In this document: one piece after another, positions 1-42,394 of the stretch
Layout of the letters: the number at the start of each line of letters is the position of its first letter
Numbering within the stretch: the stretch's first letter is position 1
Virus record (IMG/VR): IMGVR_UViG_3300006990_000059
Coordinates: 1-42,394 of that record
Reading direction: 5' to 3' (one strand)
DNA from: a virus
DNA: 42,394 nucleotides
Program-made: the position numbers and the translations under genes
Notes under the pieces: model-generated
The model's input: the letters and a program-made list of their open reading frames with translations, nothing else
Told to the model about the DNA's origin: nothing
The model's database searches: none

Positions 1-33
1 AAAGTAAATCTATATTGGTAAGTTGACTATACT

Positions 34-41
34 TATTTATA
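34..41 (-). promoter_or_regulatory. T4-type late promoter (leads out of window, probably to gp22/gp23)
   Basis: The minus strand reads TATAAATA, an exact match to the T4 late-promoter octamer. It lies just downstream of the gp21 stop codon in the short space before the next gene, which is outside the window. In T4-like phages gp21 is followed by scaffold gp22 and major capsid gp23, so this promoter probably drives those genes. That downstream identity is inference. Confidence 0.7.
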
Positions 42-43
42 AA

Positions 44-694
44 TTATAAACCTGATAGAAAATTTTGGAATAAGTTAATCTTATTTTCTTCCAATTTTCT
101 CTGATCAACTAAAGTATTGATTTTTTTGTATGTTCTTTCTGCAAGTTTTTCGCGGAGAATTCCACCGTCCCAAACCCAATCTTTACCTTCCATGATACCG
201 TCAACAAAGGCATCAGGTGCGGAAGGATCTGCTACAATATCAGCAGCAGTTGCTAGAGCAAAGTCATCATTAACTAAACTATATCCTTCTTTAGTAGGAG
301 AAAGGGTTCCAATTCCTCTAGAAGAAACACCAAGCTTGACACCATCATTTAGAAGAGATTCGGCAATTTTACCCATTGGGGTAGAAAGAATTTTTGCCTT
401 ACCAATAAAATTATTTCCTTCTCTTTGAAGAGAAACAATCTTATGGGAAACTCGATCAAGATTAATAGAAGGGCCATCAGGGTGTCCCAATTCTCCAAGA
501 GCTCTGCCTTTAGATACAAAGTTTTCGTTGTATCGTCCTACTTCTCTTTCTAGGAGAGAGCAGTCATACATCCTCTTGTTTCTATTGGGCATATTACCCT
601 GAAGGAAAACTCCTTCAATATACAGATTCTTTTTACCGTTGCGTTGCTCAACGATAATTTCAACCTGTTCGATCTCTTCTCTGATAAGTTTCAT
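44..694 (-). CDS. gp21: Prohead core protease gp21
   Basis: This 216-aa protein matches the T4 gp21 family of prohead proteases, a herpes-assemblin-like serine protease fold that cleaves scaffold and capsid proteins after [I/L]-x-E during head maturation. Visible family features are GELGHP with the likely catalytic His at 71, and GVSSRG with the likely catalytic Ser at 124 or 125. The conserved ADIVADPSAPDAFVDG follows at 151-166. The length is close to T4 gp21 (about 212 aa). It is the last gene of the portal-to-protease block and starts 4 bases after the 88-aa gene ends. No strong Shine-Dalgarno is seen, so translation may be coupled to the gene upstream. Family knowledge and synteny (gp20, gp67-like, small gene, gp21) agree. 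Confidence 0.95.
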   Translation of the reverse strand: MKLIREEIEQVEIIVEQRNGKKNLYIEGVFLQGNMPNRNKRMYDCSLLEREVGRYNENFVSKGRALGELGHPDGPSINLDRVSHKIVSLQREGNNFIGKAKILSTPMGKIAESLLNDGVKLGVSSRGIGTLSPTKEGYSLVNDDFALATAADIVADPSAPDAFVDGIMEGKDWVWDGGILREKLAERTYKKINTLVDQRKLEENKINLFQNFLSGL

Positions 695-698
695 TTGT

Positions 699-965
699 TT
701 ATGCGGTGAATCCTACTTTAGTTCCTTTTACATCAGCAGATCCAGCTAGGATTAAATCCTTATGCTTTTTCTCGACATATTCTACAGTTCCAGTTGGCAT
801 AGTCATAGAACCAATACCTTGAAAATTTTCATCAAGAATGGTAACTAACTGAGCAGCTGCATTACTGTTGTAAAGGCGAACAACAGTTGCTGAACTGAAA
901 CTCGATGCTGCACCAACACTAGTTGGGCAATTTGTTTGTGGTCCTAAGACAAGAGATCTTGCCAT
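699..965 (-). CDS. Small beta-rich protein in the gp68 position, paralogue of the 94-aa protein
   Basis: This 88-aa protein has no function that I recognise. It is rich in small and beta-branched residues, with no membrane segment and no signal peptide. It sits where T4 has the prohead core gene 68, between the gp67-like gene and gp21, but it is not highly charged as a core protein would be. The start is fixed by a TAATG overlap with the upstream gene and by a GGAG Shine-Dalgarno. Its last 37 residues align without gaps to the end of the 94-aa protein at 7882-8166 (12 identities, including GSM.M, DLI and DV). The pair therefore looks like duplicated copies of one small virion fold, possibly a head decoration or accessory protein; that role is inference. 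Confidence 0.85.
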   Translation of the reverse strand: MARSLVLGPQTNCPTSVGAASSFSSATVVRLYNSNAAAQLVTILDENFQGIGSMTMPTGTVEYVEKKHKDLILAGSADVKGTKVGFTA

Positions 966-1156
966 TATTCTTCTCCAGTTTCTGTTGTTGCGTCAAACTC
1001 AACTTCTTCTTCGCCTTTACCAAACAATGATGCTGCGGCTAAAGGACGGAGAGCATCAATTTTCTCTGCGGATTTGCCGTAAAGAGCATCTTTAATCTCA
1101 TCACTAACTTGTGACGCGCTTGCACCACTAGCGATTAAATCGACAATATTGTCCAT
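965..1156 (-). CDS. Prohead core peptide, gp67-like
   Basis: This 63-aa protein has an amphipathic N-terminal half and a strongly acidic tail (GKGEEEVEFDATTETGEE). It lies directly downstream of the portal gene, as T4 gene 67 does. T4 gp67 is a small, highly acidic internal prohead protein that the gp21 protease cuts into peptides. The SLFG-type segment near 43-46 before the acidic tail is like cyanophage proteins usually given this name. An exact late promoter octamer (1182-1189) lies 26 bases upstream. There is no clear Shine-Dalgarno. The gp67 assignment rests mainly on position, size and acidity. Confidence 0.75.
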   Translation of the reverse strand: MDNIVDLIASGASASQVSDEIKDALYGKSAEKIDALRPLAAASLFGKGEEEVEFDATTETGEE

Positions 1157-1181
1157 GAATTATAAAATAAGAACTTAAATC

Positions 1182-1189
1182 TATTTATA
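1182..1189 (-). promoter_or_regulatory. T4-type late promoter before the gp67-like gene
   Basis: The minus strand reads TATAAATA, an exact late-promoter octamer. It overlaps the last codons of the portal gene and ends 26 bases before the start of the gp67-like gene. The spacing matches the other late motifs in the window (22-38 bases). It would give extra late transcripts for the core peptide, the 88-aa protein and gp21. Confidence 0.75.
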
Positions 1190-2852
1190 TCTCAGCAGCT
1201 CGACCATCAGCCTCAGTGTATCCACCGTCGGCTTCATCATCCATAGGAACCTCACCTACCCCACCAGTGGCGTCTTGTGGAATTGGATTTCCCATTTCAT
1301 CTACAGGTGCATTTGGATCAGGCAAAATTCCACTAAGAATTTCTTTTTCAATTTGTTGATCAATTTCAATAATTTCTTCATCGGTTTGATGGAGAACTTT
1401 TCTACGAAGATATTCAACAGAATAGTATTTTCCAAGATATGGTTCTGCTAGTTGAGCGGCACTCAATCTACCTTCCAATAATTCTTTTTCTTTAAGTTCT
1501 GCAAAATGATTATCGTAGATAAAATCAAATTGAATATGCTCTTCAAGTGTCACCCAATCTTTAGGGGTGCAGATATTCTTCAAAAGACATTGAGTCTTCA
1601 GCATATCAATAAACATATTACTGAAACGCTTTCTTAGACGGCCAACAAACTTGGAGAATTTCAGTTCATCTCTCAAGATTTCACTAGATCGACCAAGATT
1701 AAATCCACCCTCAGCACCAATTCTGGATTCAGGTACACTTAATGATCTGTATAGTTTCTTTTGGAAATAAGCAACATCACTGAGTTCTCCAAGATTTTGG
1801 CCACCAGGAAGTGTGGTAATTTCTGTACCACGACCACCCTCACGTCTAGGAAGCCAGAAATCTTCAAGCATACTCATATGCTTACGATCATCACGAACTT
1901 CTCCAGTCGATGCATCATAAACCAACTTATTACGATAACGGTTCATCACATCTTTTAGATATTGTTCCGCTTTTATTTTGGGAAGATTGCCAACATCAAT
2001 GTAGAAAATTCTACGCTCTGGAGCTCTAGATAATCTATAGATCACCAAAGAATCTTCAATCATTCTAAGTTGATTGAGTGACTTGATTGCTTTGTGTAGA
2101 TATGAAAGAACTACACCCTTATTTCTATCTACAAGACCAGACGTACAATATGTGATTGAATCTTTAGAAAATTTAATTCCCTTTGTTCCAGCATATCTAT
2201 CACCCATTCCACCAGCATAAGTTGGTCTTGGCATATACATGAAGTATTCTTCAATTTCAGGAAACTGAACTACTTCCTTTTGTTGAGCTCCATTTGGTTG
2301 TCTGAAGATAGCATTACCATTATTTTGATCTTGCTTAGATTTTTTCTCTTCACGAACATACCTCATTTTAAGAGGATCAATATATCTTAGTTCTTGAATA
2401 CCTTCTTCAGGTTTTTTGATATCGATTACTTTGTGATAGTAAACTCTTCCATCAACATACCAATTTCTGAAAATTTCATGTGATTTAGCATCAAAGTTCA
2501 TCAAGTCTTTGATTACTTTAAATTCTTCCCTAATTTTTTTCTTGATACCATCACTAGCTGGAAGGTTTTCAAGATTGATAGTTACAGGAGTATCATTAAG
2601 ATCACTGACAATAGCTTCATTCACAACATCTTCAATCGCTGTGTCTGCTTCTGGATGAAGCGCCATCTCACGATATCTTTTTACTAATTCAAATTCTGAC
2701 TTATATACACCTTCTAAATCTAAGTATTGGCCATAAAAGTTACTAGCAATATAATGATCAACCCCATCCTCGTTATTAACGGGGACAGGGGACACTACAC
2801 TTTTAGATTTTTTTTCGTTATCTTCAATAGAGAATCCAAAAAGTCTCGCCAT
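1185..2852 (-). CDS. gp20: Portal vertex protein gp20
   Basis: This 555-aa protein is the dodecameric portal through which DNA enters the head and to which the neck attaches. It matches the T4 gp20 family (about 524 aa). It has the usual N-terminal region with EFELVKRYREMALHPEADTA and the adjacent IEDVVNEAIV. The mid-protein segment around RAPERRIFYIDVGNLP and the later LPGGQNLGELSDVAYFQKKL are highly conserved family stretches. The C-terminus is acidic and Gly/Pro rich (about 505-555) and probably disordered. It follows gp19 in the standard order gp17-gp18-gp19-gp20. A late-promoter-like octamer within a hairpin lies 29 bases upstream of the ATG. Confidence 0.97.
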   Translation of the reverse strand: MARLFGFSIEDNEKKSKSVVSPVPVNNEDGVDHYIASNFYGQYLDLEGVYKSEFELVKRYREMALHPEADTAIEDVVNEAIVSDLNDTPVTINLENLPASDGIKKKIREEFKVIKDLMNFDAKSHEIFRNWYVDGRVYYHKVIDIKKPEEGIQELRYIDPLKMRYVREEKKSKQDQNNGNAIFRQPNGAQQKEVVQFPEIEEYFMYMPRPTYAGGMGDRYAGTKGIKFSKDSITYCTSGLVDRNKGVVLSYLHKAIKSLNQLRMIEDSLVIYRLSRAPERRIFYIDVGNLPKIKAEQYLKDVMNRYRNKLVYDASTGEVRDDRKHMSMLEDFWLPRREGGRGTEITTLPGGQNLGELSDVAYFQKKLYRSLSVPESRIGAEGGFNLGRSSEILRDELKFSKFVGRLRKRFSNMFIDMLKTQCLLKNICTPKDWVTLEEHIQFDFIYDNHFAELKEKELLEGRLSAAQLAEPYLGKYYSVEYLRRKVLHQTDEEIIEIDQQIEKEILSGILPDPNAPVDEMGNPIPQDATGGVGEVPMDDEADGGYTEADGRAAEI

Positions 2853-2872
2853 TTTATAAAATTTGCTGTCTT

Positions 2873-2897
2873 ACTAAGATTATTTAGCGATCTTAGT
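2873..2897 (-). repeat. Perfect 8-bp inverted repeat between gp19 and gp20
   Basis: ACTAAGAT and ATCTTAGT form perfect 8-bp arms (2873-2880 and 2890-2897) around a 9-base loop. The hairpin covers the stop codon of gp19. On the minus strand the loop contains GCTAAATA, a variant late promoter. No T-run follows, so it does not look like an ordinary rho-independent terminator. It could protect or process the transcript end, or influence the promoter. Confidence 0.5.
2881..2888 (-). promoter_or_regulatory. Candidate variant late promoter before gp20
   Basis: The minus strand reads GCTAAATA, 6 of 8 matches to TATAAATA. It ends 29 bases before the gp20 start, the same distance as the better late motifs in this window. 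It lies in the loop of a perfect inverted repeat. The call depends on position as much as on sequence. Confidence 0.4.
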
Positions 2898-3483
2898 TGA
2901 TGTCTCCAGCACCACCACCTGCATTATCTGCAGCTGCTGTCCAGAATAGAACTTGTAGTTCGACAGTAAATTCTTCTAGAGAATCAGATGAATCATATGA
3001 TAGATCGATCTGAGAAATGTTTGTTGGGAAAACATCATGGAATTTGTACTTTCTAAGTACACTTCCATCTCTATCTAGTTGATATACGAAAGCGTCAGCT
3101 TGGTAATCAGCAGGATTGACTGCACCAGTCGCGTCAGTGACACGATTGATAGAATTCATCCATCTTTCAAATGCTCCTCTGATTCCGAAATCGGTATCAT
3201 TGAGAACAGTGATTGTCCAAGTATCAAAGGTTCTGTCTCCAGCAACCTTAAGTAGACGACCACGGAAAGCAACATCAATAGGAGCAATGTTTGATGCAGG
3301 CAGCGCAGCTGCCTTTACCATAAATCTTGCTTCATTGACGACATTGTTGCTAACACTCAAATTTCCAGGAAATGCGAGTACAACTTCAAATAAATTGGGT
3401 CGGGCCCCGCCGCCCTGCAATTTATTCTTGAAATCGGAAATAGTCCTTAAAGCGGGAGGATTTTGTTGATTTTTTGATGCCAT
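2893..3483 (-). CDS. gp19: Tail tube protein gp19
   Basis: This 196-aa protein belongs to the T4 gp19 tail-tube family (T4 gp19 is 163 aa). Subunits stack as hexameric rings inside the sheath and form the channel for DNA. The N-terminal RPNLFEVVLAFPG and the central FRGRLLKVAGDRTFDTWTIT are typical of the family. So are the segment LRKYKFHDVFPTNISQIDLS and the C-terminal beta strand EEFTVELQVLFWT. A short Ala/Gly-rich tail follows (about 184-196). An AGAGG Shine-Dalgarno lies about 11 bases before the ATG. The gene lies between sheath and portal genes, as in T4. Confidence 0.95.
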   Translation of the reverse strand: MASKNQQNPPALRTISDFKNKLQGGGARPNLFEVVLAFPGNLSVSNNVVNEARFMVKAAALPASNIAPIDVAFRGRLLKVAGDRTFDTWTITVLNDTDFGIRGAFERWMNSINRVTDATGAVNPADYQADAFVYQLDRDGSVLRKYKFHDVFPTNISQIDLSYDSSDSLEEFTVELQVLFWTAAADNAGGGAGDIN

Positions 3484-3501
3484 TTTGGTTTAGACCTCTA
3501 A

Positions 3502-5910
3502 TTAAACGTTTCCGATGACTTCATCAAATGACACACCAGTTCGTGTTGCCACGAAGGTGAGTCCAACGAAGTTGATTGAGCGTGCTGGTTTGACGAATAC
3601 ATCAGCAACGAATTCATTACGATCAATTACAGCAGGAGTGTTGTTGCTTTCGTCACATACAACAACAAAATCTTGAACTCCACGATTAGACTGAACTTCT
3701 CTTAGGAAAGGCTCAACAGAGTTAACAAAGTTAGTTCTGGTAATCTCATCGTTGAATTCAAAGAGTTGATCTCTTGCTACAGCGGCGATTGCTTTTTCTA
3801 GGAAGATGAACAATCTACGAACGTTGATTCTATCGAAAGCAGAAGCTTTCGCGAATCCAGTTTTATCACCGAATAGAACAATGCCAGAACCAGGAATAAA
3901 GGTTACAGGGTTGATTCTATTACTGTAGAGACGATCTCTCTGGGACTTACCTGGGTTGTAAGGAAGTTTGACAGCGTTTAGGATAGCTCCTCTATCTGTT
4001 CCTGCGGGTGAGAACCAAGGGAAATCATTGATATCAGTTCTTGCACAAGTTCCAGCAGTATCTCCATTTAGTGGGACATAGCGGAACTTATCAGAGAACC
4101 TATCATACATGTACTTATAACCACTATCAAAGACTGCGAATGAAGATGAAGTGAGTGGTGTGAAGTGACCAATTACATTATTGGTAATTGTTTCAATAGG
4201 TCTTACAACTGCTTCAGTATCACTATCATTGAAGATAGCAGCTCTATGTGGTGATAGGAATGCAACAGCATCCTTTCTCTTCTCTGCAACTTCGATTACT
4301 TTTAGACCAATTGCCTGAGTTTCTTCTTTAGTGTAGTTTCCAGATCCTTGAAGGATGAAATCTACAGTGTACTCATCAGGGTTGTTTAGGATTTCATATC
4401 CAGCAGAAATCTCTGAAATATCTGCTGCAAGTGAAGTTGTGGTTGATAGACCAGTTGCTCCATTATAGTTTAGACCGCCTGCCAAAGTAGCAGTGGTGTT
4501 ACCAAATCCTGCGAAAGAAATTCCAGCAGCTTCTTGATCCCATGCAATATTTGTTACTGCAGTGAATCCATTTCCAGTTGCAACTTTAAAGTCACTTGCT
4601 ACAGTTCCTGCAGGTTGTCCACCAGCGAAGAAGTAACCAGAACCACTAGCAACATATGATCTGTAGTAAGCTGATGATCCATTTTCAAACTGGGCATCAC
4701 TTGCTTTAGACAAGTTTAGATGCTTCTCAAGAATAGTTCCAGGATTACCTGTTTGTGATCCATCATCATCGATGACAACTAGATGAACTTCATCAAATCT
4801 ACTATTTCTATTTCCAGCATACTCTGAAGTTCCTGGGCGATCAGAAAGTTGATTCCAGAAAAGTTCTCCACCAGTATAATTAATTTTTTGTTGATCGAAC
4901 CAATCAGCCGCTGAGTTAGTTCTGATAGAACGTGCGAATGTTACTCCACTACCAACAGGAAGAACTCCACTAGCAGGGCCAGCAACAGATGTGCTGAATC
5001 CAGCGAAAGAACTAATTGTTACAGCAGTTGTTCCAACTCCAGTAACTGTTAGGCCATATCCAAGGTGAGGAACGGAAAGAAGATCACTTACAACAACATC
5101 AGATGTTGCACCAACAGGAATAGAAGTAACTCCAGTGGAAAGACCGACTGATGCAAGAGTTGTTGATAGTTCGTTACCACCAGTTACACTATCACCAGAA
5201 GAGTCGATGATTCTAATATCACCAGTGAATCTATAAATTCCATTCTCTTGATAATCAACTTGAGTTGTTACTCCAGCAGCACTTTCATGTTGAACAAATT
5301 TGACATCAATAAAGTCTGCGCCAACTTTAGTTACAATTCCTTTAAATGCACCGTCTAGTGTAGAGGTTGCTCCAATACCAGGAATAACGGTTCCTTCGGG
5401 AACAACTTGACTTACACCCATACCAACTGTAATACCAGTTAGTGCGAGTCCAGTAAGTCTTTGGTCAGCTGCTGAGTCAATGATTGCAACTTTTAAACCG
5501 TTACCCCATGATCCAGGGTTTCTGGAGACAAAAGTGACGTTACTAATAACGTTATCTTCGTAACCTAAATCATTATAATGCTCTAAACTTTTAATTTTTG
5601 GTGCAGTTCCAGATCCGTAGAATGCGTTCGTCATTTCAGAATCATCTACTCTGATGACTCTTAGTGATCCGCCATATGCGAGGAACGAAGATGCGACCAT
5701 CCAGTTCTCATAATGCCTGTCAGCATCGTATGATTTGCCAAAGTTAGCTAGCAAATCGGATTCATTCTGGATTAGAGTTGGAACTTCTACTGGTCCTTGT
5801 GCAAAAGGAGCTGCAAGAGCAGCAACTTTATCAGATACGGGATCTACTCTTCCTAAAGTAAGATCTACCTCTCTTACAACAATACCAGGAGATGCTAAAT
5901 TTAGCGCCAT
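3502..5910 (-). CDS. gp18: Contractile tail sheath protein gp18
   Basis: This 802-aa protein is the contractile sheath subunit. The conserved N-terminus begins MALNLASPGIVVREVDLT, and the C-terminal domain (about 520-802) carries the assembly core with FLSPHRAAIFND, FPWFSPAGTDRG and the terminal NFVGLTFVATRTGVSFDEV. It is longer than T4 gp18 (659 aa). The extra length lies in a Gly/Thr/Val-rich middle (about 150-330) that looks like added beta domains exposed on the outside of the sheath; that placement is inference. The start is well supported by AAGGAG 7 bases upstream of the ATG. A late-promoter-like octamer lies 38 bases upstream. Confidence 0.97.
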   Translation of the reverse strand: MALNLASPGIVVREVDLTLGRVDPVSDKVAALAAPFAQGPVEVPTLIQNESDLLANFGKSYDADRHYENWMVASSFLAYGGSLRVIRVDDSEMTNAFYGSGTAPKIKSLEHYNDLGYEDNVISNVTFVSRNPGSWGNGLKVAIIDSAADQRLTGLALTGITVGMGVSQVVPEGTVIPGIGATSTLDGAFKGIVTKVGADFIDVKFVQHESAAGVTTQVDYQENGIYRFTGDIRIIDSSGDSVTGGNELSTTLASVGLSTGVTSIPVGATSDVVVSDLLSVPHLGYGLTVTGVGTTAVTISSFAGFSTSVAGPASGVLPVGSGVTFARSIRTNSAADWFDQQKINYTGGELFWNQLSDRPGTSEYAGNRNSRFDEVHLVVIDDDGSQTGNPGTILEKHLNLSKASDAQFENGSSAYYRSYVASGSGYFFAGGQPAGTVASDFKVATGNGFTAVTNIAWDQEAAGISFAGFGNTTATLAGGLNYNGATGLSTTTSLAADISEISAGYEILNNPDEYTVDFILQGSGNYTKEETQAIGLKVIEVAEKRKDAVAFLSPHRAAIFNDSDTEAVVRPIETITNNVIGHFTPLTSSSFAVFDSGYKYMYDRFSDKFRYVPLNGDTAGTCARTDINDFPWFSPAGTDRGAILNAVKLPYNPGKSQRDRLYSNRINPVTFIPGSGIVLFGDKTGFAKASAFDRINVRRLFIFLEKAIAAVARDQLFEFNDEITRTNFVNSVEPFLREVQSNRGVQDFVVVCDESNNTPAVIDRNEFVADVFVKPARSINFVGLTFVATRTGVSFDEVIGNV

Positions 5911-5947
5911 TGATGTCTCCTTTTGGTGTCCGATATTAATCTAAAGT

Positions 5948-5955
5948 TATTTATT
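5948..5955 (-). promoter_or_regulatory. Late promoter candidate before gp18
   Basis: The minus strand reads AATAAATA, 7 of 8 to TATAAATA. It lies in the 85-base space between the 75-aa zinc-finger gene and gp18. The leader to the gp18 ATG is 37 bases and contains a strong Shine-Dalgarno. A promoter here fits the need for very high sheath and tube expression. Confidence 0.6.
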
Positions 5956-5995
5956 AAAAAGTACCTCTATCATGGGGAAACAATGCATGAACCTA

Positions 5996-6223
5996 TTACC
6001 AGTCTGGATAGTCGTTTTTGAAGGAAGTATCAATTTTTCTTGAATTCATGACACGTTTAATTGTGCATTCTTTACACTCATATGAATATGCTGATGGAAA
6101 AGATCCTCTATCCTTTCTAGTAAGATAAAAATCAGTCAATAAATTTTTTGTTTGGTAACAAGATCTACATTGTCTTTCATTGAAAAGAAGATGTTCTAAC
6201 TCAAATGAGTCTTCAATATCCAT
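5996..6223 (-). CDS. Small zinc-finger protein between gp17 and gp18
   Basis: This 75-aa protein has two CxxC pairs, Cys19/Cys22 and Cys50/Cys53, which should bind one zinc ion. The pattern (CRSC, about 27 residues, CKEC, then basic KRVMNSRK) resembles the zinc-binding N-terminus found before HNH or endonuclease VII-like domains in many phages. No HNH catalytic His/Asn set is present, so it is a stand-alone finger. The start codon overlaps the gp17 stop (TAATG), which suggests coupled translation and a job near packaging or late gene control. In T4 gp17 and gp18 are adjacent, so this is an insertion relative to T4. The function is unknown. Confidence 0.85.
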   Translation of the reverse strand: MDIEDSFELEHLLFNERQCRSCYQTKNLLTDFYLTRKDRGSFPSAYSYECKECTIKRVMNSRKIDTSFKNDYPDW

Positions 6224-7869
6224 TACCTATAATCCCACATATAAGATCTGTCACCGTATTCATCAGCGAACCATCTATCTCCATCATTATCAACTTCACT
6301 TACAGTATCTAAACCATCAGCGATAAAACCAAACGGAGCCATATCTTGATCGATTTGATTTTTTTGATCTTCATAAATTCTTTTACGAACATCATTATCA
6401 GTCATTTCTTTGAAATAATCTTGTGCAACTAACCATGAGAATATAACTAGACACATTGCTAGATCATCATTACATCCCTCTTCAGCCTCAAATGATTGTC
6501 TCTTTTGAACAAATGTAGTTAGTTCGGAAATAATATCATAATCATTTGTTAAAAGTTTATCATCTTCTAATAAAGTTTTTAAATTAGAACATCCTAATTT
6601 TTTTACTGCTGATGTCATTCTGACACCCAATTGAGATTTTTTACCAGAAAATCCAGATCCAACTACTTGCCCTGCTCTACCTCTCATAGAACACATTAGC
6701 AAATTTTCATATTCAAGATCAAAATAAAGAATAGATGCAACTTGATCACCAATATCGTTGACTTCAACTAAAACATATGATTGATTATATCCGTCTGCAA
6801 CTTGTTTGATGATACTTGGAAATACCATCGGTTTTATTTCATTATTTCTATATTTTGCAACTATCCTATATGGAAATTGTGTTATGTCATATACAATGAA
6901 AGCTGAATAGTCACGTTCTACTCCTCTAGCAACGTCAACCGTCATCATATAATTATGATCCTTTATAGGATCTTGGTAAATATCTAATCCTTTATTTCTT
7001 TTTATTGGATCATCATATACCAAATTTCTTAGTTTAGTTACGTCAATAAGAGTATCAACGGATCCTAGAAACTCACACTCAAACTCGACCTTGAACTGTG
7101 CTTCTGATGTGTTTGAAATAGTTTGAGCTTTCCACTTAGCGTTCCTTCCAGGAACTTCAGACCAGTGTACTGCAGTTGGTATATATTCATTTTTATTTCT
7201 TTCTGCATCATGCCACATTCGGTAGAAGTGATTCATACCATGTGGTGTTGAAACAATAATTACCTTGGTGTTTTTACCAGACGAGATAGTAGGATAAACA
7301 GAGGCAAAGAATTGGTCAGCAATATGATTTGGGATGAAAGCGAACTCGTCAAGAAAGATGATATTATAGGACCCGCCACGGACAGCAGATGCAGATGTAG
7401 ATGCGGCGATAATTTTAGATCCATTCTCCAACTCCAATGATTGTTTGTTCCAAGAAACAATACCCTGTTGCATCCACTTGGGTAAATTTTCATATGCAAG
7501 TTGCAATCTTCCAAGAAGATCTTTCGCAGTAGCTGCTTTGTTTGCTAAGATAGCAATATTTACATTGTCATTAAAGACGGCATAATGAAGTAGATAAGAT
7601 ACGCATGTTGTAGACTTACCAGTCTGACGTGGCATCTTACAGATGTTAAATCTATTCTTATGAAAGTTTTTTACAAGTTTCTCTTGGAACTTGTACATCT
7701 TAAATGGTACAAGACCCTCGTCTAGAGAAACAATTTTGATATAATTTCTAGCAAAATATACAGGATCTTTTTTACACTTCAAGAATTCACGAATATCATC
7801 TTCAGAAAATTGAATCTTTGTATTCGCTTTTTTTAGATTGGGATTACCAAGATAAATGCTTTCACTCAT
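6223..7869 (-). CDS. gp17: Terminase large subunit gp17
   Basis: This 548-aa DNA-packaging motor has an N-terminal ATPase and a C-terminal RNase H-like nuclease. Walker A is RQTGKST (81-87) and Walker B is IIFLDE (170-175). The coupling motif is VSTPHG (206-211). The nuclease acidic residues are in VDVARG (Asp312), VEVNDIG (Glu369/Asp372) and NDDLAM (Asp468/Asp469). T4 gp17 is 610 aa; this one has a shorter N-terminus, as is common in cyanophages. All catalytic residues are present, so it should be active. It is followed with a 1-base overlap by the zinc-finger gene. It is preceded by two genes that separate it from gp16. Confidence 0.98.
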   Translation of the reverse strand: MSESIYLGNPNLKKANTKIQFSEDDIREFLKCKKDPVYFARNYIKIVSLDEGLVPFKMYKFQEKLVKNFHKNRFNICKMPRQTGKSTTCVSYLLHYAVFNDNVNIAILANKAATAKDLLGRLQLAYENLPKWMQQGIVSWNKQSLELENGSKIIAASTSASAVRGGSYNIIFLDEFAFIPNHIADQFFASVYPTISSGKNTKVIIVSTPHGMNHFYRMWHDAERNKNEYIPTAVHWSEVPGRNAKWKAQTISNTSEAQFKVEFECEFLGSVDTLIDVTKLRNLVYDDPIKRNKGLDIYQDPIKDHNYMMTVDVARGVERDYSAFIVYDITQFPYRIVAKYRNNEIKPMVFPSIIKQVADGYNQSYVLVEVNDIGDQVASILYFDLEYENLLMCSMRGRAGQVVGSGFSGKKSQLGVRMTSAVKKLGCSNLKTLLEDDKLLTNDYDIISELTTFVQKRQSFEAEEGCNDDLAMCLVIFSWLVAQDYFKEMTDNDVRKRIYEDQKNQIDQDMAPFGFIADGLDTVSEVDNDGDRWFADEYGDRSYMWDYR

Positions 7870-7881
7870 AATTAAAAAAAA

Positions 7882-8166
7882 TTAGCCTTGATATACTACC
7901 GATGTTGCGTATACATCTGATGCAGAAGAATAGATCAAATCCGTCCTACTTTTATGTATGATAATTGGGTCATTACTAGACATATGCATACTTCCATATG
8001 TGACACCAGCACCTGTTCTTACTTCAACCATACGATCCGATGAATGACTGTGCTGGATCATTGCATATTCTGCACCAACACTACCGTATGTAGCTGATGC
8101 TGGAACTGTACTTCCAGAACCAGCATTTACTTGTACAGATTCTCCTAAAAGTTTTACTACTAACAT
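7882..8166 (-). CDS. Small beta-rich protein, paralogue of the 88-aa protein
   Basis: This 94-aa protein has no recognised family name. Predicted content is mostly beta, with many Ser, Val and Tyr residues and no charged clusters. Its C-terminal 37 residues align with the end of the 88-aa protein (699-965) with no gaps: shared GSM.M, K, DLI, DV and T.V positions. It starts one base after the TGA of the 486-aa gene, and a GGAA run precedes the ATG, so it is co-translated with that gene and gp17. The location between terminase genes and the paralogue near the portal suggest a head or packaging accessory protein; this is inference. Confidence 0.8.
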   Translation of the reverse strand: MLVVKLLGESVQVNAGSGSTVPASATYGSVGAEYAMIQHSHSSDRMVEVRTGAGVTYGSMHMSSNDPIIIHKSRTDLIYSSASDVYATSVVYQG

Positions 8167-8167
8167 A

Positions 8168-9628
8168 TCAGCAATTCCAAGCTCTTAGTGATTTTGATAG
8201 ACGATCATCGCCTGTGTTATTAGAAGGTTTTTGTCTCTTACGCATTCCTTTCATCCTTGCACAGAATGATGCTCTTCTCTTGTTACCAACTTTTTTAGAA
8301 GGTGCTTTCAGATCAGAACCAGGATTCTCTTTTTCGTAAGACTTACGTCCCTTCTCATTGAGTCCACCTTCTTTGTTCTTACCAGACTTCTTAGTCCAAG
8401 CGGCACCTTCTGCCATGAAATTTCCAAAACTCTTGACACCTTCTACAGTTATAAGCGGTTCATTTTCAATACGATCTCTTTCAAAGAAATTTGCTAATAT
8501 AGCATCAGGATAAATTTTTCTGAGTTGAATTAATACATCTTCCCTAGAAGGTCTTGTTGATGTTGGGAAGAAAAATTGAAGTGACTTATGCTGACCTCTA
8601 AAACTAAAGAAGATTGTATAAGTTCTTCCCGTTTTTTGAATTCTTTCATATTTTTCTCCAACATACTCTTCATTTGATGGAGTGACAGAAGCAATATCAA
8701 ATGTATTTGATCCGAGAGAAGTAGGACTTGAATTCATATCCCAGTTTTTTGGCCCATATGCACACTCTTCTCTAGTCTCATTCTTTTGGCACTGAGGGCA
8801 ATAACGAACATTTCCCATACCCTCTACATGTAGACTGAGATTGTCACTGAGATTTACTTCTTCTTTCTTAGTTTTCTTAACACAGTTTGGATATCTCTTT
8901 CCAAACATAGTCTTCATACCTTTTTTCTCATAACCTTTCCAACATGCTTCGCCAATCTCCACTTCTTCTTTTGTGCTATTACCCCAGTTAGCAGCACCAG
9001 CCTTACGACACTTTACTAAAGCACCAGAAGCATACGCAGAGGGCCATACAGAATAACGAGACTTGACCTTATTGTAACAAGCGTCTTTTGTTCCGCTACC
9101 TTTAGTTTTTTTGTCTTTTGCTTCTGAGACTGATAATAGGTTTTCTTCCTTCATTTTCTTTTTGTCAGTAGAAACGTAAGTTGGTTTTGCTGCACCAGAT
9201 TTTTGTTGTTGGCCAGGATCTGCTGCTTTTTTTCTTCTTTGAGCAGAAAGTCTTTCTGCTTTACTCATACTTGATCTTTTTGCTGAAGAAACACACTTAG
9301 GAGTTCCTTCTCCAGGTTTATCACTTGCACAGGTTCCACCTGTTACAACATTAACCCATCCACTTTTACCACCTTTTGATTTAGATTTACCAAACCAATC
9401 ACGTAGCCCTTCTTCAGATATTCCCCCGCCACCATTACCATTTCCACCATTGCCATTACTACTTTCACCATTACCATTACCATTCTTTTTATTTTCGGAA
9501 TCATCACCTTCTTCATCTTTTGAAAGATATCCACGAGAACCAATATGGTATCCCATAGGAATCTTCTTACATTTTTTATCTGTAAAACAGTAGTAATAAC
9601 CAATTTTACATTTCTTAGATTCCGTCAT
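8168..9628 (-). CDS. Modular mosaic of small basic/Cys domains, inserted between gp16 and gp17
   Basis: This 486-aa protein is a chain of short modules. They are a Cys-rich start (KCKIGYYYC, 7-15), an Asn/Gly linker (49-69), and a DUF5872-like basic segment (73-137, GWVNVVTGG then SKAERLSAQRRKK). Next are YNKVKSRYSVWPSAYASGAL (185-204) plus VKCRK, EACWKGYEKKGM with YPNC (227-249), and a CPQC segment (270-293). They are followed by an alpha/beta stretch with FFFPTSTRP (325-382) and a DUF6321-like tail (408-486, with RRASFCARMKGM). Such modules occur separately or in various mixtures in cyanophage proteins; I know no proven role. The high Lys/Arg content suggests nucleic-acid or capsid-interior binding. 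The gene overlaps gp16 by ATGA. [I/L]-x-E sites at 70-72 and 225-227 would fit cutting by gp21. The DUF names are from memory. Confidence 0.85.
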   Translation of the reverse strand: MTESKKCKIGYYYCFTDKKCKKIPMGYHIGSRGYLSKDEEGDDSENKKNGNGNGESSNGNGGNGNGGGGISEEGLRDWFGKSKSKGGKSGWVNVVTGGTCASDKPGEGTPKCVSSAKRSSMSKAERLSAQRRKKAADPGQQQKSGAAKPTYVSTDKKKMKEENLLSVSEAKDKKTKGSGTKDACYNKVKSRYSVWPSAYASGALVKCRKAGAANWGNSTKEEVEIGEACWKGYEKKGMKTMFGKRYPNCVKKTKKEEVNLSDNLSLHVEGMGNVRYCPQCQKNETREECAYGPKNWDMNSSPTSLGSNTFDIASVTPSNEEYVGEKYERIQKTGRTYTIFFSFRGQHKSLQFFFPTSTRPSREDVLIQLRKIYPDAILANFFERDRIENEPLITVEGVKSFGNFMAEGAAWTKKSGKNKEGGLNEKGRKSYEKENPGSDLKAPSKKVGNKRRASFCARMKGMRKRQKPSNNTGDDRLSKSLRAWNC

Positions 9629-10038
9629 TGTTGGCTTTTAAGAAATTTAGCTAGTTCTGCAGTAGACCCTACAAATAATGAATTATTCGTAATGGATTTT
9701 GGACCAGAGTCCTCATCTTTATTTAGTTCCTTCATTTTTTTCTGCAAATCTATAAGTTTATCAGTTGTATCTGCAACACTTTTTATAATCTGTCCAGCAA
9801 CTTCATATGCTCTAGGAGAATCTGACTCCTGAGCTAATTCCATAATTCCATTTAAACTTTCTTGACCCTTTTCAATTAAAGAATAAAGATTTCCTCTTGT
9901 ATATTCATAGTCTTTCTTAGACTGTTCAATTCTTTCATCAGAAACAACTGGAATAATTTCAGATTCCTTGGGAGTGATATCTATAATATCAGTTTCAGTA
10001 TTCAGAGAATCGCTAATTTTATCGAATGATTTTGACAT
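9625..10038 (-). CDS. gp16: Terminase small subunit gp16
   Basis: This 137-aa protein matches cyanophage gp16, the DNA-recognition partner of gp17. The central helical region (about 58-105) carries the recognisable SPRAYEVAGQIIKSVADTTD followed by KLIDLQKKMK, which forms the coiled coil of the oligomeric ring. The N-terminal 50 residues are acidic and polar. T4 gp16 is 164 aa. It starts 9 bases after gp15 ends, with no good Shine-Dalgarno. It overlaps the next gene by ATGA. It lies immediately after gp15 as in T4, but is separated from gp17 by two genes. Confidence 0.92.
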   Translation of the reverse strand: MSKSFDKISDSLNTETDIIDITPKESEIIPVVSDERIEQSKKDYEYTRGNLYSLIEKGQESLNGIMELAQESDSPRAYEVAGQIIKSVADTTDKLIDLQKKMKELNKDEDSGPKSITNNSLFVGSTAELAKFLKSQQ

Positions 10039-10046
10039 GACATTAA

Positions 10047-10844
10047 TTATGAATCAGTTCCTGAGGCTGGATTAAATGACTTACTATCACTAAACATTTC
10101 TAACGTTTCACTGAATCCAAAGTCGTCTCCAGGATTAGCATCAATAGGATCAGGAACAGCGGTATATCTCATTTCACGTTTAGCCGTATCTGCATCAGTT
10201 TGAGTATGATAATCAACTTGAACCTTACGAATTAGTCCATCAGTGCTTTCTGCTATAGGACCGAATAGATATGTATTAGCAGTAAACGTCAAATTATAAA
10301 TTAAGGCTCTTCTTGTTTGGAAATTTCCTTCGTATTCATCAGTCATATTGATATTATTTAATGTAATTGCAATATCTCTTTTCTCTCCTATTGAATTCAC
10401 CAAATCAACACTAACTTTAAAAGATGGTTGGAAGTATGGTAAAATTTGCTCTACTATCTGTAGAGCGTCTTCATTTAACTTTGAATATATTGATAACTGA
10501 AATTCTACGTTATAAGGAACAGGAAGAAATACCTTCTTCATGTTTTCACCATCTACAGCTTTGAAAGTTTTAGTTACATTTGACTTTCTAGATGCATCAT
10601 ATGTAATTCCCAACATTTCAAATGACATTCTTGGCAATGTTATCGCAACTGGCTTATCGAGTTGTGCCTGTTGTTCTAATCTTGCAAGAAATTTTTGTTG
10701 AGGTGCATATGCTAAAGGAACTTTTATATCACTAATTGTTCCAGAGTCATCACTCGTATGTCTTATGTGAATATCATTAAAAATAGTACCAAAGGCAACG
10801 ATTGTCTTTCGTAATATTTCGTGATAGTAATAAGTTCCTAACAT
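10047..10844 (-). CDS. gp15: Proximal tail sheath stabiliser gp15
   Basis: This 265-aa protein matches T4 gp15 (272 aa), which caps the head-proximal end of tube and sheath as a hexameric ring and joins tail to neck. The conserved start is MLGTYYYHEILRKTIVAFGT. The middle contains FLPVPYNVEFQLSIYSKLNE and the segment ending NFQTRRALIYNLTFTA, all typical of the family. A short acidic, Ser/Asp-rich tail ends the protein. The ATG overlaps the gp14 stop codon (TAATG), which gives coupled translation in the neck gene set. Confidence 0.95.
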   Translation of the reverse strand: MLGTYYYHEILRKTIVAFGTIFNDIHIRHTSDDSGTISDIKVPLAYAPQQKFLARLEQQAQLDKPVAITLPRMSFEMLGITYDASRKSNVTKTFKAVDGENMKKVFLPVPYNVEFQLSIYSKLNEDALQIVEQILPYFQPSFKVSVDLVNSIGEKRDIAITLNNINMTDEYEGNFQTRRALIYNLTFTANTYLFGPIAESTDGLIRKVQVDYHTQTDADTAKREMRYTAVPDPIDANPGDDFGFSETLEMFSDSKSFNPASGTDS

Positions 10845-12112
10845 TAGTATGTACCGAAGGGATTCGATTCTGTGAAGTCTAAGATATCATCAGCTAAGTC
10901 TTCAATCTCTTCATTTTGAGCGAATTCTATTTGAATTCCAGGATCTGATTTAAAGGCGGAGACTGTATGCGTGGCGTTAGATGTAGCGCCTACAATATTT
11001 TCTCCAGCTGTGAACGTACCACTATTTATGTACACGTCTAGGGTCTTGGCATCTTTATCGTATTTCTTGACTCTTGCTGTAGTGCCAGATAGACTTCCAG
11101 TAACAGTTCCACCAGTTCCAATTGTAGAAATTACTTCTGCAGAAGAACCAATTGAAGTGTTTGCTGAACCAGCCAAAGTTACTATAGGAGCATTCAAATA
11201 AAGTGATCCAGGATTTGTAATGGTGAGTGTTTGAACAGATCCATCACCAAGAATTGCTGTTGCAGCTGCTCCAATACCACCGCCACCACTAAACGTTATG
11301 GTTGGTGCTACTGTATATCCAGCACCAGCATTTGTGATGAGAACTTCAAAAATAGAGTTGGATGTAGTAATAGCAACAGCAGTTGCATCTGTTCCACCTA
11401 CAGGTGCAGTTGAAATTGCGACCGTTGGAGCTGATGTATAGTTATATCCATCATTATTAAGTTCAACTTTTCTAACTGATCCAGTCAGAGCAATGCCAGC
11501 AGTTGCAGTAGCATTTACACCATCTCCTGTAAGATTTATTGTAGTAATATATCCTTCATCAATAACTGCGTTATCAATCTCAGTAACTCCAGTATCAATA
11601 ATCTCATCTTCAAGTCTAAGAAGTTCACACTGTAATTGATAAACGTAATTTTCACCTAATTGATAGAATGGTTTTTCATGCTCAACATTTTTAATTTCAT
11701 ATAGTCTTTCACCAAGTGGGAAATATATTACATCACCTTCTCTAGGTCTGCTATCTAGTATGATTTCACTGGCATCTTGTTCTTTTAAGTCTTTTAAAAA
11801 CTCTACAATGTAAGTATCAAATTTTTCTCTTGAAATAGTCAAAGAAATTTCATTTCTAAGTTCTATTCCAAACTTGGTCATAATATCATTATTACCACCA
11901 TATCCCTCAAAATTATCAAGATATGCTTCGATGATAAAATTATCATCTAACTTGGACATCGTTACTTCTCTTGAGAGAGTTTCGGTGCCAATTATTTTTC
12001 TTGGGATATAATATACATCTATCCCATAGATCTTTAATTGCTCATTGATTAGATCTTGAAGCAAATATTGCTCTTGCTTTGATCCTTGTAGAAAATAGGG
12101 ATTTCTTGCCAT
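10844..12112 (-). CDS. gp14: Neck protein gp14 with inserted beta modules
   Basis: This neck protein helps join the filled head to the tail. The N-terminal 1-180 (MARNPYFLQGSKQEQYLLQD, then YGIDVYYIPRK and REGDVIYFPLGERLYEI) and the last 35 residues (IEFAQNEEIEDLADDILDF and the end NPFGTY) are the conserved gp14 parts. Between them lies an insertion of about 200 residues. It has three GxGY-type beta modules (about 184-320) and an SGTF.AGENI module (about 322-388). T4 gp14 is 256 aa, so the extra 166 residues match the insertion. Similar modules occur in gp8 and both giant tail proteins of this window. The gene starts on a TAATG overlap with gp13. Confidence 0.95.
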   Translation of the reverse strand: MARNPYFLQGSKQEQYLLQDLINEQLKIYGIDVYYIPRKIIGTETLSREVTMSKLDDNFIIEAYLDNFEGYGGNNDIMTKFGIELRNEISLTISREKFDTYIVEFLKDLKEQDASEIILDSRPREGDVIYFPLGERLYEIKNVEHEKPFYQLGENYVYQLQCELLRLEDEIIDTGVTEIDNAVIDEGYITTINLTGDGVNATATAGIALTGSVRKVELNNDGYNYTSAPTVAISTAPVGGTDATAVAITTSNSIFEVLITNAGAGYTVAPTITFSGGGGIGAAATAILGDGSVQTLTITNPGSLYLNAPIVTLAGSANTSIGSSAEVISTIGTGGTVTGSLSGTTARVKKYDKDAKTLDVYINSGTFTAGENIVGATSNATHTVSAFKSDPGIQIEFAQNEEIEDLADDILDFTESNPFGTY

Positions 12113-12951
12113 TATCCTATCATGTCCATGGGAGGTAGTTCATAATAACTAGCCATCTTATCTTCTATTTCTCTTATTTCTGAATTTCCATCTTCATAAT
12201 ATTGTCTACCGTTAAGTTCAACACCTCCAGGTAGTTTGGTTCCACTAAATTTCATCATGTTAGCACCCCACTGCCTTTTGATTAAAGCAGTTACATATCT
12301 TTTTACCCAAGTATCATTATATATTTTATTAAAATCTGATGGGTTTAAAGCACGAATACATTCAATGACGAGGTAATCGCCAGCTGACTGAGCACCCCAG
12401 TCAATATCTAGATACAATCTTCCTGATCTCTTTGAAAATCTAATTTGCTTATCTGTAGTCAATAAGAAATCAATATCTTCAAGATATCTCTTTGTCATTG
12501 TATAATTTAGAAGATCCACACTACTGAAGTAGTATAGATCGTTTAAAAATAATTGATATTTAATACTAAACATGCCACCAGAAATAGAACTGGTGTCAAA
12601 TTTGAAAATTTTATTGATTCCTAAAACAGACTCTGGTACTTTAATATAATTGTTGTTCTCTTCATAAGAAAATTCTGTTGTTAATCCAACAGATTCTGAT
12701 ACTGTTGTGGTTGTAATTCCAGTGCTTGCAGAATTACCTGGGCCCTTTCCCCTATCAATATCATCTTGTGTAATTTTATATTTCAAAAATGTCTTTTCAG
12801 ATCCATCGTAATGACGTTCTTGAAAATATTGAATAGTGTCATCAACCAAATCATCTATCTGATCATCATCCACGTTGATTTCTAAAACTGGCGCACCAAG
12901 TTTTCGTAGAGAGTAATCTATTAATTCTTGTCTTGTAGATGGTGATGCCAT
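12112..12951 (-). CDS. gp13: Neck protein gp13
   Basis: This 279-aa protein matches T4 gp13 (309 aa), a head-completion or neck protein that works with gp14. The N-terminal TRQELIDYSLRKLGAPVLEI, followed by an acidic Asp-rich helix and YFQERHYDG, is typical of the family. The C-terminal part has WVKRYVTALIKRQWGANMMK and the later PGGVELNGRQ, the most conserved section of cyanophage gp13. GGAG lies 6 bases upstream of the ATG. The stop overlaps the gp14 start (TAATG). Confidence 0.95.
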   Translation of the reverse strand: MASPSTRQELIDYSLRKLGAPVLEINVDDDQIDDLVDDTIQYFQERHYDGSEKTFLKYKITQDDIDRGKGPGNSASTGITTTTVSESVGLTTEFSYEENNNYIKVPESVLGINKIFKFDTSSISGGMFSIKYQLFLNDLYYFSSVDLLNYTMTKRYLEDIDFLLTTDKQIRFSKRSGRLYLDIDWGAQSAGDYLVIECIRALNPSDFNKIYNDTWVKRYVTALIKRQWGANMMKFSGTKLPGGVELNGRQYYEDGNSEIREIEDKMASYYELPPMDMIG

Positions 12952-12962
12952 TTTACTCCAAA

Positions 12963-13097
12963 CTAATTATTCAGTAAAATTTTTACAGATTTGCTGGTAT
13001 CATCAAGAGATGAAACTGATTTATCAGTCCTATTATTTAATAAAACTGTAGTTACAGTAGAGCTATTCTCAGTTGTGACTGTAGTTATTCCAGCCAT
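12963..13097 (-). CDS. Short Thr-rich protein, 44 aa
   Basis: This 44-codon ORF fills the space between the 118-aa gene and gp13. It begins MAGITTVTTENSSTVTTVLL and ends KSVKILLNN. Its ATG shares bases with the stop of the 118-aa gene (TAATG), the same junction used at five other places in this window. It ends 11 bases before the gp13 ATG. Thr/Val alternation suggests beta strands. No function can be assigned. Junction and spacing support real translation; the size limits confidence. Confidence 0.6.
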   Translation of the reverse strand: MAGITTVTTENSSTVTTVLLNNRTDKSVSSLDDTSKSVKILLNN

Positions 13098-13453
13098 TAT
13101 CGGGTAATTCCAGGATTAACAATCGCGGAACCTTGAACAACTCTGAGTGTTGTAGAAATACCACTCACAGTGTCTATCCCACTATTAATTACAACATCAT
13201 AAACATATCTACCACTTTTTATGGCAGATGTTTCCGTTGCACCTAAAGAAATACGAACATTTCCACCACTATCACTTGTCACCGTTGAAGTGAAAGTGTG
13301 TTTTGAAGATGACGTTGGAGTCTTTCTTAATTGAGCACTAACAGCATATCCAACCAAACTCTTGGGTGAGTTTGTTGACGCATCTTCAATGGTGAAATTT
13401 TTAGTAAAATCAGCACCTTGATTGATAATCAAGTTGTGTGAATATACTGCCAT
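13097..13453 (-). CDS. Ig-like beta protein, probable virion or tail accessory
   Basis: This 118-aa protein has a pattern often seen in phage Ig-like or BppU-N-like domains. It starts with NQGADFTKNFTIED, followed by LVGYAVSAQLRK, then IKSGRYVYDVVI, and ends with a strand VVQGSAIVNPG. These are alternating strands of a single beta sandwich. In other phages such domains sit on tails or baseplates and link fibres; the role here is inference. A late-promoter-like octamer lies 27 bases before the ATG, and the stop overlaps the 44-aa gene. Confidence 0.8.
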   Translation of the reverse strand: MAVYSHNLIINQGADFTKNFTIEDASTNSPKSLVGYAVSAQLRKTPTSSSKHTFTSTVTSDSGGNVRISLGATETSAIKSGRYVYDVVINSGIDTVSGISTTLRVVQGSAIVNPGITR

Positions 13454-13478
13454 CTTACAAGTTCATCAGGGCTCTTCA

Positions 13479-13691
13479 CTATTTATTATTATTCTCAAGG
13501 AGAGTCTTCAATATCCCCTTGATTTCAGAGAGTTCATCTTTAAGTTGACTAATCTCTTCATTTTTTCTTTCTTTTTTCTTTTTTAATTTCATGTAGTTTT
13601 CATAAGCTTGATCATCTATATTGATCACACTCCCAGTTTCTAAGTTTTTATACAAACTGGGATCTTGATCTACTTTAATATATTCAGACAT
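13479..13691 (-). CDS. Small coiled-coil protein after the 2480-aa gene
   Basis: This 70-aa protein has a short N-terminal polar part (MSEYIKVDQDPSLYKNLETG) and a long helix from about 29 to 67. That helix has a Lys-rich patch (KLKKKKERK) and heptad-like ISQLKDELSEIKGILKTLLE. It is probably an oligomeric coiled coil. It begins one base after the stop of the giant gene, so it is co-translated with it. This suggests a tail or fibre accessory or chaperone, but I do not recognise a named family. Confidence 0.8.
   Translation of the reverse strand: MSEYIKVDQDPSLYKNLETGSVINIDDQAYENYMKLKKKKERKNEEISQLKDELSEIKGILKTLLENNNK
13480..13487 (-). promoter_or_regulatory. Late promoter candidate before the 118-aa gene
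   Basis: The minus strand reads AATAAATA, 7 of 8 to TATAAATA. It ends 27 bases before the start of the 118-aa gene and overlaps the last codons of the 70-aa gene. The spacing is the same as for the exact octamer before gp8. It would start a separate late transcript for the neck and packaging genes. Confidence 0.6.
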
Positions 13692-13692
13692 T

Positions 13693-16600
13693 TTATGCTA
13701 ATGCAATGGTTCTAAGGTCATTCATTCTAGGAGCGAGACACTCATTTGTTCCACTAAACACAATCTTTATCTGATATGCAGTAAATGGTGGTAATTCATC
13801 AATACTGAATTGATACTCCCTCATTTCATCAACTGTTACAGAAATAACTTTCTGATCTGGTTTACCAGAATTTTTAGATGGATCTATGACTTGATCGCCA
13901 AAATTATCACCATCAGTATCAGTTAAGTTATCAAATCCAGGGAACAGAACAAATGATGGATTTGTGTTTCCACTATCAATTGGGAATATTCTGAAGAGTG
14001 CTCTGATGTCTGCAGATGGATCAACAAAAGCTGACGTGAACAACTTAAGTGAAGTTGCAGGGTTTTTCAGATCAATTCTATCAGAAACGTAGATTGCAGC
14101 ATGAGGATCATCTTGTATGGAATTTACTCTAGAATCGGTAGTATAATCATTAATTGGATTATCAACTCTAGATCTATCAAAGTCAATAGAGCAGTTATTG
14201 AGATAGATGAATGGTGAATAATTACTATCTGTACTCTGCAAATCAACTTCACATGTAAATGATTTGTTTCTTGGTAGACTTGTTACATTTTCTTCTTCAT
14301 TTACTTTTGAACAAACCATTTGAGGTTGGCCAAACAATAAAGTTGCATTTGGTTCAGTTGACAAGAATCCTTGATCTACGAAAGATGCTTCATTACCACC
14401 AGCACTAGTTCCAGAAATTGTTCTCACGCGAGTTTGAATTCTGGTCTTCTTAGGAGTAACAATGTCAAGTCTGCAGTTTAATCTATCAAACTGAATGTTA
14501 CCAGAAGCAAATACTTTATCACCACCAGCAATAAATTCACTTGCAAAATTCAACATGTTTGGACCTTCTCTTCTATTGCCCCTATCAATTTCAATATAGT
14601 AGGTATCAATAGTTTTATTTGCTTGGAAAACTACTGCAGAAGGAATGTCATGAACTTTGTTAATTTGAGTCAGTGAAATGTCATTGAATTCATATGGATA
14701 TACTTCGTCTCCAGTTGCATGTCTAACGGCCGTGGTTCCTTCTGCGCCTCTTGTGGCTATTCCAAGAGTGCCATTACCAATGCTGTTGTAATACATGACT
14801 TCATTATCAACCAAGATATATCCAGCAGAAGTAGTTATACCTTGGAATGTTCCATAAGGTGAAGTGTCAGCAACTCCAATAGATGTTACAGTGGCGTTAA
14901 TATCTGCATTCAATTCTGAAGGAATTCTTGTTGGATCTACATTATAGATGTCAACAACATTACGAGTGTCTTTCAGTGCATGATTTGGATGAAGAACTTC
15001 AATTACATTTCCTGAATGCAATTCATCAGAAACAATAGAAGTTCTAACTGCTGTTGTAACACCAGTATTCAAAGTTTGTGGATTTCCACTATCATCATAG
15101 TAAACTAGTGGCTCATCAACAACAAGGTGTTCACCTCTGACATTTGTAAGATAAAGTGTATCAACACCATCAATCTCAGAAATTGATATCTGAGCACCAG
15201 TACCTTTAGTCACATCTGCCGTAGTAATGCCAAGAGATTCGCCAACAATATAACCAGTTCCAGTGTTTGCAAGTGATACTGAAGATAGAACACCATCAGA
15301 AATTGTTACTGAACCTGTTGCACCAGATCCTTCTCCAGTTAATGAGAAGAAGTTTACATTACTATAAACGCCATCAGAGTATCCAATTCCAGGTAGGTTG
15401 GCTTTAATTGTTTGGAGAGTTCCTCCAACATTACCAATTACACCAGTAATAAGTGATCCAGTTCCGACCTTTCTACCAATCTGTAGAACATCCTTCATCC
15501 CTTGTGTCAATACAGTTGTAATACCAACATCAAGTTGTCTTGGTAGAGACTTAATTGGATCTTCTGGCATATCAGGAAGTTGATCACCATCCCTATCAAT
15601 ATCTGGATTGTGGAATGTAACAGTTCCGTTATCAACTAAGAAACGACACTTATTAACTCGGAACTTCATGTCTTCAAACTGACATGGTGTCCAAATAGAA
15701 CCGTTCTGTGACTTATAGAGTGAACCAGAACCATACTGTCTAGTGTATTGCTGTGATTCAGGCCCAGATAGTTCTGCAGTGTTTACAGTTTTCTCTCCAA
15801 GTTTTGCAATCCAAGCATTATACTTGATTGAAGTTGGTGCTAGAAGCACAATACAATATTCTGTTTCTGGTTCGACAGGAATTGGTGCTGTAAAAGTAAC
15901 TCTAGTAGCAACACTAGCATCATTGGAAATATTAATTTGTGATGGTTGAAGAACCACTTGTGCTTCTTGAGAAACAAGTTGTAGTGTTGGTAGACCTAAT
16001 TGAATTGTTCTTAATTCAACAGTCAATGGTGCTCTACGATCTTTTGTTGCCATGTAAATGTCAACAGAGGAAATGAATGCACCTTTTTTATCTGTTGTGA
16101 ATGACTGTGCCAGAGGGTCTCTTCTAGGAACTGGTCTTGGAATAAACCTCGGCACCTCAACGCGGACTTCCCTAAGGGTTTCCCTAATAATTCTAGGCTC
16201 AATAACTCTTGTTCTTTCAACAACCTCCCTCCTTATAATAATTTGTGGGGGTGGAAGTCTTTGCATTCTAAAGACATTGGTTTTGGTTACAGTCGTAACC
16301 GCATTCTTCGTGGTTGTTACCAGTTTTTTAATAGTTGTTGTTAATGTAGTTCTGGTAATTGTTCCTGAAGAGGTGAATGGAGCTTCTGCATCACTATGCT
16401 TAATTTGTCCAGGTAATGCAACTGTATCCTTACTATCGTTAGTTAATTTGAATACTTTGGTTCCTGTCTTAAATCTTGCATTTCTATCTTTTGGTCCAGC
16501 AAATGCAATGTTTCCATACAAACTTCCAATACCATCAGTAATCAATCTTTTCCGACGAATTGTTGCAACTGCACCACTCTTTCTACCAATAATTACATAA

Positions 16601-19600
16601 TTTGACCAGAAGTTTCCAAAGAACTTACCTTGTGCCTTACGAGACATTCCAAGAATATCTAGATTCAAGAATGTAGAAGAACTATTGTAACTAGTTAACT
16701 TACTAATATCTTGACTTCTGTTATATGGATTAAAGGAATATACATCACTTGGTCTTGTAATCCTTCCAGACTTATGATTTGGTCTAGCAAGTCTACAAAC
16801 AGCTGTTCTACGAGCTCTCTTAAACTTTTTAGTTTTAGGATCATCAACGGCTCTATTAGAGAATCGAGTATCTCTAACATATCTTTGTGCCTTTCTATTC
16901 CAAATTTCAACAATTTCTCCAACTTGGAAAGATCCCTGAACGTTTTTGATTTCAACCAACTTAGGAAGAACTCTTATCTTTCTGGATCCATCATAGAAAC
17001 CATAATATCTTGTAAATGGTTTCAATCCATCAGCAAAGAAAGAGACGTTTCTCTCTCTCATATATGGGGCTTTAGTAGTCTTTGAGTCAATTTTTGTAGA
17101 AACGTCAGTAATTGATTCTGATTTTGATGTGTTTACTTTTGTCTTTGATGATGAAGTGGTCTTCATTGAAGAAGGACCATTTTGTGGTCTTCCAACCCTG
17201 AATTTTTCTACAACGTTTTGACTCTTAGTGTTTAAGGTCTTAAACTTTCTCTGAACTTTCTTTTTATTACTGACCTTAGTTTCTGTCCACGTATCTTGTG
17301 CTGGTTGTAACAGAATAGTACCAACATAATCAATAATACTGAATGGGTTTACATTCTCAACTCTAGTTGCATATGCTTGTTTCAGATACTCAATCTCTTC
17401 ATATCTTAGACTTACAACATTTCCTGTTTTTTGGCAATTTGTATCCAATAATGGATCATTAGATGTAAGATCTAGAGTATTAGTATCGGGTTGTGTTTGA
17501 TACTGTAACTGTGGAGTTAAAGTTATTTGGGCAGCTTCACATGAAAGTTGTTCGATACCTGGATCAACAACCATAGTTGTCAATTCACTATCAAATAAGT
17601 CATCATTTGTAAAATCATCGGCAAAGAAACCAGTTTTGAATCTATTCAATCCATCAGCGTCTGTAATCTCTAAAGATCTAGTATCATTTTCAAGTATTGA
17701 AAGAGAAACGGTATCTTCAAGATTTTCAATTCTATCTTGAAGAGCACCGATATCTCTCATCGTGAAACGCTTATTATCAACAAGAGTTAGCCTAGTCTTT
17801 TCAACATCATAAACATATGGTGGAGACTCCAACGTTGCCAAAGTCATAGAGTCTTCGACAACTGAAGGTACTTGTGGATCTTCAGATGGAACACCCTCAA
17901 CAACTTCAACTTCACCCTCTGGAGTTAGAAGAATTCTATCCATTCTACCCAAGTAGAAATCATAACTAAGGAAAGAACTTTCAGAGTCTTTTGGAATCAA
18001 TGATGAAGAAGAACCAGTGATGGAGAAATCTCTAGAGTCATAATCAAATGGTGATTTTCCATCTTGACTTCCGAAAGGAGCAACTCTTGGCCTAAAGTCT
18101 AATGTATCTGAAGCTCTTGCAAAACTAAATTGATTGAAATTGTTTGGATCAAAAATATCTGGTATGTCATTCTTGAATCTATCTGCACCATAAGATAGTA
18201 CAGTAAAAGCATCACCATCATCACTATCTGGGATAACGTAATGATTGAAGATAACTAACAACTGTTTTGTTGGAACTTTATTTTCAACTCTAACTAATCT
18301 TGAATAATCAGAGATATCTGGTCTTTGACCATCATCAAGAATATATTGCTCAGTTATATCTACATATCTACCTTCAATAATTGCCTGAATAGTTCCTTCA
18401 ATTTTAGATTCTTGCAATGTAAGAGTTTCACCAACAGAGAATCTATCATCATTCAAATATACAACTTCAACTTTAGTTGGTGATGATCTTGTAACAATTT
18501 GTGCTACAGCATTATTATTAGGTCCAAGAATGTACTCACCAAGAATTGAATTTGTATCTAATCCAAGACCAGTTTCAAATGTCAATGCATCTAATACTGG
18601 AGCTTCTGATGTTTTGGATTCGTATACAGCAAGAAGTTCTGCAACATCTGGATAATTTAGTGAAATTTCTTCGTCTTCAACTCTAAGTCCATAAAAAGAG
18701 TTATGGTTCATTCCATTAACGGTTCCTGTAGAGATTCCAGAACTCCTCAATCTGGACTTATCTACAGTTAGTTTTGTACTTCTTGTCCACTGTTTTAATT
18801 TTGATTGCAATCCTCTCTTTTTAGCTGTTACAAGAACAGTAACGTTACTTTCACTTGTTTTTAGACCACTAAATGAAATTTCAGTTCCATCATTATTGAG
18901 TGTGAACTGTTCAGATCTCAATTTTTCTGTAGTTCCATCTGAATATGTTATTACATATCTTTCACCATCAAAGGCATCAAAAAATGAACTTGTTACGCCA
19001 ACATTACTAATGTTGATGGTCAGTTCACCTTGAGCATTCGTTGATTGTGCAAGTATTTGATCATAAATTGTAAGATTTGATCCAGAAATATCAACTGATG
19101 CAATATTTACCTGATCTAATGGTAAAAATAGTGATCCGCCATTGTCACCTTGTTCAAATCTTGTCTGACCAATTCTAAATCCAGTTTCAATTGTGCCAGA
19201 TGGTAGAGTTCCAGTAACAACACCAGCGACCGTTGGTACGGCCACAATTGTCATTGAATCTCCATTAGCAGCAACTGCACTCACACGGTTGAATACAACT
19301 TTATCATATTCTGGATTTTGATAACTGATAATTGAATTAGTTGCAATTCCAGTAAACTTATTACCTGGAGAAGTTACAGTTCCTCCTGATGTAATTTGAA
19401 TTGTATTTCTTCTAGTAAATTTAGGAGCGACTCTACCACTTTGAAGTGTATCTGCAACAAAATCAGCAGTTAAACCAAGAGTTGATGCATCCTGATATAC
19501 AGATTTTACTGAATTGATATCATAAACTATGATATCTTTGATAGTTCTTGGAAATTCATTTGTGCCATCAATATTGATGGTTTCTCCTTCAGCAAAAGTT

Positions 19601-21135
19601 CCAGAAGTTTGATGAAGTTTTACTTTGTCACCACTTGTCCAAGCTTCAGCAGCATATCCACTAGCACCACTACTATTTCCTTTGAAATAAGTACCTTTAG
19701 AATATTGATATACTTCATTTAGGGTCAATTCAGTGTAAGTCTGAATATCAAATAGTCTTAGTTCCCAAGCAGTAGCATCATTTTCATATGAATTTCTAGG
19801 GGCAAATGAGTATAGTCTGGCTTCACCAACTTTTTCACCAGTGCCAGCAGTAGTACTATTTCTTCTTTGATCATAAAGATCAATTACATGAGTGGAATCC
19901 TTATCAAGACCAATTACTGGTGTACCATGCACATTTTCCACCACTAAAACTGAACCAAGATCAAATGCAACTAGAGAATTATCAACTCTTTTAGTTGTTC
20001 TTGCTTTTGGAATATCAATTACTCTTGACCCTACTATATCGATATCATACCCATTCACATATGCCTTACCAGGACCCACTGTAAGGCACATTAAATCGTC
20101 TGTAGGTACATTTCCACTCCTAGTAGTCTGACTGCGCTCATAGATACCATCATTACCCTGCTCATCGTTTAGACACTCATCCATAGTGAGGTCCATAGGG
20201 ACTACAGTGTAATCACCAGATTCCTCATATGTTCTCTGTGCAAAATAATCTCTTATTCTATTATATTGAGTTTTGGTCTCGGCCTTATCAGTTGCACCGT
20301 CATTAAGTCTTAGAAGTTCTACAAATTCTTTATCATCCTCATCAGTTACTAATTTTTTAGTAAGTTGTAATTGGAACTTGAATCTATCTGCTCCAGGAGC
20401 TGAGAAATTATTAAATCCAGCGGCATTATCAAATAATTTTGTATCCTCATTTGAGTTTACAGTTCTCTCAATAATGTCTAGACCAACTCTATATGTTGGA
20501 TTGTTGGTATATTGATCTAGTATAATAGTTTGTGATTGTACATTTACAAAGAATCCACGAACAAAGTAAATACCATCAGCTATGGAAATGGCTGATCCAA
20601 TAGCAGTGGCATCTTTTGCAATAACCTGAGCAAATGGAGAACCCTGGAAAATAGTTGTATTTCCATAAGTTACATCATCTTCTGCAAGAAGGAGTTCACT
20701 TTCAGCAAATGTTGAAAATTCACCATCTTCACTAGAGTTTAAATACTTGACATATATTGTAAGTTGATCATCATCTGAATCATCTTCAAGTAGTACATTT
20801 ACAACAGATGCAGTTACTCTTGAAGTTTGTCCTAAAATTTCCGTACCAATAAAATTTTTGGCATATGTTTCAACGGAAACACCAAGATACTCTGGATTAA
20901 TCTTTACGGAAAAATATTCACTATCATATGTAATCCCACCAGGAATTACAACAGAACCATCCTTGAAGAAATGATCACCAAATTTTTCAATTTGATTTTG
21001 AAGAATAGACTGAGCATTATTTAACTCTCGGGCTTGAACTGGAAACCCTGGCTTAAACAGAACCTTATAGAAATTGTCGTTTTCGTTAAAATCGTCAAAA
21101 TATGGGGTCGTGTTTAGATTTGTCTTTTGTGCCAT
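13693..21135 (-). CDS. Giant tail/baseplate structural protein with DUF4815-like N-terminus (2480 aa)
   Basis: The N-terminus contains FKPGFPVQARELNNAQSILQ and GDHFFKDGSVVIPGG, which I recognise as the DUF4815 type of phage structural protein. Gene order after gp8 puts it where T4 has gp9-gp10. It is probably a baseplate-to-fibre protein; the exact T4 equivalent cannot be told from sequence alone. A basic and Thr-rich hinge (about 1588-1678) has TTIKKLVTTTKNAVTTVTKT followed by many Arg-Glu-Val-Pro residues. A domain starting DPLAQSFTTDKKGAFISSVD comes next (about 1680-1830). A GxGY beta module lies at about 1905-1985, and an RGAEGTTAVRHATGDEV module at about 2078-2148. It starts 4 bases after gp8 with no clear Shine-Dalgarno. 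Confidence 0.92.
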   Translation of the reverse strand: MAQKTNLNTTPYFDDFNENDNFYKVLFKPGFPVQARELNNAQSILQNQIEKFGDHFFKDGSVVIPGGITYDSEYFSVKINPEYLGVSVETYAKNFIGTEILGQTSRVTASVVNVLLEDDSDDDQLTIYVKYLNSSEDGEFSTFAESELLLAEDDVTYGNTTIFQGSPFAQVIAKDATAIGSAISIADGIYFVRGFFVNVQSQTIILDQYTNNPTYRVGLDIIERTVNSNEDTKLFDNAAGFNNFSAPGADRFKFQLQLTKKLVTDEDDKEFVELLRLNDGATDKAETKTQYNRIRDYFAQRTYEESGDYTVVPMDLTMDECLNDEQGNDGIYERSQTTRSGNVPTDDLMCLTVGPGKAYVNGYDIDIVGSRVIDIPKARTTKRVDNSLVAFDLGSVLVVENVHGTPVIGLDKDSTHVIDLYDQRRNSTTAGTGEKVGEARLYSFAPRNSYENDATAWELRLFDIQTYTELTLNEVYQYSKGTYFKGNSSGASGYAAEAWTSGDKVKLHQTSGTFAEGETINIDGTNEFPRTIKDIIVYDINSVKSVYQDASTLGLTADFVADTLQSGRVAPKFTRRNTIQITSGGTVTSPGNKFTGIATNSIISYQNPEYDKVVFNRVSAVAANGDSMTIVAVPTVAGVVTGTLPSGTIETGFRIGQTRFEQGDNGGSLFLPLDQVNIASVDISGSNLTIYDQILAQSTNAQGELTINISNVGVTSSFFDAFDGERYVITYSDGTTEKLRSEQFTLNNDGTEISFSGLKTSESNVTVLVTAKKRGLQSKLKQWTRSTKLTVDKSRLRSSGISTGTVNGMNHNSFYGLRVEDEEISLNYPDVAELLAVYESKTSEAPVLDALTFETGLGLDTNSILGEYILGPNNNAVAQIVTRSSPTKVEVVYLNDDRFSVGETLTLQESKIEGTIQAIIEGRYVDITEQYILDDGQRPDISDYSRLVRVENKVPTKQLLVIFNHYVIPDSDDGDAFTVLSYGADRFKNDIPDIFDPNNFNQFSFARASDTLDFRPRVAPFGSQDGKSPFDYDSRDFSITGSSSSLIPKDSESSFLSYDFYLGRMDRILLTPEGEVEVVEGVPSEDPQVPSVVEDSMTLATLESPPYVYDVEKTRLTLVDNKRFTMRDIGALQDRIENLEDTVSLSILENDTRSLEITDADGLNRFKTGFFADDFTNDDLFDSELTTMVVDPGIEQLSCEAAQITLTPQLQYQTQPDTNTLDLTSNDPLLDTNCQKTGNVVSLRYEEIEYLKQAYATRVENVNPFSIIDYVGTILLQPAQDTWTETKVSNKKKVQRKFKTLNTKSQNVVEKFRVGRPQNGPSSMKTTSSSKTKVNTSKSESITDVSTKIDSKTTKAPYMRERNVSFFADGLKPFTRYYGFYDGSRKIRVLPKLVEIKNVQGSFQVGEIVEIWNRKAQRYVRDTRFSNRAVDDPKTKKFKRARRTAVCRLARPNHKSGRITRPSDVYSFNPYNRSQDISKLTSYNSSSTFLNLDILGMSRKAQGKFFGNFWSNYVIIGRKSGAVATIRRKRLITDGIGSLYGNIAFAGPKDRNARFKTGTKVFKLTNDSKDTVALPGQIKHSDAEAPFTSSGTITRTTLTTTIKKLVTTTKNAVTTVTKTNVFRMQRLPPPQIIIRREVVERTRVIEPRIIRETLREVRVEVPRFIPRPVPRRDPLAQSFTTDKKGAFISSVDIYMATKDRRAPLTVELRTIQLGLPTLQLVSQEAQVVLQPSQINISNDASVATRVTFTAPIPVEPETEYCIVLLAPTSIKYNAWIAKLGEKTVNTAELSGPESQQYTRQYGSGSLYKSQNGSIWTPCQFEDMKFRVNKCRFLVDNGTVTFHNPDIDRDGDQLPDMPEDPIKSLPRQLDVGITTVLTQGMKDVLQIGRKVGTGSLITGVIGNVGGTLQTIKANLPGIGYSDGVYSNVNFFSLTGEGSGATGSVTISDGVLSSVSLANTGTGYIVGESLGITTADVTKGTGAQISISEIDGVDTLYLTNVRGEHLVVDEPLVYYDDSGNPQTLNTGVTTAVRTSIVSDELHSGNVIEVLHPNHALKDTRNVVDIYNVDPTRIPSELNADINATVTSIGVADTSPYGTFQGITTSAGYILVDNEVMYYNSIGNGTLGIATRGAEGTTAVRHATGDEVYPYEFNDISLTQINKVHDIPSAVVFQANKTIDTYYIEIDRGNRREGPNMLNFASEFIAGGDKVFASGNIQFDRLNCRLDIVTPKKTRIQTRVRTISGTSAGGNEASFVDQGFLSTEPNATLLFGQPQMVCSKVNEEENVTSLPRNKSFTCEVDLQSTDSNYSPFIYLNNCSIDFDRSRVDNPINDYTTDSRVNSIQDDPHAAIYVSDRIDLKNPATSLKLFTSAFVDPSADIRALFRIFPIDSGNTNPSFVLFPGFDNLTDTDGDNFGDQVIDPSKNSGKPDQKVISVTVDEMREYQFSIDELPPFTAYQIKIVFSGTNECLAPRMNDLRTIALA

Positions 21136-21138
21136 TTT

Positions 21139-22701
21139 TTAGAATTCCAGAACTACCTTAATGTCTTCTTTTTGGCGAGAGTTTCTCGCAATTGATGGTC
21201 TATTGTCTAGGTATATAATTTCACCTGTCCTCTTATTTATCTGTGGGTTTGCTATTCCATCTGTGAAGTTAACTCCCAAGTTGACAACATTGTTTCCAAG
21301 GATTGTCGTGATTCCAGCAAAGGTAGTGTCAACTGATGCTGAGAATCCACCATCAGTTGTAATAGACTCTGCAGATGATTCAAAATTCACATATTTTGAT
21401 TCAGAAGTAACACCGATATAATCGCGTTGTGTTCCAGTAGTTTTATTAAAGTAAAGTGTTCTATCTTGAATATATTTAATTACGTTTGTTTCTTCGTCAA
21501 AAGATGCAACGTATGCAACAGCTGTTGTAGTACCTACAATTTGCTTAATTGTATTACCAACGACTAAACTGCCAGATGGATTGATAACTTTAATTTGACC
21601 AGTTGAACTAAAGTCATTAGAAGTGAAGTTAGATGTGGATCCAAAAGATGTTGGATTTTTTACAATACCAACTTGTGCAAATTGAGTGTCTGTTGGAAAG
21701 TTTTTAGTTGAATCATCAAAACGTCCATAAACTAAAACTTTTTCTGCGCCAAGTTCTGTGTATATGTCAAATCCATGACCTTTAGAAGGTGGAATAATTG
21801 GAATTAGTTCAGCAAACTCAGTTAAACTACCACTTTGAATTGGTCCTAGATCAATAACACCATAACTATATCCACTACCACCAGCAGATATTTGAGCATT
21901 GATTATTCTTCCACTAGTATCAGTAGAAACAACAACTTTTCCTCCAGTTCCATCACCAAGAATATCTAATTCAACATCAAGACCTAGACCATAACCAAAT
22001 CCAGCATTCTTAATTGAAATTGTTTTTAACTGATTATTATTTACATTAGAATCACCATTATCACGAATAACTGAAATTTGTGGATCAATACTATTTGACC
22101 AATTTGGCGGCAAAGTAATGTATTCAGTTGAGTCAAATTTAATAATATCTGATGGAGAAACTGTAAACAGATATTTCCAAAAATAACCATCACCACTATT
22201 ACCAGCCTTAGTTGGTTCTAGATCTGTGAAATTTGGTTCATCTTGAGATGAGTTTCCAGAAGGGTTTGAAGGTGTTGCTCCGTTTTCAATACAAATATAA
22301 ACTCTGAAATCAGAATTCATTACATAATATCTTGCATCATAAAGTCTGGTTGATCCAGTAACTGGTGATAGATTATTTAAACTATAGTCATGACGATATT
22401 GCTCATAAACATTACCTTGTTCCCAATCAACTCTTTTAATAACTCTACGAATATTAGCAGGGGTAATTTTTCTACCAAACAGCATCGTATCATAAGCATG
22501 ATTGCTGTAATTGAAATTATCAACTGGGCTAGGAGGACCAGAAGTGTTGGTATTCCAATCAGATGTTCTACCATACCCAATAGATAAAGTTGGGTTTGGT
22601 AGAGACGTAAAGATGAAATATGAATTATTAGAATTCTCAACGGAATCAATAAAATTATTGACATTTAAGATTCTAAACTGATCCGTTACAATAGCCGCCA
22701 T
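21139..22701 (-). CDS. gp8: Baseplate wedge protein gp8
   Basis: This 520-aa protein matches cyanophage gp8, a wedge subunit of the baseplate. Conserved parts are the N-terminal YFIFTSLPNPTLSIGYGRTS, MLFGRKITPANIRRVIKRVD, GDGYFWKYLFTVSP and the end IIYLDNRPSIARNSRQKEDI. T4 gp8 is 334 aa. The extra length is a beta-rich middle (about 220-420) that includes a double GxGY module (about 220-287) of the type also found in gp14 and both giant proteins. AGGT lies upstream of the ATG, and an exact late promoter octamer lies 27 bases away. Confidence 0.93.
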   Translation of the reverse strand: MAAIVTDQFRILNVNNFIDSVENSNNSYFIFTSLPNPTLSIGYGRTSDWNTNTSGPPSPVDNFNYSNHAYDTMLFGRKITPANIRRVIKRVDWEQGNVYEQYRHDYSLNNLSPVTGSTRLYDARYYVMNSDFRVYICIENGATPSNPSGNSSQDEPNFTDLEPTKAGNSGDGYFWKYLFTVSPSDIIKFDSTEYITLPPNWSNSIDPQISVIRDNGDSNVNNNQLKTISIKNAGFGYGLGLDVELDILGDGTGGKVVVSTDTSGRIINAQISAGGSGYSYGVIDLGPIQSGSLTEFAELIPIIPPSKGHGFDIYTELGAEKVLVYGRFDDSTKNFPTDTQFAQVGIVKNPTSFGSTSNFTSNDFSSTGQIKVINPSGSLVVGNTIKQIVGTTTAVAYVASFDEETNVIKYIQDRTLYFNKTTGTQRDYIGVTSESKYVNFESSAESITTDGGFSASVDTTFAGITTILGNNVVNLGVNFTDGIANPQINKRTGEIIYLDNRPSIARNSRQKEDIKVVLEF

Positions 22702-22727
22702 TACTACCTGTTAAAAGGAATTTTTTT

Positions 22728-22735
22728 TATTTATA
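22728..22735 (-). promoter_or_regulatory. T4-type late promoter before gp8
   Basis: The minus strand reads TATAAATA, an exact match. It lies in the 41-base space between the giant gp7-position gene and gp8, and ends 27 bases before the gp8 ATG. It separates transcription of gp8 and the 2480-aa gene from the very long gene upstream. Confidence 0.8.
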
Positions 22736-22742
22736 CGTTGAG

Positions 22743-25700
22743 TTATAGGAAGATAATTTTACTTAGACTACCAGTGTTTCTAAGTCCCAATCCACGTCTT
22801 GATATTGAAGAGAAAGTTGTTAACCCAACATCAACGATATTTCCGCTTACGGAAATTGAAAGTGGAATATTTCCTCTAGTAAATCCAGAGAGTTTACCCC
22901 AAGAGAATTCACCAATATTTGCACCAGAGGTTTGGGCAATTGATATAACGTTTGTGTCAGATTTGATATTACAAGTAATAATACCTGTATTACCTTCAAT
23001 GTTAAATGCGTTCACTGTATAGATGTTATCTAACAGATTTGTTCCGATTCCAATTATATCGGAATCATCCACATTAACTGATGTGACTCCAGATCCAGTA
23101 ACAGTACCCTTAACAAGAATTGGATAACCTTCTAGTAAAGTTGGTAGTAAAGATACAGGGCCAGAATTATTCAAATCAACTTGAAGTTTAAGTGCAAGAG
23201 GATGACTACCAGTTCCAGTTGTTGTACCGATTCCAGTAATAATACCTGCGTAACCAAGAATAATATCTGCATTAGCAATAGATTCAGTTTCAGAAGCAGG
23301 GATTTCTACAATTGCTTTTGGTGGATTAGTTGGGTCATAACCTAATCCTTCATTAGTAATTGTTACTGAAGTTAATATTCCACCTGATGCACTACCAGTT
23401 AGAATTGCAGTAACTCCAACTCCGATAATTCCATATTTTGGATTGTCAACTTTTGTTGGATTTGCAATAGCAACTTCAATAGGTCCGTCAGTATATCCAG
23501 AACCAGCATCTACAATAGTCACTGCTGAAATTGTTCCACCAAGTGATACTGTTGCTGTGACTGCAGCCGCGACGGGATCGTTATGTTTAACAATGAAACC
23601 ATCTGCAACAACTAGACCAGTGTTTCCTTCATCTTGCTCATATCTAAAGAGATCTGCACTTTCAAGGAATATTTCAGAGTCAGATGCACCAAAGTCTTTA
23701 ATGACTTTGCTGGTTGGCATGATTTGTGCTTCAAGTGTTTCTCTGATTTTTGGTTGGTTTTGTTCAGAGATGATGATATCTTTCTTCTGCCTGGTAAATG
23801 AGATTGGTCTGAAGACGTTTGAATCGATACCTTGTCCTCTATAGACATTTGTTTCAATGTCGGTAGAGTCCTTAATGGAGAAGATTGTTCTTTCATTCTG
23901 AGTAATGGTTTCTGTTCCATCAAACTTCTTGAGTTGAACTTGATCTCCAGGTTTTACAGTCTCAAATACTGTAACAATGAAACTATCAACGCCTCTAGTT
24001 CCTCTATAGAAATAGATGGAAATTACATCAGATGGGCCTGGTGGTGAAGTGAAGTTGAAGTTGAAACTTGTACCACCTTCAAAGAAGTAATCCTTTTTGG
24101 GCACCTGAACAACACCGTTAACAAAGATCAAGAGAACAGAATCCAAGTCGATCTCAGCTGATCTTTGGTTTGTAGGATCTGTTTGGAAACTTAGAGGAAT
24201 ACCATTCAAGTTAAGTGGGAATCTAGTTCTAGTTCCATCTTGAAGACTTCTGATTGAGTCAATATAATCAATTTCTCCAAAGTTCCATGAAGAGAAAGTG
24301 TCACTAAGAATTTCAAGAACTTCAAAATTGAGTTGTGAATATTCAGTTCCTACTCCTGCTGCAGTAACAAGTCCAACTGGAGTAAAGATATCACCTCGTT
24401 TGAAGGAGAATCCAGCAGCGGATAATTCATAGTTAACAATTCCAAAGAGATCTGTTGCAAATCCAACAGTAGCAGCAGATCCAACTATACAGTCAACTTT
24501 TACACCTAATCCAGTTTCTATTGTAGCTCCAATGCCAGGTCTACTAACACCTTGAATTGGAAGATCAGAGTATGATGGTGTTTCGATTTGAATTGTTGGA
24601 TTTGTGTATCCAGATCCCTCACCTTCGATATTGAAGGATAAGACACCACCATCGTTTACAGTTGCTACTACTGTTGCAGCAGCGCCAGAATGACCTTCCT
24701 CTTCAACTACAACATCTACAGTATTGAAGTAACCAGAACCGAATGTCAAGTAATTGTATACTGCAACCTCAGCGTCTATACCACCTTTTCTTCTATTTGG
24801 AACAAATGTATGTGCAAATCCAACTTTCAAGACATCGACTATAAATTGTGTGGGTGATATGATAGTTTCAATTTCATATGGCCCAACTGATTTGACACCA
24901 AATACAACACCATGATCATCATAGATATGATCAATTGTAGAAACTCCTACATTAGTGATAATTTTGTTAGGAGCAGGAAGATCAAAGATTTGGAATTTTG
25001 ATCCTTGAGTTCCATCTGGGAAAATTGAAGTTGTGATGCCAATTCTAACCTTACCAGTTCCAGAAACATACTCGTGAGCAATTGTAGAAATACCTACGTT
25101 AGTAACGATTGATGTTCCAGAACTTCCGGCATTAACATTAAAGTAGAAACCTTGAGTTCCGTCTGGGAAGATAGTTGTTGTCACGCCTGCATGAGGAGCT
25201 GCACATGAGAACTCAATATCGCGAAGCATTACCAGATCACCATCACTTAAACCATGATTATCTGCTGTTAGGATTGTACTAACGCCAGTTGATGCGGTGT
25301 AATCAAAGTCGTAGATAGCAATCTCATTACCATATGCAAGACAAGTCATTGCAATTCCAGAGAGATTAATTATCTCCCCAATAGCAAGACCGCTATGATT
25401 TTTCTTAGTAGTAATAGTTGAGAATCCAGTTGTCTTATCATATTCAAAGTTTTCGATTGCAAAAGGAATTCCTCTATTATCTGGGAATCTAGTGGTCGTA
25501 AATCCAGTTTCAACAGTACCACCACCAACATAAGTATGTGCAAAACCGACAGGATTTACATTAGTGACGAATGTTGTTGGGCCAACAATTGAATTAACCA
25601 AATAACTATCAGCGTATGTTACGCGATTTAAATGTCCACTATTATCAACATATGTGTGAGCAATTGTTGATGGTCCGACATTAACTGTTAGTGTTGTTGC

Positions 25701-28700
25701 TGAAGTTGCAGTAACTTCAAATTCATCAATTACAGTATCTGGGAAGATAGTTGTAGTGACTCCAGAGTGCTCAGAATCACATGAGAATTCTAGATTTGCC
25801 AATCTGACAAAAGATCCAATTCCAATTCCATGAGTTCCCTTTGTAGTGATAGTACCAACACCGATAGACTCGGTGTAATCAAATGCGCTAATACCCCACT
25901 GAGTACCAATATCACTTGGGAACCTATCAGTAGTAACACCAATTTCTACTGCAGCCTCACTTGTTCCAGTTGGAATATGAGGGATAGTGGAAACGCCAAC
26001 CTGCACTTCAAATTTAGTTGTACTTGGTCTCTTAGTTACAACATTAAAGACTCTACCATTTGTTCCATCTGGGAAGAATGTTGTAGTGACACCAGCATGA
26101 GGAGCGGCACAAGCAAACTCAAATCTTTCAAGTTTGACTTGCATACCAGGATTTAATCCATGAACAAGGCTGGTGGTAATCGTCATGATACCAACAACAT
26201 TGTTATATTCAAATGTGCTAACACCAACTCTCTTATTGTAAGATCCTGCAGGGCAGATCATCTGTAAACCATCAAACTGAACTCTCATATCCTTATTCAG
26301 GTTATGATTTCCAGATGTTGTTACAGTCATGATTCCAGATACATTATCATAATCAACAGTAGAAACACCAACTAGACTGTCATAGCCACTAGTGCAATCA
26401 AACTGAATGTTTCTCATGTCTAAGAAATCATTAATAGTAAATCCATGAGGTCCAGCAGTAGTCACTGTTCCGAGACCACTTGTTCCATCGTAGATAAAAT
26501 CAGTGATTGTTGTATAAGTTCCTACAGTATCAAGACCAACGATATTAGTGATAGTACCACCAGCACCAACCTCAGCAATAACCTTAGCTCCAACTAGAGG
26601 TGCTACTCCGATTCCACCAGAAGATGCAACAGAAACAATTACACCACCAACTGGCAGTTTGTTTTTAATAGCATCAAGTTCACTGAGATAATCATCACCA
26701 GTTATCAGTTTAGTTCCACTGAATACTACTTCTACATCATCTACGTTAGATACAATTGAATATACATTCAGAGGGTTGTTATCAGTTGATTGACCCTGGT
26801 GAACACCATTAAGGAAGAGTAATCCACTTCCACTAGAAGTATCGAGACCAACAGGATAATCTCCGCCATTAACACTTAGTGCAAACGTTTTACCAATACC
26901 AGTGAATTCAGTTGAAATATCATCATAAAGTTCATTCGTACCGTAATCACTCTTTAGATAAACACGCCCATTAAATTCAGATCTAGTAAATGATAGCCCT
27001 CTATCATCGGTAACGAAGTCACCACCAGAACCTTTAGGTGTATCAACAAAGTGAATATCACTTTCTACAATGTTATATGATCCTCTGTGAACAATTGCTG
27101 TTCTATTGCTTTCATGAGCAGCTTCTGTTGTTCCAACAAATCCTCTAGTAACATTTACAAGTGGGAAAGTACCAACACCAGTAATTGGGCCAGTTCCTGT
27201 CGTACCAAATCCAACATTCAAGATGTTCATCAACTCATCATCAACCTTTAGAATATAATCAGGAACAAGAGTTGAGATACCAGATAGTGCAAGGAATGTT
27301 CTACCAACACCAATTTCTTCAATATTCTTATGTGTGACTAGTGTTCTAGAAATAGGATCTTGAACAACACCATCGAGAACAATCAATGATTTTTCAAGTT
27401 TTTTGGTAGTGTCAATTAGATGACTATTACCTTCACCAATACCTGTTGGTGAAATTCCAAGACCTTTTATAGCAAAGTCTTTCTTGGTAGCAAGTTTAAT
27501 GTTGTTATTATCAATTCTAATTACAAATAGATCCTCTGGTAGAATATTTGTGGTAACTCCAGAGAAATAAGACTGTCTGCTTGTAGTTGCCGTAGCCACA
27601 ACAGACATTGTAAGACCAATTCCAAGTCTTTCGGAATAATATGTACTACCAATACCAACTGGAACATTATTTGCAACAGTGAGAGATCCTGCACCAATAG
27701 CAGTAACAGTTCCAAATCCAGTTTCTGTGACAAGTTCACGAATTGTATCACCAATCGCAATAACTGAAGTGTTTGCAACTCCAGTGATAACTTTAGTTCC
27801 ATCGGAATCTCCGAGGAAGAATCTGAATGTGCTTCCAATACTTACAATAGTTGCACCAGATCCAACACCAGGTCCAAAGAACTCTTCACCAACAGATATA
27901 CCTGAACTATTGCTTGCTGAAGAAACAACATTTGATCCACTTCTAATATCACCGATTAAACTTTCACCACCAGCGGTTGTAGATCCAATAGTAATTGATT
28001 CTGAATTAATTCCGATGATAGATGATCCAGGTGTATACTTGATATCCTGGCCATTATTCATGAAATGACTTTCTAGGAAAATGTTTCCTGATGTCTGATC
28101 AAATACTGAACTATTTGTAGGATTAAATCTTCTTGCAAAAATTGGATAACCTTCATATTCTAAAGTGAAACTAGTTCTGTCTTGTGGAGTGTATTTTGCC
28201 TGTATAACAAGCTCAATAGAAGTTCCAAATCCAAATTCTTCAATTTGTTTAATGTTTGTATCTAGATCACTGTAAACAATCTCACTAAATTCTTCAATTC
28301 TGATTTCATCACCAACATATCTTGCATCTGGTAGGAAAACCAACTCACAGAAAACTCCGTTATATTGAGTACTAAATGTTCCAAGACCAATTGATGTGTT
28401 TATACCCAATTGTGGATACTCAAGAACATAGGTATCTTTTTGACCAAACTCCTGAGCAAATAGAACTTGACTTAATGATTCAGTATTTCCACTAGAAACT
28501 CTAATGATTGATTTTGAGAAACGATCAATAATTGATGTGATTCCAACAACTGTGATACCATAACCAGCATTAATAGTTTCTTGAATTACATTAGATTCTA
28601 TTCTTGCTGTTCTTTCTGTACCATTTTGCTGTGTGGTAAGTTTAAAGTGTTCTGTTCTCAATCCAACGTTGGTGGTTGTGAATCCAACAACATTTGCTTT

Positions 28701-31700
28701 AACTGTTGCAGTATTTGAACCATCATTATGGAATTCTAATTTTAGAACATCATTTACTATATCGGCACCAAATGTACCAATAGGTGAGAAACTTAGCAAT
28801 CTTTCACTACTATCAAATCCATATTGGCCAAGAGTTGCATTGACTCCATCATGAAGAACCGTTATTTCTGCATATTGTCTTTCAGAAGTTGTATTATCTG
28901 TAACTTCAACATATGCAAACATTGAATTGAATTCATCAGTATCAAATCCAACAATTTGATCTGTAGATCCAGCTCCGATTACAGTGGTTACGCCGATCAG
29001 TCTTGTATCACCAATAACATTGGTTCCAATACCAGTAGGTCTTGAATCAAATAGTTGACGGAACGCTTTTATATCATAAGTTTTTTCTGAATTTGATGGG
29101 GTATATCTTAAAGCGATAGTTCCATCTAACTGAGAAAATTCTGTAGAAAATTCTCCTAGACTTTCTTTCTCTTCATCAAGATTTACTTGTTGTTGAGGTT
29201 CAGATTTAATATTTGATTTTTCTAGAAGGAAGGTATTATTATTACCATCAGTAATAACGACCAAATCATAAATTTGGAATGATGTCAGATCAACAACGTC
29301 AGTTACTACAACTGTAAATCTAGAATATCCTGTCCCAGCTGGGAACTTAATAATATCTACGAAATCACCAACTAAGTTTTCTCTATCAATAAATGATTCA
29401 CTGATATCATCAATACTCAGAACTCTATTAGTCAAACATTCAATAAAGTTAGTAAGTTTTTTAGTTCCAAACTTGATTGAATTTGTAGTAAGTTGACTGA
29501 TATTAGTTATATTCTGTTCGACATCAGTATCAACTGCAAAATCAAAGAAATTGTTAGTTGTTACATCTGATTCAGAGAATAGGTCAATAACTATAGATTG
29601 TGTGCCATCACTAATGAAATTAGTAGAAGCAGCTGCTACTGAATTGATTTCAGTGTCAGCAAAATTCTTTGTACCTGAAATATGTGCCAAACGATTGACT
29701 GGACCAATTAGATCATTAAATTTAACAGGACTCTTAATACTATATGCTAGTTTTTGATAATAGTCATTATCTGACATGACTTGAGTATCATCATTCAAGA
29801 ATCCTTTATTTGTCAACCAACCAAAGTTAATTGTAGATCCGCATCCAACATCATGGAAACCATCAAAAGTCTTAGTGTCTACAACTGTTCCTCTAGCTCC
29901 AGAGATTGAACCAAGAAGTTTATTTCCAACAACCAGTAGTAAATCACCCTTGGTTTTAAGGAATGCTTCATTAGAAGAATCAACTTTCAAAACAGTTTTA
30001 GTTGTTTCACCTAAGTCGTTTTCTAATAGTAAAGGTTCGTTATCAATAAAATTCTTACTGGCGATGTCTACAGAGAATGTTGGGTAAGATTCTTTCTTAA
30101 CAATAGATCCAAAGTTAACATCAGTAACACCAATTCCAGGAGATCCTGTTCCTACTCCAGTTAGATTAATTGTAACTTCAGCAGGGTTGACACCAGCATT
30201 GAAACTTGCAACTTCAAAGAATCTGAATCCATAGTTTTTAGAATTAAATCCATCGCCTTCTCCGGTATATTCCTGAATACCATCAACAAATACTTCATCC
30301 CCTGCTTGTAGTGGGCTTGTTGAGAATCCTAATACTGGAGTCACAACAGTTAGAGTCATAATTCCAGTTTGAACACTGTCAATCTTAGTAATACTTAGAC
30401 CATTATCATTAATCAAACTAAAGACACTATGACCAACACCCTGAAGACCACTTCCAGGATTAATGATCTCAACACCACTAATACTTCCAGAGTCTAATTC
30501 GGCAATGATACTTATATCATCAACTTGCTCAAGACTTACTGAGTTTACAAGGACTAAGTTTGGAGCAGTAATAAAGTTTTTCCCACCATATACTGGTATG
30601 ATATTATCAACAGAGAAGTAATTTGTAAGTTCATGTCTTGCTGGAATGTCAGCTACTGGTTTTAGAGTTTTATCAACAGCAAAGTCAAATCCAGGTTTCT
30701 CAACTTCAGTTCTATCCAACAAACCAATATTGGTTGATTTGGGAGAAATTTCAGCATTAACTCCTAAGGTTGTTGTAATTGTTGTTATTCCAGGAAGTTT
30801 GTCATAATTACTTCCTTTGTTCAAAATATTGAGTTTGGAAATTCCACCGAAGGCAGTAGTTGATTTTGTAGAATATTCTAACTTATCAACTTCAGTAGAA
30901 GTATAAGAACCTTTTTCAGGTTTTTCTGAAAGACTGACTAAGAATGTTGTGCCTGTAGTTCCTACTCCAACTACAGATGTTTTTATAGCATACTCACTAT
31001 CAACATATAGAATTCTTGAGAAATTATCTACTGAAATATCAGGTTCTACAAGAGTATTATTTGAAATTTTTTCTAAGTTATAATATAGTTGCTCTGGTAA
31101 ATACTCGTTAAACTTAACAGTAAAACTAGCCGTTCCCAGTCCAACAGTTCCAATTCCAGTCAATTCAAATGCTTCAGAACGTCCAGTTCCAACAAGTTCA
31201 TTTCTATAATCAGAATCATAGAAAATTCTAAAATTATAACCAGACAAGGAACTATCTGATACATCAAATTTGATATTATTATTTCTAGTTACTTTTATTT
31301 CAGGGTTTACTTTAGATATTGTATGTGAAGTTCCACCAACTTTGGTAAATTCAACTAATCTAATAGTTTCTCCTTCAAGGTCAGTTTTAGTTTCTGCAAT
31401 TGAGAATGCATCTGGATTATCAGAAAATACGAAATACTTTCCAGTATCAATACCAGTTGTTTCATTCGCATCATAGAATACCAAATCACCAGTAACTAAA
31501 CCATGACTCTCGATATTAAATCTTGAACTTGATAAACCAACTGAAGCTGAACTGAAACCAATGGGATCAATAATAGTATTTTGAGTGAACTCATTGAATA
31601 ATACTCTTACTGCTGTTGATGTTCCAACACCAACTGTTAGATTTGGTTTTACATTAAATCTAACTTTATCATCTTTTTCAAGACCATGAGAAGATGCTGT

Positions 31701-34700
31701 CGCTACTCTTGCAGTTAATCTTTCTACTCTACCAGTTACCTGCTTATGATCTGATGTGATTTGATATTCATAATCGTTCGTATCACAGGAAACGAAATTA
31801 ATTTCTGCAGAATCTAAAGTAGTTTTAATACCAATGATATTTGTGCCTTTATTGACAGCATATACTAGTTGCTCATTGCCAGATAAAGGAAGAGTAAATG
31901 TATATGCAGCACCAACTGTAGATACTGCAATAGCATTACCAGATGCTGGTTTTATAATCTTAATTGGTTGATTATCTGTAAATGTATGATTCTCAAGATA
32001 AATTGAATATGTTGGAACACTTCTATCAGTTGTTGCACCACTAACAACATAATCTGTATCAATTGCGATACCTAGAGTAGTTCCAAATCCGACGGCTTCT
32101 TTAGGATTGAAATATACAACATCATTTGGTGTAGAATCTAAAGTTGAACCATTAAAATTAAATATTATTTGACTGGATTTTACTAATATAGGAGCTCCAA
32201 CAGTATGACCAGTCCCAGAGGTTCCTCTTACTGCTCTGATTATGTTATTAAATGAACCAGAAGTGTTGTAGATATTGAGAACTTTAAAAGTTTCATCATC
32301 AATTTGAAGTTCAGAGTTTGGTCTTAAGAACTCTGGGACATTCGAGACGGGTATGTCTGTGGTTATACCACCAACAAATTCTGCTACTATGTTATCAGTT
32401 AAACTAAAGTCGTCAGATGGAACTCCAATAGTCACATCACCAGACAAATTAGCAACATAAGTTGAGAGACCAGAAATTTTAACAATATCATTCGGTTCCA
32501 AATCATGGAATGTTGAAATGAATCCAGCTACCTGATTTCCATTAAGGGTTTCAAATACAAATTTATCATATGTTAAGAATTCCTCTGTTATACTATTAAC
32601 AAAGTCTCCAGTAACTTCTGAGACTTGAGCAGATGCTGATCCACCAGTTGTATCACTATTATCAAATACAACATTATCACCAATTTGATAATTTGATCCT
32701 TTCTTTACAATAGAAATATTTTGTATTTCACCTGTTCTTCTAGACCTTACAATAACCCTTTGACTATCAAAACTATAAGGTTGAGTAAAGAAGTTATAAT
32801 CAGCACCAGCTTCAGAAACATTGTATGGGAAAGTATTTCTAATTAATTCATTTCCAATAAAATCAAAATTTTGATTTAGTGATACTGAAGATCCTGCAAG
32901 ATTTTCTTCAATAACATTAGATCTATATGAATCACCAATGAAATATGGGAAACTAGATGCGAGATCTCCAGTTAATGGATCTAGTTCTAACGTTGCAAAG
33001 TATGCATAAGTTCCGTTTGGAAACTCTGGTGTTTTGGTAAATTTACCATTGTGCTTATCTAAGTCGCCAGAATCAGTAAACAAATAATCTTCAGCAAATA
33101 ATCCAGATTCAAATCCACTTGGTCTATTTGTGACTTGATTGATATCAATAATATAACCAGATTCAATTAGTTTAATAGCAGAAGTTTGATCATTTGAATC
33201 TGTATAACCAAAACATCCATAAATTGGATTTCCGTCATATGCCCATCCAATTAGTGGTGAGTGCTTGGTGTTATCAGTGTCTTGGAAATCTGATTGTAAT
33301 TTTGGACTATATCCAACAACAGCATATTGTAAACCGTTTTCACCTTTATCAATGATAGCTTCACCACCATAATCTTTAAATCTTGCTCTGCTGTTGAGAG
33401 TTAGACTTCTAATAGCTGAACGTAGAACTGCTCCACTTCCTCTTGATACTGGTTCAATTTTAGTGTCTGAGAAAACATAATTGTTACCACTCGCAATAAC
33501 AACTACATCTATAACCTCACCATTATCATTAGTAACCGCTCTTGCTATACAACCACTTCCAGATTCACTAATGATACTAATATCAGGTGGAGAAAAATAG
33601 TTTTTTCCTGGTTGTGATACTAAAATATCAATAATCTTTTTATCAACAATTACCGCTCTAAATTCTGCTCCAGTTCCGTTATCAATACTTACAGCTGGTC
33701 TATTGTGGAAGTTTAGAACTTTAGATCCATATGATGTTCCACCATCATAAAGAAGGGCATCTTTTATACTGCCTGTTACAATAGGAGTAGCTGTTACAAC
33801 ACCCACAGTATTTGCAATGGATACTGAAATATCAACTGTGATTTCTGGATAGTTGAATACGTGAAGACCTGTTCCAATCCCAGCGATTTTTTCAGTCAAT
33901 CCTCTATCAAAATTAGTATTGCTAGTTCCTGCAACACCAGCGTCTGCAATTCTAAAGCTGTTATCATCTACTTTGATAACATAATACTGATTGGATGCTG
34001 ATAGATTAGGAATCTTATCACCAGTAGCACTATATGTAATTAACTCACCTGTAGAATAACCATGATCTTTAAATGAGAATGAATTATTTGATGTTGAGAT
34101 ACCTGTTGTTTGAATAGCAACTTGTCTATTTTCATATCCAACCCCACCATCTAGAACAACAACACCAGTTAATTGCTTGGTTGATTGTGCAGTTCTAAAT
34201 TTATGTAAACCACCACTGTTATTACCAGTACTAAAACCAACAGTGTTTATACCACTATTAAAATCCGATTCATTCTCGTATAATCTAAAAGATACTGGAT
34301 CGATAACTTCGGTAAAGTACTTACCACCAGTTTCTAGGAAATTACCAGTAACACTAGTCAATCCAAATCCAGTGACTCCTAAAGATCTGTTACCATTTGG
34401 ATCATAGATAATTTCTTGACCATTTCCAAAATTATGATTATTGGTTGTTCTAATAAAATCACCATAAACGGAGACGCCACCACCATCAGAGGCATTTTTA
34501 CCATTAAATCCAACTTCTCTAAATTGATCAATTACAATTGGTTCGACTAAAGCCCCAGTTCCATTACCACCACTTATACTGATGCTTATAACTTGATCAA
34601 TATCAAAGTCTTGTGGATCAATAAGAATATCTTTAAGGGTTCCTGATACAGCAACATTTGCCAGAGCAGTATTTCCAGAATTATCCGAATCTGCAATGAT

Positions 34701-36977
34701 ACATTTTGGTGGATTGATTACATCATAATCAGATCCAAAATTGAAAACACTAACTTTTTCAACGGGTCCAAAAAATACTTTGTCGTCAATTTTATAATTT
34801 GTAAGTTCTACACCATTTTTAAGAATACCAGAAGCTCCAGCAACTGTGCTGGTTTCACTACCAGTATCTAATGATCTTATCAATGAAAACTTCTTTAGAA
34901 CCTTTTGTGGAGAAATCTTCTTATCAACTTGTTCTGATAATGAGAAGAAGTGAGATCCAGTATTTCCATCATCAGGAACATTTAGTTTTACATTGATATT
35001 GGTATCAATGAATGATCTAGCAACATAAAGCTTTATTTTATTGTTCGGTGATTGAACTTCAACAAAATAACTTCTACCAAACTCTAAACCTTTAATTGGT
35101 TCAGTTGCAGTTCCAGCAGAATAAATTACCTCATCACCAGTTATAAAAGGAACAGTATTTGAAAATGAAATATTATTGTAATCACCAAGTGAATCTTGAT
35201 CATCAAGAGTTCCAGAAGATATTGATGCCTCAGCAATTGAGGTTTCAATTTGATTTAGATCAATGTTGTAATCAGGTAAAGAGTTGGATGCAACATAAAG
35301 AGTACTACGATCTTTTTCAATATATGTGTTCAACACATTTGATACTATAGCATTATTACCATAGTTCAGTTCAATACCACTACTAGATGCCTTCTTGATT
35401 TGTCTTCTAATAGCATATGATCTACCCTGCACCAAATCGGAAATATTACCACCAGATAATACAACTTGCTTATCACCAGTGATTGTAGCTGTGGTTAATC
35501 CAACAATAACATCAAGAGTTTCTTTATTGATAACTTCTACATTATCACCATCACTAAGGAATGCATCATCTAGACTTCTTTCTAGAACAAATACAGAACC
35601 ATTAAAACTTTGAACGTTTATACTTGATGCAGTATTATATTTCCAAGAGTTGAATGAAATCTGTTCGTAAGTTTTATTAGCTGGAGGATTTAGAATTTTT
35701 GAACCAACTGTTTTGGTTCCATAAACTTCATTTATGTTTGCGTTGAAGATATCTTCCTGTGGATCAAATTCTGATATTACGCCAGTTAACCTAAGTTCTA
35801 CTTTTTCATTAGTATCACTTGTATATCCATATGCAACGTCATTGGTTCTAATATTAGTAGCAGGTGCCATGTTTGCAGTAACACCAGAACAACCTAAGAA
35901 TTGATTAATAGTTTTATCAGTGTATGTAATGACATCACTGCCATTTCTTAACACACCACTCTGAGGGAATCCAATGGTACTATCTACCAAAATTACATCA
36001 CTTCCAATGAGAGTATCCCCAATGGTTTTTGAACTTGGTGTTATAGAGAAGTTACCATCAAAACCAGGAGCTGGTTCCTGATATCTTAGGAATAGAGAAA
36101 CCGTATAATATGTAACTCCACCTCTAATAGTTGATTCTACTTCAGATATAGGAGCTGAACAACCACCAATATCTGGATTATTGCTATTACTATCCTGGAA
36201 TAGTGTTTGACCAGATAATTTGGATGGATCTCCACCACCAACCTTTTCGGTCAATAGTACTAGTCTTTTTCTGAATGATGCTTCAGACAGTTCAAGTAAA
36301 AACTCTGACTGCTTTTTAACTTTTGAGTTTTGGCCAAATAATATTGATATTAGAGTATTGATTGATTCAGCAGTACCCTTAGACTGATAGAATGACTTTA
36401 AATTCTTAACTAAGTTGTTTACATTTACATCTGAATCAAAAGATTCGTTTTCAAATCCAGGCGCATATAATACTTTTAAGTTTTTAAAATATTCTCGTAA
36501 AAATAGTGTACTAAGGTTAGTTACACCAATCCCTGTAGTATGGTCTTTGGCGCTGGTATTGTTAAATGTAACCTCACCATCATTATATTCACTGATACCA
36601 CTAAATCCACGAACACAACCCGTGAATGAATTGGTTGTGATTCCACTGTAATAAATTATCTCATCGTTAACTTGAAAGATACCATCTTTATTAGGATATC
36701 CTTTTGTAGATAATACATTGATAACTGTATCACTACTAGAGACATCTGATGTCAGAGTAGTAATGCCAGAAACTACTTCTGGAGTTATATTATCAAATTT
36801 TAAATATTGATCTAAATTATCAATTAGATCTGCAGGAGAGCCCTGAGAATCTTGTGATTTATAATACTGTTTTAAAAAATCAACCGCCTTTGGTGTTTCT
36901 AATGAAACATAAGATGGTAATTGACTTTCAATAATTTGATTGACTTTTACTCTTGTATCAAATCCAGTTTCTATCAT
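22743..36977 (-). CDS. Giant baseplate/tail protein in the gp7 position (4744 aa)
   Basis: This single open frame of 14.2 kb lies between gp6 and gp8, where T4 has wedge protein gp7 (1032 aa). The N-terminal 1-70 (MIETGFDTRVKVNQIIESQL and following) plus FLREYFKNLKVLYAPGFENE and KSFYQSKGTAESINTLISIL form a helical base that should anchor it in the wedge. The rest is beta-rich and modular. Visible units are RG-x-x-G/H modules (73-148, 316-382, 1532-1597, 3227-3300) and HGxxxGDxVxY units. GxGY units occur at 739-812, 1072-1149, 4072-4139 and 4472-4549. A tandem repeat block covers about 3490-3990, and an FVNGVVQVPKKDY module about 4249-4326. AAGG precedes the ATG. I infer a long wedge arm or fibre; gp7 identity rests on position. 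Confidence 0.93.
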   Translation of the reverse strand: MIETGFDTRVKVNQIIESQLPSYVSLETPKAVDFLKQYYKSQDSQGSPADLIDNLDQYLKFDNITPEVVSGITTLTSDVSSSDTVINVLSTKGYPNKDGIFQVNDEIIYYSGITTNSFTGCVRGFSGISEYNDGEVTFNNTSAKDHTTGIGVTNLSTLFLREYFKNLKVLYAPGFENESFDSDVNVNNLVKNLKSFYQSKGTAESINTLISILFGQNSKVKKQSEFLLELSEASFRKRLVLLTEKVGGGDPSKLSGQTLFQDSNSNNPDIGGCSAPISEVESTIRGGVTYYTVSLFLRYQEPAPGFDGNFSITPSSKTIGDTLIGSDVILVDSTIGFPQSGVLRNGSDVITYTDKTINQFLGCSGVTANMAPATNIRTNDVAYGYTSDTNEKVELRLTGVISEFDPQEDIFNANINEVYGTKTVGSKILNPPANKTYEQISFNSWKYNTASSINVQSFNGSVFVLERSLDDAFLSDGDNVEVINKETLDVIVGLTTATITGDKQVVLSGGNISDLVQGRSYAIRRQIKKASSSGIELNYGNNAIVSNVLNTYIEKDRSTLYVASNSLPDYNIDLNQIETSIAEASISSGTLDDQDSLGDYNNISFSNTVPFITGDEVIYSAGTATEPIKGLEFGRSYFVEVQSPNNKIKLYVARSFIDTNINVKLNVPDDGNTGSHFFSLSEQVDKKISPQKVLKKFSLIRSLDTGSETSTVAGASGILKNGVELTNYKIDDKVFFGPVEKVSVFNFGSDYDVINPPKCIIADSDNSGNTALANVAVSGTLKDILIDPQDFDIDQVISISISGGNGTGALVEPIVIDQFREVGFNGKNASDGGGVSVYGDFIRTTNNHNFGNGQEIIYDPNGNRSLGVTGFGLTSVTGNFLETGGKYFTEVIDPVSFRLYENESDFNSGINTVGFSTGNNSGGLHKFRTAQSTKQLTGVVVLDGGVGYENRQVAIQTTGISTSNNSFSFKDHGYSTGELITYSATGDKIPNLSASNQYYVIKVDDNSFRIADAGVAGTSNTNFDRGLTEKIAGIGTGLHVFNYPEITVDISVSIANTVGVVTATPIVTGSIKDALLYDGGTSYGSKVLNFHNRPAVSIDNGTGAEFRAVIVDKKIIDILVSQPGKNYFSPPDISIISESGSGCIARAVTNDNGEVIDVVVIASGNNYVFSDTKIEPVSRGSGAVLRSAIRSLTLNSRARFKDYGGEAIIDKGENGLQYAVVGYSPKLQSDFQDTDNTKHSPLIGWAYDGNPIYGCFGYTDSNDQTSAIKLIESGYIIDINQVTNRPSGFESGLFAEDYLFTDSGDLDKHNGKFTKTPEFPNGTYAYFATLELDPLTGDLASSFPYFIGDSYRSNVIEENLAGSSVSLNQNFDFIGNELIRNTFPYNVSEAGADYNFFTQPYSFDSQRVIVRSRRTGEIQNISIVKKGSNYQIGDNVVFDNSDTTGGSASAQVSEVTGDFVNSITEEFLTYDKFVFETLNGNQVAGFISTFHDLEPNDIVKISGLSTYVANLSGDVTIGVPSDDFSLTDNIVAEFVGGITTDIPVSNVPEFLRPNSELQIDDETFKVLNIYNTSGSFNNIIRAVRGTSGTGHTVGAPILVKSSQIIFNFNGSTLDSTPNDVVYFNPKEAVGFGTTLGIAIDTDYVVSGATTDRSVPTYSIYLENHTFTDNQPIKIIKPASGNAIAVSTVGAAYTFTLPLSGNEQLVYAVNKGTNIIGIKTTLDSAEINFVSCDTNDYEYQITSDHKQVTGRVERLTARVATASSHGLEKDDKVRFNVKPNLTVGVGTSTAVRVLFNEFTQNTIIDPIGFSSASVGLSSSRFNIESHGLVTGDLVFYDANETTGIDTGKYFVFSDNPDAFSIAETKTDLEGETIRLVEFTKVGGTSHTISKVNPEIKVTRNNNIKFDVSDSSLSGYNFRIFYDSDYRNELVGTGRSEAFELTGIGTVGLGTASFTVKFNEYLPEQLYYNLEKISNNTLVEPDISVDNFSRILYVDSEYAIKTSVVGVGTTGTTFLVSLSEKPEKGSYTSTEVDKLEYSTKSTTAFGGISKLNILNKGSNYDKLPGITTITTTLGVNAEISPKSTNIGLLDRTEVEKPGFDFAVDKTLKPVADIPARHELTNYFSVDNIIPVYGGKNFITAPNLVLVNSVSLEQVDDISIIAELDSGSISGVEIINPGSGLQGVGHSVFSLINDNGLSITKIDSVQTGIMTLTVVTPVLGFSTSPLQAGDEVFVDGIQEYTGEGDGFNSKNYGFRFFEVASFNAGVNPAEVTINLTGVGTGSPGIGVTDVNFGSIVKKESYPTFSVDIASKNFIDNEPLLLENDLGETTKTVLKVDSSNEAFLKTKGDLLLVVGNKLLGSISGARGTVVDTKTFDGFHDVGCGSTINFGWLTNKGFLNDDTQVMSDNDYYQKLAYSIKSPVKFNDLIGPVNRLAHISGTKNFADTEINSVAAASTNFISDGTQSIVIDLFSESDVTTNNFFDFAVDTDVEQNITNISQLTTNSIKFGTKKLTNFIECLTNRVLSIDDISESFIDRENLVGDFVDIIKFPAGTGYSRFTVVVTDVVDLTSFQIYDLVVITDGNNNTFLLEKSNIKSEPQQQVNLDEEKESLGEFSTEFSQLDGTIALRYTPSNSEKTYDIKAFRQLFDSRPTGIGTNVIGDTRLIGVTTVIGAGSTDQIVGFDTDEFNSMFAYVEVTDNTTSERQYAEITVLHDGVNATLGQYGFDSSERLLSFSPIGTFGADIVNDVLKLEFHNDGSNTATVKANVVGFTTTNVGLRTEHFKLTTQQNGTERTARIESNVIQETINAGYGITVVGITSIIDRFSKSIIRVSSGNTESLSQVLFAQEFGQKDTYVLEYPQLGINTSIGLGTFSTQYNGVFCELVFLPDARYVGDEIRIEEFSEIVYSDLDTNIKQIEEFGFGTSIELVIQAKYTPQDRTSFTLEYEGYPIFARRFNPTNSSVFDQTSGNIFLESHFMNNGQDIKYTPGSSIIGINSESITIGSTTAGGESLIGDIRSGSNVVSSASNSSGISVGEEFFGPGVGSGATIVSIGSTFRFFLGDSDGTKVITGVANTSVIAIGDTIRELVTETGFGTVTAIGAGSLTVANNVPVGIGSTYYSERLGIGLTMSVVATATTSRQSYFSGVTTNILPEDLFVIRIDNNNIKLATKKDFAIKGLGISPTGIGEGNSHLIDTTKKLEKSLIVLDGVVQDPISRTLVTHKNIEEIGVGRTFLALSGISTLVPDYILKVDDELMNILNVGFGTTGTGPITGVGTFPLVNVTRGFVGTTEAAHESNRTAIVHRGSYNIVESDIHFVDTPKGSGGDFVTDDRGLSFTRSEFNGRVYLKSDYGTNELYDDISTEFTGIGKTFALSVNGGDYPVGLDTSSGSGLLFLNGVHQGQSTDNNPLNVYSIVSNVDDVEVVFSGTKLITGDDYLSELDAIKNKLPVGGVIVSVASSGGIGVAPLVGAKVIAEVGAGGTITNIVGLDTVGTYTTITDFIYDGTSGLGTVTTAGPHGFTINDFLDMRNIQFDCTSGYDSLVGVSTVDYDNVSGIMTVTTSGNHNLNKDMRVQFDGLQMICPAGSYNKRVGVSTFEYNNVVGIMTITTSLVHGLNPGMQVKLERFEFACAAPHAGVTTTFFPDGTNGRVFNVVTKRPSTTKFEVQVGVSTIPHIPTGTSEAAVEIGVTTDRFPSDIGTQWGISAFDYTESIGVGTITTKGTHGIGIGSFVRLANLEFSCDSEHSGVTTTIFPDTVIDEFEVTATSATTLTVNVGPSTIAHTYVDNSGHLNRVTYADSYLVNSIVGPTTFVTNVNPVGFAHTYVGGGTVETGFTTTRFPDNRGIPFAIENFEYDKTTGFSTITTKKNHSGLAIGEIINLSGIAMTCLAYGNEIAIYDFDYTASTGVSTILTADNHGLSDGDLVMLRDIEFSCAAPHAGVTTTIFPDGTQGFYFNVNAGSSGTSIVTNVGISTIAHEYVSGTGKVRIGITTSIFPDGTQGSKFQIFDLPAPNKIITNVGVSTIDHIYDDHGVVFGVKSVGPYEIETIISPTQFIVDVLKVGFAHTFVPNRRKGGIDAEVAVYNYLTFGSGYFNTVDVVVEEEGHSGAAATVVATVNDGGVLSFNIEGEGSGYTNPTIQIETPSYSDLPIQGVSRPGIGATIETGLGVKVDCIVGSAATVGFATDLFGIVNYELSAAGFSFKRGDIFTPVGLVTAAGVGTEYSQLNFEVLEILSDTFSSWNFGEIDYIDSIRSLQDGTRTRFPLNLNGIPLSFQTDPTNQRSAEIDLDSVLLIFVNGVVQVPKKDYFFEGGTSFNFNFTSPPGPSDVISIYFYRGTRGVDSFIVTVFETVKPGDQVQLKKFDGTETITQNERTIFSIKDSTDIETNVYRGQGIDSNVFRPISFTRQKKDIIISEQNQPKIRETLEAQIMPTSKVIKDFGASDSEIFLESADLFRYEQDEGNTGLVVADGFIVKHNDPVAAAVTATVSLGGTISAVTIVDAGSGYTDGPIEVAIANPTKVDNPKYGIIGVGVTAILTGSASGGILTSVTITNEGLGYDPTNPPKAIVEIPASETESIANADIILGYAGIITGIGTTTGTGSHPLALKLQVDLNNSGPVSLLPTLLEGYPILVKGTVTGSGVTSVNVDDSDIIGIGTNLLDNIYTVNAFNIEGNTGIITCNIKSDTNVISIAQTSGANIGEFSWGKLSGFTRGNIPLSISVSGNIVDVGLTTFSSISRRGLGLRNTGSLSKIIFL
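25005..26500 (-). repeat. Tandem protein-coding repeats inside the giant gp7-position gene
   Basis: Encoded residues about 3490-3990 contain six copies of a unit of form Y-x4-G-x2-TITT-x3-HGL-x2-G-x-V-x-L-x4-F-x-C. Five or more also carry or are followed by G-[VIF]-TT-x2-FPDG. FPDG-type copies sit near plus-strand positions 25020, 25170, 25490, 25745, 25910 and 26070. The DNA copies have diverged, so the repeats are old or under selection for diversity rather than freshly duplicated. A conserved Cys in each unit is unusual for a phage fibre. Confidence 0.8.
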
Positions 36978-36978
36978 C

Positions 36979-38892
36979 TTACCTTGTTAATTTGCCGTTT
37001 GAGTAACTTGAAGTAACTGGGAATCCGATTCCCGAAACTTGCTCACCAGAAGTGATTGTGTCCTTAACCATATTTATCGTGCTTTTATCTATTGACAATT
37101 CAACAAACAGATTTTCCAATCCAATAACATCATTACTTTCTGGAAATGCTTGTACTTCAATAGTTCCGTTTGGAAGAATGGTATTAACGATATTAACTGT
37201 AAAGATATTAATCTCTCCAGTCGTATAATTAACACTTCCAGCATTCTGTACTTTTACAGATGAAACGCCATTTTCATCAATAGAAATAAATGAAATGATA
37301 CCTGTCTCACTATTAACAACAGATGGTGTATCTGTCATATAAAGAGTAAAAGGAATACCAGCAACACTAAATCCTGTTGACTTAATATTCGCCCCAGATG
37401 GATTTATGTGAAACCGATTACCAAAGCACAACTCATATTGAGCTGGATTATTGAGGGCAGATCTCATGTTTCTTCTAATTTTCACTTTTGTAATATTAGA
37501 AGTAATAGAAGTGTCTGTAGAATCAATTACGTTTAGTAGTTTACTATACTTGAATCGGCCACCAAAATTATTAAGATCTTCTGATCCTGCAAATTCTGAC
37601 AAAGTAGATGTAACAGCACTCTTCAAGTTCTCTAAACTCGAAACTTTACTTCCATTGTAATAAACAAAAATATCTAATTCTACATTCAGAATTTCAAGAT
37701 CTACAATACTTTGTTTGATCCCAGCAACTGCATAATCTTTAAGTCTACCTAGGATCAATCCTTTATTGAAATCAGATACAAAGTAATCATTTTTTGGTTT
37801 GATTGAAATTTCAACCTCTCCAAATCTTGGAGGTGTCATTTCTTCACCACCAACTACAGAAACTGATTCTGCATCAGGAAACACTTGCTTTACAATTGCT
37901 TCGTAATCACTAGCCGTAACCGCCCTGTACTGCGATGAATACGTCTTAGGAGCAAAGTATTTAATAGACTGTATTGATTCAATCTCAGTCCCTCCTTGCG
38001 CCTTCTGGTTAGTCGTTACTACGACACTAGTAGTGGGAGAAATTCTTTCATCTGAACCTCCTCTTAGAACACCAGAGAAACTGAAATTTACAACTCCATT
38101 TCCTTCGATACCATTAGTTACAATGTAAGATGCAACAATTTGACTTCCAGTTTCTGGTTTCTTACCGATGACACCATCACCAAATAATAATTCATATTTC
38201 TCATCTCTTACTTCTTGCAAGAAGAAAATCTCTGATGAAGAAGTAATTTTGAAAACAGTATCAGATCTCACGTACTTATTATCAATACCTTGATCTAATG
38301 GGCCTTTAACTCCTACTCTAAGTGTGCTGGTGTCAATAGAAGCATTGTCAAGAATATATCTTTGATCTATAGATCGATCGACATTAAATTTCTTAATTGC
38401 ATATGATCCTTCATATACATCAATATCAGAGAATACTGCAGTCCTAGCACCAATCTGATTATCTAATGCATTATCTAATGGTGCTGTTGCGGTAACATCT
38501 TCTGGAATAGAAAATACGAAACTAGTGTTTTTGGTGTTTCCTACACAAACTAGTCCCGCTTTTAGCGTAACAGTTTGACTGGAACCAGAAAATTTTACGG
38601 AAAATGATATTTTTGACTTAGCTGCAGTGCGTGAACGCGGAGTATAACCAATATTACGAGCCAAAGAAACAACATTCTCTCTTAATGCTGCGGATTCAAT
38701 GAAAGATTCGTTGACAACCATGTTCGCATTGAACGAACTGATGTAAGTATTGTATGCAAGAGTGTCAATTAATACGGAAAAGTTTGATCCTTCAAAATCA
38801 AAGTCAGAAAAATCCGAATTTGCTCTTAGATAATCTTTAATTTGATCTCTTATTTGATCAAAATCTAAATTAGCGTACTTTGTAAATGGCAT
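36979..38892 (-). CDS. gp6: Baseplate wedge protein gp6
   Basis: This 637-aa protein matches T4 gp6 (660 aa), a core wedge subunit that dimerises around the baseplate and is related to the J proteins of other contractile systems. The N-terminal NSDFSDFDFEGSNFSVLIDT, LAYNTYISSFNANMVVNESF and NIGYTPRSRTAAKSKISF are strongly conserved. The middle AVTASDYEAIVKQVFPDAES is the J-like core motif. It starts one base after the gp25 stop and overlaps nothing. GAGG within the end of gp25 may act as the ribosome site. Confidence 0.96.
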   Translation of the reverse strand: MPFTKYANLDFDQIRDQIKDYLRANSDFSDFDFEGSNFSVLIDTLAYNTYISSFNANMVVNESFIESAALRENVVSLARNIGYTPRSRTAAKSKISFSVKFSGSSQTVTLKAGLVCVGNTKNTSFVFSIPEDVTATAPLDNALDNQIGARTAVFSDIDVYEGSYAIKKFNVDRSIDQRYILDNASIDTSTLRVGVKGPLDQGIDNKYVRSDTVFKITSSSEIFFLQEVRDEKYELLFGDGVIGKKPETGSQIVASYIVTNGIEGNGVVNFSFSGVLRGGSDERISPTTSVVVTTNQKAQGGTEIESIQSIKYFAPKTYSSQYRAVTASDYEAIVKQVFPDAESVSVVGGEEMTPPRFGEVEISIKPKNDYFVSDFNKGLILGRLKDYAVAGIKQSIVDLEILNVELDIFVYYNGSKVSSLENLKSAVTSTLSEFAGSEDLNNFGGRFKYSKLLNVIDSTDTSITSNITKVKIRRNMRSALNNPAQYELCFGNRFHINPSGANIKSTGFSVAGIPFTLYMTDTPSVVNSETGIISFISIDENGVSSVKVQNAGSVNYTTGEINIFTVNIVNTILPNGTIEVQAFPESNDVIGLENLFVELSIDKSTINMVKDTITSGEQVSGIGFPVTSSYSNGKLTR

Positions 38893-38893
38893 T

Positions 38894-39295
38894 TTATCTG
38901 GTTGCCTCTAATACGAAGGAAAATTCTTGTGTTGGGGTATTCATTCCAACGATATCATATGCTATGACACACTCAAATTCATTTCTATCAGGCGCAGGCC
39001 TCACGTTTACAATGATATTGTCAACTCTAGGTTCATACTGTTCAATAACTAACTTGATTTCTTCTTGAATTTGAGAAGAACTTCCGAAGTCAACAAACTC
39101 AAACAACAAATCACGAACGGGTGAACCCAAATCAGAGTCAAAAAACCTTTCAGTAAACTGTGTCTGCACTAAATTGCGAACAGCTCTCTGAATTGCTCTC
39201 TCATTTTTTAATATAGGCAGATCTTTTGTGACAGGATGAGCCTCAAAAGACAAGGAAATGTCCTTAAACGCCCTTGAAACTCTCTGTGATGCCAT
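38894..39295 (-). CDS. gp25: Baseplate wedge protein gp25
   Basis: This 133-aa protein is of the GPW/gp25 family (T4 gp25 is 132 aa). It has a lysozyme-like fold and contributes to the inner baseplate and sheath start. Features are LKNERAIQRAVRNLVQTQFT, then ERFFDSDLGSPVRDLLFE and EPRVDNIIVNVRP, with the family's EPR core motif at about 88-90. It is the first gene of the baseplate transcript and has a late-promoter octamer 22 bases upstream. No Shine-Dalgarno is seen. Confidence 0.96.
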   Translation of the reverse strand: MASQRVSRAFKDISLSFEAHPVTKDLPILKNERAIQRAVRNLVQTQFTERFFDSDLGSPVRDLLFEFVDFGSSSQIQEEIKLVIEQYEPRVDNIIVNVRPAPDRNEFECVIAYDIVGMNTPTQEFSFVLEATR

Positions 39296-39316
39296 TAATA
39301 GACCATGAACTTTATG

Positions 39317-39324
39317 TATTTATG
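39317..39324 (-). promoter_or_regulatory. Late promoter candidate before gp25
   Basis: The minus strand reads CATAAATA, 7 of 8 to TATAAATA. It lies in the 31-base space between the 223-aa gene and gp25, and ends 22 bases before the ATG. It probably starts the long baseplate transcript (gp25, gp6, giant gene). Confidence 0.65.
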
Positions 39325-39326
39325 CC

Positions 39327-39998
39327 CTAATTAGGATATTCTGGTGAATCCTCACGTTCTTGTGCTGTCTTCCAGAAATATTCGTCTTCACGACCCATTC
39401 CAAGTCGTTCAAATCCATTTTCGACTTGGTAATATTGAGTCGAAACTTTAAAATCAGGTACTTTTGGTTCGACAGGGGTCAAGCTATTGTCAAAAATACG
39501 CAATCTATTGTTTGGATACAGTGCATACTGACCATTCTCTAGCTCAATTAGGTTATGAGACTTGTGTTCGGCAGGATTCTCACTGGTTGCCCAATCAACA
39601 TAGTCTGGATCATGATGATAGTTGTCAATAGTACAGACATAAGTACCTTTTACGTTTCCAAAGTCCCTTGTATAGCATTCAAAGTCCATTGATCCAATAA
39701 ATTTCTTATCTACTGAGACAACTCCATAATCCATACAGTTCCAAAACTGAAGGTTCGGTAGGTTCATGTCTGGACTTGGTGTCTCAGGGTCTGTTACAAA
39801 GGCACTGATAGGCAATTTATCGTACATGGCGGCATATTCTGGTAGATATGTCTCAAAATAAAAAGCACGCCCAGGAATCGATTTAACCGATACCCAGACG
39901 CCCTTTACAAATTCACCATGACCACTTTGATGATCAGTGAGATATTCTTTACGAACCCATACTTCTTGTGAGGGAAGATTGGCAATTAAACATGCCAT
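39327..39998 (-). CDS. Conserved-type cyanophage protein of unknown function (223 aa)
   Basis: I do not recognise a function. The protein is soluble and rich in aromatic residues. It has WVRKEYLTDHQSGHGEFVKG near the start, LQFWNCMDYGVVSVDKKF in the middle and an acidic C-terminal end (GREDEYFWKTAQEREDSPEY). There is no signal peptide or membrane segment. Its strong sequence character reminds me of a protein carried upstream of gp25 in other cyanomyoviruses; that is memory, not a search. It has no Shine-Dalgarno, and a weak late-like octamer (40021-40028) lies 23 bases upstream. Confidence 0.85.
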   Translation of the reverse strand: MACLIANLPSQEVWVRKEYLTDHQSGHGEFVKGVWVSVKSIPGRAFYFETYLPEYAAMYDKLPISAFVTDPETPSPDMNLPNLQFWNCMDYGVVSVDKKFIGSMDFECYTRDFGNVKGTYVCTIDNYHHDPDYVDWATSENPAEHKSHNLIELENGQYALYPNNRLRIFDNSLTPVEPKVPDFKVSTQYYQVENGFERLGMGREDEYFWKTAQEREDSPEYPN

Positions 39999-40020
39999 AA
40001 TGGCTTAATGCATCTTCACC

Positions 40021-40028
40021 TATTTAAC
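40021..40028 (-). promoter_or_regulatory. Weak late-promoter-like site before the 223-aa gene
   Basis: The minus strand reads GTTAAATA, 6 of 8 to TATAAATA, ending 23 bases before the ATG and overlapping the stop of the 50-aa gene. Position fits the pattern seen at other late genes, but the sequence match is poor. Confidence 0.3.
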
Positions 40029-40176
40029 CCCTTCCTTGACCCCTATAAGCCTTACGAGCCGAGTTTCGCGACGACGCCGCGTATTTTGTGTTCTTACCAG
40101 AACCCTGACGAGTTCTTTTGGGTTTACCAGGCATCCAGCCATCTTTGCTGATACCGACTTTTGAACGTACTGCCAT
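40024..40176 (-). CDS. Small highly basic protein (50 aa)
   Basis: The sequence begins MAVRSKVGISKDGWMPGKPK and ends in an Arg/Lys/Gly-rich tail (RKAYRGQGRG). There are 14 Lys/Arg against a single acidic residue, so it should bind nucleic acid or an acidic surface. AGAGGAG lies 10 bases before the ATG, inside the last codons of the 62-aa gene upstream, which is good evidence of translation. Small basic peptides of this style are common in cyanomyoviruses, but no role is established to my knowledge. Confidence 0.75.
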   Translation of the reverse strand: MAVRSKVGISKDGWMPGKPKRTRQGSGKNTKYAASSRNSARKAYRGQGRG

Positions 40177-40183
40177 AATTAAT

Positions 40184-40372
40184 TCACTCCTCTAGTAATT
40201 GCTTCATTTCGTGACGGAAGTTTGCAGGATTCAATGCAGGATCCTGTGTCATATAATATTCATGGGCATAGAATTCCATCTGATCCATGAATTCAGTCTC
40301 GGTAAGTTCTTCATGTAGAAGCTCCGAGCCACGGTAGACATTGTAATAATAAGTCTTGTTCTTTCTAGGCAT
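40184..40372 (-). CDS. Small acidic helical protein (62 aa)
   Basis: It starts MPRKNKTYYYNVYRGSELLH, a likely beta hairpin. A helical acidic part (TETEFMDQMEFYAHEYYM) follows, and the end is KQLLEE. The Shine-Dalgarno TAAGGAGG (40378-40385) is the best in the window and overlaps the stop codon of the glycosyltransferase-like gene. Function unknown. It forms an operon with the glycosyltransferase-like gene and the 50-aa basic gene. Confidence 0.75.
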   Translation of the reverse strand: MPRKNKTYYYNVYRGSELLHEELTETEFMDQMEFYAHEYYMTQDPALNPANFRHEMKQLLEE

Positions 40373-40382
40373 TGCGACCTCC

Positions 40383-41141
40383 TTAGATAACGCGAGTTTT
40401 TTCGTGACCTACCCTGATACGAGGATCACACCAGATCTCATATCCTGCTTCCTTCGCATCAAGACAGAATGATACATCCTCTCCACACATATCCTGTACT
40501 GCACCACTATCAAAGACTTGCATCTTCGGAGCAAACCATGGATACTTCATACCCTCATTCTCAAAGACTCCATGCTTGATTAGGATCCATCCGAAACCTG
40601 CATAGTCAACTGTGAACGGTTGCTTACGCTTGGCCATCGTGTCAAGTGTCTCATGATTCATGACCCCACCATTGTTCGTAAAGTCCTCTTCCTCTAGCCA
40701 GTGCGCCACAGAGGTGGTCTTTCCATCTTCTGTGCAATACCAACCAGAAGCAATGTCTTCGTCCATCAGAACCAACTGATAGAACTTCTCAGTGTTGAAT
40801 ACAATATCACTATCAATCCATAATTGATAATCATACTTTAACTTTCCATCCCAGGGAATCTGATCAGGTCCCCTAAGGACATTCGCTCCAAGACACTTGC
40901 ATCTTGCAAAGTTTACCATGGAGGAATAGTCCTGACTGATCTGAATGCTCGCTCCGGCTTGCACTAAATCAAAACAGAGTTGTACAAAGTTTTTTAGATA
41001 TGTATATGATACCCCTCGACCAGGTAGACAGAATACTACTGTCTTTCCTTTGATTATCTCTTTAGCTTTGTCGTAGTCCCACTCTGCAACAGATGCTTTC
41101 TTCGCTGGCGGTTTCGCCTTGATCGTAAATCCTTTCGCCAT
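40383..41141 (-). CDS. Glycosyltransferase-like protein with DxD motif (GT-A type)
   Basis: This 252-aa protein has the layout of a GT-A glycosyltransferase. An N-terminal nucleotide-binding segment includes VVFCLPGRGVSYTYLKNFVQ (36-55). A DxD metal/nucleotide-sugar motif lies in LWIDSDIVF (Asp110 and Asp112). A later part has AGFGWILIKHGVF (181-193), CGEDVSFCLDAKEAGYEIW (219-237) and a final GHEK (His246), matching the GED and His motifs of the fold. The N-terminal 20 residues are Lys/Ala rich. The acceptor is unknown; it may modify host surface sugars, phage structural proteins or DNA. A near-consensus sigma-70 promoter lies upstream, so it is probably expressed earlier than the structural genes. 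Confidence 0.8.
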   Translation of the reverse strand: MAKGFTIKAKPPAKKASVAEWDYDKAKEIIKGKTVVFCLPGRGVSYTYLKNFVQLCFDLVQAGASIQISQDYSSMVNFARCKCLGANVLRGPDQIPWDGKLKYDYQLWIDSDIVFNTEKFYQLVLMDEDIASGWYCTEDGKTTSVAHWLEEEDFTNNGGVMNHETLDTMAKRKQPFTVDYAGFGWILIKHGVFENEGMKYPWFAPKMQVFDSGAVQDMCGEDVSFCLDAKEAGYEIWCDPRIRVGHEKTRVI

Positions 41142-41164
41142 AATCTGAAATGATGAACTCAGTT

Positions 41165-41193
41165 ATTCTAACGTATTATATAGCGTCTGTCAA
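41165..41193 (-). promoter_or_regulatory. Sigma-70 promoter for the glycosyltransferase-like gene
   Basis: The minus strand has TTGACA (41188-41193, perfect -35), a 17-base spacer and TAGAAT (41165-41170, 5 of 6 for -10). It lies in the 48-base space upstream of the glycosyltransferase-like ATG. This is a near-ideal host-polymerase promoter and differs in type from the TATAAATA motifs of the structural genes, which suggests early expression. Confidence 0.75.
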
Positions 41194-41378
41194 TCATCCA
41201 CTGGGCAGTCCTCCCCAGTCTCTAATACAATGTCATTCCCATCGCTATTCGCTATGAGACACGTCCCGTCATACCATCCCATATCATTCACCAGATACTC
41301 AGGAAGTAATATCATATAATCATGAGTCACTGGATCGATCTCTACAGTCAAATATACTGGCCCAGAATTTTTTTTCAT
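41190..41378 (-). CDS. AbrB/MazE-like small protein (62 aa)
   Basis: The central part (YMILLPEYLVNDMGWYDGTC followed by LIANSDGNDIVLE) has the swapped-hairpin pattern of AbrB, MazE and SpoVT domains: a strand, L-P-x-x-L, x-x-x-G-W-x-x-G, and a closing strand. Such proteins bind DNA as dimers in transcription control or antitoxin roles. No toxin partner is visible beside it. The start ATG at 41378 is preceded by GGAAA, a weak ribosome site. The frame is open for about 31 codons further upstream but holds no other ATG. A regulatory role in phage or host transcription is inference. Confidence 0.7.
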   Translation of the reverse strand: MKKNSGPVYLTVEIDPVTHDYMILLPEYLVNDMGWYDGTCLIANSDGNDIVLETGEDCPVDD

Positions 41379-41399
41379 ATCGATGTTTCCATTCTTGAA

Positions 41400-41428
41400 A
41401 TTATATATGGGACGGGGGTTTTCTACAA
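41400..41428 (-). promoter_or_regulatory. Candidate sigma-70 promoter for the AbrB-like gene
   Basis: The minus strand has TTGTAG (41423-41428, weak -35, 3 of 6), a 17-base spacer and TATAAT (41400-41405, perfect -10). It lies directly upstream of the AbrB-like gene and just after the terminator of the preceding gene cluster. The -35 hexamer falls in one arm of a long inverted repeat. Confidence 0.5.
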
Positions 41429-41474
41429 AGTATTTCCGAGTAATATAAAGCTCGCTTGGGTAACACTTTGTAGA
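41422..41474. repeat. 10-bp perfect inverted repeat with inner stem
   Basis: TCTACAAAGT (41422-41431) is the perfect inverse complement of ACTTTGTAGA (41465-41474). Inside the 33-base spacer a second 4-bp stem (CGAG with CTCG) can form. In RNA this gives a two-level hairpin; in DNA it could be an operator. One arm contains the putative -35 of the AbrB-like gene promoter, which would suit autoregulation. Confidence 0.6.
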
Positions 41475-41512
41475 CTAGGGGATCCTATCGATTTTATATA
41501 CGGGGGGGCCAT
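41423..41512 (-). CDS. Possible 29-aa ORF in the 41.4-kb intergenic block
   Basis: An ATG at 41512 is preceded by AAGG at a 5-base distance and opens a 29-codon frame (MAPPYIKSIGSPSLQSVTQA then SFILLGNTL). It lies between the terminator and the AbrB-like gene, a 205-base space otherwise without a gene. The ribosome site is good, but the ORF is short and overlaps an inverted repeat. It could be a leader peptide or chance. Confidence 0.3.
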   Translation of the reverse strand: MAPPYIKSIGSPSLQSVTQASFILLGNTL

Positions 41513-41553
41513 CGCCGCCTTAATTAACAACAACCGCGCCGCCCTTAACTGTC

Positions 41554-41578
41554 AAAAAAGGGGGCATTGTAGCCCCCT
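41554..41578 (-). terminator. Rho-independent terminator
   Basis: On the minus strand GGGGGC and GCCCCC (41572-41577 and 41560-41565) form a perfect 6-bp GC stem with an extra A-T pair. The loop is TACAAT, and six T residues follow (41554-41559). It lies 6 bases after the stop of the 61-aa gene and would end the right-hand small-gene transcript. On the plus strand no T-run follows, so it acts in one direction. Confidence 0.9.
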
Positions 41579-41583
41579 CTGTG

Positions 41584-41769
41584 TTATTCAAATGTAGGGA
41601 TCTTATCTAATGCTTCCTGCTGATACTTATCAGAACAGACACCTGCAAAGAATGAAGCTTCAGAGGTGAAGAGTTGACCTAACGTGGGTTGAATGTCTGT
41701 CTGAGTGTTACGCTCTACCCAACGGATTGACTGGGTTGCAATGTCACTGCACATTGAGAAGACTGCCAT
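41584..41769 (-). CDS. Small protein of unknown function (61 aa)
   Basis: The sequence starts MAVFSMCSDIATQSIRWVER and ends KYQQEALDKIPTFE. It has two Cys residues (7 and 45) and no recognisable domain or membrane segment. It is the last gene of the small-gene cluster, right before the terminator. Upstream is a pyrimidine-rich leader (CCACACTAACTAAC at 41776-41789) in place of a Shine-Dalgarno. Confidence 0.7.
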   Translation of the reverse strand: MAVFSMCSDIATQSIRWVERNTQTDIQPTLGQLFTSEASFFAGVCSDKYQQEALDKIPTFE

Positions 41770-41805
41770 TTGATTGTTAGTTAGTGTGGTTTGAGTTGGT
41801 GTTAC

Positions 41806-41934
41806 TTAGTAGTCGATGTTGGAGTTAATGAAGTTCTCAACGTTGAACTTCTCCTCCTCCTCTAGCTCACGAAGTTCAGGGATATCAAAGATCTCACCTG
41901 GTGTATCCATGATTTCTGAAAGTAGGTCGTCCAT
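41806..41934 (-). CDS. Small acidic protein (42 aa)
   Basis: The ORF begins MDDLLSEIMDTPGEIFDIPE and continues LRELEEEEKFNVENFINSN to a TAA stop. It is strongly acidic (about 15 Asp/Glu) and mostly helical. The upstream gap contains the double CACTATCTAA leader motif 4 bases before the ATG. The spacing to both neighbours is regular. The function is unknown; small acidic phage proteins often act as inhibitors or DNA mimics, but nothing here proves that. Confidence 0.6.
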   Translation of the reverse strand: MDDLLSEIMDTPGEIFDIPELRELEEEEKFNVENFINSNIDY

Positions 41935-41973
41935 AGTATTAGATAGTGTTAGATAATGTGAGATGAGTAAGTG

Positions 41974-42126
41974 TTACTCAGGACGAAGTTTAACGTCATA
42001 GATCTCAAAGTTTGGATGCAATTCTTTGCACCTTGCATATGCTTCGGCAGCAGTTTCTCTCATATAAGAGAGCACATCATGCATCTCTTTTTTGTTGTCG
42101 TAGCCGTAGCAATTCCAAATAGTCAT
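41974..42126 (-). CDS. Small protein of unknown function (50 aa)
   Basis: It starts MTIWNCYGYDNKKEMHDVLS and ends with a strand FEIYDVKLRPE. The likely fold is a short strand, a helix (about 13-36) with YMRETAAEAYARCKEL, and a final strand. It is preceded by CACACTATCTAA, one base from the ATG. The length and codon pattern look natural for a gene. Function unknown. Confidence 0.6.
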   Translation of the reverse strand: MTIWNCYGYDNKKEMHDVLSYMRETAAEAYARCKELHPNFEIYDVKLRPE

Positions 42127-42155
42127 GTTAGATAGTGTGAATGGGTGAGTGTAAC

Positions 42156-42394
42156 TTAAGCGAACTCAGCGAAGGTGTAACCGTTCACAAAATCATGGGT
42201 GACTTTGTTGTCACGAATGAACCACTGATAATCCTTTTGAAAGACTCCATCAGTGAATGCATTACAGAATTCATTGATGATTGCATTGAGACGTGATTTG
42301 GTCGTATTAGACTGCCAACCGCCATCGAACACGGTGACGAAATCATCGCCCACTTTAGCGATCAGGTTTCCATGTAGGCGAACCTCTGAGATGC
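42156..42394 (-). CDS. Small protein, 5' end cut by the window edge
   Basis: A GTG at 42353 could serve as a start, but the frame stays open to the window edge (codons for ISEVRLHGNLIAK lie before it). No ribosome site precedes the GTG, so I take the gene as partial, with its start beyond 42394. The visible part has VGDDFVTVFDGGWQSNTTKS followed by RLNAIINEFC and ends HDFVNGYTFAEFA. A single small alpha/beta domain is likely. Function unknown; the FDGGWQS-TTKSRLNA pattern reminds me of small cyanophage proteins. Confidence 0.7.
   Translation of the reverse strand, partial: ISEVRLHGNLIAKVGDDFVTVFDGGWQSNTTKSRLNAIINEFCNAFTDGVFQKDYQWFIRDNKVTHDFVNGYTFAEFA

Follow-up and report, generated by a model that had tools for sequence, protein, structure and literature searches.

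A modular protein between the terminase genes of a marine cyanomyovirus: a probable T4-like internal-head precursor

What does a modular protein of 486 aa do when its gene separates the two terminase subunits of a T4-like virus, and is it cut by the prohead protease encoded in the same stretch of DNA? According to an earlier sequence-only reading of this locus, the protein could be an internal head polyprotein that is cut to basic peptides. We consider that it is probably a T4-like internal-head precursor, which gp21 would cut at linkers into small modules, and the evidence for this reading and for its rivals is set out below.

The modular gene and its surroundings

The window, which is the whole stretch of DNA analysed here, is a 42,394-base virus record derived from a marine cyanobacterial virus and represents a cyanomyovirus fragment. 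The gene order of the window is T4-like and consists of gp15, TerS, the modular gene, a 94-aa ORF, TerL, an endonuclease VII-like gene and then a gp18-gp21 block with the order gp18, gp19, gp20, an 88-aa ORF and gp21, in which gp18 and gp19 were assigned from gene order. The genes on which the argument depends are the following:

9625-10038, minus strand: TerS (gp16), from profile searches
8168-9628, minus strand: modular protein, 486 aa, PHROG 727 / T4-GC 119 family, ATG start
7882-8166, minus strand: 94-aa ORF between the modular gene and TerL, from the ORF list
6223-7869, minus strand: TerL (gp17), from profile searches
44-694, minus strand: gp21 prohead protease (Peptidase_S77), PF03420 with E=4e-34

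The start of the modular ORF overlaps the TerS stop as ATGA, and the modular gene is probably translationally coupled to TerS. The splitting of gp16 from gp17 by a mosaic protein, to which the sequence-only reading had drawn attention, is present here; however, it is not unusual, because cyanomyoviruses have a known hot-spot in this interval (PMC3037559). The 94-aa ORF and the 88-aa ORF (699-965) both match phrog_19805, the former weakly, and S-SCSM1 g38 and g39 are similar-sized small proteins near gp21 that are labelled virion proteins. A 4744-aa ORF at window positions 22743-36977 presumably encodes a giant tail or baseplate protein.

The modular protein matches phrog_727 with E=7e-124. In S-SM1 and S-SM2, gp16 and gp17 likewise flank a member of this family, which in S-SM2 (gp109) is annotated T4-GC 119. 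In total, 464 phage records match the family, nearly all of them from Synechococcus, Prochlorococcus and other marine phages, and the annotations given to date are hypothetical, structural or virion protein. The ORF is real, and the modular character ascribed to it earlier is borne out by the 69 complete homologues, which show 40 different orders of modules. In 9 of 40 homologues (L083, L028 and L020 among them), a DUF192 domain is an additional module between B and C.

The modular protein has a pI of 9.6 and a net charge of about +37. Its modules and the candidate sites associated with them are as follows:

9413-9628, minus strand: module A (aa 1-72), Cys-containing N-terminal domain and Asn/Gly linker, with ISE at the end
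9413-9421, minus strand: candidate gp21 site ISE^E (aa 70-72), from the motif scan and homologue contexts
9146-9412, minus strand: module B (aa 73-161), pI 10.2
9146-9154, minus strand: candidate site MKE^E (aa 159-161), from the motif scan; missed earlier
9122-9130, minus strand: candidate site VSE^A (aa 167-169), from the motif scan and homologue contexts
8948-9121, minus strand: module C (aa 170-227), KDACYxKVK domain, pI 9.6
8948-8956, minus strand: candidate site IGE^A (aa 225-227), from the motif scan and homologue contexts
8654-8947, minus strand: modules D and E (aa 228-325), Cys-containing
8654-8662, minus strand: candidate site VGE^K (aa 323-325), before module F; missed earlier
8408-8653, minus strand: module F (aa 326-407), best-folded domain of the model (332-392)
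8408-8416, minus strand: candidate site MAE^G (aa 405-407), from the motif scan
8171-8407, minus strand: module G (aa 408-486), DUF6321, pI 10.6
8354-8362, minus strand: candidate site LNE^K (aa 423-425), within module G; missed earlier

Three of the four motif positions given in the sequence-only reading were exact (ISE 70-72, VSE 167-169 and IGE 225-227), and the fourth, MAE, is at 405-407 rather than 406-408. Its statement that two of the four obey [IL]-x-E is correct: ISE72 and IGE227 fit, and VSE169 and MAE407 are outside the strict rule. Among the newly added candidates, LNE425 fits the strict T4 motif, whereas MKE161 and VGE325 deviate.

Module G was identified as DUF6321 (PF19846) over residues 416-484, with 75.3 bits against a curated cut-off of 28.5. 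In the AlphaFold2 model, which has a mean pLDDT of 62, the protein forms discrete small units, with B beginning at 72, C at 181 and G at 425, D spanning 233-251 and F spanning 332-392. Confidence is low over 42-71, 137-179, 218-226, 255-329 (with few breaks) and 397-423. All of the candidate sites are within or at the ends of these low-confidence linkers, just ahead of the predicted folded units. PDB sequence searches with the modules gave no match, a PDB fold search gave nothing significant (the best, phi29 p6 with E=0.48, is unusable), the NCBIfam search gave nothing, and a viral fold library returned mainly cyanophage relatives.

Virion presence and capsid targeting

The modular protein is very likely to be associated with the head or virion. 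Absence from virions, which the sequence-only reading had named as evidence against itself, is not what was observed among the homologues. S-CREM2 gp137, which is located between TerS and TerL and contains modules F and G with hydrophobic-x-Glu before each, was detected in purified virions by 4 unique peptides with 4.1% coverage (PMC10665884 Table 3), a low coverage in a type of sample in which co-purified non-virion proteins are possible. Its neighbour gp136, which bears a capsid-targeting sequence (CTS), was detected by 8 peptides (PMC10665884 Table 3). In addition, S-SCSM1 gp29, which spans 99% of the query, is annotated as a virion protein. This label is carried by 48 ORFs of the S-SCSM1 record, as counted by eye, and the corresponding paper states 45 proteins (PMC9602691). 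Because the label is absent from TerS and TerL and present on a RegA-like repressor, it seems to have been assigned from mass spectrometry and not from homology. S-SZBM1_139, which contains a D-like module only, was detected by 4 peptides (PMC9146016) and gives weak support for virion presence. S-SZBM1_190, which is MS-detected and located between TerS and TerL, was rejected as a homologue because its sequence is that of a fibre-like protein.

The capsid-targeting peptide of T4 is MKTYQEFIAE. In T4 IPIII, targeting and processing depend on positions 4, 7, 8 and 10; processing is controlled by peptide residues 8 and 10, the cut falls after Glu10, and Asp10 blocks cutting (PMC9026906). The window protein begins MTESKKCKIGYYYC and has no N-terminal CTS, and no CTS-like ORF was found anywhere in the window. 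S-SZBM1 encodes module F and module G as two genes, S-SZBM1_191 and S-SZBM1_192, which begin with MKSFKSFLSE^S and MKTFKQYITE^A, respectively, and both of these are T4-like capsid-targeting sequences. Moreover, a family of small F-like genes starts with MKSFKQFISE^SV or close variants in 78/79 viral contigs, keeps the T4 functional positions 4, 7, 8 and 10 in 78/79, and is located within the same terminase region in S-SCSM1 and S-SZBM1. The targeting peptides of the neighbouring genes have I, L or M at P3 and never V. The similarity of these N-termini indicates that cyanophages use the capsid-targeting system of T4. A search of a limited paper collection for cleaved modular internal polyproteins, or for cyanophage capsid-targeting sequences, returned no report of either.

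T4 IPI, IPII, IPIII and Alt resemble the modular protein in that they are small, basic, cut by gp21 after hydrophobic-x-Glu (a candidate cut in the present case) and present in virions (PMC9026906), and searches of Pfam, PHROG and PDB returned no IPI/IPII/IPIII/Alt family. However, the T4 internal proteins are single proteins with one N-terminal propeptide, whereas the modular chain is built from as many as about seven exchangeable modules, and every junction between them has a site; in addition, the CTS that the window protein lacks has its key positions kept on neighbouring genes of its relatives.

The similarity to T4 extends to gp22 and gp67, which are also single chains with several gp21 cuts (PMC9026906). 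The fragments of these T4 core proteins mostly exit the head (PMC9026906), and if the modular protein were a prohead core scaffold of this type, the pieces produced by gp21 would mostly leave before packaging and none would be delivered. The low peptide coverage of S-CREM2 gp137 is in accordance with such a role. However, we consider this alternative unlikely: gp22 and gp67 are scaffold, whereas the modular protein is a string of folded, shuffled, Cys-containing domains, which are individually conserved and, in other phages, occur as free-standing proteins encoded next to capsid genes; relatives have a separate gp22 gene; and homologues are still detected in mature virions. Location of the modular protein in the head is well supported, and a position in the head interior is inferred.

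The hydrophobic-x-Glu motif at module junctions

The gene for gp21 (S77) is in the same window as the modular protein, phages that carry the homologues also encode gp21, and the specificity of this protease can be gauged from gp23 of related phages, in which a conserved L-x-E^[AQST] occurs where the propeptide should end, with L at P3 in 57/58 of these putative sites. In the window protein alone, [IL]xE occurs 3 times against 2.4 expected (P=0.45, i.e., chance level), and [ILVM]xE followed by A/G/S/D/E occurs 6 times against 1.8 expected (P=0.008), the latter pattern having been chosen post hoc. The motif count in this single protein is not decisive, and chance is not rejected by it.

The comparison was extended to 76 dereplicated homologues, in which the distinct contexts upstream of module starts were counted. 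Within 6 residues of a module start, [ILVMF]xE occurs in 206 of 245 distinct contexts, compared with a shuffle mean of 41.5 and a maximum of 62, for module anchors that were set after inspection and homologues that share descent. When only mutually dissimilar contexts are considered, the motif occurs in 89/109 (shuffles 18, maximum 33). The last Glu before a module has a hydrophobe at -2 in 79% of cases, compared with 9-29% at other offsets, and directly at junctions, 95 instances of hydrophobic-x-Glu were counted versus 1 of hydrophobic-x-Asp. The shuffles, together with the controls for spacing and for E:D, reject chance as the source of the junction motif, and non-conservation of the sites in homologues, the second outcome that was to count against the sequence-only reading, was not observed. 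After module B, hydrophobic-x-Glu follows in 47/65 homologous copies.

At the junctions, P2 is free, and P1' is mainly A/G/K/S/D and mostly small. This combination of a free P2, a fixed Glu, a hydrophobic P3 and a mostly small P1' would be the expected imprint of a Glu-specific prohead protease. The residues at P3 across the modular homologues are V61, L51, I46, M18 and F10; V accounts for approximately a quarter of the sites, and in terms of sequence preference, it is the weak point of the gp21-substrate reading. P3 does vary among prohead proteases, with S/A in phiKZ and SPN3US (PMC5694885). The head proteins of these two phages resemble the modular protein in being cut after Glu at a short motif with multiple sites per substrate (PMC5694885); they differ in having long propeptides, no modular array, and Ser/Ala instead of a hydrophobe at P3.

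The same junctions could belong to a virion protein that stays uncut, in which hydrophobic-x-Glu is a conserved linker or a recombination seam and gp21 is inactive on the motif. The strong shuffling of the modules agrees with a seam, and both V or M at P3 and the F-to-G junction, which is often LHTE/LQTE without a P3 hydrophobe, break the strict T4 rule. However, a seam or linker accounts poorly for a free P2, a 95:1 preference for Glu over Asp at P1 and a P3 hydrophobe at one spacing only, and in the DNA, the motif amounts to no more than NTN NNN GAR, which is a poor recombination seam. Furthermore, the motif is missing from stand-alone modules. We therefore rate an uncut protein as improbable, slightly more so than a scaffold.

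The stand-alone modules represent a natural control. Modules occur free-standing as small proteins in pelagiphages, cyanopodoviruses and a roseophage, and the phages examined were HTVC034P, Greip, HTVC103P, P-SCSP1i and CRP-901. These phages, being T7-like, are not known to encode an S77 protease, and the control therefore compares stand-alone with fused modules. The stand-alone DUF6321 (PF19846) of pelagiphages and cyanopodoviruses belongs to the same family as module G; in P-SCSP1i and HTVC103P, it is encoded alone and near the capsid gene. In viral contigs, hydrophobic-x-Glu precedes stand-alone DUF6321 in 0/40 cases, whereas nearly all fused copies have the junction Glu, with the full motif in 15/29 and LHTE/LQTE in most others. 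The interior of DUF6321 also differs: LNE is present in 75/75 fused copies and is not found in 42/43 stand-alone-like copies, which mostly have LNA and also LNQ. LNE425 in module G may be a further trimming site or may reflect lineage drift. In CRP-901 (1430-1870), unannotated adjacent small frames near an HVA1-family gene are free-standing modules C and B.

A proposed route into the head and its consequences

Cutting at several junctions at least is likely. We propose that the late gene would yield a single basic chain in which disordered linkers connect small domains, that this chain would be incorporated into the prohead core, and that gp21 would then cut after the linker Glu of hydrophobic-x-Glu at 72, 161, 169, 227, 325, 407 and possibly 425. 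The products would be mostly basic modules of 6-11 kDa, at least some of which would stay with the DNA in the mature head and be delivered alongside it, similar to the T4 internal proteins. The sequence-only reading is thus supported in part: an internal head polyprotein agrees with homologues in virions, conserved sites and an encoded gp21. Of the basic peptides that it suggested, clear basicity is confined to the predicted fragments B, C, F and G, and A and D+E are near neutral.

The adjacency of TerS and/or TerL to the modular gene at 77/80 loci and the mostly basic domains could suggest a packaging accessory or regulator that acts with TerS/TerL and is not head cargo, but this is very improbable, because P-SSM4 encodes its homologue at a distance from TerS and TerL, close to the virion cytidylyltransferase, the set of modules varies too much for a core component of the motor, and homologues occur in virions.

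To return to an internal-head precursor, ejection of the modules with the DNA is possible, at somewhat less than an even chance. By analogy with T4 IPI, for which a counter-defence role serves as the model (PMC3012670), the basic, Cys-containing modules might bind DNA or take over the host or its defences. More tentatively still, we suggest that marine T4-like phages possess a plug-in cargo polyprotein in which interchangeable domains, each with its own gp21 site, enter the head as one chain, are separated during maturation and are co-delivered with the genome. If this is true, the separated modules would act as several host-directed or DNA-binding proteins, and module shuffling would alter the delivered set without new packaging signals. 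A family found in hundreds of marine cyanophage genomes would gain a testable mechanism that includes a head-packaged precursor, gp21 processing and multi-protein delivery, and the set of proteins delivered by a phage could be read from its cut sites.

A separate observation concerns the cyanophage NMNAT/cytidylyltransferase, which is recurrent in virions and starts with a T4-like capsid-targeting peptide (S-SCSM1_91, MKSFLQFLKE^A; S-SZBM1_140, MRFRQFIIE^A; PSSM4_155, MKKFSAFLKE^A; S-CREM2 gp154, MKNFSSFLTE^A). This peptide would explain the packaging of NMNAT in virions.

Follow-up and report, generated by a model that had tools for sequence, protein, structure and literature searches.

A 4744-residue gp7 in a T4-like marine cyanophage fragment, with the wedge core at its N-terminus and a probable peripheral arm beyond it

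In bacteriophage T4, gp7 is present as one monomer per baseplate wedge, six per virion, and takes part early in wedge assembly (PMC3004832). Heterotrimers equivalent to T4 (gp6)2-gp7 have been described as the wedges of phages XM1 (PMC10457771) and A-1(L) (PMC10966104), and spikes are reported to attach to the gp7-like gp17 of XM1 via an insertion in domain I and via the C-terminus (PMC10457771). Giant forms of gp7 are already known, the proteins of P-SSM2 and P-HM2 being annotated as such; they occupy up to about 20 kb in well-studied ocean phages, whose contact with the host is little known. The presence of this kind of protein in virions is taken from published mass spectrometry of two relatives, ORF122 of S-CREM2 (77594-83407; 91 unique peptides, 27.2% coverage; PMC10665884) and S-SZBM1_208 (6619 amino acids; 71 peptides, 13.5%, emPAI 0.41; PMC9146016), the latter matching the core profile described below with an E value of 6.2e-93. 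No marine cyanomyovirus baseplate structure was among the literature matches listed, and our literature search, the scope of which took in neither bioRxiv nor most subscription journals, found an N-terminal gp7 core of the giants stated nowhere. A further candidate source (PMC3426561) was set aside as irrelevant, its gp7 being that of phi29.

The window analysed here, a stretch of 42,394 nucleotides (IMG/VR record IMGVR_UViG_3300006990_000059), is a fragment of a T4-like marine cyanophage; the top-ranked records in a megablast search with positions 1-25000 were of Synechococcus phage S-T4 (68% query cover, 77% identity). Gene order was derived from PHROG matches, with T4 gene numbers given from PHROG names. 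On the minus strand it runs ferredoxin, gp25, gp6, the giant gene, gp8, VrlC, a small fibre-assembly-like protein and gp13, followed by gp14, gp15, gp16, two genes without an assigned function, gp17, gp18, gp19, gp20 and gp21. The giant coding sequence (22743-36977, minus strand) contains no internal stops and encodes a protein of 4744 amino acids (508 kDa, pI 4.55). The initial annotation, a single 14.2-kb gene more than four times as long as that of T4 gp7 and filling a third of the window, was exact in coordinates, strand and length: the gene takes up 14,235 of the 42,394 bases (33.6%), and its product is 4.6 times the length of T4 gp7 (1032 amino acids). It matches phrog_2885, 'baseplate wedge subunit', with an E value of 0, and is flanked by the wedge genes gp6 (36979-38892), the stop codon of which lies one base before the giant's ATG, and gp8 (21139-22701), as gp7 is in T4. 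The wedge gene gp25 (38894-39295) precedes gp6, and VrlC (phrog_358; 13693-21135, 2480 amino acids) lies downstream of gp8, where T4 has gp9-gp12; all four neighbours are on the minus strand. A ferredoxin-family gene (phrog_3704; 39327-39998) stands directly ahead of the baseplate cluster, the same place that a ferredoxin gene has in S-SKS1 and S-CAM1. The T4-type late promoter core ATAAATA occurs nine times in the window, over a span of 34-39323, versus a chance mean of 16.8. All nine sites are on the coding strand and four are just upstream of genes, at 39317-39323 (before gp25), 22728-22734 (before gp8), 13480 and 5948 (before gp18); as the total is below chance, promoters are suggested at most.

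Several observations bear on whether so long a frame is genuine. When the stretch was simulated 100 times with a first-order Markov model, the longest run free of stops had a mean of 102 amino acids and a maximum of 182, versus the 4744 observed; the three codon positions have GC contents of 0.46/0.41/0.18. Four more IMG/VR contigs carry the frame open over its full length (4744, 4744, 4765 and 4760 amino acids), each sequence having been obtained by joining pieces of one contig through overlaps; the first two gave identical statistics and were therefore counted as one, leaving three distinct sequences. The frame is also intact in the isolate S-T4 (4749 amino acids). An assembly error joining two genes, which the initial annotation had named as a result that would overturn it, is thus excluded. 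For five pairs of sequences dN/dS was 0.31, 0.31, 0.28, 0.29 and 0.23, and in all five comparisons dN was the lower of the two in each 500-codon bin printed; dS to S-T4 was 1.2, near saturation. On these ratios, the whole length of the gene is under purifying selection. The earlier argument had been from the absence of stops, which does not by itself establish selection, but its conclusion agrees with dN/dS.

Profile alignment with hhalign was used to compare the N-terminus with gp7 families. A profile of ten sequences (the window, six cyanophage isolates and three contigs) aligned with six T4-type gp7s at a probability of 90.2% (E 1.5e-6), residues 189-295 pairing with T4 727-813, and the probability rose to 95.3% (E 2e-8) after addition of two cyanophages and of the gp7s of HTVC008M, Cr30 and phiM7, which act as bridges. 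Direct alignment of the cyanophage N-terminus with T4-type gp7 covers only 85-97 columns; the first helices reach 0.3% directly, yet in matching register (7-38 with 633-664), and are aligned through the bridging phages only. For the bridging gp7s themselves, the probability is 95.6% against T4-type gp7 (E 1.3e-8; 180 columns, 5-197 with 631-814) and 99.4% against the cyanophage N-terminus (E 3.3e-21; 5-185 with 9-296 of the window profile). They would therefore link the core in its entirety, with the helices, to T4-type and cyanophage gp7 alike. Reversed controls gave 0.0-0.1%, while gp6 and gp8 aligned with their T4 counterparts at 100% and 98.1%, respectively. Residues ~8-298 appear to correspond to the T4 gp7 wedge core (T4 ~631-814), split by a beta insert, with homology of the second helical part and the wing indicated by both hhalign and structural register. 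The gp7 reading of the initial annotation, for which a profile search of residues 1-300 had been proposed as a check, is thus borne out by gene position and by N-terminal alignment. We conclude that the giant is gp7, and that a wedge anchor at its N-terminus is well supported.

Searches with other tools were carried out on the same proteins. Each of the eight cyanophage proteins, when compared singly by BLASTP, gave a short match to one place in T4 gp7, seven of them within 730-762 and P-SSM2 at 720-787; six had E values of 1.7e-4 to 0.12, and those of S-T4 (1.1) and the window (1.7) are not significant alone. The 1016-residue HTVC008M protein, encoded between two annotated baseplate wedge subunits, matched the N-terminal profile with an E value of 1.2e-26, and tblastn with its first 422 residues found 268 phage records, mostly cyanophages, with Sinorhizobium, Rhizobium and Caulobacter phages and others among the remainder. 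A search of 50,697 phage records with the giant's N-terminal 659 residues found matches in 462, which bear the names Synechococcus, Cyanophage, Prochlorococcus or Marine, and the top matches in BFVD were cyanophage relatives, one labelled 'baseplate wedge initiator'. No gp7 was found when PDB sequences were searched with the N-terminus by itself, with its profile or with Cr30 gp7. In Pfam only the YHYH domain (see below) exceeded its cut-off in the giant, PF23786 Baseplate_wedge (185-223) and E1_FCCH falling below theirs. The T4-type peripheral domains (T4 1-630) were not detected in the giant, the best of eight blocks reaching 1.1% and aligning outside 1-630; these domains are not common to all gp7s, as the cores of Cr30, phiM7 and HTVC008M are also N-terminal.

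An AF2 model of residues 1-430, of low confidence (32 sequences, pLDDT 62, pTM 0.36), predicts helices at 8-59 (36801-36956, this and the following features being on the minus strand), which, going by the bridging alignment, would form the first half of the wedge core, the helix-turn-helix of the core bundle. They are followed by a small beta module inserted in the core at 72-154 (36516-36764) and similar to 326-363, by the second helical half (158-214) and wing-like beta part (235-298) of the core (158-298; 36084-36506), and by a second small beta module at 315-400 (35778-36035), the first of the putative peripheral arm. The 'helical N-terminal base' proposed earlier therefore holds for the helices, although in this model a beta module splits them. 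In a Foldseek search with the model, two chains taken as gp7 by entry and length ranked 4-5 of 350,542 (probability 0.63, E 1.5e-3 and 3.2e-3), below chains of the SSU processome and pre-ribosome, which are unrelated and took ranks 1-3. VIA-align gave Z 7.6 for 5iv5_BJ (rmsd 2.5, 85 aligned, 236-409 with 765-851), Z 7.4 for 9f4a_A0 and Z 6.6 for 5hx2_A; the last bears the name gp7, and for the other two this identity was assigned from the entry and the chain length. Scores as high or higher were reached, through small beta modules, by several chains of phage and cellular origin. Values of Z 7-8 are reached by unrelated models and are not decisive alone, but the three gp7 chains align in one register (model 231-236 with gp7 759-765), which in this model matches the sequence alignment within a few residues. 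Folding in segments, as had been suggested, thus yielded the wedge register at the N-terminus, albeit from a weak model and with two segments folded, 1-430 and 1085-1480.

The protein in the gp7 position comprises 767 amino acids in Cr30, 1006 in phiM7, 1016 in HTVC008M, 1032 in T4 and 1937 in S-CREM2; 3032 in S-CAM1, 3048 in S-PM2, 3515 in S-RSM4, 4314 in S-CAM7 and 4454 in P-HM2; and 4744 in the window, 4749 in S-T4, 5195 in P-SSM2, 6076 in Syn9, 6619 in S-SZBM1 and 6817 in ACG-2014d. Giant gp7s are ordinary among cyanophages (1937-6817 amino acids), the window lying in the upper middle. The core is N-terminal in the cyanophages, the pelagiphage, Cr30 and phiM7, and growth is C-terminal, with ~500 further residues inside the core, at about residue 110, in Syn9 and S-SZBM1. 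As one N-terminal core is common to proteins of 767 through 6817 residues, these phages provide a size series for testing the arm. The closest relative, S-T4 HOU04_gp197 (baseplate wedge subunit, 4749 amino acids), has the same position, length and modules and differs by sequence divergence only (65.6% identity over 4735 residues, no gap of at least 8 residues). P-SSM2 gp7, annotated 'baseplate wedge initiator', shares the core and the C-terminal block, as well as the YHYH block and most of the arm, but is longer (5195 amino acids; 38.5% identity over 4524 residues), lacks most of 3001-3150 and has a divergent array. T4 gp7 has the wedge core and gene position in common with the giant; it carries ~630 residues before the core, whereas the giant's core is N-terminal and its arm has no match to T4-type gp7. 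HTVC008M I899_gp055 shares the N-terminal core and the position, also alongside VrlC, at about one-fifth of the giant's length. The 242-residue gp17 of XM1, likened here by its published description as a gp7 ortholog with an N-terminal core, has separate spikes where the giant has fused modules (PMC10457771).

Annotation of this position varies among the records. I899_gp055 (33435-36485) is annotated 'head closure Hc2' although by core and position it is gp7, and three other genes in the HTVC008M stretch examined are labelled 'baseplate wedge initiator'. In P-HM2, another gene besides the one at the gp6-gp8 position is annotated gp7 (PHM2_094, 28551-33001) and lies away from that position. In S-SKS1 (NC_020851) the giant-gp7 region (12101-22292) is split over several frames, partly unannotated (20163-22292, 15427-20229 and 12101-15439), reflecting a sequencing error or a real break.

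Beyond the core, the most widely shared part is the block at residues 1060-1500, found in P-HM2, Syn9, S-PM2 and S-CREM2. Within it, residues 1233-1332 (32982-33281, minus strand) match the YHYH domain (PF14240) at 92.5 bits against a cut-off of 25. This domain is named after a Y-H-Y-H motif; in the 40 aligned sequences the motif reads Y-A-Y with F, H or Y as its fourth residue, and the alanine is invariant in all of them, which makes a role resting on the first histidine of the motif unlikely. Searches with a model of the YHYH block gave no convincing match in Foldseek (best E 0.37) or in VIA, where Z reached at most 5.0 and the rows were mostly Ig-like, at ~13-97. Residues ~3480-4065 (24783-26540, minus strand) form the sole clear tandem array, with phrog_17885/3442/1276-like repeats that are common to a tail-fibre PHROG; the repeats were mapped by profile windows because self-BLASTP gave no off-diagonal rows. 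Two close contigs, with 85-86% overall identity, are missing 46 and 49 residues of the array and have 25 and 83 other residues just after it, a pattern more suggestive of exchanged segments than of a plain change in copy number. The C-terminal block, residues 4190-4744 (22746-24410, minus strand), is conserved with S-T4, P-SSM2 and S-CAM7, has a partial match in Syn9 and was not found in P-HM2, S-PM2 or S-CREM2. Beta modules are predicted in both folded pieces, so the description of the protein as a chain of beta modules applies to residues 1-430 and 1085-1480, while clear tandem repetition is confined to the array. Residues ~198-271 of gp14 (window 10844-12112) share a beta module with residues ~1100-1172 of the giant, which the gp8 family also matches weakly; neck, wedge and arm may thus contain modules of a single family.

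Taken with the T4 and XM1 wedges, these data make it likely that the giant is the baseplate gp7 of a T4-like cyanophage in which an N-terminal wedge anchor is covalently joined to a largely beta peripheral arm directed to the host. In the core bundle of every wedge, its N-terminal helices would come together with two gp6 chains, so that six copies per virion would be expected, about 3 MDa together. The remaining ~4,400 residues, plausibly a long arm or fibre judging from their sequence, would extend from the wedge, still covalently linked to it, as a largely beta peripheral part. This part would reach towards the host surface and hold or act as receptor-binding parts, and would relay host contact to the wedge ring and sheath; we infer that the arm may be a built-in fibre or adhesin. 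The giant carries extra modules at the core insertion and at the C-terminus, the two places at which spikes attach to XM1 gp17. We therefore put forward, tentatively, that giant gp7s might unite wedge protein and phage fibre in one covalent chain, as long as ~6800 residues, from sheath trigger to host, with modules added or exchanged at the places where a simpler phage docks its spikes. If so, host contact would pull directly on the contraction trigger.

An arm that served mainly as a structural brace, between wedges or wrapped around the tail, with no role in host recognition, would suit a gene under even purifying selection along its length, with small beta modules common to gp14 and, weakly, to the gp8 family, and with no receptor-binding domain identified in the arm. 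Such a brace is harder to reconcile with the variation of segments of 3480-4110 among close relatives and the tail-fibre affinity of the repeats, with the mutations that S-PM2d081, the 3048-residue relative, is reported to have gained during host-phage coexistence in chemostats (PMC9910659), and with the TEM description of S-SZBM1, which reports no long tail fibres for a phage with a 6619-residue gp7 (PMC9146016). We consider a purely bracing arm rather unlikely.

The initial annotation had also suggested that the giant replaces several T4 proteins, and cyanomyoviruses have been reported to lack g10, g11, g12 and wac (PMC2984593). We searched 14 phage records (T4 and 13 others) for gp11, the gp9/gp10 family and VrlC. 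gp11 (PF08677) was found in T4 only and was missing from all 13 others, including those with a gp7 of 767-1016 amino acids. The gp9/gp10 N-terminal family (PF07880) exceeded its cut-off in three of the 14, T4, Syn9 (gp7 of 6076 amino acids) and ACG-2014d (6817), and was sub-threshold in S-CAM1 and S-CREM2. There was no PF07880 match in S-T4, P-SSM2, S-CAM7, P-HM2, S-PM2 or S-RSM4, in Cr30, phiM7 or HTVC008M, in which gp7 is of ordinary size, or in the window, which is a fragment. As gp11 is missing alongside short gp7s and PF07880 is retained alongside the longest, loss of gp9-gp11 does not track gp7 size. Moreover, when the giant's blocks (300-4744) were compared with single sequences of T4 gp9, gp10, gp11, gp12 and wac, none aligned, the probability being 2.3% at best. 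It is therefore improbable that the giant stands in for gp9-gp12 as well as gp7 in a single outer baseplate layer. VrlC (phrog_358), present in all 13 non-T4 phages, absent from T4 and accompanying gp11 loss, occupies the gp9-gp12 place and would be the likelier substitute for the outer T4 parts, although it has no detectable similarity to them.

A published interpretation holds, for pelagimyophages and cyanomyophages, that T4 gp7 is lacking and apparently substituted by VrlC (PMC7029224), which would leave the giant as a separate fibre or adhesin. This is very improbable: VrlC is ubiquitous among the non-T4 phages searched and abundant in S-CREM2 virions (ORF124, 450 peptides, PMC10665884; a phrog_358 match), but it reaches only 0.3% against T4-type gp7 in hhalign, comes after gp8, and in HTVC008M and phiM7 occurs together with a gp7-core protein, which contradicts substitution as stated in that source. 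We found neither homology of VrlC to gp7 as a whole nor, in HTVC008M and phiM7, absence of gp7 where VrlC is present. Identification of the giant as gp7 thus corrects the published claim of a missing gp7, through the N-terminal core, and separates the function of the arm from that of VrlC. Weak profile similarities link VrlC with the cyanophage gp7 N-terminus (20.3%; 72-129, the inserted beta module, with 2048-2108) and with the bridging gp7s (18.1%; 134-245 with 463-576), so that VrlC and gp7 probably share at least one beta module. Small phrog_358 matches also lie inside the gp7s of S-CAM7 and S-CAM1, and the VrlC profile finds matches in the control genomes of Synechococcus elongatus and Methanosarcina acetivorans.
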